Part shown: in pieces, positions 1 through 64,000 of the stretch
How the letters are laid out: each line of letters begins with the position of its first letter
Numbering within the stretch: position 1 is the stretch's first letter
Source: Thiolapillus brandeum
GTDB taxonomy: Bacteria > Pseudomonadota > Gammaproteobacteria > Chromatiales > Chromatiaceae
Direction: 5' to 3'
Length of the DNA: 64,000 bases
NCBI RefSeq assembly: GCF_000828615.1
Contig: NZ_AP012273.1
Location: 186,001-250,000, forward strand
Made by a program: the position numbers and the translations under genes
The notes under the pieces: model-generated
The model's input: the letters and a program-made list of their open reading frames with translations, nothing else
Told to the model about the DNA's origin: nothing
Database searches by the model: none

Positions 1-1417
1 TGCCGGTTCCTCCTGGGAGATCGGCCTGGCGGAAACCCACCAGACCCTGGTGCTCAACCGTCTGCGCTCACGCATCAGCGTGCAGGTGGATGGCGGCATG
101 CGTACGGGTCGTGACGTGGCCATCGGCGCCCTGCTGGGGGCCGACGAATTTGGTTTTGCGACAGCACCGCTGATCGCAGAAGGCTGTGTGATGATGCGCA
201 AATGCCATCTCAACACCTGTCCCGTGGGCGTGGCCACTCAGGATCCTGAACTGCGCAAGCGTTTCATGGGCAAGCCGGAGCATGTCATCAACTATTTCTT
301 CTTCGTTGCCGAGGAGCTGCGTCAGATCATGGCCAGGCTGGGCTTCCGCACCGTGGAAGAAATGATCGGCCAGGCGGATCGTCTGGACATGCGCAAGGCA
401 CTGGATCACTGGAAGGCTCAGGGGCTGGACTATTCACGACTGCTGACCAAACCCGAAGCAGCTCCCGGCGACAAGGTGTACAACTGCGAGGCGCAGGATC
501 ACGGACTGGAGCAGGCTCTGGACAATGAGCTTATCGCCCGGGCGCAACCCGCCCTGGAAAAGGGCGAGGCCGTCCGGATCGAGGTGGATATCCATAACTA
601 CAATCGCAGTTTTGGCGCCATGCTCTCTGGTCGGGTAGCGGAAAAATACGGCTTCGCGGGCCTGCCTGACGACACCATTCATATCAAGGCATCCGGCACT
701 GCCGGTCAGTCTCTGGGTGCCTGGCTGGCACGTGGCGTGACTATTGAGCTTTCCGGAGAGGGCAATGACTACGTGGGCAAGGGATTGTCCGGCGGGCACA
801 TTATTATCTATCCGCCTGCGGATTCCGCCATTGGCCAGGCTGAGGAAAACATCATTGTTGGCAATACCGTGCTGTATGGCGCCATAGCCGGGGAATGTTA
901 TTTCCGCGGTGTGGCCGGTGAACGCTTTGCAGTGCGCAACTCCGGTGCTACAGCGGTAGTGGAAGGCGTGGGTGATCACGGTTGCGAGTATATGACTGGT
1001 GGTGTGGTGGTGGTTCTTGGCAGCACCGGCCGCAACTTTGCCGCCGGGATGTCCGGCGGCATCGCCTATGTACTGGATGAAGAAGGCAACTTCGAGCAGC
1101 GCTGCAACATGGCCCAGGTCGAGCTCGAGCCCATCAGGGAAGAGGACGATGCCCTGGAGCGCCTGGAACACCTGGGTGGCGATATGGAAACCAAGGGCCG
1201 GGTGGACGTGTCCCATGACATGACTCGCTTCGATGCCATTCGCCTGAAGCAGATCATCGAGCGTCATCTGCACTATACCAATTCCGATGTGGCGCGGAAG
1301 ATCCTGGACAACTGGGATGATTACCTCGACAGATTTGTCAAGGTAATGCCGGTGGAATACCGTCGCGCACTGCTGGAAATGCAGGCGGAGCAGGAGGCGG
1401 CCCGGGCCGCGAGTTGA
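1..1417 (+). CDS. gltB: glutamate synthase (NADPH) large subunit, C-terminal part
   Basis: This is the 3' part (about 471 residues) of the large subunit of glutamate synthase, which makes two glutamates from glutamine and 2-oxoglutarate in the cytoplasm. The open frame runs in from the left window edge, so the start is not seen. Visible are the end of the FMN-binding synthase barrel ([12 protein letters not shown], then the 3Fe-4S cysteine stretch [13 protein letters not shown] near 199-237) and the C-terminal GXGXG right-handed beta-helix, with repeats such as [17 protein letters not shown] and [13 protein letters not shown]. The gene is followed 54 bp later by gltD, the usual operon partner. 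The identification rests on these motifs and on the neighbour, and is secure. Nothing unusual is seen in this part. Confidence 0.97.
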
Positions 1418-1422
1418 TCCAC

Positions 1423-1448
1423 GCAGGCCGGGCTTCAGGCCGGCCTGC
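1423..1448. promoter_or_regulatory. intercistronic hairpin between gltB and gltD
   Basis: A 9-bp perfect inverted repeat (GCAGGCCGG at 1423-1431, CCGGCCTGC at 1440-1448) lies just after the gltB stop. No T-run follows, so it is not a standard terminator. It may stabilise the upstream message or attenuate gltD relative to gltB; this role is inferred. Confidence 0.45.
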
Positions 1449-1471
1449 ATAAGAGATTGGGTAATAGAGAA

Positions 1472-2926
1472 ATGGGTAAACCAACAGGTTTCATGGAATA
1501 CGAAAGGCTGGATCGCAGTTATGCGCCCGTGGCCGACCGTATCACGCATTATCATGAGTTTGTGATCCCCCTGGCGGAAGACCAGCTGCAGACCCAGGGC
1601 GCACGCTGCATGGACTGCGGCATTCCCTTCTGTCATCAGGGCTGTCCCGTGAACAATATCATTCCCGAGTGGAATGACTTGGTCTATCACGGCGACTGGC
1701 AGATGGCCCTGGAAGTGCTGCACTCCACCAACAACTTTCCGGAGGTCACTGGGCGCATCTGTCCGGCTCCCTGCCAGGAGTCCTGCACCCTGAATCTGCA
1801 GGATCAGCCGGTAACCATCAAGACCATCGAATGTGCCATCGTGGACAAGGGTTGGGAGCAGGGCTGGATCAAACCCCTGATTCCCGAGCATCGCACGGGC
1901 AAGCGGGTGGCCGTGGTGGGTTCGGGACCTGCAGGTCTGGCCTGTGCCCAGCAGCTGGCGCGCGCCGGTCACGATGTGGTGGTGTATGAAAAGGCGGACA
2001 GAATTGGTGGTCTGCTGCGTTACGGCATTCCCGATTTCAAGCTGGAAAAGACCCTCCTGGATCGCCGCATCGCGCAAATGCGGGCCGAAGGCGTGGAGTT
2101 TCACGTAAATACCTGTGTCGGCAAGGATATCAGCGTGGCCGACCTGCAGCAGGAATTCGATGCCCTGGTGCTGGCTGGTGGTTCCGAGGAGCCCCGCGAT
2201 CTGCCCGTGCCGGGGCGTGATCTGGACGGCGTGTATTTTGCCATGCAGTTCCTCACCGCCAATTCAAAAATGGTGCAGGGCGTGCCCGGTGCGGAAAAAG
2301 ATTTCATCAGCGCCGAAGGCAAGCATGTAGTGGTCATCGGCGGTGGTGATACAGGCTCCGATTGCGTGGGCACATCCACCCGTCATGGCGCCGCCTCCAT
2401 CACCCAGCTGGAGCTCATGCCCAAGCCGCCGGAGAAAGAAGTCAAGGAACTGACCTGGCCGGACTGGCCCAACAAGATGCGCACTTCCACTTCCCAGGAA
2501 GAAGGCTGCGAGCGTATGTGGGAAGTGCTGACCAGGGAATTCATCGATGATGGCAACGGCCATGTGAAAGCCCTGCGTTGCGTGAAGGTGCAATGGGACA
2601 GGGATGACGCCGGCAACTGGCAGATGTCCGAAGTGGAGGGCAGTGAGTTCGAACTCAAGGCCGACCTGGTCACCCTGGCCATGGGTTTCGTGCATCCCGT
2701 GCATGAAGGCATGATCGAACAGGCAGGCGTCGAGCTGGATCCGCGGGGCAATGTCAAGGGAAGCACCGAGGGCAATGACGCTTATGCCACCTCGGCAGAT
2801 GGCATCTTTGCCGCAGGCGACATGCGCCGGGGCCAGTCCCTGGTGGTCTGGGCCATCCGCGAGGGCCGTCAGTGTGCCCGCTCGGTGGATGTCTATCTCA
2901 TGGGACATTCCAACCTGCCCCGCTGA
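1472..2926 (+). CDS. gltD: glutamate synthase (NADPH) small subunit
   Basis: This is the beta subunit of NADPH-dependent glutamate synthase, which passes electrons from NADPH through FAD to the large subunit. The N-terminus carries the cysteine-rich iron-sulfur region ([17 protein letters not shown], then [12 protein letters not shown]). The FAD Rossmann motif follows ([16 protein letters not shown], about residue 150), and then the second nucleotide-binding motif [17 protein letters not shown] (about residue 290). At about 484 residues it has the expected length. The ATG at 1472 ([12 protein letters not shown]) is preferred over an in-frame TTG at 1457 because the family begins there. The Rieske gene starts 9 bp after the stop, so this operon may read into the next cluster. 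Confidence 0.97.
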
Positions 2927-2935
2927 AGGCCGGGC

Positions 2936-3949
2936 ATGGTGATGCTGGAAAACTACTGGTACATCGCCTGCTCCAGCCGCAAACTGAAAAACCGGCCCCT
3001 TGCCCTGGATATAGCGGGCAAGAGGCTGGTTTTTTTTCGTGATGCTTCCGGTCACCCGGCGGCCCTGGATGACAGTTGTCCCCACCGCAACGCCCCCCTG
3101 TCGGCAGGAAAAGTGAGTCATGGGAAGCTGACCTGTCCCTATCATGGCTGGCGCTTCAAGGGAGATGGTGTTCTGGACGAGGTTCCCTATGTGGCCGGTG
3201 AGCCGCCAGCCTGCCGCACACCGTCCTATGCCTGCGTGGAGCAGGACGGCTATGTATGGGTTTGTCCTGGGGGGCAGGCTCCGGAGAAAGCTCCGCTAAG
3301 CTTCCCTCATCTGAATTTGCCCGGCTGGACCAGCTTTGGCATGGAGACCCTGTTCCAGGGTAATGTGGAAGCCTGTCTGGAAAATTTTCTCGACTGCCCC
3401 CATGCCACCCATGTGCACCGTTACTGGTTCCGCACACCAACCGCCAAACCCGTGAAGGCCGTGATCCGCATGCTCGATGACGGAGCAGTGACCGAGTATT
3501 TCGAAGAGCCCCGGGAGAAAAGTCTGGTGTGGTCCCTGCTGTCTCCCGGCAGGACCGTTTCCATGCAGCATACGGATCGCTATATCGTGCCTGCCACCAG
3601 CCGGGTGGATTACGAGTTTGGCGATGGGCGAGCCTACAGCATCACTTCTTCCTGCACCCCGGTGGATGACACTCATACCCGGGTGTTCACGGTCATCAGC
3701 TTTCGCCGGGGCTGGCTGGGGCCTTTCATCCGTCTGTTCTTCCATCCCCTGTCGCGTCTGATCATCAATCAGGACGTGCGTATGCTGGCCCAGGTGCAGG
3801 AAAATATCCGGCGCCGGGGCGGGGCGGACTTCATGCCTTTGGAACAGGATGTGCTGTTCCGTCCCATCCATGAATGGCGCAAGGCCTTGAGAGAAGCCGG
3901 GCCGTTGCCGGAAGCGGGACGCCAGTGGCAGGTGGAATTGAAGCTGTGA
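2936..3949 (+). CDS. Rieske 2Fe-2S aromatic-ring-hydroxylating oxygenase alpha-subunit-like protein
   Basis: This is a 337-residue Rieske non-haem iron oxygenase. The Rieske cluster ligands are visible as CPHR (C48, H50) and CPYH (C67, H70). The downstream catalytic domain has the mononuclear-iron signature ENFLDCPHATHVH (two histidines after an Asn/Asp pair), followed by typical alpha-subunit sequence. Such enzymes oxidise or demethylate a small organic substrate with O2 and a separate reductase. No dedicated ferredoxin or reductase is adjacent, so electrons must come from elsewhere. The gene starts 9 bp after gltD and overlaps the next gene by 4 bp (GTGA). ATG at 2936 or at 2942 could be the start. 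The family is clear; the substrate is unknown. Confidence 0.88.
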   Translation: MVMLENYWYIACSSRKLKNRPLALDIAGKRLVFFRDASGHPAALDDSCPHRNAPLSAGKVSHGKLTCPYHGWRFKGDGVLDEVPYVAGEPPACRTPSYACVEQDGYVWVCPGGQAPEKAPLSFPHLNLPGWTSFGMETLFQGNVEACLENFLDCPHATHVHRYWFRTPTAKPVKAVIRMLDDGAVTEYFEEPREKSLVWSLLSPGRTVSMQHTDRYIVPATSRVDYEFGDGRAYSITSSCTPVDDTHTRVFTVISFRRGWLGPFIRLFFHPLSRLIINQDVRMLAQVQENIRRRGGADFMPLEQDVLFRPIHEWRKALREAGPLPEAGRQWQVELKL

Positions 3950-4680
3950 GGGAGGAGGTTTCCCGTTTGAATGCCCGGGCGGTGCCGGTGGCGGAGTTGG
4001 ACGCTGCCCGGGTAGAGGAGATGTATGGGCTCTTCAGCCGCTACTATGATGGCTGCAGTCCAACCCTGTTCCGTGGGGATCTGGATTCCAAGGATCACTG
4101 CCTGCTGCTGGAGAACTCCCGGGGCCGGTTGTGCGGCTTCACCACCCTGGCCGTGACTACCCACCAGGTGGACGGCAGACCCCTGCGTAGTCTGTTCTCC
4201 GGCGATACCATCATCCACCATGAATACTGGGGCAGCCAGACATTGCCCCGGGCCTGGTGTGAACTGGCTGGACGCATCAAGTCCCAGGCACCGGATCTGC
4301 CCCTGTACTGGTTTCTCATCGTCAAGGGCCATCGCACCTACCGCTATCTCAAGCTCTTTTCCCGGGACTACTATCCGGCGCCCGGGCGGGAAATCCCTCC
4401 TGACATGCGCAGCATCATGGATTTCCTGGCCGGACAACGTTTCGGGGAATGCTATGATGCCCAAAGCGGTGTGATTCGTTTCCCCCGGAGCCGGGGACAT
4501 CTGCGTCCCGAGTGGAACGCATTGGAGGCGGCCAACAGGAGCAAGCCGGACGTGGCTTTCTTTCTGCAAAAGAATCCCGGTCACGGGCGTGGGGACGAGT
4601 TGGTCTGCCTGACTGAACTGGACAAGAAAAACCTGAAGCGTCAGGCCCTGCAGGCGTTTATTGGAGGATTGGAAACATGA
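3946..4680 (+). CDS. GNAT-fold-like protein of unknown substrate
   Basis: This is a cytoplasmic protein of about 244 residues with no signal peptide. The middle (LFSGDTIIHHEYWGSQTLPRAW, then LPLYWFLIVKGHRTYRYL) has the alternating pattern of a GNAT-like acyltransferase core, but no clear acetyl-CoA loop is visible, so the activity is inferred. The GTG at 3946 is chosen because it overlaps the upstream stop codon in a GTGA arrangement, implying translational coupling to the Rieske gene. An in-frame ATG 72 bp upstream would overlap that gene deeply and adds no conserved sequence. The stop overlaps the next gene's ATG (ATGA at 4677). Its tight coupling to an oxygenase and a membrane protein suggests one pathway. 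Confidence 0.7.
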   Translation: MREEVSRLNARAVPVAELDAARVEEMYGLFSRYYDGCSPTLFRGDLDSKDHCLLLENSRGRLCGFTTLAVTTHQVDGRPLRSLFSGDTIIHHEYWGSQTLPRAWCELAGRIKSQAPDLPLYWFLIVKGHRTYRYLKLFSRDYYPAPGREIPPDMRSIMDFLAGQRFGECYDAQSGVIRFPRSRGHLRPEWNALEAANRSKPDVAFFLQKNPGHGRGDELVCLTELDKKNLKRQALQAFIGGLET

Positions 4681-5267
4681 GCAAGCTATCGATATTCCTG
4701 TTGGCCGGGTTGTTGGCCTTGTCGTCCATGGTTGTTGCGGATACGGATCGTGAAGCCGATCACCGGCAATTGCGCCAACTCATGGCCCAGGCCAGTGAGG
4801 CCATCAACAAGCAGGATATGGTCAAACTGCGCAGTCTGCTGACCCCGGAGTTCGTGATCACCATGGTGGATCAGCAACGCATGACCGAACCCGCACAGCT
4901 GGATGACTTCGTGGAGAAATATTTCGTAGGTGAATCCGCTCCCCTGAAAAGCATCACTGTCACTCCGGAGGCGGATGCTCCGTCACGTTTCATCGGGGAC
5001 GACGTGGCCATTGCCTATGGCCATTCTGATGACATCTACGTGTTGAATACCGGGGGAGAAGTGATGATTCCTTCCCAGTGGACCGCTACCCTGGTGCGCC
5101 AGGCTGATGGCTGGAGGATCACGGCTTTTCATGCGGGGGTCAATCTGCTGAACAACCCGGTATTGGCGGCAGCCCAGAAGAACCTGTGGACCATGGCGGG
5201 GGCTGGTGTCATAGCCGGTTCCTTGTTGATGCTGCTACTGCTTCGCCTGTTGAGAAAAAAACAATAA
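4677..5267 (+). CDS. NTF2/SnoaL-like (DUF4440-type) protein with signal peptide and C-terminal membrane anchor
   Basis: The 196-residue product begins with a hydrophobic signal sequence (LSIFLLAGLLALSSMVVA). A domain typical of the NTF2/SnoaL/DUF4440 fold follows: an initial helix RQLRQLMAQASEAINKQDM, then LRSLLTPEFVITM and, near the end, WTATLVRQADGWRITAFHAG. It ends in a transmembrane helix (GAGVIAGSLLMLLLLRLL) and a basic tail. The domain should therefore sit on the periplasmic face, tethered at the C-terminus. Members of this fold act as small-molecule binders or cyclases; nothing here fixes which. The start overlaps the upstream stop (ATGA), and 13 bp separate it from the TldD-like gene, so it belongs to the same transcription unit. 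Confidence 0.78.
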   Translation: MSKLSIFLLAGLLALSSMVVADTDREADHRQLRQLMAQASEAINKQDMVKLRSLLTPEFVITMVDQQRMTEPAQLDDFVEKYFVGESAPLKSITVTPEADAPSRFIGDDVAIAYGHSDDIYVLNTGGEVMIPSQWTATLVRQADGWRITAFHAGVNLLNNPVLAAAQKNLWTMAGAGVIAGSLLMLLLLRLLRKKQ

Positions 5268-5280
5268 GCCGAGGAGAAGA

Positions 5281-6807
5281 ATGATGAAACGCAGAGATTT
5301 TTTGAGTGCTACGGCTGCATCCGGGGTTATGTTGAGTTCACCCCGAATAGTACTGGCGGCAGGCAAACTGCTTCCCACTCATGTGCCGGATCAGCCTTTT
5401 CTGAACTGGTTCAACGTGGATGGGGTGGTCATGCGCAGGGTCATGGGGGAGTTGGTGGCCCATGGGGCGGATGCCGCGGATCTGTATTTTGAGCACAACC
5501 GGGGCAACTCCATTACCATGGAAGACCGGATTATCAGTTCCGCACGTTCCTGGATCGAACAGGGCGTGGGATTGCGGGTGGTGATTGGCGACCAGACGGG
5601 GTATGCCTACACCGAGGATCTTTCCCTGGAGGCCATGCTCGAAGCGGCGCGCACTGCAGCAGCCATCGCCAGGGGTGGCAAGGCAGTGCCTCCCCGGCAT
5701 TTCAATGTCAGCCGGGCCGGTGATATGTACCGGATTGCCATGCCCTGGTCAGCAGTGAAAGTCGATGACAAGCTGGCCCTGGTGCGCAAGCTGGAAAAAC
5801 TCGCCCGTCAACAGGATTCAGCTGTCAAAAAGGTCACCATCAACTGGTCGGACTATGAGCAGCAGGTGGTGATGGCCACCCTGGATGGGCGCATCGTTGC
5901 GGACTATCGTCCCATGACGCGCCTGTGGTGTACGGTAACCGCCGAGAAACACGGGGTGCAGCAGTCCACTTCCGCCAACCTGTCCGGGCGTTACGGCATG
6001 GACCACTATACGGACGAGCGCCTGCAGGCCCTTGCAAAGAAAGCCGTGGACAATACCCTGGTGCTGTTCGATGCGCGACGTCCCCCGGCGGGTGAGATGC
6101 CGGTACTACTGGCGGCGGGAGCCAGCGGCATATTGCTGCACGAAGCCATTGGCCATGGCATGGAAGCAGACTTCAACCGCAAGGGCACCAGCATATACTC
6201 CGACATGCTGAACAAGAAGGTGGCCAATCCCCAGGTGACCATCGTGGATCAGGGGAATCTGCCTCATGAACGCGGTGCCCTCAACTATGATGACGAAGGC
6301 AATGCTGCCCGGCGCAACCTCCTCGTGGACAAGGGCATTCTGCGCAGTTACCTGCACGATGGCATATCTGCGCGTCATTACAAGGTGCCGCCATCCGGTT
6401 CCGGACGCCGGGAATCCTATCGTCATGCCCCCATGCCGCGCATGACCTGCACCTATATGGAAGATGGGCCTCACAGCCGGGAGGAAATGATCGCTTCAAT
6501 GAAGAAAGGCATCGTGGCGGAAACCTATACCAACGGCCAGGTTTCCATTGGCGCCGGGGATTTTACTTTCTATATCAAGAACGGCTGGCTGGTGGAGAAT
6601 GGCAGGATCACCGCGCCCATCAAGGACTGCAATATCATCGGCAATGGTCCCCAGGTGTTGAAAGACATCAGCATGGTGGGGAATGACAGCCATATGGATA
6701 CCGGCGGCTGGACTTGTGGCAAGAACGGCCAGAGCGTTCCGGTTTCCCTGGGCATGCCCTCGGTGCTGGTGTCCAAACTGACCGTGGGAGGTGAACATGC
6801 CGGATAA
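5281..6807 (+). CDS. TldD-family metalloprotease paralogue with Tat signal
   Basis: This 508-residue TldD/PmbA-family protein resembles the zinc-dependent TldD subunit. The HExxxH zinc motif is intact (HEAIGH, about residues 287-292) and is followed by MEADFNRKG, as in canonical TldD. Unlike cytoplasmic TldD, it opens with a twin-arginine leader (KRRDFLSATAASG and a hydrophobic stretch to about residue 27), predicting export in folded form. A separate canonical tldD lies at 18300-19742, so this is a specialised paralogue. Two ATGs (5281 and 5284) follow a GAGGAGAAG ribosome site. The stop overlaps the start of its TldE-like partner. TldD/TldE pairs degrade or trim peptides, so a peptide step in this cluster is inferred. 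Confidence 0.9.
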   Translation: MMKRRDFLSATAASGVMLSSPRIVLAAGKLLPTHVPDQPFLNWFNVDGVVMRRVMGELVAHGADAADLYFEHNRGNSITMEDRIISSARSWIEQGVGLRVVIGDQTGYAYTEDLSLEAMLEAARTAAAIARGGKAVPPRHFNVSRAGDMYRIAMPWSAVKVDDKLALVRKLEKLARQQDSAVKKVTINWSDYEQQVVMATLDGRIVADYRPMTRLWCTVTAEKHGVQQSTSANLSGRYGMDHYTDERLQALAKKAVDNTLVLFDARRPPAGEMPVLLAAGASGILLHEAIGHGMEADFNRKGTSIYSDMLNKKVANPQVTIVDQGNLPHERGALNYDDEGNAARRNLLVDKGILRSYLHDGISARHYKVPPSGSGRRESYRHAPMPRMTCTYMEDGPHSREEMIASMKKGIVAETYTNGQVSIGAGDFTFYIKNGWLVENGRITAPIKDCNIIGNGPQVLKDISMVGNDSHMDTGGWTCGKNGQSVPVSLGMPSVLVSKLTVGGEHAG

Positions 6808-8113
6808 GATGCGCATTGCTGCGGAAAAAGCCCTGGAACTGGCCCACAGGGCCGGCGCTCGGGATGCCTGGGCCAGCGTGAGCCGCAGCCGGGACGTGAC
6901 CCATGAATACCGCGATGGCAAGCTGGAGAAAGTCAAGGACGCCACCGCCCGGAAACTGTCCGTTCAGATGTACGTGGATGGCCGCTATGCCAGCCATTCC
7001 ACCACGGATCTTCAGGAGCGTAGCCTGGAGGGCTTTATCGCCAATGCCGTGGCCCTGACCCGCGCCCTGCAGCCCGACCCCTACCGCCGGATAACGCCGC
7101 CGGAGTTGTTCCAGGGACGCAGCAACAAGGATCTTGAACTGCTGGATCCGGCTATCCGCGATCTGCAGGCGGCCCGCCGCCTGGCCTGGTGCCGGGAGCT
7201 GGATGAGGCTGTTCATGGTGACAAGCGCCTGATCTCGGCCAGTTGCGCCGTATACGATGGCAGCCGCCGCTCCCTGGGCCTGAGCAGTAATGGCTTTCAG
7301 GGTGAACAGGAGGGTACTTCGATCTGGATGGGAGCCGATCTCACCTATCGTGACCGGGGTGACCGGCGCGCCTCAGGCAGTTTCTATCCGGGAGTCCGGC
7401 AGCTGGCGGCCCTGCCATCCGTGCCGGAGATTGCCGGAGAAGCACTCAAGCGGGTGCAACAGCGGTTGGGCGTCACCAAGGGCCCCAGCCTCAAGGGTTA
7501 CATGGTGGTGGATGCCCGGGCTGCAGGCCGCCTGATCTCCTCCCTGACAGCACCGGCTTCCGCACGTGCCTTCCAGCAGAAGCAGTCTTTCTGGAGAGGC
7601 CAGGTCGGCAATCGGCTGTTCAGTGAAAAGCTGTCTCTGGTGGATGATCCCCTGTTGCCCGGCGGGCTGGGTTCCCGCCTGTATGATGGCGAAGGCATTG
7701 CGGCCCGGCCCCTGGTTCTGGTGGACAAGGGCGTGGTGAAGAATATCTACGTGGACACCTACTATGGGCGCAAGTTGAAATTGGCGCCTACTACGGGCAG
7801 CCGCTCCAACCTGCTGGTGAAACCCGGCAGCCGTTCCCTGAAAGAGCTGTTGGCCGCTGCCGGGGAAGGGGTCTATGTCACCTCCTGGCTGGGAGGCAAC
7901 GCAGACAATACCACCGGGGAATTTTCCCTCGGCCTGCGCGGACACATGATCCGCAAGGGCCAGGTGGCCGAGCCCGTGGGAGAGATGAACGTTACCGGCA
8001 ACCTGCGGAAGCTGTTTGCCAGCCTGGTGGCCCTGGGCAATGATCCCTGGCCCTATTCCAGCCTGCGCACGCCGTCCATGATGTTCGAAGGCGTGAATTT
8101 CAGCGGCGCCTGA
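6797..8113 (+). CDS. TldE/PmbA-family partner of the Tat-type TldD paralogue
   Basis: This product of about 438 residues belongs to the TldD/PmbA superfamily. It lacks the HExxxH zinc motif, as expected for the TldE-type subunit that pairs with a catalytic TldD. C-terminal family features are present (EFSLGLRGHMIRKGQVAEPV, then MNVTGNLRKLFASLVALGND). The ATG at 6797 is preferred because GGAGGTGA sits 6 bp upstream. A GTG at 6791 is also in frame. The gene overlaps the upstream stop, indicating coupled translation and a heteromeric complex. No signal peptide is visible, so if the partner is exported by Tat, this subunit might be carried along or stay inside; the sequence does not decide. Confidence 0.87.
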   Translation: MPDKMRIAAEKALELAHRAGARDAWASVSRSRDVTHEYRDGKLEKVKDATARKLSVQMYVDGRYASHSTTDLQERSLEGFIANAVALTRALQPDPYRRITPPELFQGRSNKDLELLDPAIRDLQAARRLAWCRELDEAVHGDKRLISASCAVYDGSRRSLGLSSNGFQGEQEGTSIWMGADLTYRDRGDRRASGSFYPGVRQLAALPSVPEIAGEALKRVQQRLGVTKGPSLKGYMVVDARAAGRLISSLTAPASARAFQQKQSFWRGQVGNRLFSEKLSLVDDPLLPGGLGSRLYDGEGIAARPLVLVDKGVVKNIYVDTYYGRKLKLAPTTGSRSNLLVKPGSRSLKELLAAAGEGVYVTSWLGGNADNTTGEFSLGLRGHMIRKGQVAEPVGEMNVTGNLRKLFASLVALGNDPWPYSSLRTPSMMFEGVNFSGA

Positions 8114-8116
8114 AGA

Positions 8117-8776
8117 TCAGTGTGGGCAGGGTTGCTTGCGTCCGTTCCGCCAGCAGCTGAAGGGAGGCAGCATGCGCCCCGCGGGCAGCATCTCCCCGGG
8201 GCCTACCCGGCAGCCGGGTCCCAGGCCGGAACGTATGCCCAGGATGGCTCCGCGTTCCACCACGATGGGAGCCACCAGCAGATGATGGCGGCCCTGATCG
8301 TCCAGGTTGACGATGTGCCCGGCGAGGCCCGCCTGACTGGCGATGAGAGCACCGGCCTCGACTCTGAGCAGGTAGCGCTCGCTCACCAGAATATCCCTGG
8401 CCCAGAAGGAGAAAGGACTGACCTTCGAGCCCCACAGGGTCAGCCAGCTGCCGTACAGTCCCGGCACCAGGCGCAGCAGCTCTTCCAGCACGCCGATGCG
8501 GTTGAAGAGCATTTGCAGCTGGGTCAGGAACCACCAGATGCGGAAGCTGCGGCTTTGGGGCAGGGCATCCCTGGTCAGGGGCTTGCCGAACAGGGCCAGC
8601 ACCAGGCGGCACAGAAGTGGCGGGAGGAGATAGATCCATCCCAGGGCAAACATCACGCCTGCTGCCAGACCCTGCAGATGCCACAGGATGAACCCTCCCC
8701 CCAGCAGATAGAGCAGGGGGAAATACAGCAGACTGAGCTGGAAGGCGTCGGGCTTGGCTGGGGTTTGATCTTTCAT
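8117..8776 (-). CDS. membrane protein with C-terminal hexapeptide-like (LbH) region, antisense within the cluster
   Basis: This 219-residue protein has two or three hydrophobic helices near the N-terminus (LSLLYFPLLYLLGGGFILWHL, VMFALGWIYLLPPLL). The C-terminal part has regularly spaced aliphatic and glycine residues (GHIVNLDD, VAPIVVERGAILGIRSGLGPGC). That pattern is reminiscent of a short left-handed beta-helix, as in hexapeptide acyltransferases, but no catalytic histidine can be assigned. It is the only leftward gene in the cluster. Its stop lies 3 bp from the stop of the TldE-like gene, and its start lies close to the start of the desaturase, so the two may share a divergent promoter region at 8777-8858. 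The function is unknown. Confidence 0.65.
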   Translation of the reverse strand: MKDQTPAKPDAFQLSLLYFPLLYLLGGGFILWHLQGLAAGVMFALGWIYLLPPLLCRLVLALFGKPLTRDALPQSRSFRIWWFLTQLQMLFNRIGVLEELLRLVPGLYGSWLTLWGSKVSPFSFWARDILVSERYLLRVEAGALIASQAGLAGHIVNLDDQGRHHLLVAPIVVERGAILGIRSGLGPGCRVGPGEMLPAGRMLPPFSCWRNGRKQPCPH

Positions 8777-8858
8777 GGCACCGGGCCAGTATAAGCCTGC
8801 GCAATGGAATTGTCTGCAGGCCGGGTTTCATACATATGACATATCCGGAACAAGGATC

Positions 8859-9779
8859 TTGAACAGAGAAACCATTCCTTCAGGACTGAACCTGCTAATG
8901 GCCGGTGGCGTGTTTTTTCTGGCCATGGCGCTGCTGTGGCTGGCCTCGCGCCTGTCCCTGCCCGGACAGTTGCTCTGTGGCCTGCTCTTCGCCCAGTTGC
9001 TGCTCACCAACTACCAGCTGATTCACGAGGCCAGCCATGAGCTGCTGCACCCCGATGTCCGCATCAATGATGGTGTCGGCATGGTGTTGGGCTGGCTGTT
9101 CCCGGTGTCCTTTACTCTGATGAAGGTAACCCATGTGGTGCATCATTGCTGCAACCGCAGCGACCATGAGATGTTCGACTGCTACTACCCGGGCGACAGC
9201 AGGCTTATCAAGTGGTTTCAGTGGTATGGCCTGCTCACCGGAGTCTGGTGGTGGCTGGTGCCTCTGGGCAGCCTGCTGCTGGCCATCCGCCCGGCCTGGC
9301 TGCGCTCGCCACCTTTTCGCAAGGCGCGCACCACTGCGGCCCTGTTCGATGATTTTGGCCCGGAGGAGATCCGCCGGGTGCGCCGGGAAACCCTGCTGGG
9401 ACTGCTGTTCTGGGTGGGTGCCTTCCGGTTGCTGGACCTGCACTGGCCGGGAGTGCTCCTGCTCTATGCCCTGTTTGGCTTCAACTGGGCTACCCGCCAG
9501 TACGTCACCCATGCCTTCAGTCCCCGGGACGTGGTGAATGGGGCCTGGAATCTGCGCGTGGGCCGGCTGCACGGCTGGACCCTGCTCAATGGACAATGGG
9601 ACAGGCTGCACCACCAGCATCCCCATGTCTCCTGGATCCACCTGCCGGATCTGGCCAGGGGCAGGGATTACGATCAGGACTACTGGCGGCAATACCTGCG
9701 CTTGTGGCGGGGACCAAAGCCCTGTGGGGAACCCGGCCCGGACTGCCTGCCACGCACGGGTTATGAGGTGCTGGAGTGA
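8859..9779 (+). CDS. membrane fatty acid desaturase family protein
   Basis: The product (about 306 residues from the TTG at 8859) is an integral-membrane di-iron desaturase or hydroxylase. Three histidine clusters are visible: HEASHE, HVVHH and HHQHPH, in the usual order and separated by hydrophobic helices (LMAGGVFFLAMALLWLA, WWWLVPLGSLLLAI). The family introduces double bonds or hydroxyls into acyl chains or carotenoid-like lipids at the inner membrane. The TTG start has AAGGA just upstream; an in-frame ATG at 8775 would add about 28 poorly conserved residues that overlap the divergent gene. The stop overlaps the GH3-type gene start (GTGA), so desaturation and adenylation are probably coupled steps. 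Confidence 0.88.
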   Translation: MNRETIPSGLNLLMAGGVFFLAMALLWLASRLSLPGQLLCGLLFAQLLLTNYQLIHEASHELLHPDVRINDGVGMVLGWLFPVSFTLMKVTHVVHHCCNRSDHEMFDCYYPGDSRLIKWFQWYGLLTGVWWWLVPLGSLLLAIRPAWLRSPPFRKARTTAALFDDFGPEEIRRVRRETLLGLLFWVGAFRLLDLHWPGVLLLYALFGFNWATRQYVTHAFSPRDVVNGAWNLRVGRLHGWTLLNGQWDRLHHQHPHVSWIHLPDLARGRDYDQDYWRQYLRLWRGPKPCGEPGPDCLPRTGYEVLE

Positions 9780-11284
9780 CGGCTGTCCCTGCCTGGCAGA
9801 TCATTCGAACGCGCCTGACGCACAGCCGCAGGAATTTCCTCGATCAGACCCGGGATCTGCCGCAGCAGCAGCAGGATTACCTGTCCCGCTTGCTGCACTT
9901 CCAGGCGGAAACGGATTTTGGCCGTGAGCATGAATTTGCCGCCATCCAAGACATCGCCGGCTACCGCTCCCGGGTGCCCCTGCAGGAGCCGGAGCAGCTG
10001 CAGCAATGGGTAAAGAGAATCCATGGGGGTAGTCCAGGGGTATTGAGCAGGGATACCTCCTTTTTCGAGCTTACCGGAGGCAGTGCTGGCGGCGCCAAAT
10101 ACCTGCCCTATGGTGAATCGGGTCTTGGGGATTTCCGGCGTGCGCTGTATCCCTGGCTGGATGATCTGCTGCACCAGCGGCCTGCCATTGCTGCGGGTCC
10201 GGCGTATTGGTCCATCAGCCCGGCCCTGGAATCGCTGCCCCGGAGGCACCAGGGATTGCCTGTGGGTCTGGAAAGCGACCTGTTGTACTTTGGCAGGGAA
10301 CTGGCCGGGGCCATCCGTTCGACCCTGGCCGTCCCACCGGAAGTGGGTGGTTTTCACGAACGCAAGGACTGGCAGCGTGAAACCCTGCGGCATCTGCTGC
10401 GCAATCCGGGATTGCGCCTGATCTCCGTATGGAGCCCCAGCTTCCTGCTGGGCCTGGTGGATGCCTTGAGAACCCTGGCTTCCGATCTGTATCCTTGTCT
10501 TTCTCCGTCACAGCAGGAGCGCCTGAAGTCCGCGCTCCATGGCGGGCGCCTTGATACCCGGCGGCTCTGGCCGCAGTTGGATACCATCAGTTGCTGGACC
10601 CATGGGCGCGCGGCGGCTTTTCTGGGGGAGTTGCAGGCCCGGTTTCCCCATGCCCATATTCAACCCAAGGGATTGCTGGCGACGGAGGGGGTGGTCAGTC
10701 TGCCCCTGGAAGAGGCCGCGGAGCCGGTGCTGGCGGCATGCAGTGGTTTCTACGAGTTTCTGGCAGAAAATGGAGAAGTCTGTCTGTCCTGGGAGCTGGA
10801 AACCGGCCCGTCCTATGAAGTGGTGCTCAGTAACCACCTGGGCCTGTACCGTTACCGTCTGGGGGATCGGGTGGAGGTCTGCGGCTGGCATGGCAGTCTG
10901 CCCATGCTGCGCTTTCTGGGAAGAGGCAGGGGTAGCGTGGATCTTTGTGGAGAGAAACTGAACGAAGCCTTCGTGGCCCGGGCGCTGGATGGAATGCCGG
11001 GCTTTGCGCTGCTGCTGCCCTGGGGGGATGTCCGTCCCTGCTATGTCTGTATCAGCGACCAGCCGGAAGATCATGAGGTGGAGACCCGCCTGCGGCGCAA
11101 TCCCCAGTATGACTACGCCCGCCGCCTGGGGCAGTTGGGCCCTCTGCAATGGCGCACCCTGCCCGATGCCCTGGATCGCTACCAGGCCTGGTGTCTGGCC
11201 CGGGGGCAACGCCTTGGGGATATCAAGCCCCTGGCCCTGCTGCCGGATGATGCCTTTCTGCACTACCTGGAGGGGCACCCGTGA
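9776..11284 (+). CDS. GH3-type acyl-adenylate-forming (amido synthetase-like) protein
   Basis: This 502-residue protein matches the GH3 auxin-responsive family of adenylate-forming enzymes. Near residue 100 is the glycine-rich nucleotide loop ELTGGSAGGAKYLPYGESGL. Near residue 360 is NHLGLYRYRLGDRVEVCG, and after it the hinge LRFLGRGRGSVDLCGEKLNE; both are typical of the family. GH3 enzymes activate a carboxylic acid with ATP and often conjugate it to an amino acid. Bacterial members are largely uncharacterised. Translation starts at a GTG overlapping the desaturase stop and ends overlapping the next start (GTGA at 11281). The likely substrate is an acyl chain or acid made by neighbouring enzymes; this is inference. 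Confidence 0.85.
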   Translation: MTAVPAWQIIRTRLTHSRRNFLDQTRDLPQQQQDYLSRLLHFQAETDFGREHEFAAIQDIAGYRSRVPLQEPEQLQQWVKRIHGGSPGVLSRDTSFFELTGGSAGGAKYLPYGESGLGDFRRALYPWLDDLLHQRPAIAAGPAYWSISPALESLPRRHQGLPVGLESDLLYFGRELAGAIRSTLAVPPEVGGFHERKDWQRETLRHLLRNPGLRLISVWSPSFLLGLVDALRTLASDLYPCLSPSQQERLKSALHGGRLDTRRLWPQLDTISCWTHGRAAAFLGELQARFPHAHIQPKGLLATEGVVSLPLEEAAEPVLAACSGFYEFLAENGEVCLSWELETGPSYEVVLSNHLGLYRYRLGDRVEVCGWHGSLPMLRFLGRGRGSVDLCGEKLNEAFVARALDGMPGFALLLPWGDVRPCYVCISDQPEDHEVETRLRRNPQYDYARRLGQLGPLQWRTLPDALDRYQAWCLARGQRLGDIKPLALLPDDAFLHYLEGHP

Positions 11285-12387
11285 GCCGTTACCGCTTCAG
11301 TCTGGCGGAAGAAGGGGATGATGCGGCCCTGCGGGAACGCATGGCCAGGGATGTTCTGGAAGGCCATATCGCGGTGAGCTTCCGCCGGGACCCCAGCTAC
11401 TTTGCCGGTGCTTCCGTTCAGGGAGGGCAGGCGCAAGTGATCAAGTGTCTGGACCAGCGCACCGGTCAGCTGGTGGGCATGGGTGCCCGCATGCTGTTGC
11501 CCGCCTGGATCAATGGTGAAGCGGCAACCCTGGGATACCTGGCAGATCTGCGCGGTGATCCCGCTCACCGGGGCGGCACCCTGCTGGCGCGGGGCTATCG
11601 CTTTCTGCGCCAACTGCATGAGCAGCAGCCGGTGCCGCTGTACTACTCGGTGATCCTGGAAGGCAACGATCTGGCCCTGAAAAATATCGCCCAGGGCCGC
11701 GCAGGCCTGCCGGTGTATGCACCCCTGGGACGCATGCTTACCCCGGCCATCCACCTGGACCTGCCCCGCCGGCCGGTGAAGCTGTCGGGGATTCGGCTGC
11801 AGCAGGCCAGGCCGGAGCGCCTGGATGAAATCTTTGCCTTCATCCGCCGCGAGTATGCGCGCAAGCAGTTCGCGCCCCGGTATGCACCGGCGGATCTGGT
11901 GAATGGCCGCCTGCGGGGATTGCGGGTGGAGGATATTCATCTGGCGGTAAGAGGCAATGAACTGGTGGGGGTGCTGGCGGCCTGGGACCAGAAGGATTTC
12001 CGCCAGACCCATGTGGAACGTTACAGTCCAGGACTGGCGCGTCTGCGACCGTTGTATAATCTGCTGTCCCGGATGACGCCCCTGAAGCCGCTGCCGGAAC
12101 CGGGTGCGCGCATTCCCTATTTCTATCTGGCCCTGTGCGCGGTGGCGGAGGATGACCCCGACGTTTTCAGAACCCTGCTCGCTCACGTTTACAGCCGTTA
12201 CCGCAAAGGTCCCTGGCACTATTTCATTGCCGGGCTGCACGAGGCACATCCCATGAGCAAAGTATTGCAGGAATATCGGCGCATCCCGGCAGGGGGACAT
12301 CTGTTCGCCGTGCATTACCCCGAAGACCAAACGGCTTTCGATGCCCTGGACGGGCGCCTGCCCCATGTGGAGATGGGGGCCGTATGA
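11281..12387 (+). CDS. GNAT-like acyltransferase
   Basis: This 368-residue cytoplasmic protein has a GNAT-like N-terminal half. It includes ATLGYLADLRGDPAHRGGTLLARGYRFL, where DPAHRGGTLL resembles the acyl-CoA pyrophosphate-binding loop. It then has YYSVILEGNDLALKNIAQGRAGLP, typical of the last strand and helix. The C-terminal half may be a second, degenerate GNAT domain. It would transfer an acyl group from CoA to an amine; the substrate is unknown. It overlaps both neighbours by 4 bp (GTGA upstream, ATGA at 12384), so it is made together with the GH3-type enzyme and the large FG-GAP protein. It is the second GNAT-like gene of the cluster. Confidence 0.75.
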   Translation: MSRYRFSLAEEGDDAALRERMARDVLEGHIAVSFRRDPSYFAGASVQGGQAQVIKCLDQRTGQLVGMGARMLLPAWINGEAATLGYLADLRGDPAHRGGTLLARGYRFLRQLHEQQPVPLYYSVILEGNDLALKNIAQGRAGLPVYAPLGRMLTPAIHLDLPRRPVKLSGIRLQQARPERLDEIFAFIRREYARKQFAPRYAPADLVNGRLRGLRVEDIHLAVRGNELVGVLAAWDQKDFRQTHVERYSPGLARLRPLYNLLSRMTPLKPLPEPGARIPYFYLALCAVAEDDPDVFRTLLAHVYSRYRKGPWHYFIAGLHEAHPMSKVLQEYRRIPAGGHLFAVHYPEDQTAFDALDGRLPHVEMGAV

Positions 12388-15140
12388 ACTGGCTGCGTCT
12401 GCCCTCCTGGAAAGATCCGCGTCTGCCCGTGGCGCTGCTTCAGGCCATCTATCTGTGGTTGGGCATCACGGTACTGGGCTTCAACCGCACTCCCGGAGAA
12501 CTGGTGGTGGTCATCGTCTCGGCCTGTGTGCTGGACCTGGTGTTGCACCGTCTGATCCGTGGCCGCTGGCTGTTTCCCTTCAGCGCCCTGATCACCGGCT
12601 TGTCCCTGAGTTTGCTGGTGAACTACGCCCATGGCCTGTGGCTGCCCCTGGTGCCGGTATTCCTGGCCATTGCCTCCAAATACGTGTTCGCCATCGACGG
12701 GCGGCATGTGTACAACCCTTCCCTGTTCGGCATCGTCGCCAGCCTGCTCCTGGCCAACGATATGATCAGCGTGTCTCCCGCCTACCAGTGGAACGGCATT
12801 CCCGCGCTTGGCGTTTTCATTGCCACGGCGGCCATTTTGCTGTTCGGCCTGCGCATCCAGCGCAGTCTGCTGGTGGTCTCCTTCCTGGGGTTCTTTCTCC
12901 TGGCCCTGGGACTGCGGGCCTGGATCATGCGCCACCATATCCCTCCGGAAACCCTGATCCTGGGCACCCTGAGCGCCCCGGCCTTCTACCTGTTCACCTT
13001 CTTCATGATCACTGATCCGGCCACCTCGCCGGACAGCCCCAGGGGGCAGGTGCTCATGGCTTTTTTCATCGTAGTGGTGGATTTCTTCCTGCACATCCGC
13101 GAGACCCTTTCCACCCTGTTCTACGCGGCCTTTGCCTGGTACAGCTTGTACGGTTTGTGGCGCTTGTGGCGAAGCTGTTCCGCCGGGGGCGTTTCGCCAG
13201 TCGCCGCGTTTCGCGGTTGCCACATTCACTGGCGGGAGCGCTGGCGCACCCTGCTGGTCGTGAGCGTACTGGCCGGTGCCGCCTGGGGAGCATGGCGCTG
13301 GGAGTGGATGCCTATAAGGCCGGTGAAGCCGGATTTTGTCCTGGTGGAAATTCCCGCGGAGCAGGCAGGCATCAGCACTCATCCCGGTGATGTGCTGGAT
13401 CAGGTGGACCCGCGCCTGCGCCATGTGGCCAAGTGGCTGCTGTCCGTGGGGGATGCGGTGGCCGTGGCGGATTTCGACAATGACGGTCTGCAGGATGTGT
13501 TCATCACCTATCCCCTGAAGGCCGCCGAAGACCGTGCCGCCCTGTACCGCAACCTGGGAGGCTTCCGCTTCCAGCGCGTGCCCCTGCCCATGCTGGATGA
13601 CTATGTGCATCACCCGGAACAGCAGGGGCTGCCTTCCGGCGCCCTCTGGTTCGACCAGGACAATGATGGAGATCAGGATCTGCTGATTCTCAGTGGCTAT
13701 GGCTATCCCCGCCTGCTGGCCAACCGCCTGAAGGAAACCGGCCGGGCCGGTTTCGAGGATGTCACTCCCGGTCAGCCCCTGCATGAATTCACCGTCAGTC
13801 TCACGGCCAATGTTCTGGACATGGATCGGGATGGCTGGCTGGATCTGTATCTGGGCAACGCCATGCCGCCTTATCTCTCCGGTTACGACCGGCCCACGCC
13901 TTTCACCATTTTCCATCTGCCCCCGCCGGAGTATGAGGGTGACCGCCGCGCCCTGAATGTCATGCACCGTTCCTGGCACAATGCCGACAACGGGGGCAGG
14001 GATCTGTTCTTCTTCAACCACAAGGGGCGTTTTGAAAAAGCAGACGTGGATGCCCTGGGCCTGGGGGAGACCCGCTGGACCCTGGACATCGGCACCGGCG
14101 ATCTCAATGGTGATGGCTGGACGGATCTGTACGTGGCCAACGATTTCGGGCCGGACTCCCTGTACATCAATCGCCGGGGCAAAACCTTCGAAGCCATTCG
14201 AGGCGTGCTGCGCAATACCCTGGGCCGGGACACCTACAAAGGCATGAATGCCTCCCTGGGAGACATTGATGGCAATGGTTTCGACGACATCTATGTCTCC
14301 AATGTCCACGAACCCCTGCAGGCGGAAGGCAGCCTGCTGTGGATGAATAATGGCCGGGTGGACACGGAAGGCGCGGATGCCTTCACCGATGAAGCCACCC
14401 GGCGCAATGCCCTCAACCCCCGGCGCTTTGGCTGGGGCGGGGCCATGGGGGACATGGACCGGGATGGCCGTCTGGACATCCTGCATGCCAATGGCATGGT
14501 GGATGATGCATATGATCGCCGCTACCCCAGCTGCGAAGACTACTGGTATTGGAATGCCCGCATTGCCCTCACCGGGCCGGACATCCATGGTTATGCCGAC
14601 AGCTGGGCGGACCTGCGCGGGCGCTGCATCTTTCCCTACGAGAAGAACCGGGTGATGCTCAATCAGGGGCAGTTTTTCGTGGACGTGGCGGATCAGGTGG
14701 GTTGGACACAGAAGGACAATGCCCGGGGCATCGCCCTGGTGGACCTGGACAACGATGGTGACCTGGACGTGCTCATGTCCCACCAGTTCCTGCCCCTGGG
14801 CATCTTCCGCAATGATTCCCGGAAGAAGAACTGGATCGGCCTGGCGCTGGAAGGCAATGGTGTGGGTTGCAACCGGGATGCCATTGGCAGCCGGGTGACC
14901 ATCACCTATGGCTCACCGCCCCGGCGTCAGGTGCGGGAAGTACATGCCAGCAACGGCCTGTCCGCCCAGGGAGACCGGCGTTTGCTGTTTGGACTGGGAG
15001 ATGCCTCGTACGAGGACGACGTGGCAGTGGAGGTGCGCTGGTGTGGCGGGAGCAGGGCCGGATATGAACTGGCTCCCGGGCGTTATCACCTGCTTGAGGA
15101 AACGGTAGGGGAGCCCCTGGTTGATTCTGCCGCAAGATAG
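12384..15140 (+). CDS. RnfD/NqrB-like membrane domain fused to FG-GAP/VCBS repeats and UnbV/ASPIC domain
   Basis: This 918-residue fusion starts with about ten hydrophobic segments resembling the NqrB/RnfD membrane subunit (IDGRHVYNPSLFGIVASLLL, then FFMITDPATSPDSPRG). A periplasmic part from about residue 310 carries at least seven calcium-binding-type FG-GAP repeats of the form DxDxDGxxD: VADFDNDGLQDVF, FDQDNDGDQDLL, LDMDRDGWLDLY, GDLNGDGWTDLY, GDIDGNGFDDIY, GDMDRDGRLDIL and VDLDNDGDLDVL. The UnbV/ASPIC domain closes the protein (RDAIGSRVTITYG, then VREVHASNGLSAQGDRR). It overlaps the upstream GNAT gene (ATGA) and ends the cluster. The canonical flavin-attachment motif of RnfD is not evident. 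It could be a membrane platform for an extracytoplasmic step; this role is inferred. Confidence 0.85.
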   Translation: MNWLRLPSWKDPRLPVALLQAIYLWLGITVLGFNRTPGELVVVIVSACVLDLVLHRLIRGRWLFPFSALITGLSLSLLVNYAHGLWLPLVPVFLAIASKYVFAIDGRHVYNPSLFGIVASLLLANDMISVSPAYQWNGIPALGVFIATAAILLFGLRIQRSLLVVSFLGFFLLALGLRAWIMRHHIPPETLILGTLSAPAFYLFTFFMITDPATSPDSPRGQVLMAFFIVVVDFFLHIRETLSTLFYAAFAWYSLYGLWRLWRSCSAGGVSPVAAFRGCHIHWRERWRTLLVVSVLAGAAWGAWRWEWMPIRPVKPDFVLVEIPAEQAGISTHPGDVLDQVDPRLRHVAKWLLSVGDAVAVADFDNDGLQDVFITYPLKAAEDRAALYRNLGGFRFQRVPLPMLDDYVHHPEQQGLPSGALWFDQDNDGDQDLLILSGYGYPRLLANRLKETGRAGFEDVTPGQPLHEFTVSLTANVLDMDRDGWLDLYLGNAMPPYLSGYDRPTPFTIFHLPPPEYEGDRRALNVMHRSWHNADNGGRDLFFFNHKGRFEKADVDALGLGETRWTLDIGTGDLNGDGWTDLYVANDFGPDSLYINRRGKTFEAIRGVLRNTLGRDTYKGMNASLGDIDGNGFDDIYVSNVHEPLQAEGSLLWMNNGRVDTEGADAFTDEATRRNALNPRRFGWGGAMGDMDRDGRLDILHANGMVDDAYDRRYPSCEDYWYWNARIALTGPDIHGYADSWADLRGRCIFPYEKNRVMLNQGQFFVDVADQVGWTQKDNARGIALVDLDNDGDLDVLMSHQFLPLGIFRNDSRKKNWIGLALEGNGVGCNRDAIGSRVTITYGSPPRRQVREVHASNGLSAQGDRRLLFGLGDASYEDDVAVEVRWCGGSRAGYELAPGRYHLLEETVGEPLVDSAAR

Positions 15141-15453
15141 CGTGCCATGAATTGATCGGAGGTTTCCCGGCCTGTTTCAGGACGCAGAGAAGGCCGCTGA
15201 ACAAAGCGTGTTCCGCATCAAGTGAATTTGACATCAGTTATTGGTTTGTAGTCTTATTCGTCTCATGAAGTTTTCAGCAACAGACAGAGTCGTTTTGCAC
15301 CACAGCCGCGATTGGCGACTGCGCTGGCGCTTGCCTGCTGCTGTTTGTCACTGAATCAGGATAATTTTCAACCGGCAGCCGCGCATCCCTCTGCGACTGC
15401 CTTCCTCTAAGACTCGCTGCCGGATCCGTGACTGCCTCAACCGGAGGCATTCC
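15141..15453. other. intergenic region downstream of the FG-GAP gene
   Basis: This 313-bp gap holds no convincing gene. A 41-bp dispersed repeat lies at 15170-15210 (annotated separately). A GGAGG ribosome site at 15443-15447 serves the TTG start of the transporter gene. No terminator with a T-run was found. Confidence 0.6.
15170..15210 (-). repeat. 41-bp dispersed repeat, second copy at 37283-37323
   Basis: The reverse complement of this stretch matches 37283-37323 at 39 of 41 positions; the core is TTCTCTGCGTCCTGAAACAG. The other copy is one arm of a 285-bp element with nested inverted repeats. This copy is a solitary arm without terminal repeats, so it looks like a remnant of a dispersed element. 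Confidence 0.75.
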
Positions 15454-16377
15454 TTGAACACAACAACCCATTCTGCTCGGCCGGTATTGCTTGGCGGCAC
15501 CCTTATCGTGCTCGGAGCTATCGGCTTTTCGGGCAAATCCATCCTCATCAAGCTGGCCTATGCCGATAGTGTTCAGGTCGATGCCATCACGCTGATGACT
15601 CTGCGGATGGCATTCGCCCTGCCTTTTTTTCTGGCCGCGGCCTTTTGGCGGGGTGATGCAGAGAAAGCGGCCCATGGCCGTGGCGACTGGATGGTGCTGT
15701 TGTTGCTGGGGATCATGGGTTATTACCTGGCCAGTCTGCTGGACTTCAAGGGGCTGGAGCATATCTCTGCAGGACTGGAGCGCCTGATCCTGTTTCTCTA
15801 TCCCACCTTCGTGGTGCTGCTGACGGCGCTGCTCTACCGGCGCCCCATTGGACGCACTCAGCGCCTGGCACTGGTTTTGAGTTATGTGGGAATCGGGCTG
15901 GTCTATGGCACCCAGCCCATGGGGGTGTCGCCAAATGCCTCTCTGGGGGCCTTGTTGGTGTTGGGTAGCGCCGTGGTCTTTGCCATCTACATGACTGCCA
16001 GCGGACACTACATTCCGCGATTTGGGTCAAGGCGTTTCACTGCCTACTCCATGTCCGTGGCCTGCGCGGTGACCATTGTGCATTTCCTGTTGGTCAAACC
16101 GGTTTCCGGGCTGGCGGTTTCCTCCCATGTTCTCGCTTTGGGCCTGGCGTTGGCTCTGTTCTCGACGGTGTTGCCGGCTTTTCTCATGACCGCGGGGATT
16201 CGGCGCATAGGCGCTGATCATGCTGCCATTGTGGGTAGCATTGGTCCGGTTTCCACCCTGATGCTGGCCTGGCTGGTGCTCGGTGAGGCTCTGACGACAC
16301 CGCAGATCCTGGGTGCGGTATTGGTGGTATGTGGTGTCCTGCTCGTGAGCCTGGCCGGGATCAAGGCTGGGGACTGA
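15454..16377 (+). CDS. EamA/DMT-family transporter
   Basis: This 307-residue inner-membrane protein has ten predicted helices arranged as two EamA repeats. The first starts at GGTLIVLGAIGFSGKSILIK and the second at GALLVLGSAVVFAIYMTASG. Drug/metabolite transporter family members export amino acids or other metabolites; the substrate cannot be read from sequence. It starts at a TTG (15454) with GGAGG 6 bp upstream, since no ATG lies near the conserved N-terminus. It converges with the small membrane gene at 16401, with only 23 bp between stops. It stands alone, but as the first rightward gene after the oxygenase/desaturase cluster it might export that product; this is speculation. Confidence 0.88.
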   Translation: MNTTTHSARPVLLGGTLIVLGAIGFSGKSILIKLAYADSVQVDAITLMTLRMAFALPFFLAAAFWRGDAEKAAHGRGDWMVLLLLGIMGYYLASLLDFKGLEHISAGLERLILFLYPTFVVLLTALLYRRPIGRTQRLALVLSYVGIGLVYGTQPMGVSPNASLGALLVLGSAVVFAIYMTASGHYIPRFGSRRFTAYSMSVACAVTIVHFLLVKPVSGLAVSSHVLALGLALALFSTVLPAFLMTAGIRRIGADHAAIVGSIGPVSTLMLAWLVLGEALTTPQILGAVLVVCGVLLVSLAGIKAGD

Positions 16378-16400
16378 GAGGTTTGGAAAGCGCCGGGTGG

Positions 16401-16991
16401 CTATTCCTCCTTCCATGTCACCAACAACAGATGTGCCAGCCAGGCCCACAGGGAAACCACTACCAGTCCGGTAGCGGTCAGCAGTGCCTGGTGTTCCCGG
16501 CCGGGGGGAACGTAATAGACGGGGCCGCTGCCCTGGACATGGTGCAGCATGTACCAGGCGAAGGCCGTCTCCACGAGAAACAGGGCGGCCATGACACCGA
16601 AATACTGCCGTATCAGCCGGGATTTTCCTTTGCCCGCAAGCAGCAGGCAGAGCAGGGCACTGAAGAGATCATGGCTGATGCCGTACCAGGGGTGCCAGTT
16701 CTGCCACTGGTACATCATCAGCAGTTCAATGATGGCCCGCAGCAGCATGTTGATCAGGAAGATGCTCAGGAGCCTGCGTGAGCCCTTCATGCGCGGCTCC
16801 AGCAGCATCACGGCGGGTAGCCAGTACCAGCAGAAAAGCACGCTGCCCAACCACAGGATCTTGACCCCGGCCACCGGTCCGCCCGGCAACTCGCTGTGGT
16901 TTTGGGATTGGTAAAAAAGCAGCCCGCTGATGGCCAGACCCAGCAGGCCCAGCACCAGCAGCAGGGAAGTGGTGCGTTCAGTTGCCCGCAA
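16401..16991 (-). CDS. small multi-spanning membrane protein, unknown function
   Basis: This 196-residue protein has five or six hydrophobic helices (LLLVLGLLGLAISGLLFYQ, VLFCWYWLPAVMLLEP, GVMAALFLVETAFAWYM, LTATGLVVVSLWAWLAHLLL). The family is not recognised. The TTG start (16991-16989) lies inside the last codons of pmbA, so the two genes overlap by 14 bp and are probably co-transcribed leftward. No motif suggests an enzyme activity. A start further inside is possible but would remove the first membrane helix. Confidence 0.7.
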   Translation of the reverse strand: MRATERTTSLLLVLGLLGLAISGLLFYQSQNHSELPGGPVAGVKILWLGSVLFCWYWLPAVMLLEPRMKGSRRLLSIFLINMLLRAIIELLMMYQWQNWHPWYGISHDLFSALLCLLLAGKGKSRLIRQYFGVMAALFLVETAFAWYMLHHVQGSGPVYYVPPGREHQALLTATGLVVVSLWAWLAHLLLVTWKEE

Positions 16992-18303
16992 TGGTCATTT
17001 GTGCGATCCACCAGGAGCCGGTGTGTACGCTGCCGGGAATATCCGTGTCATTGCCGACGGCCAGGAGCTGCTGGTACATGTCCTTCAGGTTGCCGGCAAT
17101 AGTGATTTCTTCTACAGGATACTGAATCTCGCCATGTTCCACCCAAAAGCCCGCTGCTCCCCGGGAATAGTCGCCGGTAACGGAGTTGATGCCCTGGCCC
17201 ATGAGTTCAGTGACCAGCAGGCCGCGCCCCATTTCCCTGAGCATCTGTTCCAGGCTCAGGTTCCCGGTGTTGATGGAGAGGTTACGCACACCGCCGGCGT
17301 TGCCCGTCGTCTGCATCCCCAGGCGGCAGGCGGAATAGCTGTCGAGCAAATAGGTCTGAAGCCTGCCGTCCCGTATGAGGTGTTTCGCATTGGTGGCCAC
17401 ACCTTCGTTGTCGAAGGGAGCACTGGCCAGCTCCCTGGGAATATGCGGGTCTTCAAGGATCTCCACCCACTCGGGAAAGATCTGCTGTTGCAGGCTGTCC
17501 AGAAGGAAGCTGGACTGGCGGTACTGGGCGTGGCCACGTATGGCGCCGGTGAAACTGCGCAGCAGATGCGGGGCAATATCGGCATGAAAGATGACCGGCG
17601 CCTGGCAGGTGCCGAGCTTGCGGCCATGGAGCTTGGCAACGGCATTGCGTGCCGCTTTCTCACCGATGCTTTGGGGGCTTTTCAGTTCCTGCCAGTCGCG
17701 GCGGCTGTCATACCAGTAATCCCGCTGCATGCAATCGCCATCCTGGGCCAGGATCACGCAGCTCAATCCGTGGCGTGTGGTGGGATAGCCGCCGACGAAG
17801 CCGTTGCTGTTGCCATAGATGAAACTGCCGCTCTGGGTGTTCAAAGTGGCGCCTTCAGAGTTGCTGATGCGTGGGTCGAAATCCCGGGCGGCCTGCTCGG
17901 TCTCCAGAGCCAGGGCTCTGGCCTGCTCCGTATCGATATCCCAGGGGTGGTAGAGATCCAGTTCGGGATAATCATGGGCCAACAGTTCCGGTGGGGCAAG
18001 CCCGGCACAGTCATCTTCAGACGTATAGCGGGCGATGGTGCAGGCCTTGCTCACGGCTTCGCGCAGGGCGGCGGGCTTGAGGTCCGTGGTGTTGGCCGAG
18101 CCCTTGCGATGGCCAAAATACACGGTGACGCTCAGGCCCTGATCGCGGGTGTGTTCGATGGTTTCCACATCTCCCATGCGCACCGTAAGGGACAGGCCGG
18201 CGCTGCTGGAAACGGCGGCGTCGGCGGCGCTGGCGCCCTGCTTTTTGGCCTCTGACAGCAGATCCGCGACCATGGATTCCAGTTGCTCGATATTGCGGCT
18301 CAT
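16978..18303 (-). CDS. pmbA: metalloprotease subunit PmbA/TldE
   Basis: This 441-residue protein is the non-catalytic TldE (PmbA) subunit of the cytoplasmic TldD/TldE protease, which degrades unfolded short peptides and matures some peptide products such as microcin B17. It lacks the HExxxH zinc motif. The family C-terminus is clear ([20 protein letters not shown], then [20 protein letters not shown]). Length and sequence match gammaproteobacterial PmbA. The start overlaps the tldD stop by 4 bp (ATGA at 18300-18303), so both subunits are translated together. This is the housekeeping pair, distinct from the Tat-type pair at 5281-8113. Confidence 0.95.
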
Positions 18304-19742
18304 ACGGCGGTGCCTCCCACGGTGATTTCGTCCACTTTCATGGTGGGCTGGCCCACCCCTACGGGGACGCTTTGGCCGTCCTTGCCGCAGGTGCCCACGC
18401 CCTGATCCAGGGCCAGGTCGTTGCCCAGCATACTTACCCGGGTGAGCACTTCCGGACCATTGCCGATGAGGGTGGCTCCCTTGACCGGGGCGGTAATCCT
18501 GCCATCTTCGATGAGGTAAGCCTCACTCAGGGAGAACACGAACTTGCCGGAGGTGATGTCCACCTGACCACCGGCGAAGTTCACCGCGTACAGGCCATTC
18601 CTGACGGACCGGATGATTTCCTCCGGCTCGTGTTCGCCGGGCAGCATATAGGTATTGGTCATGCGTGGCAGGGGCAGGTAGGCATAGGATTCGCGCCGCC
18701 CGTTGCCCGTGGGCTGCATGCCCATGAGGCGGGCGTTGAGTTTGTCCTGCATGTAGCCTTTGAGAATGCCGTTTTCTATGAGCATGGTATTGCTCGTCGG
18801 GGTGCCTTCATCGTCCACGCTGAGAGAGCCGCGGCGGTTGGGCAGGGTGCCGTCGTCCACCACGGTGCACAGGGGGGAGGCCACTTTTTCACCGATTCTG
18901 CCGGAAAAGGCGGACAGGCCCTTGCGGTTGAAGTCTCCTTCCAGTCCGTGCCCCACGGCCTCGTGCAGGAGAATCCCCGGCCAGCCCGGCCCCAGCACCA
19001 CGGTCATGGCCCCGGCAGGGGTGTCCACGGCTTCCAGGTTGACCAGGGCCTGGCGTACAGCTTCCCGGGCATAGCCCAGGGCGCGATCCCCTTCCAGGAA
19101 GTAATCCAGAGAGCCACGGCTGCCGCCACCGGTCCCTGCCTGCTCGCGGCGGCCGTTCTGTTCCACGATGACGTTCACGTAGCACAGCACCAGGGGACGC
19201 ACATCGGCGGCCAGATGCCCCTGGTTGTCCATGACCAGAACGGTATCGTGACTGGCCACCAGGTTGACGGTGACCTGTTTCACCCGGGGATCGGCAGCCC
19301 GGGCGGTGGCATCGAGCTGTTTCAGAAGTTCGATCTTGCGTGCGTCGGGGATGCTCTCCAGGGGATTCAGGCTTGGATACAGAAGCTCCCGGTTTTGCCG
19401 GCTGGCAACGGCGATGCGCCCGCTCTGACCGGCATGGGTGATGGCATGGGCACAGGAAGCGGCTTCCAGCAGGTTTTCCAGGTGCAGATCCTCGGTATAG
19501 GAAAAGCCGGTTTTTTCCCCGCTGATGGCGCGCAGGCCAGCGCCCTGTTCCAGGTTGAAATTGCCTTCCCTGATGATGCCGTCGTCCAGCACCCAGGATT
19601 CCTGGCGGCTGTACTGGAAATACAGGTCTGCGGCATCCAGCTGGCTGCTCATGAGTTTGTTCATGATCTGCTGCAGATGGTGATCGTCGATGCCAGCGGG
19701 AGACAGCAGGGTCTCCCGGGCCAGGTCAAGGGTGTTGCTCAT
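18300..19742 (-). CDS. tldD: metalloprotease TldD
   Basis: This 480-residue catalytic subunit of the TldD/TldE protease has the same length as the enterobacterial protein. The zinc site is HEAVGH (about residues 260-265), followed by [10 protein letters not shown]. The start [10 protein letters not shown] at 19742 fits the family. The open frame continues upstream without a stop into the nitrilase gene, but that extension is not conserved. The ATG is 17 bp downstream of the nitrilase stop, so they form one leftward transcript with yhdP and rng. Neither a Tat nor a Sec signal is present, as expected for a cytoplasmic protein. Confidence 0.96.
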
Positions 19743-19759
19743 GGTGATGGTTTGCTCGG

Positions 19760-20590
19760 TTATTTGCAGTGAATGCGGCGATGCTGCAGGCTGGGGAAGT
19801 TGCGCCGCGTGGCTTCGATGAAGCCCGGATCGATCTCGGCGATGAGGGGGCCGTTGCCGCTGGTCTGTTCCGCAAGCCGATTGCCCCAGGGATCTACGAT
19901 CATGCTGTGGCCCCAGGTCTTGCGTCCGCTGATATGAAAGCCGCCCTGGGCCGCCGCGAGGACATGGCACAGGTTCTCGATGGCCCGGGCACGCAGCAGC
20001 ACATCCCAGTGGGCTTCGCCGGTCATGGCGGTAAAGGCAGCAGGCATGGCCAGGATCTCCATGCCCAAATCCAGCATGGCGCGGAACATTTCCGGGAAAC
20101 GCAGATCGTAACACACGGACAATCCCAGCTTGCCGAAGGGGGTGTCAACGACGCAGAGTTCGCTGCCAGGCTCGATGGTTTCGGACTCGACGTACTGCTC
20201 ATCCGTTTCCACCAGGTTTACGTCGAACAGGTGCATCTTGTCGTAACGGGCCACTCTCTCGCCTCTGTCGTTGTACAGCAGGCAGGCGGCGCGCAACTTG
20301 TCGTTGCGATCCGTGGCGATGGGGATGGTGCCACCCACGAGCCAGATGCCGAGTTTCTGCGCGGTCTGGGAAAGGAAATGCTGAATGGGGCCATCATTGT
20401 CCTGTTCGCGGATTTTATGCATGTCCTTGCAGCGTGCGCCCATGAAGGCAAAGTTCTCCGGCAGCACGATCAGGCGGCAGCCTTCACGAGCGGCATGCTC
20501 GATGAAACGCTCGGCTTCCAGTAGATTGGCGTTCATGTTGGAGCCTGATGCAAGCTGGATGCAGGCGGCCTTGAATGCGATTTCTGTCAT
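19760..20590 (-). CDS. carbon-nitrogen hydrolase (nitrilase superfamily, Nit-like amidase)
   Basis: This 276-residue enzyme has the Glu-Lys-Cys triad of the nitrilase superfamily: E45 in LPENFAF, K118 in YDKMHLFDV and C160 in [12 protein letters not shown]. The Nit branch, with KMHLFDVNL and [10 protein letters not shown], usually acts as an amidase repairing deaminated glutathione or a related omega-amide. That assignment is likely but not proven here. The gene sits in the conserved order rng, yhdP, nitrilase, tldD, typical of gammaproteobacteria, and is transcribed leftward with them. Confidence 0.92.
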
Positions 20591-20656
20591 GGGTCTTTGT
20601 GAAGTGCTGATTTCAGTTCCTGATCAAAGAATACCATGTGGAGGAGGATTTGTCGG

Positions 20657-23600
20657 TTACTGGTCGAGGAGGTTGGCAGGGGAGTCTTCCTTGATCTCGT
20701 CCTGCCTGAGTCGGGTGACCTGGGGATCATCCCAGGTGCCGCTGATGTTGTAGGTGATGCGCTGGGCTTTTTCCAGATCCTTGGAAAAAGCCTGCTGGGC
20801 CAGCAGTATGGCAACTCCGGCGGCAGGCCCGCCTACGATCGCGCTGGCTACAGGCAGGGTGGCATCCAGCCTCGGGGAGACTGACAGTACCTGGTCGTAG
20901 GTTTCGTTGATCAGATCCATGCTGCCAGCGATCAGGATGGTGGCGGAAGGACCGGAAACCTCCAGGTTGTTGGTGTACAAATATCCTGCATCGAACTGGA
21001 AGTTGCCCAGAATGGTATCGAAAGCCAGGCCTTCCTTGTACACGTCCTTGAAATCCAGTTTGAGGCGGCGTCCGAGGCTTTGAAAGTTGATCAGTCCCAG
21101 GACGCGGGCCAGGCCGGGTTTGAAATTGAGAAAGCGTCCCCGGGCCATGTCCAGCTGGGCTTGTCCCTGGAGCTGCTCCAGATCGGGATGGAAAGGAGCG
21201 CCCGGCCAGCTCAGGTCGAAGCTCAGATAGGTGCGGCTGCCGAAGAGAAGATCCTTGTGCAGGGCCTTCTTGAGCAGTTTCCCCATATTGTCCGAAGTGA
21301 GCGCTCCCTTGATCCAGGTGATGCTGCCATGGGCTCCCGGCTCCCAGTTTCCATGGGCGGACAGGTCCAGTAGTTTGCCATGCAGCTCCAGCTCGTTGAT
21401 GGCCTGATGGTCATCTTCGAGCCGGGAATGCAGCTTCAGTCTGCCAAGATTGGCGCCGTTCAGCAGCACGCTTTCACTGGTGATGTCCAGGGAAGGAAAG
21501 TTGCGGGGCTGCAGTTGCGGGGATGCCTCATTCCCGGACTGGTCCTTGTCGGCAGGGGAATCCGTCAGGGTATCCATGGCCAGCTGCTGCAGGCGCAATA
21601 CCAGGGGGCGGCTGGTGATGTCGCTGGCGAAACTCAACTCCCCCTTGAGGCTGTCGGCGTTTATCTCCCCTTGCCAGGCGTCACCCTGGCGTTTGAGATT
21701 CAGTTTGAACTTCCCGGTCTTGAGCGGTGGAACCGTCAGTGTATCGATACTGAGAACCAGATTGTGTAGGGAAGAAATATCCCCGGGGGGCTTCCGGGAG
21801 TTTCCCAGGTGGGCCGTCCAGGGACGCAGTGGCAGTGAAGACAGATCGAGGAATACATCGGTCCCCTTTTCCTGATCCTGTTTCAGGGTCAGGTTGATAC
21901 GGTTGCCGTATTTCAGGGTGGTGTGCTGGAAACTGTCGGCATTGAGCTGCATGTTGATGTTGAGAGGAATGCTGCTCCCGGCTTTCTTGCCCAGGGGTTC
22001 GGGCAGGTTCACGGCCATGCCTTGCAGGGAAGAGCTGATTTGCAATATGGAATTCCGATCCGGGTGGTTGAGACCCGGAATATCCAGGGTGATATCCAGG
22101 CCGGTCCGGCCGGACAGTGACAAGGGTTGCAGCCATGGATACTGTGCAACGATTCCTTCAGCGGGAAGGTTGCCCCGGGCGGTGATTCCCGTACCCAGTT
22201 TGTTCGGCGCGATGTCGATACTGAGGGGGCCGCTCAGTGCGGTGCTCTGCAGATTTTTGGCGTGCAGCCCTGAGTTATTGATTTTCAACTGCCCCTTGAT
22301 GTCCTGTAACACCAGTTGTTGCTGTTGCAGGATCAGCTTGTTGCCCTTGAAATTCACCAGGGTGGAAAAGGCGACCTGGGGTTTCTTTTTGGAACGGGAA
22401 TGGTGCAGGGGAATGTCCAGATCCATTCGCAATTTGATATTGCCGTCCAGAGCCATGCCCTGTATGCGGGAAGCGAAAGTTTGGCGCAGGGGACTGTCTC
22501 TCAGCAGGCGCAAAGGATCATTGCCCGGCCCGGCAACGCTGCCGCTCACCTGGATGGGCGCCAGGGGCTTCAGAGACCGGATGACGGCCTTGGCATGGCT
22601 GATTCTGCTGTTGTATATGCGCCCCCGGTTGGCATGGATGCTGAGGTCGTTGTTGTGGAAGCGGACGCGGCCTTGTACCTGTCTGAGTGGCGGCCATTCT
22701 TTCCTGTAGGCCAGCTCCAGCTTGTCCACATCAAAGGTGATCTCAAAATGGCCGTCGTGCGTCTTGTGGAAAGGGAAGTGGCCCTTTGCCAAAGGGCCGT
22801 AAAACAGGAAACTGCCCTGGTTGACCTGGCCCGAGACAATGGACTCATCTAGCCATTTCACCAGGTTGGATTTCATGATTCCCACCGGGTAATAGCGCCC
22901 GGCATTGCGGCCAATGCCATGGTGGAAATCCGTCTGCATGTCCAGGATGGGAGGCTGCCCTGGCGTATGTTCCACCTTCAGGCGGCTGATGGTTTGCAGA
23001 TCCGGAGTATCGAGAAACAGTTGGTCGCCCTGGATGATCCATGCGCCATCGGCTTGCCGCTTCCATTGCAGCCGGCCCTGCAGGCGTTCGATATCCAGTG
23101 CTTCGCGGAACAGGGTGTTGAATGTTATTTTCGCCTTTGTGGTGTCCAGGTCGAGGAGTAGGCGTTTGTCATCCAGGGTCAGCCGGCCACTGAAATTGCT
23201 GAGGCCGGGCAGCTTTTTCCAGGGTTGCAGTGAGACCCCGTCAAAGCGACCGTGAACCCTGAGCCCGGCAAACAGAGGATTGGAGGTGCTGGCGTGAAGG
23301 TCCGTCAATTCCCCCTTGGGGGCCAGGGAGCGCAGCAGGGGTTTGACCGGATGATCGTCAGGCAGCAGAGCAAGCAGGGGGCTGATGGTGGCGAGGTCGA
23401 TTCTGGATATTCCCAGGTGGAATCGGCCATCCCGTTCCTGCAAGGCCATGCGGGTTTCTTCCAGGCTCTGATCATTGATGCGCAGTTGCAGTTTGTCCAG
23501 TTGCAGAGTCCAGTCCTGCTTTTGTTTTCGGTAGAAAAGATCACCCTGCAGGGCGGACAGAGCCAGGGCGCCACCATCGGGAGCATGCAATTCCACGGCA

Positions 23601-24382
23601 TCCATATCGAACAGTATGCGGGTGGCGGTATGGGCGCCAGCTTTCCAGTAGCTCCACAGCTGGTAACTCAGTTGCAGGTTGGAAAGAAAATAGCCATCGG
23701 GCAGGTAGGCCTGGAGGAATTTCTCCGATTTCAGGGCATCCCCCCTGGACCAGAATTGTCCGGACCAGTCTGACCCGGTGATGGATCCGTTGATTTCGCC
23801 GCGAACCTGGAATCCTTCCCGGGCGGAAGCGATGCGCAGACTGCTGTGTTTTCCCCGGGTAACCAGCTGCACGCTGAGATGTTCCTGATGTATCCCGGTA
23901 TGGCGTTTTTCGTCCACCCAGTCCAGGGTGGCGTCCGCCAGGTGGATATAGGCGGGAAGGTTGATGCCCTGCTGGTGTTGCAGAACTCCGAGGATGCGGG
24001 TCTTTCCCCGGGCATCGCGCAGCACCTGAATGCGGGTACCCTCAAGGCGTATGTTCAGCGGCAGATTTTTCCGCCAGCGGGGCAGGGCCCGCAGGTTGAG
24101 TCCCACCAGAGTGTCGCCCAGGGTGAGCTGTTCTTTCTCTCCCAGGGTAAGCTGGCGCACCCATATACGGGGGGTGACTCCGGCCCAGTAGGTCTGGATG
24201 CGGGCAAAGCGCACCGGAGTGCCGACGAAGCGGCTGGCGAGGCTCTCGATAACGTCCTTGTGGGATTCAGCGTACAGGGCAAAGCTGAAGGTCAGTACCT
24301 TGGCGACGGCGCCGATGATGATGATCAGGTACAGCAGTCGGGTGACAAATGTTCCGAAACCTCTGAAGATACTCCAGAACAA
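20657..24382 (-). CDS. yhdP: YhdP-family AsmA-like intermembrane lipid transport protein
   Basis: This 1241-residue protein has one N-terminal transmembrane helix (LLYLIIIIGAVAKVLTFSFA) and a very long periplasmic part rich in beta-strands, with the AsmA-like C-terminal region (LARVLGLINFQSLGRRLKLD, then YLYTNNLEVSGPSATILIAG). YhdP, TamB and YdbH are known to bridge the periplasm and move phospholipids to the outer membrane. Length and domain order agree with YhdP. It lies between rng and the nitrilase-family gene, as in many gammaproteobacteria. Its start is 26 bp from the rng stop. No interruption is seen along the whole frame. Confidence 0.95.
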   Translation of the reverse strand: MFWSIFRGFGTFVTRLLYLIIIIGAVAKVLTFSFALYAESHKDVIESLASRFVGTPVRFARIQTYWAGVTPRIWVRQLTLGEKEQLTLGDTLVGLNLRALPRWRKNLPLNIRLEGTRIQVLRDARGKTRILGVLQHQQGINLPAYIHLADATLDWVDEKRHTGIHQEHLSVQLVTRGKHSSLRIASAREGFQVRGEINGSITGSDWSGQFWSRGDALKSEKFLQAYLPDGYFLSNLQLSYQLWSYWKAGAHTATRILFDMDAVELHAPDGGALALSALQGDLFYRKQKQDWTLQLDKLQLRINDQSLEETRMALQERDGRFHLGISRIDLATISPLLALLPDDHPVKPLLRSLAPKGELTDLHASTSNPLFAGLRVHGRFDGVSLQPWKKLPGLSNFSGRLTLDDKRLLLDLDTTKAKITFNTLFREALDIERLQGRLQWKRQADGAWIIQGDQLFLDTPDLQTISRLKVEHTPGQPPILDMQTDFHHGIGRNAGRYYPVGIMKSNLVKWLDESIVSGQVNQGSFLFYGPLAKGHFPFHKTHDGHFEITFDVDKLELAYRKEWPPLRQVQGRVRFHNNDLSIHANRGRIYNSRISHAKAVIRSLKPLAPIQVSGSVAGPGNDPLRLLRDSPLRQTFASRIQGMALDGNIKLRMDLDIPLHHSRSKKKPQVAFSTLVNFKGNKLILQQQQLVLQDIKGQLKINNSGLHAKNLQSTALSGPLSIDIAPNKLGTGITARGNLPAEGIVAQYPWLQPLSLSGRTGLDITLDIPGLNHPDRNSILQISSSLQGMAVNLPEPLGKKAGSSIPLNINMQLNADSFQHTTLKYGNRINLTLKQDQEKGTDVFLDLSSLPLRPWTAHLGNSRKPPGDISSLHNLVLSIDTLTVPPLKTGKFKLNLKRQGDAWQGEINADSLKGELSFASDITSRPLVLRLQQLAMDTLTDSPADKDQSGNEASPQLQPRNFPSLDITSESVLLNGANLGRLKLHSRLEDDHQAINELELHGKLLDLSAHGNWEPGAHGSITWIKGALTSDNMGKLLKKALHKDLLFGSRTYLSFDLSWPGAPFHPDLEQLQGQAQLDMARGRFLNFKPGLARVLGLINFQSLGRRLKLDFKDVYKEGLAFDTILGNFQFDAGYLYTNNLEVSGPSATILIAGSMDLINETYDQVLSVSPRLDATLPVASAIVGGPAAGVAILLAQQAFSKDLEKAQRITYNISGTWDDPQVTRLRQDEIKEDSPANLLDQ

Positions 24383-24408
24383 ATCAGTGCTCCTGGTTCA
24401 GCAGGGCG

Positions 24409-25860
24409 CTATACCAGCACCACATCATACTGTTCCTGGGTATAGAGTCCCTCCGCCTGCAGACGTATGGGCTTGCCGATGAACTGTTCCAGTTCCGCCA
24501 GTTCCTGGGATTCTTCGTCCAGGAGCCGGTCCACTACTTCCTGTGAGGCCAGCACCAGCAGGGACTGGCTTTCGAACTGGCGCGCTTCGCGCAGGATCTC
24601 ACGGAAAATCTCATAGCAGGTGGTTTCGGCGGTCTTGATGTAGCCGCGGCCATTGCAGGTGGGGCAGTTGTCGCAGAGCACGTGTTCCAGGGATTCCCGG
24701 GTGCGCTTGCGGGTCATTTCCACCAGGCCCAGAGAAGATACTTCACAGACTGTGGTGCGGGCATGATCCCGGGCCAGGCAGCGTTCCAGGGCGCGCATTA
24801 CCTGGCGTTTGTGTTCCGCTTCGGCCATGTCGATAAAATCGATGATGATGATCCCGCCGAGATTGCGCAGGCGCAGTTGACGGCAGATAGCCTGGGCCGC
24901 TTCGAGATTGGTCTTGAAGATGGTCTCTTCCAGATTGTGATGGCCGACGAATCCACCCGTGTTCACGTCTATGGTGGTCATGGCCTCGGTCTGATCGACG
25001 ATGAGATGGCCGCCGGACTTGAGATCCACTCGCCGCGCCAGGGCCTTTTGAATCTCGTCTTCCACGTTGTACAGGTCGAACAGGGGGCGTTCGCCGGGAT
25101 AGTACCTGACCAGTCCGGCAATATCCTTGTTGAACTTCTCTGCAAAGTGCATGGCCTTTTCCCAGGTGGAGCGGGAGTCGATGCTGATCTTCTCCACATC
25201 CGGCCCGGCCAGGTCACGCAGGGCGCGCAGGGCCAGGGGCAGGTCTTCGTGGACGATGCGGATGCTGTTGGTGCCGTGAGCCTTTTCCTGAATGGATTGC
25301 CACAGGCGCTGCAGGAAGAGCATGTCCTGGCGCAGCTCATCGGCATCGATGCCCTCTGCTGCGGTGCGGGCGATGAACCCGCCCTTGAGTCCGCAATCTT
25401 CCGCGACCTCGCGCAGAATCTGTTTCAGCCGTTGGCGTTCTTCCTCGTCCTCGATCTTCTGGGATACGCCGGTGGTAGTGTTGTTGGGCATGTACACCAG
25501 GTAGCGTGATGGAATGGAGATGTTGGTGGTCAGACGTGCGCCCTTGGAACCCAGGGGATCCTTGACCACCTGCACCACGACATAACTGCCTTCCTGTACC
25601 AGTTGGGTGATGTCCGTGGACTTGTCGCCGGTGCCGTTGCTGATATCCGCAGCGTGCAGAAAGGCAGCCCGGGCAAGGCCCGCATCGACGAAAGCCGCCT
25701 GCATGCCTGGCAGTACCCGGCACACCTTGCCCTTGTAGATATTGCCCACCAGCCCCCGGTTGGAAGTGCGCTCGATGAGCACCTCCTGAACCACGCCATT
25801 CTCGATCAGGGCGACCCGGGTCTCAGGCGGGGTGACATTGATAAGGATCTCCTCACTCAT
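24409..25860 (-). CDS. rng: ribonuclease G
   Basis: This 483-residue cytoplasmic endoribonuclease matures 16S rRNA 5' ends and degrades some mRNAs. An S1 domain occupies the first 120 residues (NIYKGKVCRVLPGMQAAFVD). The DNase-I-like catalytic region shows the two metal-binding aspartates (TTIDVNTGGFVG and IIIIDFIDMAEAEH). The zinc-link CDNCPTCNGRG follows near residue 400. The short C-terminus without a scaffold region indicates RNase G rather than RNase E. It is preceded by maf, with a 9-bp gap, and followed by yhdP, the usual gammaproteobacterial order. Confidence 0.97.
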   Translation of the reverse strand: MSEEILINVTPPETRVALIENGVVQEVLIERTSNRGLVGNIYKGKVCRVLPGMQAAFVDAGLARAAFLHAADISNGTGDKSTDITQLVQEGSYVVVQVVKDPLGSKGARLTTNISIPSRYLVYMPNNTTTGVSQKIEDEEERQRLKQILREVAEDCGLKGGFIARTAAEGIDADELRQDMLFLQRLWQSIQEKAHGTNSIRIVHEDLPLALRALRDLAGPDVEKISIDSRSTWEKAMHFAEKFNKDIAGLVRYYPGERPLFDLYNVEDEIQKALARRVDLKSGGHLIVDQTEAMTTIDVNTGGFVGHHNLEETIFKTNLEAAQAICRQLRLRNLGGIIIIDFIDMAEAEHKRQVMRALERCLARDHARTTVCEVSSLGLVEMTRKRTRESLEHVLCDNCPTCNGRGYIKTAETTCYEIFREILREARQFESQSLLVLASQEVVDRLLDEESQELAELEQFIGKPIRLQAEGLYTQEQYDVVLV

Positions 25861-25869
25861 GGCCCTATA

Positions 25870-26433
25870 TTACACCTTCAGCAGGCCGGCTTCGGCGAGT
25901 AATTCGCCGGTTTCGAACAGGGGTAATCCCATCACGCCGGAGTAGCTGCCGGCCATGTGTTCGATGAAGAGTGCACCGCGGCCCTGAATGGCATAGCCCC
26001 CGGCCTTGTCTGCAGGTTCTCCTGTGGCCCAGTAACGCCGGGCTTCTGCCTCGCTGATGGTGCGGAAACTCACCTGGCTGCGGCTGAGACGGTAGTGTTC
26101 ATCCTGGGGGCTGAACAAGGCCACGCCACTCAATACCTCATGGCTGCGACCGGAAAGATCCAGGAGCATCTCAACAGCATGTTCCTCATGGCGGGGCTTA
26201 CCGAGAATCCGGTCGTTCCTTACTATACAGGTGTCTGCCGCGAGCACGGTTTCTCCGGGATGCAGGGCGCGTCCAACAGAAGCCTTTTCCCAGGTGATCC
26301 GCTGGACGAAGGATTCTGCGGGTTCGTTCGGCTGTGGGGTTTCGTCAATATCCACGGGGGAGATGCTGTGCTCCACGCCAATCTGCGTCAGCAGTTCACT
26401 GCGGCGGGGGGATTGTGACGCCAGAATGATCAT
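25870..26433 (-). CDS. maf: Maf-family nucleoside triphosphate pyrophosphatase
   Basis: This 187-residue Maf protein hydrolyses non-canonical or dTTP/UTP-type nucleotides to monophosphates, a house-cleaning role. The N-terminal phosphate-binding motif MIILASQSPRRSELL and the catalytic DTCIVRNDRILGKPR stretch are present. The GYAIQGRGALFIEHMAGSYSGVMGLPL block closes the family signature. The ATG at 26433 overlaps the stop of the upstream transglycosylase gene (ATGA), so translation is coupled. The open frame extends another 73 codons upstream, but these lie inside that gene and are not conserved. The YhdE subtype (dTTP/UTP) is suggested by its place beside rng. Confidence 0.95.
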   Translation of the reverse strand: MIILASQSPRRSELLTQIGVEHSISPVDIDETPQPNEPAESFVQRITWEKASVGRALHPGETVLAADTCIVRNDRILGKPRHEEHAVEMLLDLSGRSHEVLSGVALFSPQDEHYRLSRSQVSFRTISEAEARRYWATGEPADKAGGYAIQGRGALFIEHMAGSYSGVMGLPLFETGELLAEAGLLKV

Positions 26434-27914
26434 GAAGCCGCTTGCTTCTTTTTTTCTTCTGCCTGAATCAGGTACTTGTAGGCGGTGTAGTACTTGTAGA
26501 TATTGGCCACGTAGCGGACTGTTTCCCGCCCAACGATCTTGGCGGCAGCGACTTCCACGTTGCCGAACCAGCGATTCGGATCCAACCCCATCTTTTTCGC
26601 CAGGGCACGCATCTTTCTGACCTTTGCCGGTCCGGCATTGTAAGCCGCCCACGAGAAGGCCATGCGGTCCACAGGAGATATGGCGGGGTCGGAGAAATAG
26701 TGATCCCGCAGGAACGCCATGTAGCGTGCGCCCGCATGGATGTTGTTTTCCTCGGTGGAAATATCGGGAATGCCCACGTGCTTGTCTGCTGCGGTAGAAG
26801 GCAGCAGTTGCATGATGCCGATAGCGCCCCGGTGGCTTTTGCGGTTCTGGTTCAGTTCGGATTCCTGAAAGCCCTGGGCTGCCAGTGCCAGAGCGTCGAA
26901 GCCATACTTGTCACCGTATCTCCTGAACAGGGCAAGCAGTTGTTCAAACTTCTTTCTGGCCTGTTCTCTGCCCGGATTTTTGATCCAGCGGGTGTTCTTG
27001 TAATAACGCTTGATCAGCATATTGCCCAGTAGCGAACCTTTCTGCACCTTTTTCCAGAAGTGTTGCAGATCCTTTGCCAGCTCCGGATTATTGGCACGCA
27101 CCGCCCAACCGACATAGTTGTCCCGGCTGATGGCAAGATTCTCTGCTACCTGGATGTCGGGTAGTACTTTCTTCCACAGTTTGGCTTTATAGTCGTCCAT
27201 GACGGTCATCCTGATCACCCCGGCGCTTATCATTTCCAGAATGTCCTCACCACTCAGCTGTGGATCGACAGCCTGGAGATCCATGGGTTTGAGTCCCCGC
27301 CTGGAAAAATCCTGATTCAACGCTTTCAGATGTTCCATGTAGCTGCTGTTGGGGAGGATATGCAAGGTGCGGCCTGCCAGGCCGTCCAGGTTATCGGGCA
27401 GAGGCGTGTCCTTGCTGGCTACCACGAGTTCCGCGACCTTGACTCGTTTGCCGGAAACGAAACGCAGGGTCTTCTGCCTTTCCGGGGTTTCCGTAAGGAA
27501 GTGTGCGGCGATATCGCCCTTGCCTGCCTGAAGTCTGGGAATCAGTTCTGCAAAGGGTACAGGCAGAAAGACGACATGGATTCTGTCGCTTTCCCGTTTG
27601 ATGCCGGCATTCAATTGTTTTTCATATTCCCTGAGCAACTCCACCTGTATGCCGCTGGGTTTGCCTTTTACAAAAAAGAAATCCGTCGGGCTGAAGACTA
27701 CCAGCGCGCGCACCACGCGGCGTTTCTTCATGTGGGCAAGATCCTGGGTGTCATTGGATTCCACCACGAAGATGCCCGGTTCGTCGCTGCTGGCCACAGG
27801 AGAGTGCAGCATCAGGGGCAGCAGGCACAGGGCTAAAAGAACCCCCCCATATCGAAATCGGGTGAAGAAACAGGAGAATACCTGTGGTGCGGATCCGCTT
27901 AATGGATGTGACAT
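26430..27914 (-). CDS. MltF-like lytic transglycosylase with periplasmic solute-binding domain
   Basis: This product of about 494 residues has an N-terminal hydrophobic export signal (YGGVLLALCLLPLMLHSPVA). A bacterial extracellular solute-binding (family 3-like) domain follows at about 60-330, then an SLT lysozyme-like domain with the catalytic glutamate in GFQESELNQNR and the motif GAIGIMQLLPSTA. This is the MltF arrangement, an enzyme that cleaves peptidoglycan glycan strands. ATG at 27914 (MSHPLSGS) is chosen because a signal peptide follows and GGGAGA lies upstream. The longer open frame overlaps rlmH. The stop overlaps the maf start. Confidence 0.92.
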   Translation of the reverse strand: MSHPLSGSAPQVFSCFFTRFRYGGVLLALCLLPLMLHSPVASSDEPGIFVVESNDTQDLAHMKKRRVVRALVVFSPTDFFFVKGKPSGIQVELLREYEKQLNAGIKRESDRIHVVFLPVPFAELIPRLQAGKGDIAAHFLTETPERQKTLRFVSGKRVKVAELVVASKDTPLPDNLDGLAGRTLHILPNSSYMEHLKALNQDFSRRGLKPMDLQAVDPQLSGEDILEMISAGVIRMTVMDDYKAKLWKKVLPDIQVAENLAISRDNYVGWAVRANNPELAKDLQHFWKKVQKGSLLGNMLIKRYYKNTRWIKNPGREQARKKFEQLLALFRRYGDKYGFDALALAAQGFQESELNQNRKSHRGAIGIMQLLPSTAADKHVGIPDISTEENNIHAGARYMAFLRDHYFSDPAISPVDRMAFSWAAYNAGPAKVRKMRALAKKMGLDPNRWFGNVEVAAAKIVGRETVRYVANIYKYYTAYKYLIQAEEKKKQAAS

Positions 27915-27946
27915 GAGTTTGCTCGTCTCCCGGCTGTCGGTTTGTC

Positions 27947-28417
27947 TCAGCCTCTGTGATAAGGATGATTGCGTAAAATGCTCAATGCGCGATACAGCTG
28001 CTCCGCCACCACCACCCGCACCAGCGGGTGAGGCAGCGTCAACGGCGACAGGGACCAGAGCATATCCGCCCGCTCCCGGCATTCCTGTGCCAATCCCTCT
28101 GGCCCACCCACCAGCAGACTGATGTCCTGCCCTGATCCCATCCAGTTGTCCAATTGGAGGGACAGATCCTCCGTGCTCCAGGTTTTTCCCTTTACCTCCA
28201 GGGCGATGACCCGGCTCCCGGCAGGAATGGCTGCCAACATGGCGCGGCCTTCATCCCGGGTGATGCGGGCAATATCAGCGTTCTTGCCCCGGTGCCGGGC
28301 GCTGATCTCCACAAGCTTCAGGGCACATTTCGAAGGCATGCGCCGGGCGTACTCCTGATAGCCTTCCTGTACCCAGCGGGGCATTTTGTCGCCAATGGCA
28401 ATGAGGTGGATTTTCAT
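27947..28417 (-). CDS. rlmH: 23S rRNA (pseudouridine1915-N3)-methyltransferase
   Basis: This 156-residue SPOUT-class methyltransferase modifies pseudouridine 1915 in helix 69 of 23S rRNA. The SAM-binding knot is visible in [15 protein letters not shown] and [19 protein letters not shown], and the end [10 protein letters not shown] is the family C-terminus. Length is normal. In many relatives rsfS and nadD lie directly upstream; here the upstream side is a 381-bp region with a MITE-like element and then polA, so the neighbourhood is rearranged. The transglycosylase start is 32 bp downstream of its stop. Confidence 0.97.
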
Positions 28418-28798
28418 GGGGGGATTTTACACCCCCAGAGGCTTTCGCGGGGCGGGTTCCTGTAGGCTTGTGTGCCGATACAAGATGTTTCCTTACCAGA
28501 ATATTGAAAAAGCCCTTCCATGGGCTTTTTCAACTCGGACATACTTGTGCGGCAATCAGGCTGCCGAAAAATGGTATTTTTCAACAGCCTTGTTACATCA
28601 GGAGCCCTGATCGCAGCGTCGGGCTTCAATCATTCGGGGCGACGTTTCCATTTCACCGATGGTGATGGTATGGAGTGCGAGCCGTGGAGTATGAGTAGCC
28701 GGTCTGCACAGCGCTTGGGGTAGGTATTTCAGCTCCGCCAGAGTGGCAGAGGCCGTGCTAAACTGCGGACAGAAATTCTGTTGACTAGCGACTGATTC
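28418..28798. other. divergent intergenic region between rlmH and polA
   Basis: This 381-bp gap separates two divergently transcribed genes and must hold both promoters. It contains a MITE-like element (28493-28595, annotated separately). Short open frames in it simply read through that element. No RNA gene was recognised. Confidence 0.6.
28493..28595 (-). mobile_element. MITE-like element, short copy
   Basis: The reverse complement of this 103-bp stretch matches both ends of the element at 59639-59815. It has the left part (GGCTG, then TTTTTCGGCAGCCTGA, then TGCCGCACAAG) and the right part (GAGTTGAAAAAGCCCATGGAAGG). The middle of about 70 bp is missing. The ends are imperfect inverted repeats built around TTGAAAAA. 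No coding capacity is present. It would need a transposase in trans. Confidence 0.72.
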
Positions 28799-31504
28799 AT
28801 GTCCAAGAACCCCGATCTCATCCTGGTGGACGGTTCGTCCTACCTGTTTCGCGCCTATCATGCCCTGCCGCCTCTGACCAACTCCCGGGGGGAGCCTACG
28901 GGAGCCATCGTGGGCGTGGTGAACATGCTGCGCAAGCTCATCAAGGATTACCACCCCAAGTACATGGCGGTGGTGTTCGATGCGCCGGGAAAGACCTTCC
29001 GTGATGACCTGTACGACCAGTACAAGGCCCACCGGCCCCCGGTCCCGGAGGACCTCAAGGCGCAGATCGACCGCCTGCACGAGATCGTACGGGCCATGGG
29101 CTTGCCCCTGCTGGTGGTGGATGACGTTGAAGCGGATGACGTTATCGGAACCCTCACCCGCCAGGCGGCGGAGCAGGGGATGACCGCCCTGGTGTCCACC
29201 GGTGACAAGGACATGGCGCAGCTGGTAAACGATCATGTGAGCCTCATCGACACCATGAGCAACCGCTACCTGGATGCCGATGGCGTGGAGGAAAAATTCG
29301 GTGTAAAGCCCGGGCAGATCATCGACTACCTGGCCCTCATGGGGGACAGCTCGGACAATATCCCCGGAGTGCCCAAGTGCGGCCCCAAGACGGCGGCCAA
29401 GTGGCTGGCCCGGTACGGCAGCCTGGATGAACTGGTGGCCCATGCCGATGAGATCAAGGGCAAGATCGGTGAGAACCTGCGTGCCTTTTTGCCGCAGCTG
29501 CCTCTGTCCAAGGCGCTGACCACTATCAAGACCGATGTGCCTCTGGACCTGTGTCCAGAAGACCTCAAGCCCGCCCGCCCGGATGTGGAGCGCCTGCGGG
29601 AGTTGTATCAGCGTATCGAGGCCAACCGCCTGCTCTCTGCCCTGGAAGAAGAAAATGGCGCCGGGGAGGAAGTGCCCGAGACGGCTGCCCCTGGCCACTA
29701 TGAACTGATTCTGGAGAAGGAGGATTTTGACCGCTGGCTGGAGCAGCTGCGCCAGGCCTCCCTGTTTGCCTTCGATACGGAGACCACCAGCCTGGACTAC
29801 ATGCAGGCCGAACTGGTGGGCCTGTCTTTTGCAGTGAAGGCAGGAGAGGCGGCCTATGTTCCAGTGGCCCATGATTACCCCGGTGCTCCGGTACAGTTGG
29901 ATCGGGACTGGGTGCTGGCCAGGCTAAGGCCTCTTCTGGAAGATTCCGGGCAGGCGAAACTGGGGCAGAATCTCAAGTACGACATGAGTATCCTGGCCCG
30001 TTACGGCATCGAAATGGAAGGCATCGCCTATGACACCATGCTGGAGTCCTATGTGCTGGATTCCACCGCCACCCGGCATGACATGGATTCCCTGGCGAAG
30101 AAATACCTCGGGCATGACACCATCAGCTTCACGGATATTGCGGGCAAGGGCGCCAGGCAGCTCACTTTCAACCAGATCGACCTGGAACAGGCGGCGCCCT
30201 ACGCGGCGGAAGATGCGGATATCACCCTGAGACTGCATGAAGCCCTGTGGTCCCGCCTGGAACAGGAGCCTGGGCTGAGTGAGGTGTTCCGGAACATTGA
30301 AATGCCCCTGGTGCCGGTGCTTTCGCGCATGGAGCGCACCGGGGTGCTCATCGACACGGCCTTGCTGGAAAAGCAGAGTGCCGAGCTGGCGCAGAAGCTC
30401 CATGATCTGGAGCAACATGCCTACGAGATTGCCGGCCATACTTTCAACCTGGGTTCTCCCAAGCAGATCGGTCATGTGTTCTTCGAGGAGCTGGGCATGG
30501 AAGTGGTGAAGAAGACCCCCAAGGGCGCGCCTTCCACTTCCGAGGAGGTATTGCAGATTCTTGCGGACAAGGGCGAGGAACTGCCGGCAGTGATCCTGGA
30601 ACACAGAGGCCTGGCCAAGCTCAAGTCCACCTATGTGGACAAGCTGCCGGAGATGGTGGATCCGGATACGGGCCGGGTGCATACCAGCTATCATCAGGCC
30701 GTGGCCGCCACTGGGCGCCTGAGTTCGTCCGATCCCAACCTGCAGAACATTCCTGTACGCACGGAAGAAGGGCGGCGTATCCGCAAGGCTTTCATTCCCG
30801 AGTCAGGCTGGAAGATGCTGGCGGCGGACTACTCCCAGATCGAGTTGCGCATCATGGCGCATTTGTCCGGGGACAAGGGTTTGCTCCGGGCTTTCGAACA
30901 GGGGCTGGACATTCACCGGGCCACGGCAGCGGAAGTCTTTGGTTTCGATTCCCCGGAGGCCGTGGACAGTGAAGCGCGGCGCCGGGCCAAGGCCATCAAC
31001 TTCGGCCTCATCTATGGCATGTCCGCCTTTGGTCTGGCGAAGCAGCTGGGCATTGGCCGCCAGGAAGCCCAGGAATACGTGGAGCTGTATTTCCAGCGCT
31101 ATCCCGGCGTTCGCGAGTTCATGGATCGCACCCGGGAAGAAGCCCATGAGCAGGGTTATGTGGAAACTCTGTTCGGGCGCCGCCTTTACCTGCCGGAGAT
31201 TAACTCCCGCAACGGCATGCGCCGCGCCGCTGCCGAACGCACCGCCATCAATGCTCCCATGCAGGGCACGGCGGCGGACATCATCAAGCGCGCCATGAAC
31301 CGCATGGATGCCTGGCTGGAAAAAGAGCATCCCCGGGTACGTATGATCATGCAGGTGCATGATGAACTGGTGTTCGAGGTCGAGGCCTCTGAACTCAAAG
31401 CAGTGACGATGCAGGTGCGCGACATCATGGAGCATGCGGCAGAGCTGGCGGTTCCCCTGGTGGTGGATGTTGGTGTCGGAGACAACTGGGAAGAAGCCCA
31501 CTGA
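28799..31504 (+). CDS. polA: DNA polymerase I
   Basis: This 901-residue polymerase fills gaps and removes RNA primers during replication and repair. Domains in order: an N-terminal 5'-3' exonuclease (VDGSSYLFRAYHAL, then DDVEADDVIGTL and STGDKDMAQLV, about 1-290); a 3'-5' proofreading exonuclease (FDTETTSLDYMQAELVGLSF, from about 325); and the family A polymerase with motif A DYSQIELRIMAHLSGD, motif B RRRAKAINFGLIYGMSAFG and motif C QVHDELVFE. All key residues appear intact. The stop overlaps the start of the next gene (TGATG at 31502-31506). Confidence 0.98.
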   Translation: MSKNPDLILVDGSSYLFRAYHALPPLTNSRGEPTGAIVGVVNMLRKLIKDYHPKYMAVVFDAPGKTFRDDLYDQYKAHRPPVPEDLKAQIDRLHEIVRAMGLPLLVVDDVEADDVIGTLTRQAAEQGMTALVSTGDKDMAQLVNDHVSLIDTMSNRYLDADGVEEKFGVKPGQIIDYLALMGDSSDNIPGVPKCGPKTAAKWLARYGSLDELVAHADEIKGKIGENLRAFLPQLPLSKALTTIKTDVPLDLCPEDLKPARPDVERLRELYQRIEANRLLSALEEENGAGEEVPETAAPGHYELILEKEDFDRWLEQLRQASLFAFDTETTSLDYMQAELVGLSFAVKAGEAAYVPVAHDYPGAPVQLDRDWVLARLRPLLEDSGQAKLGQNLKYDMSILARYGIEMEGIAYDTMLESYVLDSTATRHDMDSLAKKYLGHDTISFTDIAGKGARQLTFNQIDLEQAAPYAAEDADITLRLHEALWSRLEQEPGLSEVFRNIEMPLVPVLSRMERTGVLIDTALLEKQSAELAQKLHDLEQHAYEIAGHTFNLGSPKQIGHVFFEELGMEVVKKTPKGAPSTSEEVLQILADKGEELPAVILEHRGLAKLKSTYVDKLPEMVDPDTGRVHTSYHQAVAATGRLSSSDPNLQNIPVRTEEGRRIRKAFIPESGWKMLAADYSQIELRIMAHLSGDKGLLRAFEQGLDIHRATAAEVFGFDSPEAVDSEARRRAKAINFGLIYGMSAFGLAKQLGIGRQEAQEYVELYFQRYPGVREFMDRTREEAHEQGYVETLFGRRLYLPEINSRNGMRRAAAERTAINAPMQGTAADIIKRAMNRMDAWLEKEHPRVRMIMQVHDELVFEVEASELKAVTMQVRDIMEHAAELAVPLVVDVGVGDNWEEAH

Positions 31505-32160
31505 TGCCACTCAGCGCCAGCCGCCTGGAGGCTTTGTTCGCCGACAACTCCCTGTGGGGGTTGTTGTTGGCCAATCTGGTGACCATTGTCCTGGCCGTGC
31601 TCCAGGGCTGGGATCTGCTTCTGGTGATGTGGGTGTACTGGTGCCAGAGCGTGATCATAGGAATCTTCAACTTCTGGCGCATGCTGACTCTGAAGAAATT
31701 CACCACCAAGGGCTTGAAAATGAACGGTTCGCCCGTTGCTGCCACGGACAGCACCCGGCGTCAGGTATCATTCTTCTTCTTGTTTCATTACGGTTTTTTT
31801 CACCTGGTTTACCTGATCTTTCTATTGGCGGGAAGCACCGAAGGAGAGCGTCCGGATTTCTTTTCTCCGGGGCCTTTGCTGATGGTGCTGCTGTTCTTTA
31901 TCAATCATGCCTGGTCATTTTTCAGCAACCGAAAACGAGAGGCGGAAGCAGTGCCCAATATTGGCACCCTCATGTTTCTGCCCTATGCGCGTATCATCCC
32001 CATGCATTTGACTCTGGTGCTGGGAGGGGTCCTCATATCCGGCAGATTTTGGCTGGTTCTCTTCCTGGCACTCAAAACAGGAGCGGATCTGATTGCTCAT
32101 GTTGCAGAACATGCCCGGCTAAGAAGGACTTCCACCTCGGAAAAGTCATCCTTCGATTGA
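31504..32160 (+). CDS. DUF6498-like membrane protein
   Basis: This 218-residue protein has about six hydrophobic segments (LWGLLLANLVTIVLAVLQGW, LLLVMWVYWCQSVIIGIFNF, FFFLFHYGFFHLVYLIFLLA, LTLVLGGVLISGRFWLVLFLAL). The pattern with a central histidine-rich helix (FLFHYGFFHLVY) and C-terminal DLIAHVAEHARL fits the uncharacterised DUF6498 group. It overlaps the polA stop by one base and so is probably co-transcribed with it. The role is unknown. Histidines on helix faces could bind metal or haem, but this is not shown. Confidence 0.7.
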   Translation: MPLSASRLEALFADNSLWGLLLANLVTIVLAVLQGWDLLLVMWVYWCQSVIIGIFNFWRMLTLKKFTTKGLKMNGSPVAATDSTRRQVSFFFLFHYGFFHLVYLIFLLAGSTEGERPDFFSPGPLLMVLLFFINHAWSFFSNRKREAEAVPNIGTLMFLPYARIIPMHLTLVLGGVLISGRFWLVLFLALKTGADLIAHVAEHARLRRTSTSEKSSFD

Positions 32161-32163
32161 TTG

Positions 32164-32180
32164 ATACTAATCAATAGTAT
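32164..32180. promoter_or_regulatory. 17-bp palindrome upstream of the peroxiredoxin gene
   Basis: ATACTA and TAGTAT flank a 5-base spacer, in an AT-rich stretch 115 bp before the peroxiredoxin start. A second, looser pair (TTATCA and TGATAA) follows within 30 bp. The site looks like an operator for a redox or stress regulator but does not match the OxyR consensus well enough to name it. Confidence 0.35.
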
Positions 32181-32294
32181 TTATCAATCGACAGTATTCT
32201 GATAATCAATTGGTTGTCTGGGGCTGACGTCCCTATTCTGTATCCCAACGCCGGGAATGCCCGGCAAAGACAAACTATTGTGGAGATACAGTAT

Positions 32295-32948
32295 ATGAGC
32301 AACGAAAACGTACCACAGGCACCGGCATTGCCCCGTCTCAACGAACCCGCCCCGGCCTTTGAGGCGCCCACGACCCAGGGCGTAAAGACGCTGGAGGACT
32401 ATCACGGCAAATGGCTGGTGTTGTTCTCTCATCCGGCAGACTTCACCCCCGTATGCACCACGGAATTCATGGCCTTTGCCAAACGCCACGCGGAATTCCA
32501 GGCCCTGAATACCGAGCTGCTGGGCTTGTCCATCGACAGCCACTACAGCCATGTGGCCTGGATACGGAATATCAGGGAGAAGTTTGGTATCGAGATTCCT
32601 TTTCCCATCATTGCAGATCTGAAAATGGAAGTAGCCAGGGCCTATGGCATGATTCATCCCGGAGCCGCAGACACCTCGGCGGTGCGGGCGACTTTCATCA
32701 TCGATCCGGAAGGCATTCTGCGGGCTATGGTGTATTACCCCATGAGCAATGGCCGCTCCATCGATGAGTTTTTGCGCCTGATTCAGGCTTTGCAGACCTC
32801 GGATGCCAACGGCGTGGCGACTCCGGAGAACTGGCAGCCCGGTGACAAGGTCATTGTTCCGCCGCCGGCCAGTGCTGATGAAGCCGAAGCGCGCATGTCT
32901 GAAGGCTATGAATGCACGGACTGGTATTTCTGCAGGAAATCCCTCTGA
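32295..32948 (+). CDS. peroxiredoxin (1-Cys/Prx6 type)
   Basis: This 217-residue thiol peroxidase reduces hydrogen peroxide and organic hydroperoxides. The peroxidatic cysteine lies in the motif HPADFTPVCTTEF. The family C-terminal segment (WQPGDKVIVPPPASADEAEA and ECTDWYFCRKSL) identifies the Prx6/AhpC2-like branch. Two further cysteines near the end (ECTDWYFC) could act as resolving residues. ATG at 32295 is preceded by GGAGA. The in-frame upstream extension is not conserved. A strong intrinsic terminator follows at 33018-33049, so it is probably a single-gene unit with an AT-rich promoter region. Confidence 0.94.
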   Translation: MSNENVPQAPALPRLNEPAPAFEAPTTQGVKTLEDYHGKWLVLFSHPADFTPVCTTEFMAFAKRHAEFQALNTELLGLSIDSHYSHVAWIRNIREKFGIEIPFPIIADLKMEVARAYGMIHPGAADTSAVRATFIIDPEGILRAMVYYPMSNGRSIDEFLRLIQALQTSDANGVATPENWQPGDKVIVPPPASADEAEARMSEGYECTDWYFCRKSL

Positions 32949-33017
32949 TCCATCGGCCCGAAAAACAGGTATCGCCAGCGATCTGGTGAGTTTTTCGGGC
33001 TGGCAATGAAGCTCCTG

Positions 33018-33049
33018 GCTGCGGCATGGCAACATGCCGCAGCTTTTTT
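33018..33049 (+). terminator. rho-independent terminator after the peroxiredoxin gene
   Basis: A perfect 11-bp stem (GCTGCGGCATG and its complement) with a GCAA loop is followed by six T residues on the plus strand. It lies 70 bp beyond the peroxiredoxin stop. On the opposite strand no T-run follows, so it acts rightward only, and it abuts the stop of the convergent sulfotransferase-like gene. Confidence 0.9.
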
Positions 33050-33972
33050 CATTCCGCGAACCGAAGCAGTTTTTCCTGGAGCCGGGGCCAGTTGGAAAAG
33101 CGCTGTTGCACCGCGCTGGCATAGTGGCTGGTCAGAGCCTGGGGATGGCGGTAGTGCTTGTCGATATCGAAGGCTTCCTGTACCACCCTCACCCAGTCCG
33201 GATTGGCATCCAGGTTCAGAAACTTTGCCAGGGCTTTGGCCTGTTCCGGTCCAAAATCGTTTTCCAGGAAATGGAAAAAGCGTTCCGGATACTTGTCCTG
33301 CAATTCCATCACCCACTGGATCTCATCCAGAATGGCATCCAGCACCTGTTGAATATCCGGTGCGGCCCCCAGGCCAAACAGCTTGGCATGGCCCGTGCGC
33401 AGGTTGGAGGTGGCGCTGTCCAGGGGGTTGCGAATGGGTAGCAGAAAACGCAAGCGGGGCTCTGTGTCGAAAAGTGCCTGCAGATCGATGTTGTGATTGC
33501 GGATGTGCAGGGAGGTGCGCAGAGATTCCTTCCAGAACAGGGCATGTATTTCGTCCTTGATCAGCTGATCGCCGAAGTGTTCTTTGTACAGTCGTCCCAG
33601 CTTGTGTTTCTCATCGAAAGCATGGGAATGCACGATGGAGCCGCCGGTTTTGCCGCGCTTGCCCTTGGTGGAAACCTGTATGGCATAGCGCAGGAAACGG
33701 TCTGTGGTCTCCCGGTCGGGACAGCGCAGAAAATCCAGCCTGGGATCCCCAAGAATGCGCGCACCGCCGTGATTGAGTACCTGGCAATGAGGGTGCAGAA
33801 ACAGAATGGAGGCCGTCAGGGTGGTGAGGTTGCGGTAAGGGCCCAGGGCCAGGCAGACCGTGCGCAGTTCAGAGATGTCCATGTCCCGGGAAGCCAGCAT
33901 GTCCTGCTGCTTTTCCTTCTCCAGACGGCGGGATTCGAGTTTGCGGCGGATGGCTTTGGGTAACAGGTGCAC
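33049..33972 (-). CDS. sulfotransferase-like P-loop protein
   Basis: This 307-residue protein looks like a divergent PAPS-dependent sulfotransferase. The stretch ALGPYRNLTTLTASILFLHP is placed like the 5'-phosphosulfate loop, and LRFLLPIRNPLDSATSNL resembles the 3'-phosphate-binding segment that carries Arg and Ser. The N-terminus is basic and lysine-rich, without a signal peptide. The acceptor is unknown. It is monocistronic, transcribed leftward between the peroxiredoxin terminator and recG, and its start diverges from recG across 90 bp. Confidence 0.65.
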   Translation of the reverse strand: MHLLPKAIRRKLESRRLEKEKQQDMLASRDMDISELRTVCLALGPYRNLTTLTASILFLHPHCQVLNHGGARILGDPRLDFLRCPDRETTDRFLRYAIQVSTKGKRGKTGGSIVHSHAFDEKHKLGRLYKEHFGDQLIKDEIHALFWKESLRTSLHIRNHNIDLQALFDTEPRLRFLLPIRNPLDSATSNLRTGHAKLFGLGAAPDIQQVLDAILDEIQWVMELQDKYPERFFHFLENDFGPEQAKALAKFLNLDANPDWVRVVQEAFDIDKHYRHPQALTSHYASAVQQRFSNWPRLQEKLLRFAE

Positions 33973-34062
33973 GGGCTGTGGTCTGATTCAAGGCGGGTTA
34001 CAATGCGAGGAATTGTAGGCCGTTGAGCATTCCGTTGCCAGTGCCCGAGGAGAAACCACGAT

Positions 34063-36159
34063 TTGACTGCTCATGCTGACGAGCTTTCCCGCCTGCCGGT
34101 AACCGTTCTCAAGGGCGTGGGGCCGAAGAGTGCCGAGCGCCTGGCCCGCCTGGATATAGAGACCGTGCAGGATGTGCTTTTTCATCTGCCTCTGCGTTAC
34201 CAGGACCGCACCCGGGTGGTGCCCATGGGGCAGTTGCGCAGTGGCGAGGAAGCGGTAATCGAAGGGGAAATCGAACATGTGGAGATTCGTTTTGGCCGTC
34301 GCCGCTCCCTGTTGGTGCACCTGAGTGATGGCAGTGGCCGGGTCATCCTGCGTTTTTTTCATTTCAGCGCGGCGCAGAAGAATGCCCTGAAGCCCGGTTT
34401 GCGCCTGCATGGTTTTGGTGAAGTGCGCAATGGCCCCGCCTGCCAGGAATTGGTGCATCCCGAGTATCGGCTGGTGTCGGAAAATGATACTGGCCTGGAC
34501 GAGGCCAGTCTTACGCCCGTATATCCCACTACCGAAGGCATGCACCAGCTCAGTTGGCGGGATCTCACGGACAAGGCCCTGTTGATGCTGCACAACAGCA
34601 GCACCGGACTGCAGGAATGGTTGCCGGCGGATCTGCTGAGGGAGTATCAGCTCATGGAGTTGGGTGAAGCCATTGCCTACCTGCACCGTCCTCCTCCAGA
34701 TGCTCCTCAAAGGCTGCTTCTGGAAGGCCGGCATCCCGCTCAGCAACGCCTGGCTTTCGAGGAGCTGGTGGCGCACCAGCTGAGTTTGCGCCAGGCGCGG
34801 CAATTGCACCGTAACCATCGGGGGCCCATTCTTGACGGTGATGAACGATTGCAGAAGGCCCTGATCGGTCAGCTGCCTTTTTCCCTTACGGCAGCGCAGC
34901 AGCGGGTGTTGCAGGAGATCTCCCGGGATATGGCTCAGGGCCGTCCCATGTTGCGGCTGGTGCAGGGAGACGTGGGATCAGGCAAAACCGTCGTCGCCGC
35001 CCTGGCGGCCATGCAGGCCCTGGGTTCCGGCCACCAGGTGGCCCTCATGGCGCCTACGGAGCTATTGGCCGAACAGCACCTGAAGAGTTTCCGGCAATGG
35101 CTGGAGCCGTTGCAGGTACGTGTGGGCTGGCTGTCCGGCAGCGTCAAGGGCAAGGTCCGGCAATCGCTGCTCGAGGACTTGGCTCAGGGCCGGGTGGGTG
35201 TGCTGGTGGGCACCCAGGCCCTGTTCCAGGAAGATGTGAAGTATCATTCCCTGGGCCTGGTGATCGTGGATGAACAGCATCGTTTTGGTGTGCACCAGCG
35301 CCTGGCCCTGCGGGAAAAAGGCGTCCAGGATGGATGTTACCCTCATCAGCTCATTATGACCGCCACACCCATTCCCCGCAGCCTGGCCATGACGGCCTAC
35401 GCGGATCTGGATCTTTCCGTCATCGATGAGCTGCCGCCTGGCAGAACCCCTGTCACCACGGTAGTTGTCTCCGATCAGCGCAGGGATCAGATCATTGAAC
35501 GGGTCCGGGCTGCCTGTGCCCGGGGACGCCAGGCCTACTGGGTATGCACCCTCATCGAGGAATCCGAAGTCCTGCAATGCCAGGCGGCGGAGGATGTGGC
35601 CGCTGAACTTCAGGCCGAACTCGAATCCCTGCGGGTGGGATTGGTGCATGGGAGGCTGTCTTCCCAGGAAAAGGAACAGGTCATGCAGGCCTTCAAGAAT
35701 GGCGATATCCATCTGCTGGTGGCTACGACCGTCATCGAAGTGGGAGTGGACGTGCCCAATGCCAGCCTCATGATCATCGAGAATCCCGAGCGCCTGGGAT
35801 TGTCCCAGCTGCATCAGCTGCGTGGCCGGGTCGGGCGGGGTGAGGTGGAGAGCCATTGTGTGCTCCTTTATCACCCCCCCCTGGGTGAGACCGCCCGGGA
35901 GCGTTTGGCAGTGCTGCGGGACAGCAGTGATGGTTTCATCATTGCGCGCAAGGATCTGGAACTGCGCGGACCGGGAGAAGTGTTGGGGGTGCGGCAGACG
36001 GGAGAAATGCAGTTCCGGATTGCCGATATCCTGCGTGACCAGGCCATGCTGGAGCCGGCCCGGGAGGCTGCCGACCGGCTACTGGATCGGCATCCCGAAG
36101 TGGTCAAACCCTTGGTCAAGCGTTGGCTGGGAAGCAATACTCAATATGCGCGGGTATGA
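34063..36159 (+). CDS. recG: ATP-dependent DNA helicase RecG
   Basis: This 698-residue branched-DNA helicase regresses stalled replication forks and processes recombination intermediates. The N-terminal wedge/OB domain is recognisable (PVTVLKGVGPKSAERL and VVPMGQLRSGEEAVIEGEIE). The helicase core follows with Walker A GDVGSGKT, the motif II equivalent VDEQHRFGVHQR, TATPIPRSLAMT, and the C-terminal QLHQLRGRVGRG. The translation start is a TTG at 34063 with GAGGAGAA about 8 bp upstream; no closer ATG or GTG fits the conserved N-terminus. Its 3' side borders the decayed mobile region. Confidence 0.97.
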   Translation: MTAHADELSRLPVTVLKGVGPKSAERLARLDIETVQDVLFHLPLRYQDRTRVVPMGQLRSGEEAVIEGEIEHVEIRFGRRRSLLVHLSDGSGRVILRFFHFSAAQKNALKPGLRLHGFGEVRNGPACQELVHPEYRLVSENDTGLDEASLTPVYPTTEGMHQLSWRDLTDKALLMLHNSSTGLQEWLPADLLREYQLMELGEAIAYLHRPPPDAPQRLLLEGRHPAQQRLAFEELVAHQLSLRQARQLHRNHRGPILDGDERLQKALIGQLPFSLTAAQQRVLQEISRDMAQGRPMLRLVQGDVGSGKTVVAALAAMQALGSGHQVALMAPTELLAEQHLKSFRQWLEPLQVRVGWLSGSVKGKVRQSLLEDLAQGRVGVLVGTQALFQEDVKYHSLGLVIVDEQHRFGVHQRLALREKGVQDGCYPHQLIMTATPIPRSLAMTAYADLDLSVIDELPPGRTPVTTVVVSDQRRDQIIERVRAACARGRQAYWVCTLIEESEVLQCQAAEDVAAELQAELESLRVGLVHGRLSSQEKEQVMQAFKNGDIHLLVATTVIEVGVDVPNASLMIIENPERLGLSQLHQLRGRVGRGEVESHCVLLYHPPLGETARERLAVLRDSSDGFIIARKDLELRGPGEVLGVRQTGEMQFRIADILRDQAMLEPAREAADRLLDRHPEVVKPLVKRWLGSNTQYARV

Positions 36160-36467
36160 AAGCAGCCGCCGTCACGCTGTTGGGGCAAGACGAAAAGGGA
36201 CAAAAGTCACGATTTACTTTAGCGTAGAAACCCATGTCTTTAGGGCGCGGTTATGAGTGATAGGCTCAGCCTCTCACGAATGGTACGGCCCATGTCACAA
36301 CCCGAAACTGAGTTGTCTTCACAACCAGAATTTGGAGAAATAACGATGAGCCGTTTTGAAAAGATAACGCATGTGCTTTGATGTTTCTATATATCAAAAA
36401 TAGCTTGCTATTTTTATTAAATAATAGATAATATGGTTTCTACTCCTAGCTAACCAGAGAGCATAGA
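36160..36467. other. AT-rich gap after recG with one short ORF
   Basis: The base composition drops sharply here compared with recG. An 11-codon ORF (36346-36381, MSRFEKITHVL) is preceded by TTTGGAGAAATAACG, a good ribosome site. It is either a truncated gene start or a leader peptide. A perfect palindrome lies at 36396-36415 (annotated separately). No larger gene is seen. Confidence 0.5.
36396..36415. promoter_or_regulatory. 20-bp palindrome upstream of the RHH-like gene
   Basis: AAAAATAGC and GCTATTTTT face each other with only two bases between them, 52 bp before the start codon of the next gene. The tiny loop argues against a terminator and for a dimeric-protein operator. Autoregulation by the ribbon-helix-helix-like product is a plausible inference. 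Confidence 0.45.
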
Positions 36468-36935
36468 ATGAAAAAGACCATAGATATCCCCTTGGAGTTA
36501 TTTGATCGCCTAGCGGAACATGCCCAAGGTTTCGAGGGCCCTTCTGACGTCATTGAGCGTTTGCTTGATGTCTACGAGAAAACAAAGGCTTCTGAGACAA
36601 AAATCCCGAAAGATAATCATGAAGAACGACCATTAAGTCCTTCTTCAACACCCTTTGTTCAATACGGCAAGTTAGACATTCAGTTTTATCCACCAGATCT
36701 AGTTCAGTTTAAGGCGTTCTTGCTTCGCAAAAGACGGGCATGGGTTTTATTGCACAAACAAGGCGGTGTAAAGGAACTTCATGAATGGCATGCCTATCGG
36801 TTTACAGAAAGGTCTGATGTTCTTGGGAATCTTCGGTCAGGTTACCTTAGAAGTTGGAGAGAAAAAGGAATTGTTAAGGCAGAAATTGCCATTGATAAAT
36901 CAGACCTGTCTAGTGTCCCTTCCCACTATTCATGA
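36468..36935 (+). CDS. small protein with ribbon-helix-helix-like N-terminus, unknown function
   Basis: This 155-residue protein comes from AT-rich DNA with codon use unlike the neighbouring recG. The N-terminus (KKTIDIPLELFDRLAEHAQG, then PSDVIERLLDVYE) has the strand-helix-helix pattern of a ribbon-helix-helix DNA-binding or oligomerisation domain, similar in style to the SeqA N-terminus. The C-terminal half (from about residue 60) has no recognised fold; it includes HEWHAYRFTERSDVLGNLRSG, with many basic and aromatic residues. No toxin partner is visible next to it. It probably belongs to the mobile region. The palindrome upstream could be its operator. Confidence 0.6.
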   Translation: MKKTIDIPLELFDRLAEHAQGFEGPSDVIERLLDVYEKTKASETKIPKDNHEERPLSPSSTPFVQYGKLDIQFYPPDLVQFKAFLLRKRRAWVLLHKQGGVKELHEWHAYRFTERSDVLGNLRSGYLRSWREKGIVKAEIAIDKSDLSSVPSHYS

Positions 36936-37060
36936 TGGGCATATTCAATGACAAAGGATAAACGGCTCTTTGTCATTTCGAGTGGAATTCACCCGGAAAC
37001 CTGTGCCATTGTACGCAGGGAATTGACGAAGAGGAACCGGAATGAATGACAACCAGATAT

Positions 37061-37345
37061 TATTAACCCGGCAACCAAGTAGGTCTGGTTCAGCCAAGCT
37101 GTGCTGCTTCACGGCAAGGCGCCGCCGCGCCGCTGTAGCGCGCCTACTGCAAGCGGTGGCAACGCTGTCCGTGGGGCAGCACAGCTTGGCCTTTCGGCAC
37201 AACATCAATAAGTTAGGGACGCAGAGAAGGTCGCTGCACTACGTTGTGGCCCTTGCCAAGGACTGGGCCATTGCCTGCGCGCCACGCCTTGTTCAGCGCC
37301 CTTCTCTGCGTCCTGAAACAGGCATACTTGGTCGCCGGGTTAATA
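37061..37345. mobile_element. 285-bp non-coding element with nested inverted repeats
   Basis: The outermost pair is TATTAACCCGGC..ACCAAGTA (37061-37081) against its near-perfect complement (37325-37345), matching 20 of 21. Inside lie a perfect 15-bp pair (37093-37107 and 37176-37190) and a perfect 14-bp pair (37217-37230 and 37300-37313). No gene fits inside. One arm (37283-37323) recurs at 15170-15210. It resembles a MITE or other folded dispersed element, and it directly borders the broken transposase. Confidence 0.65.
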
Positions 37346-38248
37346 CTGCTGGGATTGGGGATAGAAGCCCCTTGGAAGCTGGTGGATCAGCGCTTGGATA
37401 CGGACAAGCAACCGCATGAACTACACTTGGAGATCAAGGCCGAGCGAGGTACGAAGTATGCCTGCCCCGTCTGCGGCAAGGCCTGCCCGGCACACGACTT
37501 CCAGGAAAAGACCTGGCGACATCTGAACTTCTTCCAGCACCACTGCTATGTGCATGCCTCAGTCCCTCGGGTGAAGTGCCCCGAGCACGGTGTGAAGCTG
37601 ATCGAGGTACCGTGGGCACGCAAGGGGAACGCCTTCACACTACTGTTTGAGCAGGCGGCGCTGACTCTGGTTCGGGAGATGCCGGTCAATGCAGCGGCCC
37701 GCATTATCGGGATGAATGACAAGCGCCTGTGGCGCATCGTGCAGCATTACGTAGCCAAGGCGGTTGCCACCTTTGATCTGTCGGCGGTGCAGGCCATTGG
37801 TCTGGGCGAGACGGCCAGCAAGCGGGGGCATAATTATGTGACGGTGTTTATCGACATGGAGCGGCGTGCCGAGCCCGTGCTCTTTGCCACACCGGGCAAA
37901 GGCAAGGAAACCCTGGAGCGTTTTCGAGAGTTCCTGACTACCCATCAGGGTAAGCCGGAACAGATACTCGAAGTGGTCTGTGACATGTCGCCGGCCTTTC
38001 TCAGCGGAGTGTCGGGGCAATTGCCCAAGGCCGAGGTGATGGTGGACTGGTTTCACATCGTGCAGACCTTTACACGTGCACTCGACGATGTAAGGAAACA
38101 GGAAAGCCGCGTGGTGCCATTACCTGTTCAACGCCGCCTGCGCCCACCGGCTCCACCGTTGGCGGCTGCACCTCGATACCGCCGGCTTCGAGTTTACATG
38201 AAAATACACCCTATCCCCGTTCATCCGCGAGGCCAGTTGCCCAGCTAG
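37244..38248 (+). pseudogene. broken ISL3-type transposase
   Basis: The recognisable transposase spans 37340-38110: an N-terminal zinc-finger-like part (CPVCGK and KCPEHGV), a helix-turn-helix region (ARIIGMNDKRLWRIV), then DDE-type segments AIGLGETASKRGHNYVTVF and EVVCDMSPAFLSGV, and MVDWFHIVQTFTRALDDVRKQ. The first catalytic position reads LGET where relatives have LDET, so the aspartate is replaced by glycine (GGC for GAC). After about 38110 the reading frame continues into unrelated sequence and the C-terminal third is missing. It is therefore inactive. The first 32 codons of the open frame are part of the inverted-repeat element. An IS insertion followed by decay is inferred. Confidence 0.8.
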
Positions 38249-38249
38249 G

Positions 38250-38777
38250 CTACCGGTCGTGGTGCCCGACGTCCTGATGAAGGTCGTTTTCGGCTCCCCA
38301 GCTCAGTACGGCATAACTGATGGAGAGGATTTCCGGGGCTCTTATCTCAGCAATGGGACGCCGCCCAATGAAGGGGAATACGTCGCGCTCCATAAGGCGC
38401 TGTATCTTGGCCTGATATGATGCGCTCTTGCTGGCCAGGTGTTCCTTCATCCATTCAGTGGCCACAGCCTGAAAAGAGTTTTCCGCTGCCATGCTTTTTT
38501 CTATCCTTGCCTGCTCTCGTGCATAGCCAGGGTCAATTCCATCTGACAGCAGTTGCCGGGCTTCATCGCGTTTGGCTCTTGCAGCCTTCAATGTCACATC
38601 AGGATACAGGCCAAGGGATAAGCGGCTTTCCTTGCCCGTGCCTGGGCGTCGGTAACGAAAGCGCCAGCGTTTGGCTCCCTTGGGCGTGATTTCGATATAC
38701 AGGCCCATTGCGTCATAGAGCTTGTACAGCTTCTCTCTTGGTTTTGCGTTCTTGATCGCCGTGTTTGTCAGCGCCAT
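38250..38777 (-). pseudogene. truncated P4-type tyrosine integrase
   Basis: The product of about 175 residues carries the N-terminal DUF4102/arm-binding domain of P4-like integrases (LTNTAIKNAKPREKLYKLYD, then GLYIEITPKGAKRWRFRYR and RLSLGLYPDVTLKAARAKRDE) and the start of the core-binding domain (FPFIGRRPIAEIRAPEIL). There the match ends, and a short unrelated tail leads to a stop. The catalytic domain with the R, HxxR and Y residues is absent, so it cannot recombine. ATG at 38777 has AGGTGG upstream. It begins 177 bp beyond the 3' end of the tRNA-Thr gene, the standard place for an integrase of a tRNA-targeting island. Confidence 0.85.
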
Positions 38778-38796
38778 TTGCCACCTCATTCACAAA

Positions 38797-38854
38797 GTTG
38801 CCCCAGTCACCCCGCAGGTTGCCCCCAATGTTGCCCCATTTTTTGAGGGGCAAC
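38797..38854. promoter_or_regulatory. iterated GTTGCCCC boxes in the integrase leader
   Basis: GTTGCCCC occurs at 38797-38804, 38818-38825 and 38830-38837, and in inverted form at 38847-38854. The boxes lie just upstream of the integrase start. They may be arm-type integrase sites or operators; this is inferred from position and regularity. Confidence 0.5.
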
Positions 38855-38893
38855 CATGGCATGTCCTGAGACATTATGCGAATAAGGTTAGCA

Positions 38894-38920
38894 TAAAAAA
38901 GCCCGCAGTTAAGCGGGCTG
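38894..38920 (-). terminator. rho-independent terminator of the tRNA-Thr gene
   Basis: A 7-bp stem (AGCCCGC and GCGGGCT, 38900-38919) is followed on the minus strand by a run of T residues (A residues at 38895-38900 on the plus strand). It lies about 35 bp beyond the tRNA 3' end, in the correct orientation. Confidence 0.88.
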
Positions 38921-38953
38921 AGAGACGGTATGGGATGTTATGAAATGAGTATA

Positions 38954-39029
<76 letters not shown>

Positions 39030-39213
39030 CTGGTATGGTTTCAGCCTGCGCAGTATACGGGCTGTGGCTCTGGAATCAAGAGCCTGGCAAGGCCGCTTGT
39101 TTAGAATTGGTCTATTACCAAACAAACCCTGGGGTAGATATTCACATCATCCTCTGTATGATGCAAAGAAAAACACAGTAAAACACTAGGTAATTAAGAG
39201 GTAAGTGAGCAAC

Positions 39214-39513
39214 ATGAATATTCAAATTCCCCCCCGCGATGGTGATGGTTATCTTCTGGACATGAATGAATGGACTCCCGAAATCGGCAGGGCCATGGCT
39301 GAAACCGACGGTTTTGAAATGACCGATGATCGCTGGGAACAGGTCCTCAAGGCGCGGGAGTATTACGAGCAGCACAATGTGGTACCGCCCATCCGCAAGT
39401 TTTCCAAATACATCGACGTGGACAAGAAAGATCTGTTCAAGCAATGGATGACCGGTCCCATGAAGCCTATCAGCAAGTATGGTGGTCTGCCCAAGCCAAC
39501 CGGCTGCGTCTGA
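39214..39513 (+). CDS. tusE: TusE/DsrC-family sulfur carrier protein
   Basis: This 99-residue protein of the DsrC/TusE/DsvC family carries a persulfide on its C-terminal arm. The sequence ends with GLPKPTGCV, whose penultimate cysteine is the conserved sulfur-accepting residue. The second cysteine found 11 residues upstream in true DsrC is serine here (ISKYGG). This points to a TusE-type role in tRNA 2-thiouridine sulfur relay, or another sulfur-trafficking role, rather than dissimilatory sulfite reductase partnership. No dsr or tusBCD genes are adjacent. ATG at 39214 is favoured, with AGAGG upstream; a GTG at 39205 is also in frame. A terminator follows. Confidence 0.9.
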   Translation: MNIQIPPRDGDGYLLDMNEWTPEIGRAMAETDGFEMTDDRWEQVLKAREYYEQHNVVPPIRKFSKYIDVDKKDLFKQWMTGPMKPISKYGGLPKPTGCV

Positions 39514-39535
39514 CGCCATCAGACAAGGGTTGAGA

Positions 39536-39558
39536 AAGCGCCTTTCGGGGCGCTTTTT
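39536..39558 (+). terminator. rho-independent terminator after the TusE-like gene
   Basis: A short GC-rich hairpin (AGCGCC, loop TTTCG, GGGCGCT) is followed by five T residues. It lies 23 bp beyond the stop codon and immediately before the tandem repeat array. Confidence 0.82.
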
Positions 39559-40030
39559 ATGTACAGGATGTACGGGCCGAAAAATGCTCCTGCATTTTCG
39601 GCACTTCCGCCCTCCCTGGCGGTCGTATGCCACGGGCGCAGGGCACTGAAAATGCTCCCGGCATTTCCAGCATTTCCTCCATCCCTGGAGGTCAAGGGCA
39701 GGAGCGGCGATGTACAGGATGTACGGGCCGAAAAATGCTCCTGCATTTTCGGCACTTCCGCCCTCCCTGGCGGTCGTATGCCATGGGCGCAGGGCACTGA
39801 AAATGCTCCCGGCATTTCCAGCATTTCCTCAGTCCCTGGAGGTCATGCGCAGGAGCGGCGATGTACAGGATGTACGGGCCGAAAAATGCTCCTGCATTTT
39901 CGGCACTTCCGCCCTCCCTGGCGGTCGTATGCCGCGGGCGCAGGGCACTGAAAATGCGCCCGGCATTTCCAGCATTTCCTCAGTTCCTGGAGGTCATGCG
40001 CAGGAGCGGCGATGTGCGGGATATACGGTA
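39559..40030. repeat. 151-bp tandem direct repeat, three units plus a partial fourth
   Basis: Units begin at 39559, 39710 and 39861, each at ATGTACAGGATGTACGGGCC, and are nearly identical. A decayed fourth start is at 40012. Each unit contains four stem-loops: CCGAAAA..TTTTCGG around ATGCTCCTGCAT, CGCC..GGCG, TGAAAATGC..GCATTT and CCTCC..GGAGG. The unit length is not a multiple of three, so no repeated protein is encoded; open frames across it shift at each unit. It lies between the convergent TusE-like gene and rnd. The units abut without spacers, so it is not a CRISPR array. Possible roles are reiterated structured RNA, a protein-binding array or replication-slippage DNA. Confidence 0.92.
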
Positions 40031-40087
40031 CTTCCCCAGACTTGATCAAAGGTCCCCTGGTTTTCCAAAGCTGCCGCCAGACTTTAC

Positions 40088-41239
40088 TTATTGTCTGGTG
40101 AGGGAAAGCTTTCCGTTGGCAAGTTCGATGCGGCGTTTTCCCTGCAGCAGTTCCAGCAGGGGTTTGCCCGCCACTTGTGCGCGCCAGCCCTGCCGCAGGG
40201 GTGATTTTTCTTCCCCGTTCAGCAGGGCGGCCAGATCCTTGCGGCTGGCGATCGCCTGGGGGGAAAGACCGGCTTCCCGGGCGACAAGGCGCAGGGCGGC
40301 GCTGAGCACATCGAGGACAGCTTCCTGTTCGGGGGTAGGGCGGTTGGCGCGGAACTTGTCTTTCGGCCACTGATCCCTGGGGATTTCCAGGGCATCCTGT
40401 ATGCGTTGGGTGAGGGCTGCGGCATTGTGCCTGACGAACTTGCCATCCACACCGCGTATCTTTTCCAGGTCTTGGGCATTGAGCGGCGCCCGCCGGGCGA
40501 TTTCCAGGAGTACGTCGTCCTTGATGATCCAGCGTCGCGGCAGGTTGCGTGCCAGTGCCTGTTCTTCACGCCAGGCGGCGATGGCCTGCAATACGGCCAG
40601 TTTTGCGCCTTTGAGGTGCTGGCGTCCCTTGACTTTCTTCCACATGTCCATGGGGTTGAGGGAATAAGTGGTTTCCGTGGTCAGGGTCTCGAACTCCGGC
40701 TTCAGCCATTCCAGCCTGCCTTGTTTCTCCAGGGCCTGTTTCATCTTTTGGTAGGCCTGTCCAAGATAAATCACGTCATCCAGAGCGTAGCGCAGCTGGG
40801 CCTTGTCCAGGGGGCGCCGGGACCAGTCGGTGCGGGAGTGATCCTTGGCCAGTTCCACCTTGAGCACCTGCTGGATGAGCTTTCCATAGCCCACCTGGTC
40901 GCCATAGCCGAGCAGGGCGGCGGCAGGCTGGCTGTCGAATACCGGGGAGGGTAGGGCGCCCCATTCGTTGAGAAAAATTTCCTGATCCTGGCGGGCAGCA
41001 TGGAACACTTTCTCGATACCCGGGTCCAGGAGCAGGTCCCGCAGGGGGGTGAGATCCTCCAGGGCCAGAGGGTCGATGGCGGTGGCGATCCGGTCATTGG
41101 CCACTTGCACCAGGCACAGACGGGGGTGGTAGGTGCGTTCGCGGATGAACTCCGTGTCCACGGCCAGCCAGGGACTGTCCCCGACCTCGTGGATAAAGTC
41201 TGTGAGTTGGGCTTGGGTTTCGATGAAAGATTCCTGCAT
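40088..41239 (-). CDS. rnd: ribonuclease D
   Basis: This 383-residue 3'-5' exoribonuclease trims tRNA and other stable RNA precursors. The DEDDy exonuclease domain begins with AVDTEFIRERTYHPRLCLVQ (DxE motif), with the last motif near LRYALDDVIYLGQAYQKM. A helicase-and-RNase-D C-terminal (HRDC) region follows from about residue 215 (AWREEQALARNLPRRWIIKD). Length is normal. It is transcribed leftward toward the 151-bp repeat array and diverges from mpl across 65 bp, so the two share a promoter region at 41240-41304. Confidence 0.96.
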   Translation of the reverse strand: MQESFIETQAQLTDFIHEVGDSPWLAVDTEFIRERTYHPRLCLVQVANDRIATAIDPLALEDLTPLRDLLLDPGIEKVFHAARQDQEIFLNEWGALPSPVFDSQPAAALLGYGDQVGYGKLIQQVLKVELAKDHSRTDWSRRPLDKAQLRYALDDVIYLGQAYQKMKQALEKQGRLEWLKPEFETLTTETTYSLNPMDMWKKVKGRQHLKGAKLAVLQAIAAWREEQALARNLPRRWIIKDDVLLEIARRAPLNAQDLEKIRGVDGKFVRHNAAALTQRIQDALEIPRDQWPKDKFRANRPTPEQEAVLDVLSAALRLVAREAGLSPQAIASRKDLAALLNGEEKSPLRQGWRAQVAGKPLLELLQGKRRIELANGKLSLTRQ

Positions 41240-41304
41240 GTCGGGCCTGGCTCCTGGGAATGATGGGGTATGATAACCGCTACCTAAACGCGAGCAGAGT
41301 TTTT

Positions 41305-42669
41305 ATGCACATTCATATCCTGGGGGTTTGTGGCACCTTTATGGGCGGTATCGCCCAGATCGCCACTGCACTTGGGCATCGGGTCACGGGTTCGGATGCC
41401 GGGGTTTATCCGCCCATGAGCACCCAGCTGGAAGCGGCGGGCATCGATCTCATGGAAGGCTGGGATCCGGCGCACCTGCAACCGGAGCCTGACATGGTGG
41501 TGGTTGGGAATGCTCTTTCCCGGGGCAATCCCATGGTGGAGTACATGCTGGATCGCGGCCTGCCCTATACCTCCGGCCCCCAGTGGCTGGCGGAGCATGT
41601 GCTCCAGGGGCGCTGGGTGCTGGCAGTGGCGGGTACCCATGGCAAGACCACCACCGCCTCCATGCTGGCCTGGATACTGGAACATGCGGGACTGGCGCCG
41701 GGATTCCTGATTGGCGGCGTGCCGCGCAATTTCGGTTGCTCGGCACGTCAGGGGGAGACGCCATTCTTCGTCGTGGAAGCGGATGAATATGACACGGCAT
41801 TTTTTGACAAGCGCAGCAAGTTTGTTCACTACCATCCCCGCACTCTGGTGATGAATAACCTGGAGTTCGATCATGCGGATATCTTCGATGATCTGACCCA
41901 GATCCAACGCCAGTTCCACCATCTGGTGCGTACCGTTCCCGGCAGTGGCCTGATCATCTCTCCGGCGAATGACCACAACCTGGATGAGGTGTTGGAGATG
42001 GGTTGCTGGACACCTGTGGAACGCTTCTCTGCCAACGCCGGGGCCACCTGGCAGGCGGCGGATGCCACGGCGGACGGCAGCGCCTTCGATGTGATCTGTG
42101 AAGGCCGCAAGGCAGGCCGGCTGGAATGGTCTTTGACGGGTGAACACAATGTGAACAATGCCCTCGCCGCCCTGGCGGCCGCCCGCCATGCCGGGGTGCC
42201 CGTGAATGCGGGTATCGAAGCTCTGGCGGGATTCAGGAACGTCAAACGGCGCATGGAGCTGCGTGGAGAAGTGGATGGCATCCGTTTGTTCGACGACTTT
42301 GCCCACCATCCCACGGCCATAGAGACTACTTTGGCGGGTCTGCGCAACCAGGTGGGGGATGGCCGCATCATTGCCATCCTGGAACCGCGTTCCAATACCA
42401 TGCGCATGGGCATCCATGCCGATACCCTGCCCGCCTCCCTGAACAAGGCGGATCAGGTGCTGTTGTATGCGCCATCCTCTCTTGGCTGGGATGCGCAAGG
42501 CGTCATGGCGCCTCTGGGGGAGCGATGCCGGGTACTGGACAGTACGGAGGCGATTATTGGGCATCTGGCCGATGAGGTTCGGGCCGGGGACACCCTGCTG
42601 GTCATGAGCAATGGCGGTTTCGAGGGCATACATGAGCGCATTCTGGATATGCTGGAGCGTCGGAAATGA
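41305..42669 (+). CDS. mpl: UDP-N-acetylmuramate:L-Ala-gamma-D-Glu-meso-diaminopimelate ligase
   Basis: This 454-residue Mur-ligase family enzyme recycles murein tripeptide by joining it to UDP-MurNAc. The N-terminus MHIHILGVCGTFMGGIAQ is diagnostic of Mpl as opposed to MurC. The ATP loop GTHGKTTTASMLAW and the sequence FDDFAHHPTAIETTLAGLR complete the signature. ATG at 41305 is chosen because the conserved sequence starts there; the in-frame upstream codons are not conserved. The stop overlaps the ubiX start (ATGA at 42666). Confidence 0.97.
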   Translation: MHIHILGVCGTFMGGIAQIATALGHRVTGSDAGVYPPMSTQLEAAGIDLMEGWDPAHLQPEPDMVVVGNALSRGNPMVEYMLDRGLPYTSGPQWLAEHVLQGRWVLAVAGTHGKTTTASMLAWILEHAGLAPGFLIGGVPRNFGCSARQGETPFFVVEADEYDTAFFDKRSKFVHYHPRTLVMNNLEFDHADIFDDLTQIQRQFHHLVRTVPGSGLIISPANDHNLDEVLEMGCWTPVERFSANAGATWQAADATADGSAFDVICEGRKAGRLEWSLTGEHNVNNALAALAAARHAGVPVNAGIEALAGFRNVKRRMELRGEVDGIRLFDDFAHHPTAIETTLAGLRNQVGDGRIIAILEPRSNTMRMGIHADTLPASLNKADQVLLYAPSSLGWDAQGVMAPLGERCRVLDSTEAIIGHLADEVRAGDTLLVMSNGGFEGIHERILDMLERRK

Positions 42670-43280
42670 GAGCCCGGCCTATTGCCGTAGCCCTGACCGG
42701 CGCCTCGGGTATCGCCTATGGTCTGCGTCTTGTGGCCTGTCTGCTGGAGGCCGGAAGAGACGTGCAACTGCTCTATTCCCAGGCGGCCCAGGTGGTGGCG
42801 CGCATGGAAATGGATTTGGAACTGCCTTCATCGGCGGAACAGGCGGGGAGAGTTCTGGCTGAGCATTTCCACGTGCCCCCGGAACGCCTGCAGGTCTATG
42901 GCCGCCAGCAATGGACGGCGCCGGTGGCCAGCGGCTCCAATCCGCCGGATGCCCTGGTGGTCTGCCCATGCACCACAGGCACCCTGGCATCCATTGCTCA
43001 TGGTATCAGCGACGATCTCATCGACCGGGCGGCAGATGTCATGCTCAAGGAGCGGCGCAAGCTCATCCTGGTAGTGCGTGAAACGCCTTTTTCCGCCATT
43101 CATCTGGAAAACATGCTTACGGTAACGCGTGCCGGGGGGCTGATCATGCCCGCCAATCCCGGTTTCTACTATCAGCCGGAAAAGGTGGAGGAACTGGTGG
43201 ATTTCGTGGTGGCGAGGATTCTTGACCACCTCGGGGTGCCCCATGATCTGCTGCCCCGCTGGGGAACCGGCCAGGCATAG
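42666..43280 (+). CDS. ubiX: flavin prenyltransferase UbiX
   Basis: This 204-residue enzyme attaches a dimethylallyl group to FMN to make the prenylated flavin used by UbiD-type decarboxylases in ubiquinone synthesis. The FMN-binding N-terminus is VALTGASGIAYGLRLV. Other conserved segments are DALVVCPCTTGTLASIAHGI and LVVRETPFSAIHLENMLTVT, followed by IMPANPGFYYQPE. It is translationally coupled to mpl by a 4-bp overlap, a pairing seen in other gammaproteobacteria. It ends in a region with a hairpin (43288-43313) facing the convergent response-regulator gene. Confidence 0.96.
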   Translation: MRARPIAVALTGASGIAYGLRLVACLLEAGRDVQLLYSQAAQVVARMEMDLELPSSAEQAGRVLAEHFHVPPERLQVYGRQQWTAPVASGSNPPDALVVCPCTTGTLASIAHGISDDLIDRAADVMLKERRKLILVVRETPFSAIHLENMLTVTRAGGLIMPANPGFYYQPEKVEELVDFVVARILDHLGVPHDLLPRWGTGQA

Positions 43281-43287
43281 GTGTTTT

Positions 43288-43313
43288 CGTTCCCACACTT
43301 TCACGTGGGAACG
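43288..43313. repeat. CGTTCCCAC/GTGGGAACG hairpin between convergent genes
   Basis: Perfect 9-bp arms (43288-43296 and 43305-43313) enclose an 8-base loop. It lies between the stops of ubiX and the response-regulator gene. No T-run follows on either strand. This type of short interspersed hairpin is common between gammaproteobacterial genes. It may protect 3' ends of both messages. Confidence 0.6.
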
Positions 43314-43325
43314 ATGGTTGCGGGA

Positions 43326-44267
43326 TTATTTGAGCAGGAAGAAAGCAGCTGCGAAAGCAGCGCCGGCAAAAATGATGGAAATCAGGGCAGACTTCATGAG
43401 CATACTGCCCTGCAGGCGGGAAACCTTTTTCTCCATTTCCTTGATACTGGCTATGACGCTGCTTTCGGTGTCCTTGACATTGTCTTTGAGATCCGCCAGA
43501 CGCTCGTTGAGAAGATCGTCCATTTTGGCGTTGACGTCATTGATGAGATCTTCGCGCAGGCGGTTTTCATGTTCCTTGATGTCATCCAGGCCTGTTTCCA
43601 CCTGTTGACGCAGGGCTTCCAGCTGGATGCGGTGATTGCCGGCATCCATGGATATCTGTTCCTTGACCCGGGAGGTGATGCGCTCGTCCACCTTTTTCAG
43701 GCTGTCGTGCAGGGGCTGCAGCTTTGCTTCGCTGGCTTTTATGGCTTCCTCCAGCTGCTGCTTGAGCTTCTGTTCCACGGATGCAACATCTTCCCGGGCT
43801 GTTTGCAGCAGCTCCTCGACCCTGGACATGATGGCATCCATATCGAAGCTGGGTGAAACCTCCGCAGGAGCTTCTTCTTCGGCTTCGGGGGTTTCTTCGG
43901 TGACCGTATCCACGTTGATGGCGGCGAGAACCTCGTGCAGCTTGTCGGCCTGGGGCGGTTTGGTGAGCACACCAATGGCGCCGGCTTCCCTGGCCATCTC
44001 TTCCAGTTTGTCACCTTCATTACCGGTGCACAGAACCACGGGGATGTGTGAAGTTTTCTCGTTGCTGGTGATGGCGGTAGTGGCGGCAATGCCCCCCATG
44101 CCCGGCATGGATTGATCCATGAACACGATGTTGACGTCTTCCGTGGCGATCTTGTCCAGGGCTTCTTCACCGGAAGCCGCCATTTCGACTTCCAGTCCCT
44201 GATCCTTGAGCAGTTTTCCCATGGCAAAACGTGCCGCTTTGGAATCATCAACCAGTAGTACCTTCAT
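43326..44267 (-). CDS. CheY-type response regulator with coiled coil and C-terminal membrane anchor
   Basis: This 313-residue protein begins with a receiver domain (KVLLVDDSKAARFAMGKLL) whose phospho-accepting aspartate is D51 in VFMDQSMPGMGG and whose conserved lysine is in GVLTKPP. An acidic linker (about 125-145) leads into a long coiled-coil helix region (about 150-285, rich in E, K, L and Q). The protein ends with a transmembrane helix (LISIIFAGAAFAAAFFLL) and a final lysine. No DNA-binding or enzymatic output domain exists, so the output is probably oligomerisation or partner binding at the membrane. ATG at 44267 follows GGAGA. It is the last gene of a leftward run after the DedA/PAP2 gene; no cognate kinase is nearby. 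Confidence 0.88.
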   Translation of the reverse strand: MKVLLVDDSKAARFAMGKLLKDQGLEVEMAASGEEALDKIATEDVNIVFMDQSMPGMGGIAATTAITSNEKTSHIPVVLCTGNEGDKLEEMAREAGAIGVLTKPPQADKLHEVLAAINVDTVTEETPEAEEEAPAEVSPSFDMDAIMSRVEELLQTAREDVASVEQKLKQQLEEAIKASEAKLQPLHDSLKKVDERITSRVKEQISMDAGNHRIQLEALRQQVETGLDDIKEHENRLREDLINDVNAKMDDLLNERLADLKDNVKDTESSVIASIKEMEKKVSRLQGSMLMKSALISIIFAGAAFAAAFFLLK

Positions 44268-44368
44268 TATTGTCTCCGTTATTGGTGCTGGGAATCGGGA
44301 CATTTATACTACAAGACAGTGTTCGAGCCACCTGCGCATGCGTAAAAATGTGAAGCCGGTGAATTCAT

Positions 44369-46330
44369 TTATTGTTGAGGGCGTTTTTGCCAGACCAGCA
44401 GCAGTTGTCCGTCCCTGACTTTTCGATGCCCCATGTCTGAGGCTTCAATGTCCATTTTTAGCTGGTTCAGAGCGGTTTGTCCATTCTCGCTGTTTCCCGG
44501 CCAGGTCAACAGTCCCAGCCACTGTCTTTTCTTCTGTTCGACGACTTCTCCCAGCCACACCGGCTGGCCGGTTTCCTCTATGAGCCAGTTGCCCGGCCAA
44601 AGGTAAAGAACGGTACGCTGATCCTGTCCGGATTTGGCCAGTACCAAGGGGGACATCCGGCCACCATGGCTGTGAGGTAGCAAGGGCAGGCTGGACAATT
44701 CGCTTCCAGCGGTCAGCAGTTTAAGCCATTCCAGACCATGGGCGGGGGTTTCCTTGTGCCAACCCCGTTGTTCCAGCTGTGCCGCCAGGGGTTGCACCGC
44801 TCCTGCATATTGCAGATTCAGTGGGCGGTCTTTTCTTTCCAGGATGTCCTTGCGCCAGGCGGACAGTTTACGCCAGCCGGTGTTCTGCCATTCCTGCAGG
44901 TTCATACTGCCTTCGATCTGCAGGGTGAAAGGCCGTGGAGGTGGTGCTTCCACTCCCAGAGTGGATGCCATGCCCAGAACAATGACGCTCAGGCCGGTGA
45001 TCAGCGCCAGCCTGCCTGCAATGGGGTGATCCTGGACGTGTGTGCGATATGCCAGCCCCATGGCGGTACTCCAGAGGATGCCGCCAGCCAGGGCATGCAG
45101 CACGGCCAGCAGGCTTGATCCCAGATAAAGCTGAGCCAGTATCACTGCCATGATCAGTACGCTGGCGGTGGAATAGATACGCCAGCGGCGGGCATGGGAC
45201 ATGGGGGTGGTGACCAGCACGGCGGCCATGCCGAAGAACACCGTGGCGCGCAGTACGAATACGTCGGGCAGTACGGCCATCAGGGCCGGGTTGTGACGCA
45301 ACAGGCCTTCCAGACCGATACTCAACAGCCAGATACTGCCGCAGGCCGCGAGCCAATGGCGGGTGGCACGGTGGTGGCCGGCGATCCACAACACCAGGGA
45401 TACCACCAGCAACATGGCCAGGGTGGCGCTTTTGCCCGCCAGGGCAGACAGGGCCAGCATGATGTGATCCCCGGTGGGGGTGGCCAGGCTTTTCAGGCCC
45501 AGGTGCAAGGCATTGTTTGCAACCAGCAGAGGGGCTGCGGGCAGCAGGGCGATGATGGCCAGGAGGATGCTGGACAGCACCAGCAGGCCGGCGAGCATGG
45601 CCAGACCCGCAGATTCGGGATGATGGGGATCTCCCAGGGCGCGGGCGATGCGGCTCAGTTTCGGGTGGCGTTCGCCAAAACCAAGAATCCGCTGCACCAG
45701 ATCCTTGCTGTGAGGCTGGATGAGCAGGAACAGGCGGTGAGACAACCAGCCCAGGAACCACAGGCTGCCCACCAGCAGCACCAGCAGGATCACCAGGCGC
45801 AGGGCCACTTCCGAAGCCAGTTCCATGGAAGCGCCAAAGGCCATGCCGGGAAGCAGGTAGGCGGGCGCCCAGACCAGGGCGGACAGGACATTGGCAAACA
45901 GGAATGCCGGGGAAGACATGTTCATCATTCCGGCCACCAGGGGGATGACCGCCCGCACGGGGCCGAAAAACCGGCCGATGGCCACGCTCTTGCCGCCGTA
46001 GCGGCGGAAGAAGGCCATGCCTTTTTCCAGCATGGCGGGATGCTTGCTGAAAGGCCACAGGCCAGTAAGCTGCTGCTGGTAACGCTTGCCCAGCCAGAAA
46101 CTCAGGCCGTCTCCGGCCACTGCTCCAAGGATGGCCCAGAGCACCATGAGCCAGAAGTCCAGGGCGCCTGTGCCGATGAGAGCGCCCACGGCAAACATGA
46201 CCGCCACTCCCGGTACCATGATACCCACCACGGCCAGGGATTCGGCAAAGGCCATGAGAAACACCACCACCCCGGCCCAGCCGGGATGGGCGCCGACCCA
46301 AGCCAGAAGCTGCTGGAAGCTTTCAGCCAA
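44369..46330 (-). CDS. DedA domain fused to a degenerate PAP2-like domain and LssY-like C-terminus
   Basis: This 653-residue inner-membrane protein starts with a DedA/SNARE-associated domain (about 1-200; GRFFGPVRAVIPLVAGMMNM carries the family arginine and proline). A second set of helices (about 230-440) aligns by position with a PAP2 phosphatase. However, where active enzymes have PSGH it has PDVFVLRATVFFG, and where they have SRxxLGxHxxxD it has AQLYLGSSLLAVLHAL. The catalytic histidines and arginine are thus missing. The rest (about 470-653) is a soluble LssY-C-like domain. DedA proteins flip lipid carriers; the fused domain may now only bind lipid or have a structural role. The gene is 2 bp downstream of hemL. 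Confidence 0.85.
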   Translation of the reverse strand: MAESFQQLLAWVGAHPGWAGVVVFLMAFAESLAVVGIMVPGVAVMFAVGALIGTGALDFWLMVLWAILGAVAGDGLSFWLGKRYQQQLTGLWPFSKHPAMLEKGMAFFRRYGGKSVAIGRFFGPVRAVIPLVAGMMNMSSPAFLFANVLSALVWAPAYLLPGMAFGASMELASEVALRLVILLVLLVGSLWFLGWLSHRLFLLIQPHSKDLVQRILGFGERHPKLSRIARALGDPHHPESAGLAMLAGLLVLSSILLAIIALLPAAPLLVANNALHLGLKSLATPTGDHIMLALSALAGKSATLAMLLVVSLVLWIAGHHRATRHWLAACGSIWLLSIGLEGLLRHNPALMAVLPDVFVLRATVFFGMAAVLVTTPMSHARRWRIYSTASVLIMAVILAQLYLGSSLLAVLHALAGGILWSTAMGLAYRTHVQDHPIAGRLALITGLSVIVLGMASTLGVEAPPPRPFTLQIEGSMNLQEWQNTGWRKLSAWRKDILERKDRPLNLQYAGAVQPLAAQLEQRGWHKETPAHGLEWLKLLTAGSELSSLPLLPHSHGGRMSPLVLAKSGQDQRTVLYLWPGNWLIEETGQPVWLGEVVEQKKRQWLGLLTWPGNSENGQTALNQLKMDIEASDMGHRKVRDGQLLLVWQKRPQQ

Positions 46331-46332
46331 GG

Positions 46333-47613
46333 TCAGAGACGGGTGAAGGCCTTGCGTGCGGCGGCCAGAGTCGTTTCCAGATCCTCGTCGGAATGCGCCG
46401 CGGAGACGAAGCCTGCCTCGAAGGCCGAGGGGGCGAGATACACGCTTTCATCCAGCATGGCATGGAAAAATGCCTTGAACCTCTCCTGGTCACAGGCCAT
46501 GGAGCCCGCGAAGTCCGTTACCGTGTCGGCTTCGGTGAAGAACAGGCCGAACATGCCGCCCAGGTGATTTTCCGTGACAGGGATTCCTGCGTCCCTGCCC
46601 GCCTGCACCAGGCCGGTGATGAGCGTTTCCGTTTTCCTGCCCAGTTCGTCGAAGAATCCCGGAGCGGAGATCAGCTCCAGGGTTTTCAGTCCTGCAGCCA
46701 TGGCTACGGGGTTGCCGGACAGGGTGCCTGCCTGATACACGGGGCCGAGGGGGGCGATCTTTTCCATGATCCCGCGCCTGCCGCCAAAGGCGCCTACGGG
46801 CATGCCCCCGCCGATGACCTTGCCCAGGGTGGTCAGGTCGGGGGTTATGTCGTACAGGCCCTGCACGCCGCCCAGTCCCACACGGAAGCCGGTCATGACC
46901 TCGTCAAAGATGAGCACCGTGCCGTACTGGTCGCAGACCTGGCGCAGACCCTCCAGGAATCCCGGCACCGGGGGAATGCAGTTCATGTTGCCGGCCACGG
47001 GCTCGACGATGATGCAGGCGATTTCCTCGCCGATCCTGCGGAAAGCCTCCTGCACCTGTTCCAGGTTGTTGTAGTCCAGGGTAATGGTCTGCTCCGCCAG
47101 GCAGGCGGGCACGCCGGGGGAAGAAGGTTCGCCCAGGGTCAGGGCGCCGGAGCCGGCCTTCACCAGCAGGGAGTCGGAATGGCCGTGGTAGCAGCCTTCG
47201 AACTTGACGATCTTGTCCCGTCCGGTATAGCCCCGGGCCAGGCGGATGGCGGACATGGTCGCTTCGGTGCCGGAAGACACCATGCGCACCATTTCGATGG
47301 AAGGCACCAGCTCGCAGACCTTGTCCGCGATGCGGATCTCCAGTTCCGTGGGAGCGCCGAAGGACAAGCCCCGGGGGACAGCCTGCTGCACGGCTTCGAT
47401 GACTTCGGGATGCGCATGTCCCAGGATCATGGGGCCCCAGGATCCCACATAGTCGATATAGCGGCGGCCTTCACTGTCAAAGATATAAGGACCGCTGGCG
47501 TGGTCGATGAACACCGGATCGCCGCCCACGCCCTTGAAGGCGCGCACGGGGGAGTTCACCCCGCCGGGTATGTGTTGCTGGGCTTTTGTGAACAGGTCGT
47601 GGGATGTACTCAT
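46333..47613 (-). CDS. hemL: glutamate-1-semialdehyde 2,1-aminomutase
   Basis: This 426-residue PLP enzyme makes 5-aminolevulinate from glutamate-1-semialdehyde in the C5 route of tetrapyrrole synthesis. Conserved segments include [15 protein letters not shown] at the N-terminus, [35 protein letters not shown] and the PLP lysine in [18 protein letters not shown]. Its length is normal. The start overlaps the thiE stop by 4 bp and its stop lies 2 bp from the DedA/PAP2 gene, so thiD, thiE, hemL, the DedA gene and the response regulator appear to form one leftward operon. Confidence 0.98.
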
Positions 47614-48245
47614 GGGTTTCCTCGAAAAGCTTTGAAAGTTTGATCGATGCGGCGGGCGGCTTTTTCCGGATCCGGCTGTGCAAACAGTCCCTGGATCATG
47701 GCCAGCATGTCCACCCCGGTTTCGATGACGGATGGGGCATTTTCCGGGGTTATGCCGCCGATGGCAACCAGAGGGAGACTGAGTTCCTTCCTGGCCTGGC
47801 GCAGCAGTTCCAGTCCGGCCCGGCGGGCCAGGGGTTTGGTGGAGGAAGGAAATACCGCGCCGAAGGCGACATAATCGGCTCCCTGTGCCGAGGCCTGATG
47901 GGCCCGTTCCATATCGTTGTAACAGGAAATGCCGATAACCGCTTCAGGCCCGAGGAGGGCGCGGGCCTGTTCCAGGCTCATGTCATCCTCGCCAAGGTGT
48001 ACGCCCTGGGCGCCGCTGGCCTGGCACAGGTCGGTGTCATCGTTGATGATCAGCAGGGCTTGGTATTTGCGGCACAGTGTTCCCAGATCCCTGGCCTGGT
48101 TCAGGCGTTGCTCCCGGTCCTGGGATTTGTCCCGGTACTGCAAAATACGGCATCCCCCGCGCAGCAGGGCTTCAACCTGTTCCAGTAGAGCGGGGCCGTG
48201 CAGATTCCGGGGTGTGATGGCATACAGGCCACTCAGCCGATGCAT
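47610..48245 (-). CDS. thiE: thiamine phosphate synthase
   Basis: This 211-residue enzyme couples the pyrimidine (HMP-PP) and thiazole phosphate moieties to thiamine phosphate. Diagnostic stretches are [29 protein letters not shown] and [20 protein letters not shown], followed by [13 protein letters not shown]. The protein is complete. It overlaps thiD by 13 bp and hemL by 4 bp, so all three are translated from one message. The thiD-thiE-hemL order is common in gammaproteobacteria. No TPP riboswitch was recognised upstream of thiD in the 145-bp gap. Confidence 0.96.
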
Positions 48246-49009
48246 GGATATCTTCCTGGAATGAACTGCCCTTTACCGGGGTGGAAAGCCCTGTCGAGGG
48301 CGTGCCAGGTGTAGTTCTGGGCGGCATCCACGGCGTCATCCAGGGTTTGCCCCCGGGCCAATCCTCCGGCAATGGCCGAGGCCAGGGTGCAGCCGGAGCC
48401 ATGATAGCTGCCGGGGAGCTTCGGCCATTGCCAGTGGCGGGTCTGTTGTTCCTGGTACAGGCTGTTGGTCACCTGGCCGTGGCTGGATTCGTCCGCGCCG
48501 GTAATGAGTATGGCGCCACAGCCCCTTTTCATCAGGCTGTGGGCGCAGTCCTCAGGGCCTGTCCGGCCGCTCAGCGCCCGGGCTTCCCGACGGTTGGGGG
48601 TGATCAGACGGGCCTTTTCAAGGAGGGGCAGGAGCATATCGGTGCTGCTCATGGCCTGTCCGCTCCCGGAGGCCAATACCGTGTCCAGCACCAGAGGAAC
48701 ATCAGGCAGGGCTTCGCAGATGCTGTGGATTTCGGCAGCGATGCGGGCATCGCCCACCAGGCCCACTTTGATGGCGGCCACAGGATAGTCGTGAATGATG
48801 CGCTGCGCCTGTTGTCTCAGGATATCGGCAGCTACCGGGTGAACCCGGTACACACGGCGGCTGTCCTGTTCCGTGAGGCAGGTGATCAGGGCAGCAGCAT
48901 GGCAGCCGTTGGCGGCCAGGGTTTCGATATCCGCCTGGATCCCGGCGCCACCGCTGGGATCCAGGCCGGAGATACACAAAACAACGGGACTGGATGTGAC
49001 TTCTGTCAT
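48233..49009 (-). CDS. thiD: hydroxymethylpyrimidine/phosphomethylpyrimidine kinase
   Basis: This 258-residue ribokinase-like enzyme phosphorylates HMP and HMP-phosphate in thiamine synthesis. The substrate-binding GLDPSGGAGIQADIETLAANG near the N-terminus and the anion-hole and catalytic stretch GSYHGSGCTLASAIAGGLARG near the end are intact. The middle LITPNRREARAL is also conserved. The ATG at 49009 is supported by sequence and position. It is the first gene of the leftward thiD-thiE-hemL run and diverges from the DUF5063-like gene at 49154; the promoters of both must lie in the intervening 144 bp. Confidence 0.95.
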   Translation of the reverse strand: MTEVTSSPVVLCISGLDPSGGAGIQADIETLAANGCHAAALITCLTEQDSRRVYRVHPVAADILRQQAQRIIHDYPVAAIKVGLVGDARIAAEIHSICEALPDVPLVLDTVLASGSGQAMSSTDMLLPLLEKARLITPNRREARALSGRTGPEDCAHSLMKRGCGAILITGADESSHGQVTNSLYQEQQTRHWQWPKLPGSYHGSGCTLASAIAGGLARGQTLDDAVDAAQNYTWHALDRAFHPGKGQFIPGRYPCIG

Positions 49010-49153
49010 GGCGCAAGTATACGCCAGCCGGTCCTTCCGGGCAGAGTCTCGGAACTTGGTCTACAATTAACCCACGAACGAGAGGCCTGGCCTCGATCCC
49101 TTATTGATTTTCGAGAGTTTCTTCCGGGTGTTTTTATCTGGACAGGTGAGCTT

Positions 49154-49630
49154 ATGACTGCCCAATTTGAGAATCTGCGCGAGATAGCCAGTGAATACTG
49201 CCACATCATCGAGTCGGTGGGAGAGGATCGCTCGGACTGGCTGAAAAAAGTCTTCAAGGTGCTGCCCCAGTTGCACGCGGCTATTGCAGTGATGCTGGAA
49301 CAGGACAGTGCCGGAGGACATCCCGTGGAGGCCAACCTGGAGCTGCGTTTCTCCCTGTTCACCAAGCTGCACCAACTCCTCGGAGAGAAGGATGCCTACT
49401 GGATGGAATATGACCTGGGGCATGAGGAATGCCGCAGCGGCAGTCTGGCGGATGATCTCACGGATATCTATTGCGAGTTGAAGCAGGGGCTGATGATGCT
49501 TGAAGAGGAAGAATCCAATGCCGATGGCATTCTGCGCAACTGGCGGGCCGGTTACCGTATCCACTGGGGCCAACATCTGGTGGATGCCGAGCGGCATCTC
49601 TACGATCTCTCTACCCGGGGACGTATCTGA
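49154..49630 (+). CDS. DUF5063-like protein
   Basis: This small acidic cytoplasmic protein of about 158 residues looks largely helical (ENLREIASEYCHIIES, VLPQLHAAIAVMLEQ, DLTDIYCELKQGLMMLEEEE) and ends WRAGYRIHWGQHLVDAERHL. The pattern fits the uncharacterised DUF5063 group. ATG at 49154 has AGGTGAG just upstream. The open frame extends far upstream, but that part overlaps thiD on the other strand and is not conserved. The triheme cytochrome gene begins 3 bp after the stop, so they are probably co-transcribed. The function is unknown. Confidence 0.72.
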   Translation: MTAQFENLREIASEYCHIIESVGEDRSDWLKKVFKVLPQLHAAIAVMLEQDSAGGHPVEANLELRFSLFTKLHQLLGEKDAYWMEYDLGHEECRSGSLADDLTDIYCELKQGLMMLEEEESNADGILRNWRAGYRIHWGQHLVDAERHLYDLSTRGRI

Positions 49631-49633
49631 ATC

Positions 49634-50470
49634 ATGATGCGCCTGCTTCTTGTGTTGGCCATCGTGGCCGGTCAATCTCTGCTGGCGGCGGAACAGGAGA
49701 AAACCCTCACCCTGCAACTGCCTCCCGCATCCCTGGAAAAATGGTATCGCCCGGCCAACAAACACGATGTGTGGCTGCACACCATGTTCCGTCTGCGCCG
49801 GGAAATGCAGGCGGTTTCCGAGTATTCCGCCCTGGAAGACCAGGCCCGTCTGGAGAAATGGCTGGGAAAACTGGAAAAGGACTACCTGTCCATTGGCAGG
49901 ATGGTGCCCGAATGGCGGGATGAGCTGGAAACAGAACTGCTGGACAGGATGCGCGTGCTGGCCAGGGCCGGTGATTGGCAGGGCCTGGCCCGGGCGCAGC
50001 GCAAGCTGGGCAAATCCTGCCAATCCTGTCACTCGGAATACAAGCTCACTGCGGCATTGCGTTACCGGGCGCCGGACTTCGCTTCGGTGAAAGTGGAATC
50101 TGAAGAAACCATGGATGAGGAAGACTACCGCCGGGTCATGTCCCGCCTGAGCCTGCTTCTCAACCGGGTGAAGATTGCCGGGGAGGACGGGCGCCAAAGT
50201 GCCGCTCTGGATGCCCTGGAGGAACTGCAACAGCGCCTGGCCGACCTGGGCAATAGCTGCGCTGCCTGCCATAAGCATGAGACGGCCCGCCAGGCCATTC
50301 TCGGCGAGGCGGCGACAGGATCACTGGCCCATGTGCGCAAAGGCCTGGAGGCCGGGAACAGGAAGCAGGCGGGCCGCTATCTGGGTGAGTTCGCGGTGGG
50401 CGTGTGCGCCGACTGCCATGCCATCCATCGCCTGCAGGCCGGTATGCGGCGCATGCTCACACCAGACTGA
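49634..50470 (+). CDS. triheme c-type cytochrome
   Basis: This 278-residue exported cytochrome has a short signal peptide (LLLVLAIVAGQSLLAAE) and three haem-binding sites: CQSCH (129-133), CAACH (209-213) and CADCH (258-262). The helical sections before each site (MFRLRREMQAVSEYSALEDQ, VMSRLSLLLNRVKIAGEDG) resemble cytochrome c'-like four-helix bundles with haem near the C-terminus, here apparently duplicated. It should act in the periplasm as an electron carrier. Two ATGs (49634 and 49637) are possible. It follows the DUF5063-like gene by 3 bp and converges with the endonuclease gene at 50485. The redox partner is unknown. Confidence 0.88.
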   Translation: MMRLLLVLAIVAGQSLLAAEQEKTLTLQLPPASLEKWYRPANKHDVWLHTMFRLRREMQAVSEYSALEDQARLEKWLGKLEKDYLSIGRMVPEWRDELETELLDRMRVLARAGDWQGLARAQRKLGKSCQSCHSEYKLTAALRYRAPDFASVKVESEETMDEEDYRRVMSRLSLLLNRVKIAGEDGRQSAALDALEELQQRLADLGNSCAACHKHETARQAILGEAATGSLAHVRKGLEAGNRKQAGRYLGEFAVGVCADCHAIHRLQAGMRRMLTPD

Positions 50471-50484
50471 CAAAGACTCCCGGG

Positions 50485-51105
50485 CTATTTGATCCAGGGA
50501 TTGAGTTTTCCCTGGATCCTGGCCACGGCCCGGTTGTGGCGCTTTTCTTCCTCGTCCGGGGGGTACTGGTGGTTCCATTTTTCCAGCAGCTTGCGTTGTT
50601 TGCGGTACAGATCGAGTCCATACTCGTCAGACATATAGAGCATGGCTCTGGCGATACGCCCTCTGGCCCGGGGGCGCGGTTCCACCCGGTGCTTGCGGAA
50701 GTCCACTTCGAAATCACAGTTCTTGTAGTAATGATCCTCGCCGGGAATGATGCCAAAGGGCATGGAGCTGCGGGTCTGGTTTACATCCTTGCGCGCCGCG
50801 TACATGTTGTGCATGTCGGATTCGATGAAATTGAAACGCGGACTGTTGTGGCGGCATTGTTCACGCTTGCCGCAGTGCAGCTTTTTCGTCACCCAGCTCA
50901 TGGGATACACGTGTTCCACGTTTACCTTGCGGTCGAAAGGGCGGAACTGTCTGCCGCAGTACAGGGTCTCTCCACCCCGGGGATAGACGGTCTGCCAGTA
51001 GTCGCGCAGACTGTCCAGGTAGTTTCTGTCCGGCTGGCGTGAACAGGCGCTGGTGCTCCACAGGGCTATGCCCAGGGCGAAAGACAGGAAAAATCTCGTG
51101 TTCAT
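50485..51105 (-). CDS. endonuclease I-type secreted nuclease
   Basis: This nuclease of about 206 residues, of the EndA/Dns family, has an export signal (FFLSFALGIALWSTSAC) and cysteines in the mature part. The catalytic region reads VNVEHVYPMSWV with the active histidine, followed by FNFIESDMHNMYAARKDVNQ, both typical of the beta-beta-alpha metal fold. It should degrade extracellular or periplasmic DNA. ATG at 51105 is chosen because the signal peptide starts there; the frame continues upstream. A lipobox-like TSAC is weak. It diverges from the Sel1-like gene across 85 bp. Confidence 0.88.
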   Translation of the reverse strand: MNTRFFLSFALGIALWSTSACSRQPDRNYLDSLRDYWQTVYPRGGETLYCGRQFRPFDRKVNVEHVYPMSWVTKKLHCGKREQCRHNSPRFNFIESDMHNMYAARKDVNQTRSSMPFGIIPGEDHYYKNCDFEVDFRKHRVEPRPRARGRIARAMLYMSDEYGLDLYRKQRKLLEKWNHQYPPDEEEKRHNRAVARIQGKLNPWIK

Positions 51106-51190
51106 GGATATTCGGCACATTTCAGTTGCTGGAGAATTGCGATAATATCCCTGATTCCCTCCGCTCACCACAATCCGTCACTGGAATACT

Positions 51191-51802
51191 ATGGAAGACA
51201 CAGAAAAAAAGGCATCGGCATCCGCGACCAACCGCCTGTGGTTGATTCTCAGTGCGGTCATGGCCGTGACCATCATCGCTGTGTTCATGGTGCCTGACGG
51301 CAAAGAGCAGGCCCAGGATATTCCACCGCCCCCGGCGCCGGTTTCCCGGGAACCGGCAGCGGCCGTGGAGCCCTCGGTGTCTGCACAGCCGCCGGAGCCG
51401 GTTTCCACGGCAGCAGCAGCGATGGGCGCGGGTGAAGCGGCCAGGAAACTCCTGGCCGAATCCCCGGATTTGGATGCTGCGACCCTATACCAGCATGCCC
51501 GGGCATTTCGTCAGGAGGGCCGTACGGAGGATGCCTGGCTGCTGTATTTCAAAGCGGCCCGGGAAGGAAGTGCCGCCGCCGCCATGGCTCTTGCGGAGCA
51601 GGCTGATCCGGCCTATTTCGATGCCCGCAACAGCCTCCTCGATGCACCTGATCTGGTTCAGGCGCACAAATGGTATCAGCAGGCCAAACGCAACGGCAGT
51701 CGGGAAGCGGAAAAGCGCCTGGAACAACTGCTGGAGCAAATGCGGAAAGCAGCTGCTGACGGTGATCGTCAGGCACAAATGCTATTGGCGAAATGGAAGT
51801 AA
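51191..51802 (+). CDS. membrane-anchored Sel1-like repeat protein
   Basis: This 203-residue protein has one N-terminal transmembrane helix (LWLILSAVMAVTIIAVFMV), a proline/alanine-rich linker (about 40-78), and a helical C-terminal part with Sel1-like repeats (AAREGSAAAAMALAEQAD, VQAHKWYQQAKRNGSREAEKRL). It should face the periplasm. Sel1 domains mediate protein contacts. The VWA gene begins 5 bp after its stop, so it is the first gene of a four-gene operon with a VWA protein and an ABC transporter. Confidence 0.75.
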   Translation: MEDTEKKASASATNRLWLILSAVMAVTIIAVFMVPDGKEQAQDIPPPPAPVSREPAAAVEPSVSAQPPEPVSTAAAAMGAGEAARKLLAESPDLDAATLYQHARAFRQEGRTEDAWLLYFKAAREGSAAAAMALAEQADPAYFDARNSLLDAPDLVQAHKWYQQAKRNGSREAEKRLEQLLEQMRKAAADGDRQAQMLLAKWK

Positions 51803-51807
51803 ATGCA

Positions 51808-53742
51808 ATGAAGAAGATTGTTCTGGCCCTATGCCTGTTCCTGGTGTTGACTCCGCTGCTGGCGGATGAGCGCCAACCCCTGCTGATACCTGGAAAGACC
51901 GCCCTGTACCAGCGTGTACTGTCCGTTCCCGAAGCCCGCCTGGCGGATCAGCCGGGAGATGCCCAGGGGGTGGAAGTCACGCCTTTCAGCGCTTTCTATG
52001 TGTACGAACGCCGACAGCAGAATGGCCGTGAATGGCTGCTCCTGGGCACGGATCGCCATGGCAGCCTCAGTGGCTGGATGGCGGCCCGGGACAGCATTGC
52101 CTGGAACCAGGGCTTGACCGTGGAGTTCAAGGATCCTGCCGGCCATGACCGGGTGCTGATGTACAAGGACGAAGCCGCCTTGAAGGCCCTGGCAAAGTCC
52201 GGTGCAGACGCCGACTATGACCAACTCTACCGCCAGGCGGTGCAGGGCCAACTGCCGGAGGATTCCCCGGTGATTGCCATCCAGCCTGCCGGACATATCG
52301 ATATCCGCAAGGATTTCTATCTGGTGCCCATTCTGGATTTCCAGGACACCTGGCTGGGCAGCGAACAGGCGCGTATGTTGAAGATCGCCAGCGTCCCCCT
52401 GGAGAACCCCGAGCCGCAGCCCGCTGCGGCCGCCGATGATGAATATACAGCGGGTCTGGTTTTTGTCATCGATGCCAGCCTGTCCATGGACGAATACATC
52501 GAGCGCACCCGCGAAGCGGTGATGAAGATCTACGACCAGTTGGGCGATGCCGGTCAGTTGGGAAAAGTGAACTTCGGCCTGGTGGCCTTTCGTGACAATG
52601 CCAGGGCCGTGCCCGGCCTGGATTATACGGCCAAAACCTGGGTTACCCTGGAAGAGGGCCGCAATCCAGGCGCCTTTCTGGAAAAGGTGGGCCAGCTTTC
52701 GGCGGCCAGGGTATCCAGCCGGGACTTTCGTGAAGATGCCTATGCCGGATTGCAGCAGGCCATATCGGGCATGAACTGGCAGGGCCATGATGCCCGCTAT
52801 ATCGTGCTCATTACGGATGCGGGCGCCCGGGAAGGCAATGATCCCCTGTCCACTACCGGCCTGTCCACGGAGGATGTGCGCCAGCTGGCGCAGGACAACG
52901 GTATTGCGATTTTCGTCCTGCACCTCAAGACACCGGCAACCATGGCGGATCATCAGGCAGCCGAGGCCCAATACCAGGAGTTGTCGGATTTTCCCGGTAT
53001 CGGCAGCCTGTACTATGGGGTGCTCACGGGAGACGTGGCTGAGTTTGGCACAGTGCTGGACAGTCTGGCGGGGCAGATTTCCGCCCAGGTGGCCCAGGGC
53101 GTGAACCGGCCCGAACCTGACAGCCCGGTGGTGAAGAACAACCCCCGCCTGGCGGAACTCCAGGGCAAGGTGGAGAAGCTGGGCTATGCCCTGCGTATGC
53201 AGTATCTGCGGCAGCACAAGGGGGGCAGGCTTCCCCGGGTGTTCGATGCCTGGATGCTGGATCATGATATCCGCGAGCCGGCGCGCCAGGTGGTGAATGT
53301 GCGCGTGCTGCTTACCCGCGACCAGCTGTCCGACCTGCATGATGTGTTGCAGCAGGTATTGCGCACGGCTGAGGAAGGTCTGCTTTCACCCCAGACCTTT
53401 CTCGATGAGCTCAAGAGCCTGGCGGCCACCATCAGCCGCAACCCGGAGGAGTTGGGCCGCACCACGGCGACCACCGCGGGGGAAGGCAACAGCCTGGTGG
53501 ACATGGGTTTCATTGGCGATTACATCGAAGGCCTTCCCTACACCGGTGAAGTCATGTCTTTGTCTCTGGACGACTGGCAGAGCTGGCCGGTGCGGCGCCA
53601 GGTGGATTTTCTGCGCCGCCTGGAAGACAAGATCGCCTATTATCGCGCCCTGCATGACAACACGGACTTGTGGATCAGTCTGGACAAGGGGCCTGTGAGC
53701 GGTGATTCGGTCTTCCCTCTGCCTTTGGATATGCTGCCCTGA
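51808..53742 (+). CDS. periplasmic VWA-domain protein resembling the sensor half of PpkA
   Basis: The product (about 644 residues) has a clear signal peptide (MKKIVLALCLFLVLTPLLADE). A first SH3/GW-like region follows (about 30-110), with TALYQRVLSVPEARL and GSLSGWMAARD. A von Willebrand A domain (about 215-420) has an intact MIDAS motif DASLS (222-226) and YIVLITDAGAREG. The C-terminal 200 residues (QYLRQHKGGRLPRVFDAWML and beyond) are helical. The arrangement matches the non-kinase part of the type VI secretion kinase PpkA, but no kinase domain is present. ATG at 51808 is preferred over 51793 because of the signal peptide and GGAAG. Its stop overlaps the ABC ATPase start. Confidence 0.8.
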   Translation: MKKIVLALCLFLVLTPLLADERQPLLIPGKTALYQRVLSVPEARLADQPGDAQGVEVTPFSAFYVYERRQQNGREWLLLGTDRHGSLSGWMAARDSIAWNQGLTVEFKDPAGHDRVLMYKDEAALKALAKSGADADYDQLYRQAVQGQLPEDSPVIAIQPAGHIDIRKDFYLVPILDFQDTWLGSEQARMLKIASVPLENPEPQPAAAADDEYTAGLVFVIDASLSMDEYIERTREAVMKIYDQLGDAGQLGKVNFGLVAFRDNARAVPGLDYTAKTWVTLEEGRNPGAFLEKVGQLSAARVSSRDFREDAYAGLQQAISGMNWQGHDARYIVLITDAGAREGNDPLSTTGLSTEDVRQLAQDNGIAIFVLHLKTPATMADHQAAEAQYQELSDFPGIGSLYYGVLTGDVAEFGTVLDSLAGQISAQVAQGVNRPEPDSPVVKNNPRLAELQGKVEKLGYALRMQYLRQHKGGRLPRVFDAWMLDHDIREPARQVVNVRVLLTRDQLSDLHDVLQQVLRTAEEGLLSPQTFLDELKSLAATISRNPEELGRTTATTAGEGNSLVDMGFIGDYIEGLPYTGEVMSLSLDDWQSWPVRRQVDFLRRLEDKIAYYRALHDNTDLWISLDKGPVSGDSVFPLPLDMLP

Positions 53743-54482
53743 TGCCCGAATCTCCTGCAGCGACCATCTACCAGTTGAAGAACGTGGCCAGGGTGCGTGA
53801 GAGCAATGGCTACGCCTTCAGCCTGCGTGTGCCCTCCCTGCGCATCCAGCGTGGTGAAAAGATCGCCCTGATCGGTGAAAGCGGCTGCGGCAAATCCACT
53901 CTGCTGGATATGCTCGCTTTTATCCTCCGGCCCACGGACATGGAGGATTTCAGTTTTCATGCAGAGGCCGGCATCGATGTCGATATTGGCGAATCCTGGA
54001 AAAAACGCCGACGCAACCGGCTGGCGGCCCTGCGCAAGGCGCACCTGGGTTATGTGATGCAGACCGGCGGTCTGCTGCCCTACCTGAGCGTGTATGACAA
54101 CATCAACCTGTCCCGGCGCATGCTGGGCATGCCCGATGACGGTACCGTGCGCACCCTGGCCCGGGAGCTGGGGTTGAGCCGTCATTTGCACAAGCTGCCA
54201 TCCGCCCTGTCCACGGGCGAGCGGCAGCGGGTGGCCATTGGCCGGGCCCTGGCGCACCGCCCCGCCATCGTCATCGCCGATGAACCCACGGCTTCGGTGG
54301 ATCCCTTTGCTGCGGAAAAGATCATGTCCCTGTTCATCAGCATGGTGGAAGAGATGAACATTACGGTCATCGTCGCCAGCCATGCCTGGCGGCATATCAA
54401 ACAGCTGGGCCTGCGTCGCCTGGCGCATCACACGCGCAAGTCTTCCGACGGACGCATGACGGAAACCGTGGTCAGCGGCTGA
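53742..54482 (+). CDS. ABC transporter ATPase (TagT/LolD-like)
   Basis: This 246-residue ABC ATPase has Walker A GESGCGKST (from residue 45), signature LSTGERQRVAIGRAL and Walker B AIVIADEPTASVDP. It belongs to the LolD/MacB-like class that powers mechanotransmission rather than solute transport. The insertion after Walker A (RPTDMEDFSFHAEAGIDVDI) is unusual for LolD and resembles TagT of the type VI secretion phosphorylation pathway; that assignment is a judgement. The start overlaps the VWA stop (TGATG) and the stop overlaps the permease start, so the three are translated together. Confidence 0.85.
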   Translation: MPESPAATIYQLKNVARVRESNGYAFSLRVPSLRIQRGEKIALIGESGCGKSTLLDMLAFILRPTDMEDFSFHAEAGIDVDIGESWKKRRRNRLAALRKAHLGYVMQTGGLLPYLSVYDNINLSRRMLGMPDDGTVRTLARELGLSRHLHKLPSALSTGERQRVAIGRALAHRPAIVIADEPTASVDPFAAEKIMSLFISMVEEMNITVIVASHAWRHIKQLGLRRLAHHTRKSSDGRMTETVVSG

Positions 54483-55693
54483 TGTTCCGGCAGAAGCGGC
54501 AGATCCTGGCCCTGGCGAGCAGGGACTATTTTCATGAATGGCAGATCTCCGTCTGCTTCGTGCTGGCCCTGGCGGCGGTGCTTGGTCCCATGATGGTGCT
54601 CTTCGGCCTGAAGTTCGGCATCGTTGGCAGCATGGTGGAGGCATTGGTGGAAGATCCCGTGAAACGCGAGATCCGTCCCGTGGGCAGCGGCCGCTATGAC
54701 CGCGTATGGATGGACAAGCTGCGCAAGCGCGGTGACGTGTCCTTTATCGTGCCGCGCATTCGCAGTATCGCCTCCAGTCTGTCGGTGCAGAGCCAGGCCA
54801 GCAGCCGTATCCTGCACCTGGAAGTCATACCTTCGGCACCCGGTGATCCGTTGCTCGATCCTGCGCTGCCGGCGCCAGAAGGCCTGGACAGCGTGGTATT
54901 GTCCGCCAGTGCCGCGAGGAAACTGATGGTGAGTGCCGGTGATTCCCTGGAAGGCAGCCTGGTGCGTACCTGGCAGGGACACAAGGAACGCATGGTGCTG
55001 CCCCTGAAGGTTGCTGCCATCGCACCGGCCACGGCCTTCAAGCGCGATGGCCTGTTTGCCTCGGTCATGCTGGTGGAGGCCCTGGAGGATTTCCGGGACG
55101 GACACGCCGTTCCCGCCCTGAGCTGGGAAGGTTCAGCGGTGGTGAGTGAGCGCAGCTATACGGGGTTCAGGCTCTACGCCCGTTCCATCTATGATGTCGC
55201 GGCCCTGGAGGACAGTTTTATTCGCAGTGGTATCGAGGTGCGTACCCAGGCGGCGGATATCGAAACCGTGCGGCGCATGGACAACACTTTGTCTGCGATC
55301 TACTGGGCCATAGCCCTTATCGGCCTGGGGGGCTTCTCCCTGTCCCTGGGGGCCAGTTTGTGGGCCAATGTGGATCGCAAGCGCAAGGAGTTGGCGGTAT
55401 TGCGTCTGGTGGGTTTCCGCACCGGGGAGATCGTGCTCTTTCCCCTGGTTCAGAGCCTGTACACCGCCCTGTTTGGCTGGGCTCTGGCCTGCGGCATCTA
55501 CCTGGTGGCGGCCTGGAGCATCAACGCCATGCTTGCGCCCCAGCTGGAAAAGGCGCAGAAGATCTGCCTTCTGCTCCCGGAACATTATTTGATTGCCCTG
55601 GGGATCACCCTGGGGGCGGCCCTGCTGGCGGCCCTTCTGGCAGGCCTTCGGGCCGCCCGTGTGGAGCCATCCGAAGGTTTGAGAGAGCTGTGA
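54482..55693 (+). CDS. ABC transporter permease (FtsX/TagS-like)
   Basis: This 403-residue permease of the MacB/FtsX type has an N-terminal helix (ISVCFVLALAAVLGPMMVLFG) and a large periplasmic domain (about 60-270). Three C-terminal helices follow (IYWAIALIGLGGFSLSLGAS, VLFPLVQSLYTALFGWALAC, LIALGITLGAALLAALLAGL). The topology fits mechanotransmission ABC systems such as LolCE, FtsX or TagS. It is coupled to the ATPase by a TGATG overlap. With the VWA and Sel1-like proteins it probably forms an envelope sensing complex. The substrate, if any, is unknown. Confidence 0.85.
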   Translation: MFRQKRQILALASRDYFHEWQISVCFVLALAAVLGPMMVLFGLKFGIVGSMVEALVEDPVKREIRPVGSGRYDRVWMDKLRKRGDVSFIVPRIRSIASSLSVQSQASSRILHLEVIPSAPGDPLLDPALPAPEGLDSVVLSASAARKLMVSAGDSLEGSLVRTWQGHKERMVLPLKVAAIAPATAFKRDGLFASVMLVEALEDFRDGHAVPALSWEGSAVVSERSYTGFRLYARSIYDVAALEDSFIRSGIEVRTQAADIETVRRMDNTLSAIYWAIALIGLGGFSLSLGASLWANVDRKRKELAVLRLVGFRTGEIVLFPLVQSLYTALFGWALACGIYLVAAWSINAMLAPQLEKAQKICLLLPEHYLIALGITLGAALLAALLAGLRAARVEPSEGLREL

Positions 55694-55742
55694 ACAGGAA
55701 TCCGTGGGATTGAAGCGGCCCTGGGACTGATGACAAGGAGTA

Positions 55743-56322
55743 ATGATGAAGACTGTTCGGGAAAACCTGTTGTATCTGTTTCTCACCGCCGTGGTGGTGG
55801 TGGGTGGGTATGCCTTTCTGCGCTATTCCTACCGGGTCATGGACAAGGCGCCCTTTACTCAGGAGATTGTGCTTATCATTCTGGGTACGGTGGCCACCAT
55901 GCTGATTACCGCCATGCTGCTCAACAAGCAGACGGAAGTGGAGTTGAAAAAGGAGCAGAGCATCAAGTTCATCGAGCTGAAATCCGAGATCTATCTGGAT
56001 TTCATTCAGCATATCGAGCAGCTCATGCTGGAAAAATCTGTGACCGAGGAAGATCATGTGCGCCTGCAGTTTCTGACTCACAAGCTGGCCATGGTGGCCA
56101 GTCCTGCGGTACTGGAGCAATATGAACAGTTTCTGCAGGTGTTCAACCGCTCCACCCGGGATGAATCCCTGGACAAGGATGAAGGCAAAGCGATTTCCTC
56201 CGCCCTGGCTCTGCTCACGGTGAAGATCCGCCAGGACCTGGTGGGTGAGCTGGATGCCCAGGGCATCTACGATGTCGCGGCTATCAGTCAGCAGGTGATA
56301 GACAATGCCCGGGAGCTGAACA

Positions 56323-56330
<8 letters not shown>
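55743..56330 (+). CDS. membrane protein with two helices and cytoplasmic helical domain
   Basis: This 195-residue protein has two transmembrane helices at the N-terminus (LLYLFLTAVVVVGGYAFLRY and IVLIILGTVATMLITAMLLN). A charged helical domain follows (VELKKEQSIKFIELKSEIYL and later helices). No family is recognised. It lies 49 bp after the ABC permease and overlaps the DAHP synthase start by 8 bp, so it could belong to either unit. ATG at 55743 or 55746 is the start, with AAGGAG upstream. A role in anchoring or sensing is possible but unproven. Confidence 0.7.
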
Positions 56331-57374
<1,044 letters not shown>

Positions 57375-57375
<1 letters not shown>

Positions 57376-58004
57376 TGCGGGAGTTGTGGCAGGAGCAACT
57401 GGCCGGGGGGCTGGCGGAAATGGCGCTGACGGTGTCACCGGCGCAGCAGGCCCTGTTGCTGGACTACCTGCAACTGCTGCAGAAGTGGAACCAGGCCTTC
57501 AATCTCACCGCCGTGCGTGATCCGAAGATCATGGTTTCCCGGCAATTGCTGGACAGCCTTTCCATTCATTCCCTGCTGCGCGGTGAGCGGGTGCTGGATG
57601 TGGGCAGCGGCGCCGGCCTGCCCGGTATTCCTCTGGCCATCATCGATCCGGAGCGCCGCTTCACGCTCATTGATACCAACGGTAAAAAGACCCGTTTTAT
57701 GCGCCAGGTCAAGCTCGAGCTGGGGCTGGAAAACATTCAGGTGGAACAGACCCGGGTGGAAACCTATGAGGCGCGGTATTCTTTTCGAACCATTGTTTCC
57801 CGGGCGTTTTCCTCGTTGCCTCTGATGCTGGAGCTGACGCGCCATCTGCTGTCTGAAGAGGGGTGTTGGCTGGCGATGAAGGGCGTGGTGCCCATGCAGG
57901 AAATCGACGCCCTGAAAAATACCCTGCGCATTCATGTCCATGCCCTGCAGGTTCCCGGAGAAGCCGGGCAGCGCCATGCCGTGGAGTTGTGTCCGGCCGC
58001 GTAG
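57375..58004 (+). CDS. rsmG: 16S rRNA (guanine527-N7)-methyltransferase
   Basis: This 209-residue SAM-dependent methyltransferase modifies G527 in the 530 loop of 16S rRNA. The N-terminal helix NQAFNLTAVRDPKIMVSRQLLDS and the SAM motif VLDVGSGAGLPGIPLAII are diagnostic, as is FRTIVSRAFSSLP. ATG at 57375 overlaps the DAHP synthase stop (TGATG); the longer frame reaching 57324 runs inside that gene. In many gammaproteobacteria rsmG is followed directly by parA-parB. Here about 4.5 kb of other DNA has entered between them. Confidence 0.95.
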
Positions 58005-58107
58005 GAAATTTCCTACAAAAATGCCCGCAGTTCAGCTATATCCCCGGTAGCCAGGTACCAGTATATTCTGTTTAACCGGCATCAATGATATCCAGCAGCA
58101 TGGGATC

Positions 58108-59571
58108 ATGGACATGGAACAGAATTTTGACAGTTGTAAAGCCCGGAGCCAGCGCACCGCAAACGGCCCCTGCCTGCGGGAGCGGCGTATGTTCCGTCTG
58201 TTGCTACAGAGTAATGCCAACTATTTCGGAACTGCTGCGGACGATCTGCTGCCGGTAAAGATTCCGATCTGCTGCAACAGCTATTATGAGGAAATCTCCT
58301 GTGTGGCCTGGGATCAGGAGGCCCATCTCATGGCAGCAATGGTTACCCTGCATCAACCTGAGGGCTATGCAGCGGGAACCCGTTTGACCCGGGCACCGGA
58401 GCATCTGCGTTTCTATATATCACTGAATGGTGGCCGGGAATGGCAGGATCAGGGCAGCGCCTCGGTGGAAGTCGAAAACGCCCCCTGTAATGGTGATCGT
58501 CACTATGCGGTTTCCCTGGAGCCCCTGCTGTCTGCGGAAGAACTCCAGGGGGCGGAAGTCATGTTGCGTGTGATTCTCGCCTGGGAGGATATTCCGCCGC
58601 CTGACAATCCGGAGTGGAAGCCGGTATTTGGGGATGTCCATGAAGTGGTTTTTTCCACCTCATCGGCACCGGATTCCGGTGAAAGAGAGCCTTTGCTGGC
58701 AGCGGGCCTGAGTGGAGAACACGGCGGCGCCATGCTGGCTGTTGTGCGCCTGACGCAGCATGATCTTGAGTCCCGGCATTACCGCCACCTGAGTTTCTGG
58801 TTGGAACGGGAAGGAGGTGATCGCCTGGATTGTTGCCTGGGTAGCGTCGCCCTCTCTCATGAACGTGCCGAGCAGTTATTCAACCTGCCTCTGGATCTGC
58901 TCGATTGTCGTTGGGCCTGCGCAGAAATCGGTACCTCCCTGGGAGTCCGGCTGGTGCTTTCCGCCGCCCCTCTCAGGGAAGGGGCGGAACTGGCTGAGAA
59001 CGACAATACACTCAGAATGACCAAAGCCTGCCTCACCATTCCTCCCCTGGTCACCGCGGGCGCTGGACAAATCGCACTGGTGGGAGGGCGTTCCGCACGG
59101 GAGATTCATGTGGCCGAACTCAGGCTTGATGAGTTGGAAGACGGTGAAATCATCGTTCAGGGGGTGCCCATGCCGGATCATGACTATATTGTGGAGGTCA
59201 GTGATGATGGTTTGAAATGGCGCCCGTTACTGAGCAGCTTCACGGTCATGGATCGCCAGGGGAATCGTATCCGCCATAGCCCCGACAGCCACAGCGGCCA
59301 ATTCCGTTATCTGCCCCGCGAAAGGAATGTACTGGGTATCCTGGCCCGCTGGGATGCGCCGGAGCCGGGCAAATGGCTAGTGCGGCTGCGCGTGTACATG
59401 CAGGGAGTTTTACTGCCGGAAAGTGACTGTGTTGTGGTGCGGGTAGGGGAAAAAATCGCCAGGCAGATGACGGAAGCTGCCAAGGAAGATTCTGGTTCCA
59501 TGGCTCCTGCCGTGCCCCGGGATCTGGTGCTTGGCAGTCTGTTTCCCGGTGTGGGCCTGATCAATATTTGA
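58108..59571 (+). CDS. conserved-looking protein of unknown function, beta-rich
   Basis: This 487-residue protein has no signal peptide and no membrane helix. It has regular beta-strand patterns and pairs of short repeats (HLRFYISLNGGREWQDQG and later HLSFWLEREGGDRLDCC). The N-terminal segment after residue 28 (FRLLLQSNANYFGTAADDLL, then YYEEISCVAWDQE) looks like the true conserved start of the domain. No catalytic motif was recognised. Several cysteines (CCNSYYEEISC) might bind metal. It lies between rsmG and the formaldehyde-detoxification pair, with normal GC for this genome, so it may have been there before the mobile DNA. The function cannot be assigned. Confidence 0.7.
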   Translation: MDMEQNFDSCKARSQRTANGPCLRERRMFRLLLQSNANYFGTAADDLLPVKIPICCNSYYEEISCVAWDQEAHLMAAMVTLHQPEGYAAGTRLTRAPEHLRFYISLNGGREWQDQGSASVEVENAPCNGDRHYAVSLEPLLSAEELQGAEVMLRVILAWEDIPPPDNPEWKPVFGDVHEVVFSTSSAPDSGEREPLLAAGLSGEHGGAMLAVVRLTQHDLESRHYRHLSFWLEREGGDRLDCCLGSVALSHERAEQLFNLPLDLLDCRWACAEIGTSLGVRLVLSAAPLREGAELAENDNTLRMTKACLTIPPLVTAGAGQIALVGGRSAREIHVAELRLDELEDGEIIVQGVPMPDHDYIVEVSDDGLKWRPLLSSFTVMDRQGNRIRHSPDSHSGQFRYLPRERNVLGILARWDAPEPGKWLVRLRVYMQGVLLPESDCVVVRVGEKIARQMTEAAKEDSGSMAPAVPRDLVLGSLFPGVGLINI

Positions 59572-59589
59572 ATTGCTCAGGACTTCCAA

Positions 59590-59921
59590 CACACACTCAG
59601 AGGTAGTCCGTCGGAAAAATCTACTAACTCGCCAGTTCCTTTAACAGGCTGCTGAAAAACACCGTTTTTCGGCAGCCTGAATGCCGCACAAGGATGTGCG
59701 GCCATTTTCAGTGACTTTAAGTCATTGAAAATGGAGGAAAGACAAAATCGCATTTTTGTCTTTTTGAGTTGAAAAAGCCCATGGAAGGACTTTTTCAACA
59801 TCCTGTTAACAAGCGGAGAACCCGGTTTCTGTAGAGCCATCAGGCAGGTGGCCTTATCCTGGGGTTTGCGACCCGCCCGGTCGATACCGATGATGGCCGC
59901 CTATTCGGAGAAGGGGTTCAT
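59590..59921 (-). pseudogene. insertion-sequence remnant (IS110-like N-terminus and 3' end), split by a MITE
   Basis: On the minus strand an ATG at 59921 with AGGAG upstream opens MNPFSE, then a TAG stop, then AAIIGIDRAGRK, which resembles the DEDD-transposase start of IS110-type elements. It runs into KATCLMALQKPGSP. The same ALQK-GSP end and following 60 bp recur at 62237-62330. The MITE at 59639-59815 interrupts this copy. The piece is too short to encode an enzyme and looks like an internally deleted element. The IS110 assignment rests on one short motif. Confidence 0.5.
59639..59815 (+). mobile_element. MITE-like element, long copy
   Basis: This 177-bp element is bounded by TTAACAGGCTGCTGAAAAA and TTTTTCAACATCCTGTTAA, near-perfect terminal inverted repeats. 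Internal palindromes include GTTTTTCGGCAGCC and TTGAAAAAGCCC..GGACTTTTTCAA. No gene is inside. A shorter relative sits at 28493-28595 in the opposite orientation. Part of its interior (59724-59772) also appears reversed at 62323-62372. The ends split a sequence that is uninterrupted at 62237-62330, which shows insertion. Confidence 0.82.
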
Positions 59922-60281
59922 ATTGACGCTCCTGATCTGCTAGAGTGAGAAAGGGGTCAGGCAATCGGTTTCTGCGAAGGCATTATAGGAAGGCGTTGGC
60001 GGCATTCCCTGAGTGTTCGTTATCGAAACCGATGACACCTGCCGGGGCGGCAGTGTGTGGGTTGACATCAGGTGCCTGGCGCTCCATAGTCTCCCCAGCG
60101 GGTGCCTGTCCCACTTGAACGGCTTAGAATAATAACGATGGACAGGTGATGCGGACTATCTGTAAATCTTAATCAATAAAGCACCACCGCACTTTGTTTT
60201 TGGGCCGGTTTTGCTTGGTTTTAGACTAACTAAAACCATATGAAACATCTAATCAGAAATTGTTAATCATCGAGGAAAAAT
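59922..60281. other. AT-rich upstream region of the frmA gene
   Basis: No gene is recognised here. Base composition falls towards the frmA start. A candidate operator lies at 60217-60237 (annotated separately) and CGAGGAAAA is the ribosome site at about 60270. A GGGGTCAGG stretch near 59953 is of the kind seen at transposable-element ends. Confidence 0.5.
60217..60237. promoter_or_regulatory. inverted repeat, candidate operator of frmA-fghA
   Basis: GGTTTTAG and CTAAAACC are perfect 8-bp arms around ACTAA, 44 bp before the frmA start codon. The 5-base spacer suits a dimeric regulator. No regulator gene accompanies the pair, so the protein that binds would be encoded elsewhere. Confidence 0.45.
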
Positions 60282-61391
60282 ATGAAAGCAAGAGCAGCTG
60301 TAGCCTGGGAAGCCAAGAAGCCCTTATCGATTGAAGAAATAGAGGTTATGGGTCCGCGAGAGGGAGAGGTCTTGTTAAGAACAGTTGCCTCGGGTGTTTG
60401 CCATACAGATGCATTTACCCTATCTGGTGATGACCCTGAAGGATCATTTCCTTGTGTGCTGGGTCACGAAGGTGGTTGTGAGGTGGTCGAATTGGGACCC
60501 GGCGTAAAGAACTTGAGTGTTGGGGATCACGTTATCCCTCTTTACATTCCTGAATGCGGTGAGTGTGAATACTGTAAGTCTACGGAAACCAACCTGTGCC
60601 AATCCATTGCTGGCACGGTATGGACTGGCTATATGCCTGATGGTACACGCCGTTTCTCCAAAGACGGGAAAGATATCTTTCATTATATGGGCTGTTCAAC
60701 TTTTTCCGAGTACACCGTGGTGCCGGAAATCGCCCTGGCAAAAATCAACAAGGCTGCTCCGCTGGATAAAGTCTGTCTGCTGGGTTGTGGTGTCACCACC
60801 GGGATTGGTGCCGTACTCAATACAGCGAAAGTAAAACCCGGGTCAACCGTTGCAGTGTTTGGTTTGGGCGGTATCGGGTTGTCTTGTATTCAGGGTGCTG
60901 TGATGGCAGGTGCCGAGAGAATTATTGGTATCGACATCAATCCGGATAAGTTTGAATTCGCAAAACAATTGGGAGCGACTGATTTTGTAAACCCTAATGA
61001 AATTGATGGCTCGTTTGTTGAATACATGCAAGACACATACAACGGAGGCCCTGATTATTCGTTTGAATGTATTGGTAATACGCATGTCATGCGTGATGCA
61101 CTTGAATGCACCCATATGGGCTGGGGTGTTTCAACCGTTATAGGCGTAGCCGGTGCCGGTCAAACAATAGAAACCAGGCCCTTCAATCTCGTGGTCGGTA
61201 GAACCTGGAAGGGCACGGCGTTTGGCGGTGTCAAAGGCCGAACCGAACTCCCTGGCTATGTTGATCGCTATATGAACGGATCAATTGAGCTTGACTCACT
61301 GGTGACTCACACTATGCCGCTAGAAGATATCAATACCGCCTTTGATCTTATGCATGAAGGTAAAAGTATACGTTCTGTCATTATTTTTTAA
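60282..61391 (+). CDS. frmA: S-(hydroxymethyl)glutathione dehydrogenase (class III alcohol dehydrogenase)
   Basis: This 369-residue zinc enzyme oxidises the formaldehyde-glutathione adduct to S-formylglutathione with NAD. Catalytic zinc ligands are visible in [13 protein letters not shown] and [10 protein letters not shown]. The structural zinc lobe is [15 protein letters not shown]. The coenzyme fold shows [17 protein letters not shown] and [19 protein letters not shown]. The codons are AT-richer than in neighbouring genes, indicating transfer. The fghA gene starts 2 bp after the stop, so both are made together. IS-like remnants flank the pair. It is often called adhC in other lineages. Confidence 0.97.
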
Positions 61392-61393
61392 CT

Positions 61394-62233
61394 ATGAAAC
61401 AAATTGAATCCATAAAAGAATTCGGTGGTTTTCTGAATCGCTACGTCCACCCTTCAAGCAGTTGTCATTGCGATATGACCTTTTCAGTATTTTTGCCATC
61501 TGTCGCGCAGAACGAAAAGGTTCCTGCTTTATATTGGCTGTCAGGCCTGACTTGCACAGACGATAATGCCCGCACCAAAGGTGGCATGCAGCGGTATGCC
61601 GAAGAGCACGGTATTGCGCTCGTGTTTCCTGATACCAGTCCGCGTGGAGCTGATGTGCCAGATGAAGCAGATCGGTATGATCTTGGGCAGGGTGCGGGGT
61701 TTTACGTTAACGCCACTCAAGCTCCATGGAATCGGCATTATCACATGTATGATTACATCACCGATGAGCTGCCGAAGCTCATCGAATCTGAATTGCCAAT
61801 ACTGGGCAATGTCAAATCCATATCTGGTCACTCAATGGGTGGTCATGGGGCCTTGGTCTGCGCGCTGAAGAATCCAGGAAGTTACCGCTCGGTGTCCGCT
61901 TTTGCGCCCATTTGCAACCCAATGGAATGCGGATGGGGGCAAGGCTGTTTTAGTGCTTATTTAGGCAACGACAAAGAAGAATGGAAAGACTATGATGCGA
62001 CAGAGCTTGTGAAATCTGGCGCCAGGGTTGACACGCTGTTGATTGATCAAGGTACTGCAGACGAATTTTACGATGAGGGTCAACTGTTACCTGAGAACCT
62101 TCAAGAAGCTTGTAATAGTGAAGGCCAGGAGTTGGTATTGAGAATGCAGCCAGGTTATGACCACAGTTACCATTTTATAGCGAGTTTTGTCGGGGAACAT
62201 ATCGCCTATCACGCGAAGCATTTGAAGTGCTAA
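61394..62233 (+). CDS. fghA: S-formylglutathione hydrolase
   Basis: This 279-residue serine hydrolase of the esterase D family releases formate from S-formylglutathione, the second step of glutathione-dependent formaldehyde detoxification. The nucleophile motif is SGHSMGGHGALVCALKNPG, with LTCTDDNARTKGGMQRYAEE and TSPRGADVPDEADRYDLGQG also conserved. The final histidine lies in QPGYDHSYHFIASF. Length is normal. It follows frmA by 2 bp and shares its lower GC content. Right after the stop comes the right-hand IS-like repeat. Confidence 0.97.
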   Translation: MKQIESIKEFGGFLNRYVHPSSSCHCDMTFSVFLPSVAQNEKVPALYWLSGLTCTDDNARTKGGMQRYAEEHGIALVFPDTSPRGADVPDEADRYDLGQGAGFYVNATQAPWNRHYHMYDYITDELPKLIESELPILGNVKSISGHSMGGHGALVCALKNPGSYRSVSAFAPICNPMECGWGQGCFSAYLGNDKEEWKDYDATELVKSGARVDTLLIDQGTADEFYDEGQLLPENLQEACNSEGQELVLRMQPGYDHSYHFIASFVGEHIAYHAKHLKC

Positions 62234-62236
62234 CAG

Positions 62237-62372
62237 CACGCTCTGAGGTCGTCCGTCAAGAAAAAAAGTGACTAATTTGCCGGTTCTTCAAGCCCGCGGA
62301 GATCCCTGTTTCTGCAGGGCCATCAACTCGGAAAGACAAAAATGCGATTTTGTCTTTCCTCCATTTTCAATG
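62237..62372 (-). repeat. right-hand IS-like repeat flanking frmA-fghA
   Basis: Positions 62237-62330 match, in the same orientation, the sequence around 59590-59638 and 59816-59844 (shared cores CTGAGGTCGTCCGTC versus CAGAGGTAGTCCGTC, and the peptide MALQKQGSP on the minus strand). Positions 62323-62372 match the interior of the MITE (59724-59772) in reverse. It appears to be the 3' end of an old insertion element. Confidence 0.65.
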
Positions 62373-62528
62373 GCTGCTCCTCCCCTTGCGGCAGGCAGCC
62401 AGCCAAAAATCGCCGTTTGTTCAGTAGTTTGACGCGCTGTCATGTGGGGAAAACACCGGCAGGCGGTGAAACATCCGGCCCGGACTGGTAAACTCGGGGC
62501 TTTCCCTCTTGGTGTTGAAGAATAATCA

Positions 62529-63305
62529 ATGGTGCGCATCATCAGTATCGCCAACCAGAAGGGCGGCGTAGGCAAGACCACTACCGCAGTCAATCTTGCT
62601 TCGGCGCTGGCAGGGGTGCGTAAACGTGTGCTGCTGGTGGATCTCGATCCCCAGGGAAACGCGACCATGGGGTGCGGGGTGGACAAGCATGAACTGGAAC
62701 AGAGCACCTGCGATGTGCTGCTGGAGAATGTGCCGCCGCGCAAGGTTCTGCAGCGTAGTGCGGAAGACCAGTTCGATGTGCTGCCTTCGAATACGGATCT
62801 GACGGCGGCTGAGGTGGGGCTGATGAATCACTCCATGCGGGAGCGGCGCCTGGCTCTGGCCCTGAAGCCCCTCCAGGATGAATACGACTATATCCTTATC
62901 GACTGCCCGCCTTCTTTGAGTATGCTGACGATCAATGCCCTGGTGGCCAGTGACGGTGTGCTGGTGCCCCTGCAGACCGAGTACTATGCTTTGGAAGGGC
63001 TCACCGGCCTGCTCAGCACTATTGAGCAAATCCGGGAATATTATAATTCCCGTCTCAAGCTGGAAGGTATCCTGCGCACCATGCATGATATGCGCAACCG
63101 GCTGTCGGCGGAGGTTTCCCGGCAGCTCATCGAGCACTTTGGCGATACCGTGTTCCGCACCATCATTCCACGCAATGTGCGTGTGGCCGAGGCCCCCAGT
63201 CATGGCCAATCGGTTCTGCTGTATGATAGGTATTCGCGCGGCGCGGTCAGTTACATGGCGTTGGCCAGCGAAATGGTACGGCGGCACGAATCACAACCCG
63301 GATAA
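62529..63305 (+). CDS. parA: chromosome-partitioning ATPase ParA (Soj)
   Basis: This 258-residue Walker-type ATPase segregates the chromosomal origin together with ParB. The deviant Walker A motif with two lysines is QKGGVGKTTTAVNLA near the N-terminus. Walker B-like YDYILIDCPPSLSMLTINAL follows, and VRVAEAPSHGQSVLLYDRYS is the chromosomal Soj signature. Short N-terminal length without a helix-turn-helix indicates the chromosomal type. It lies 9 bp before parB, so both are on one transcript. The region upstream carries the IS-like repeat, so its promoter must be within about 150 bp. Confidence 0.97.
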   Translation: MVRIISIANQKGGVGKTTTAVNLASALAGVRKRVLLVDLDPQGNATMGCGVDKHELEQSTCDVLLENVPPRKVLQRSAEDQFDVLPSNTDLTAAEVGLMNHSMRERRLALALKPLQDEYDYILIDCPPSLSMLTINALVASDGVLVPLQTEYYALEGLTGLLSTIEQIREYYNSRLKLEGILRTMHDMRNRLSAEVSRQLIEHFGDTVFRTIIPRNVRVAEAPSHGQSVLLYDRYSRGAVSYMALASEMVRRHESQPG

Positions 63306-63314
63306 CAGAGCACT

Positions 63315-64000
63315 ATGGCAAAACGTGGATTAGGCAGAGGACTGGATGCGCTGCTGGGTGGCGGCCAGGGCGGCGCACGCAACTCCAGGGACGAACAACC
63401 GGTGGCCAGTGGCGCTCCCATGATGTTGGCAGTGGATCTGCTGCAACGCGGGCGTTTCCAGCCCCGGCGGCATTTCGATGAAGACAAGCTGCGCGAACTG
63501 GCAGACTCCATTGCCGCTCAGGGCGTGGTGCAGCCCGTGGTGGTGCGGGAGGTGGATGATGGCCAGTACGAGCTCATCGCGGGTGAACGCCGTTGGCGGG
63601 CCGCGCAGCTTGCCGGATTGTCGGAAATCCCTGTGGTGCTCCAGAATGTCGATGACCAGGCTGCCATGGCCATGGGGCTGATTGAAAACATTCAACGGGA
63701 TGACCTCAATCCTCTGGAGGAAGCCCAGGCTTTGCACCGGCTGCTGGAAGAATTTGAGCTTACCCACCAGGAGATTGCCCAGGCGGTGGGTAAATCGCGT
63801 ACTACGGTGACCAACCTCATGCGGTTGCTGGAGCTCAACCCTGATGTGAAGCAGCTGGTCGATGCCGGCAGCCTGGAGATGGGGCACGCGAGGGCTCTGT
63901 TGCCCCTGGAAGGTGAGTTGCAGAGTGAAGCCGCAAGCATCGTGGCGAAAAAGGGTTTGTCCGTGCGCGAGACCGAAGCACTGGTGCGGCGTTTCAAGGA
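63315..64000 (+). CDS. parB: chromosome-partitioning protein ParB, N-terminal part
   Basis: The first 228 residues are visible; the gene continues beyond the right edge. The N-terminus KRGLGRGLDALLGGG is the ParA-stimulating peptide. The CTP-binding ParB/Srx region follows (RGRFQPRRHFDEDKLRELAD, then ELIAGERRWRAAQLAGL and IENIQRDDLNPLEEA). A helix-turn-helix is seen in THQEIAQAVGKSRTTVTNLM. ParB loads on parS sites near the origin, so this window is likely not far from oriC. ATG at 63315 is 9 bp after the parA stop. Confidence 0.96.
   Translation, partial: MAKRGLGRGLDALLGGGQGGARNSRDEQPVASGAPMMLAVDLLQRGRFQPRRHFDEDKLRELADSIAAQGVVQPVVVREVDDGQYELIAGERRWRAAQLAGLSEIPVVLQNVDDQAAMAMGLIENIQRDDLNPLEEAQALHRLLEEFELTHQEIAQAVGKSRTTVTNLMRLLELNPDVKQLVDAGSLEMGHARALLPLEGELQSEAASIVAKKGLSVRETEALVRRFK

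Follow-up and report, generated by a model that had tools for sequence, protein, structure and literature searches.

To our knowledge, the conjugation of plant hormones accounts for most of what is known of GH3 enzymes, joined in 2025 by a single bacterial lipid pathway. A pairing of another kind, between an O2-dependent and a B12 radical-SAM enzyme, is that of AcsF and BchE. The bacterial GH3 enzyme OlsH, which makes an N-acyl amino acid lipid, is a precedent for the ligase considered here, and in the sections of the paper drawn on here the reconstituted OlsH/OlsI pathway used no GNATs, no Rieske enzymes and no radical-SAM enzymes (PMC12493201). For N-myristoyltransferase (NMT), the C-terminal carboxylate has been proposed as the general base, according to the extract used here (PMC4964394).

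We analyzed a 64,000-nt stretch of Thiolapillus brandeum DNA (NZ_AP012273.1, positions 186,001-250,000, assembly GCF_000828615.1), called the window below, which contains a ten-gene cluster at positions 2936-15140 (Table 1). No published description of this gene set was found in searches of an open-access library. Taken as a whole, the data are best explained, on balance, by an acyl-amide pathway that depends on GH3 and whose product is probably a membrane lipid.

Gene content and recurrence of the cluster

The first-pass annotation, made from the sequence alone, had listed ten tightly packed genes here, and ORF coordinates confirmed both the ten genes and their packing. Overlaps of 4 bp join GNAT1 to NTF2, the desaturase to GH3, GH3 to GNAT2 and GNAT2 to RnfD; TldDx follows NTF2 after a 13-bp gap and overlaps TldEx by 17 bp. 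Since the Rieske gene starts 9 bp 3′ of the gltD stop, the left edge of the cluster is the end of gltBD. The span given in that annotation holds all ten genes but leaves out an eleventh member, smTM. Pfam names above cut-off were obtained for seven of the ten genes (Rieske, NTF2, TldDx, TldEx, desaturase, GH3 and the RnfD fusion). The GNAT1 ORF opens at 3874, but its start is most likely the GTG at 3946, which overlaps the end of the Rieske gene by 4 bp, and the true start of the desaturase is probably further downstream than the ORF start at 8775. An EamA-type transporter gene (15454-16377) adjoins the cluster and had no match in the other cluster loci.

Table 1 Cluster genes in the window, with positions counted from its first nucleotide.
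Feature	Positions	Strand	Evidence
Rieske non-haem iron oxygenase, VanA-like C-terminal domain	2936-3949	+	Pfam Rieske 77.2 bits, VanA_C 54.5 bits
GNAT1, single-domain GNAT fold	3946-4680	+	Predicted fold, Foldseek
Anchored NTF2/SnoaL-like protein (NTF2)	4677-5267	+	Pfam DUF4440/SnoaL_4; hydropathy
TldDx, TldD-family metalloprotease, twin-arginine-type N-terminus	5281-6807	+	PmbA_TldD domains
TldEx, TldE/PmbA-family partner of TldDx	6791-8113	+	PmbA_TldD domains
LbH, antisense gene, two predicted membrane helices and weak hexapeptide-repeat, left-handed beta-helix-like C-terminus	8117-8776	-	Sub-cut-off Hexapep matches
Membrane fatty-acid desaturase/hydroxylase family protein	8775-9779	+	Pfam FA_desaturase 65.9 bits
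GH3-type acyl acid-amido synthetase	9776-11284	+	Pfam GH3 84.8 bits, GH3_M 58.9 bits
GNAT2, tandem GNAT, Eis/N-myristoyltransferase-like fold	11281-12387	+	Predicted fold, Foldseek
RnfD-like membrane domain, FG-GAP propeller and ASPIC/UnbV fusion	12384-15140	+	Pfam NQR2_RnfD_RnfE, FG-GAP, UnbV_ASPIC
smTM, small membrane protein	16401-16991	-	Homology to L015 protein; hydropathy

Relatives were gathered as the best 80 of 322 GH3 loci, chosen by GH3 similarity with two conserved peptide patterns. They come mostly from metagenome bins, and because 30 of the 80 are shorter than 19 kb (50 are at least 19 kb), absences in this set may reflect locus ends. Within it, from many phyla, GNAT1 recurs in 77 loci, GNAT2 in 64, the desaturase in 41, the window-type Rieske in 27 (window included), NTF2 in 27, the RnfD fusion in 17 and LbH in 10; the antisense membrane gene of the first-pass annotation has cluster homologues, colinear with the cluster in three loci (L033, L036, L041). 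In 69 of the 77 loci bearing GNAT1, it adjoins GH3 on the same strand. Three loci are without GNAT1 and 16 without GNAT2, in some cases through truncation, though probably not in the six from Mesorhizobium.

A second sample of 274 genomes of the class shares genomes with the first and is not independent of it. GNAT1 was found in eight of these genomes, every one of which also has GH3 (p 6e-12 when the window genome is left out), and the RnfD/FG-GAP fusion in five, each with GH3 and GNAT1, as the proposed check for joint occurrence of GH3 with the fusion had anticipated. The genes were thus not rarely together, as would have spoken against a pathway; conservation across phyla and co-occurrence in whole genomes make the clustering more than chance. 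The GH3 cluster is seen in proteobacteria, cyanobacteria and planctomycetes and, in metagenome bins, in chloroflexi and others. Closer to home it is patchy: any GH3 match occurs in 5 of 57 family genomes, and a congener carries other genes at the cluster site. The best overall explanation, which we hold with modest confidence, is that the window shows one member of a broadly distributed cluster family built on GH3, GNAT1 and GNAT2.

Several members are membrane proteins by hydropathy. NTF2 has hydrophobic segments at 4-22 and 174-192, the C-terminal one appearing in all 12 family members printed. The smTM protein has five such segments and 43% identity to its homologue in L015; in L015 and L016 its counterpart sits between Rieske and GNAT1, and it accompanies 14 of the 17 RnfD loci versus 4 of the 63 others. 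The RnfD fusion has seven. An SGAT-type motif is the flavinylation motif of the RnfD/NqrB flavoprotein subunit; it does not occur in residues 1-300 of the fusion protein in the window, where the conserved NPSLFG and FFMITDPATSP stretches of the protein are kept.

The ligase, its partners and the putative oxidation modules

Homology of the window GH3 to plant enzymes is full-length: in the best match to a plant GH3 structure, GH3.12 (4epm, E 2.5e-30), positions 13-501 of the profile pair with residues 16-562. With the nucleotide-binding motifs taken as listed in the consulted part of PMC12493201, the motif I region is T100-K108 (T100, G102 and K108 invariant in 8/8 aligned proteins) and motif III is GLYRYRLGD at 356-364 (G356, L357, R359, Y360 and D364 invariant in 8/8), while motif II was recovered only in part (T303/E304 invariant among the eight). 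From family and motifs, we infer that this enzyme would carry out acid adenylation and amide formation.

Neither GNAT of the window gave a Pfam match (to E 5) or an NCBIfam match (to E 0.01), yet both have confident GNAT folds in predicted structures. GNAT1 (AlphaFold pLDDT 91) matched Eis-like, AAC(2′) and NatD GNATs in Foldseek. For GNAT2 (pLDDT 94), Foldseek returned 7q3a (E 3.7e-14) and, among the 50 matches listed, NMT chains from E 4.8e-11 with TMq 0.56-0.64; the predicted structure thus has the tandem GNAT fold of NMT. Assignment to the NMT sequence family was rejected, as the window protein has no Pfam match to E 5; a relative in L085 showed only a weak Acetyltransf_1 match, under cut-off. 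In one locus (L049), GH3 and GNAT2 are fused in a single reading frame. The C-terminus of GNAT2 (E-x-x-x-hydrophobic-COOH) is fixed: the last residue of each of the 52 complete members falls in the same column of the alignment, with E at position -5 in 51 and D in 1. A single end column is what would be expected if the C-terminal carboxylate were catalytic, and by analogy with the proposal for NMT the free carboxylate of GNAT2 is probably the base. GNAT2 would then be a bacterial tandem GNAT that may share C-terminal catalysis with N-myristoyltransferase.

B12 radical-SAM genes occur in 38 of the best 80 loci, in none of the 27 with the window-type Rieske versus 38 of the 53 without it (p 6.5e-11); none of the 17 RnfD fusion loci has them either. 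That the two never co-occur suggests that Rieske and radical-SAM enzymes are interchangeable oxidation modules. A quick tree of GH3 requires 8 changes in the radical-SAM label, at least 6 of them forced by starred branches, and a phylogeny-aware test of the exclusion, with 0-2 informative pairs of 6, was not significant. The radical-SAM proteins match the HpnJ and BchE models under cut-off. Cytochrome oxidase did not significantly separate the two cluster flavours (lacking in 4/21 vs 1/18, p 0.35).

Proposed pathway and alternative products

In the pathway we propose, GH3 would use ATP to adenylate a carboxylic acid and couple the acid to an amine through an amide bond. GNAT2, by its predicted fold and fixed C-terminus, would transfer a further, plausibly long, acyl chain to an amine, and GNAT1, the near-constant partner of GH3, would acylate the substrate or the product of GH3 in a second transfer. 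Oxidation of the chain or the head would fall to the desaturase-family enzyme and the Rieske protein, with the B12 radical-SAM enzyme presumably taking the place of Rieske in other lineages. Finally, the membrane and periplasmic proteins (smTM, the RnfD/FG-GAP fusion, the anchored NTF2 protein and LbH) would complete or position the product, for which a membrane lipid is the likeliest candidate. Acid activation, acyl transfer, desaturation and oxygenation, as first annotated, are retained here as the best reading of the parts, without peptide trimming; an acyl-amino-acid, as annotated, would be one candidate for the product. So widely seen a GH3 cluster, almost always accompanied by two unnamed GNAT-fold families, suggests a class of metabolite that is common yet has gone unseen, and GNAT1, GNAT2 and the Rieske/radical-SAM switch are handles for finding the product.

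The same pathway could instead yield a small diffusible acyl-amide (a signal, a siderophore-like compound or an antibiotic), which we regard as a serious though rather improbable alternative. The patchy distribution described above fits it, as do the variable tailoring genes (AurF-type in 11/80 best loci, radical-SAM in others) and the P450-like and ATP-grasp-like genes, so named by sequence reading, of the six Mesorhizobium loci; several cluster members could serve a diffusible metabolite equally well. The EamA-type gene adjoins the window cluster but is unmatched in the other loci, and 7 of 81 loci have an ABC-ATPase-like family, so named by sequence reading, but no exporter or regulator family reaches at least 10 of 81. 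Against a diffusible product stand the many membrane- or lipid-type members, among them the desaturase, the anchored NTF2 and a PAP2-like protein in 23 of the best 80 loci (no match in the window genome, in a search without a positive control).

Less probable is a diverged pathway of the OlsH/OlsI kind for ornithine lipid or another N-acyl amino acid lipid. OlsH (NF052613) is the sole NCBIfam match of the window GH3 and matches 7/7 alignment members, and a hydrolase-like protein, named by sequence reading and with no Pfam or NCBIfam match, accompanies 11 of the best 80 loci. However, identity with OlsH was rejected on score (46.6 bits vs the 620-bit equivalog cut-off, best stretch residues 18-132), no OlsI-type alpha/beta-hydrolase was recognised in the window cluster, a search of the window genome with the L015 hydrolase-like protein gave no match (no positive control), and the reconstituted pathway, as excerpted, used none of the GNATs, Rieske or radical-SAM enzymes.

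Peptide trimming by TldD/TldE, acting on a peptide modified by the other enzymes to give a peptide-lipid, is very improbable. HExxxH is the TldD metal motif; TldDx carries HEAIGH, has its TldE partner inside the gene run and is 42% identical to a second TldD (18300-20114), and its N-terminus (KRRDFL) scores 13.6 bits for Pfam TAT_signal, under the 22.7 cut-off. The close TldEx type (E 1e-70 or better) occurs in 2 of 274 class genomes, and each of the two also has the RnfD-type cluster (p 2.7e-4, or 0.015 when the window genome is left out). Yet the expected linkage of GH3 with a Tat-type TldD was seen in only 2 of the best 80 loci (the window and L026), one lineage and both at least 19 kb, which leaves trimming unsupported. 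A third draft genome with the cluster (G167) has the pair on a different contig beside other genes, and the pair also occurs, with TldEx 52-53% identical, in G303 (distant GH3 matches only) and G307 (no GH3 match). Nor do the tight runs leave a gap above 13 bp for a precursor peptide gene (ORFs of at least 80 aa). The putatively exported pair is most likely a local passenger or accessory outside the core. Equally improbable are two adjoining units, one of Rieske/GNAT1/NTF2 with the protease pair and one from desaturase to RnfD: the antisense gene divides the run, but Rieske, smTM, GNAT1, GH3, GNAT2 and RnfD form a single run in L033, L035, L036 and L037, and GNAT1 mostly adjoins GH3.

Comparison with known systems

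With the plant synthetases JAR1 and GH3.12, the window GH3 shares full-length homology and the key motif I and motif III residues for nucleotide binding, but it is bacterial and lies inside a multi-gene cluster. The TldDx/TldEx pair has all three PmbA_TldD domains of the TldD/TldE metalloprotease in each protein, but is a second, Tat-type copy 9 kb from the other tldE/tldD pair and is not core. Eukaryotic NMT and bacterial tandem GNATs (Eis-like, MAB_4324) share with GNAT2 the tandem GNAT fold (TM ~0.6) and a fixed C-terminus, although GNAT2 differs from NMT in having no sequence-level NMT domain.

The AcsF/BchE type of pair has in common with this cluster kind the alternation of oxygenase and B12 radical-SAM modules; here, Rieske and radical-SAM may have the same function, and a link to anaerobic life had no statistical support. 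The ornithine-lipid pathway of Singulisphaera acidiphila shares the core GH3-family ligase and, in some relatives, a nearby hydrolase-like gene, but here, with a score far under the OlsH cut-off, GH3 is accompanied by GNAT1, GNAT2, Rieske or radical-SAM, the desaturase and membrane proteins, as compared with the OlsH/OlsI account excerpted from PMC12493201. Tentatively, and as a bolder reading that we think rather unlikely in full, the clusters could make a widespread and so far undescribed class of acyl-amide lipids through GH3 and a bacterial NMT-like acyltransferase, with an O2-dependent module (Rieske, RnfD/FG-GAP, smTM) swappable with a B12 radical-SAM module, a lipid counterpart of AcsF/BchE in chlorophyll synthesis.

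Gene partnership around GH3 relatives

Conservation was examined with patterns drawn from a seven-protein GH3 profile, which retrieved 322 relatives from the named genome collection; of these, the top 80 were kept with flanks of up to 10 kb, mostly from metagenome bins. Clustering of the open reading frames in these 80 loci and the window gave, as the most recurrent neighbours, GNAT1 and GNAT2 (two unnamed GNAT-fold families), the desaturase, two B12 radical-SAM families (a and b), the Rieske oxygenase, NTF2, PAP2-like, RnfD/FG-GAP and a small membrane protein (smTM). By tblastn, in 80 rows made up of the window and 79 of the 80 loci, we found GNAT1 in 77, GNAT2 in 64, the desaturase in 41, radical-SAM a and b in 37 each, any Rieske in 31, NTF2 in 27, PAP2-like in 23, smTM in 18, the RnfD fusion in 17, and AurF-type and hydrolase-like genes in 11 each; as 30 of the 80 rows are shorter than 19 kb, absences may reflect truncation. 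The omitted locus, L032, is a 3.3-kb contig that agrees in length and match with L020 of G167; it has no duplicate within the set and was also left out of the tree and the adjacency count; its addition (81 rows) brings GNAT2 to 65 and RnfD to 18. The RnfD count varies with the method (19/81 by clustering, 17/80 with best-hit assignment and 18/80 without it), and L083 carries distant RnfD-like genes.

GNAT1 and GH3 are same-strand neighbours in 69 of 77 rows, the window being among the eight exceptions, and a single frame in locus L049 encodes GH3 and GNAT2 together. The loci of four Legionella species (L054, L063, L066 and L070) show a compact Rieske-GNAT1-GH3-GNAT2 arrangement followed by a PAP2 and desaturase-domain protein (Pfam domains from the L070 protein), then a desaturase and a hydrolase-like gene.

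In the window, all ten genes of the first-pass annotation were found where it had placed them, and the tight packing that it described is operon-like: the GNAT1 start, most likely GTG 3946, overlaps the Rieske stop by 4 bp, and there are four other 4-bp overlaps. The proposed span holds for these ten genes and missed smTM. Pfam accepted Rieske/VanA_C, DUF4440/SnoaL, two PmbA/TldD proteins, FA_desaturase, GH3 with GH3_M and, on the fusion gene, NQR2_RnfD_RnfE/FG-GAP/UnbV_ASPIC, and neither Pfam nor NCBIfam gave an accepted family for GNAT1, GNAT2 or the antisense LbH gene. This antisense gene recurs in 10 of the 80 rows, the window included, and is colinear with the cluster in L033, L036 and L041; it has two hydrophobic segments and a weak hexapeptide-repeat similarity, below the cut-off.

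The Rieske gene starts 9 bp past gltD, and because the same order occurs in the Sedimenticola locus L026, expression of the cluster may follow glutamate synthase. A promoter scan performed at chance level (4 found, 4.8 expected), and 21 terminator-like sites were found where 12.7 were expected (sd 4.4). The cluster and its flanks are similar in GC content (0.57-0.65 and 0.57-0.64), which gives no indication of a recent foreign origin, yet a congener carries different genes next to tldE at the corresponding site.

Coordinates of features in the window and in two related loci
Feature	Sequence	Position	Strand	Remark
gltD side of the cluster edge	window	1457-2936		
Ten-gene cluster	window	2936-15140		
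LbH gene	window	8117-8776	antisense	
smTM	window	16401-16991	-	43% to the protein that separates Rieske from GNAT1 in L015 and L016
Second tldE/tldD pair	window	16978-20114		conserved in the congener
tldE-tldD-nitrilase run	window	16978-20590		~9 kb from TldDx/TldEx
GH3 + GNAT2 in one frame	L049	3936-6725		929 residues; uncultured Burkholderiales bin
Radical-SAM-flavour locus	L126 (G313)	4-17558		

Distribution across genomes and the exported-type TldD/TldE pair

Of 274 class genomes, 11 gave a match to GH3 (E 1e-10), 8 to GNAT1 (E 1e-15), 5 to the RnfD fusion (E 1e-60) and 2 to the close TldE type (E 1e-70). GH3 was present in all eight GNAT1 genomes and in all five fusion genomes, the latter bearing out the proposed co-occurrence of GH3 with the RnfD/FG-GAP fusion (p 6e-12 for GNAT1 and p 9e-7 for RnfD in the 274 class genomes, window genome excluded). 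The three GH3 genomes lacking GNAT1 carry distant GH3 proteins. The class sample cannot be taken as independent of the locus set, because six genomes are common to both (G257/L036, G197/L037, G035/L047, G154/L072, G001/L084 and G167/L032). Of the 57 genomes in the family sample, one of which, G296, corresponds to L058, 5 gave a GH3 match. None was found in G301, the sole congener, where the tldE-tldD-nitrilase genes (78% DNA identity to the window) are adjoined by unrelated genes. Carriage of GH3 by viruses was also considered: viral contigs, scanned once with only the window protein, yielded 2 pattern matches and no relative.

The first-pass annotation had also expected the exported-type pair TldDx/TldEx to accompany GH3 and had read peptide trimming into the pathway. 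This was not borne out, as among the tblastn rows the pair is linked to the cluster in only 2 of 80, the window and L026, two members of one lineage (92% and 79% identity), and peptide trimming is rejected as a core step. In G167, the cluster lies over three contigs and the pair on a fourth, beside other genes. In G303, the pair lies in a 14-kb stretch with neighbours not recognised as cluster members, and the only GH3 proteins are distant ones on other contigs; no GH3 was found in G307, which also carries the pair. As counter-evidence, both class genomes with the close TldE type carry an RnfD-type cluster (p 2.7e-4; 0.015 without the window). We regard the exported-type pair as an addition peculiar to this lineage. 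A "TldEx" match in L057, 26% identical, was counted as an ordinary TldE. The exported-type pair and the second pair of the window are 42% (TldD) and 27% (TldE) identical. In the draft genome G167 (locus L142), contig ends break up the RnfD/FG-GAP frame, which also contains a single TGA.

Mutual exclusion of window-type Rieske and radical-SAM genes

The window-type Rieske (27 rows; at least 170 bits against the window protein, a threshold chosen after the scores had been seen) and the B12 radical-SAM genes (38 rows) are mutually exclusive in the 80 rows (p 6.5e-11). The exclusion holds in the 50 rows of at least 19 kb, where radical-SAM genes occur in 0/18 with the window-type Rieske and in 22/32 without it (p 8e-7), and rows with the RnfD fusion likewise have none (0/17 vs 38/63 others, p 3e-6). 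A distant antisense radical-SAM match in L028 (26%) enters the 81-row count (39) and neither the 80-row count nor the tree, and the short or odd loci L077, L080 and L084, with one radical-SAM kind only, were placed in the radical-SAM flavour by hand.

On a GH3 tree built by a quick method, 8 changes are required to explain the radical-SAM label, and starred branches force at least 6 of these, so that a single ancient split looks unlikely; a sign test on independent pairs of this tree had 0-2 informative pairs and was not significant. The top models for radical-SAM a and b (HpnJ, PhpK-type, ladder-lipid or BchE) all score far below cut-off.

We hypothesise that the Rieske and radical-SAM enzymes could be O2-dependent and O2-independent versions of one step. 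An aerobic versus anaerobic split by cytochrome oxidase was not significant: COX1 was absent in 4/21 radical-SAM genomes, including a Clostridia and an Anaerolineae bin, and in 1/18 others, the expected direction, in a comparison covering the genomes of 39 out of 40 loci picked from the 80, L061 being the exception, where G330 is 0.8 Mb.

Other gene contexts, named by reading the sequences, were also seen. Six Mesorhizobium loci (L046, L053, L060, L069, L091 and L096) form a third flavour, with GNAT1-GH3 beside P450-like and ATP-grasp-like genes and no GNAT2 or Rieske found within the flank. The radical-SAM flavour of L126 lies beside two-component system-like, DUF1365-like, FAD-oxidase and cyclopropane-synthase-type genes.

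Predicted enzymes, product and known systems

The GNAT1 model (pLDDT 91) has one GNAT domain and is closest to Eis-like, AAC(2') and NatD proteins, and the GNAT2 model (pLDDT 94) is a tandem GNAT. The best structural matches of GNAT2 comprise MAB_4324, likewise a tandem GNAT (E 3.7e-14), further Eis-like proteins, a glucosamine acetyltransferase and numerous eukaryotic N-myristoyltransferases (NMTs; TM ~0.6). Sequence searches of solved structures gave no relative of GNAT1 up to E 1 and a best E of 0.031 for GNAT2. All 52 complete members of the GNAT2 ORF family, L032 included, finish at one column of the alignment; position -5 is E in 51 and D in 1, and the final residue is hydrophobic in 50 and H in two. 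The ends of GNAT1 and GH3 are scattered, and Rieske is intermediate (26 of 35 aligned rows at the commonest column). In NMTs, the last-residue carboxylate is the proposed general base, with mutagenesis support according to a review (PMC4964394). The fixed C-terminus suggests that GNAT2 may likewise use C-terminal catalysis, and falls short of proof.

The window GH3 matches plant GH3 structures over its full length (4epm, E 2.5e-30). Under the motif definitions of PMC12493201, all 8 aligned proteins share the key residues of motifs I and III, and motif II is kept in part.

The cluster is best read as an acyl-amide pathway. What the analysis itself establishes is that the genes keep company, together with the predicted folds, the motifs of GH3, the fixed GNAT2 C-terminus and the mutual exclusion of Rieske and radical-SAM genes. 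GH3 would activate an acid and form the amide, GNAT1 and GNAT2 would perform acyl transfers, and the desaturase with the Rieske or radical-SAM enzymes would oxidise the chain or head, before a last stage of membrane or periplasmic handling. Every substrate and the order of these steps we infer, as we do a membrane-lipid product, to which the desaturase, the PAP2-like, anchored NTF2 and membrane proteins point, together with the lack of any exporter family recurring in 10 or more of the clustered loci. A diffusible acyl-amide is a strong rival; members of an ABC-ATPase-like family lie in 7 loci, and the EamA-type gene beside the window cluster had no match in the other loci. An ordinary RnfD-type flavoprotein is expected to carry an SGAT motif, and this reading of the RnfD part was rejected as the motif is absent from the first 300 residues of the window fusion.

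GH3-based amide or lipid biosynthesis is already known. Searches of an open-access library for the gene set or parts of it gave the OlsH paper and no description of the GH3/GNAT1/GNAT2 cluster that we could see, and to our knowledge this gene set is not a described pathway. GNAT2 and the NMTs are alike in their tandem fold and fixed C-terminus; because Pfam does not recognise the GNAT2 sequence as an NMT, it is proposed to work like one and not to be one. An ornithine lipid made via OlsH is unsupported by score, the window GH3 reaching 46.6 bits against a 620-bit cut-off, although OlsH is its nearest named bacterial enzyme and the seven aligned members match no other NCBIfam model. According to the OlsH report (PMC12493201), the enzyme forms N-acyl ornithine with fatty acid, ornithine and ATP as substrates, and the authors suggest that homologues outside planctomycetes may take other amino acids.
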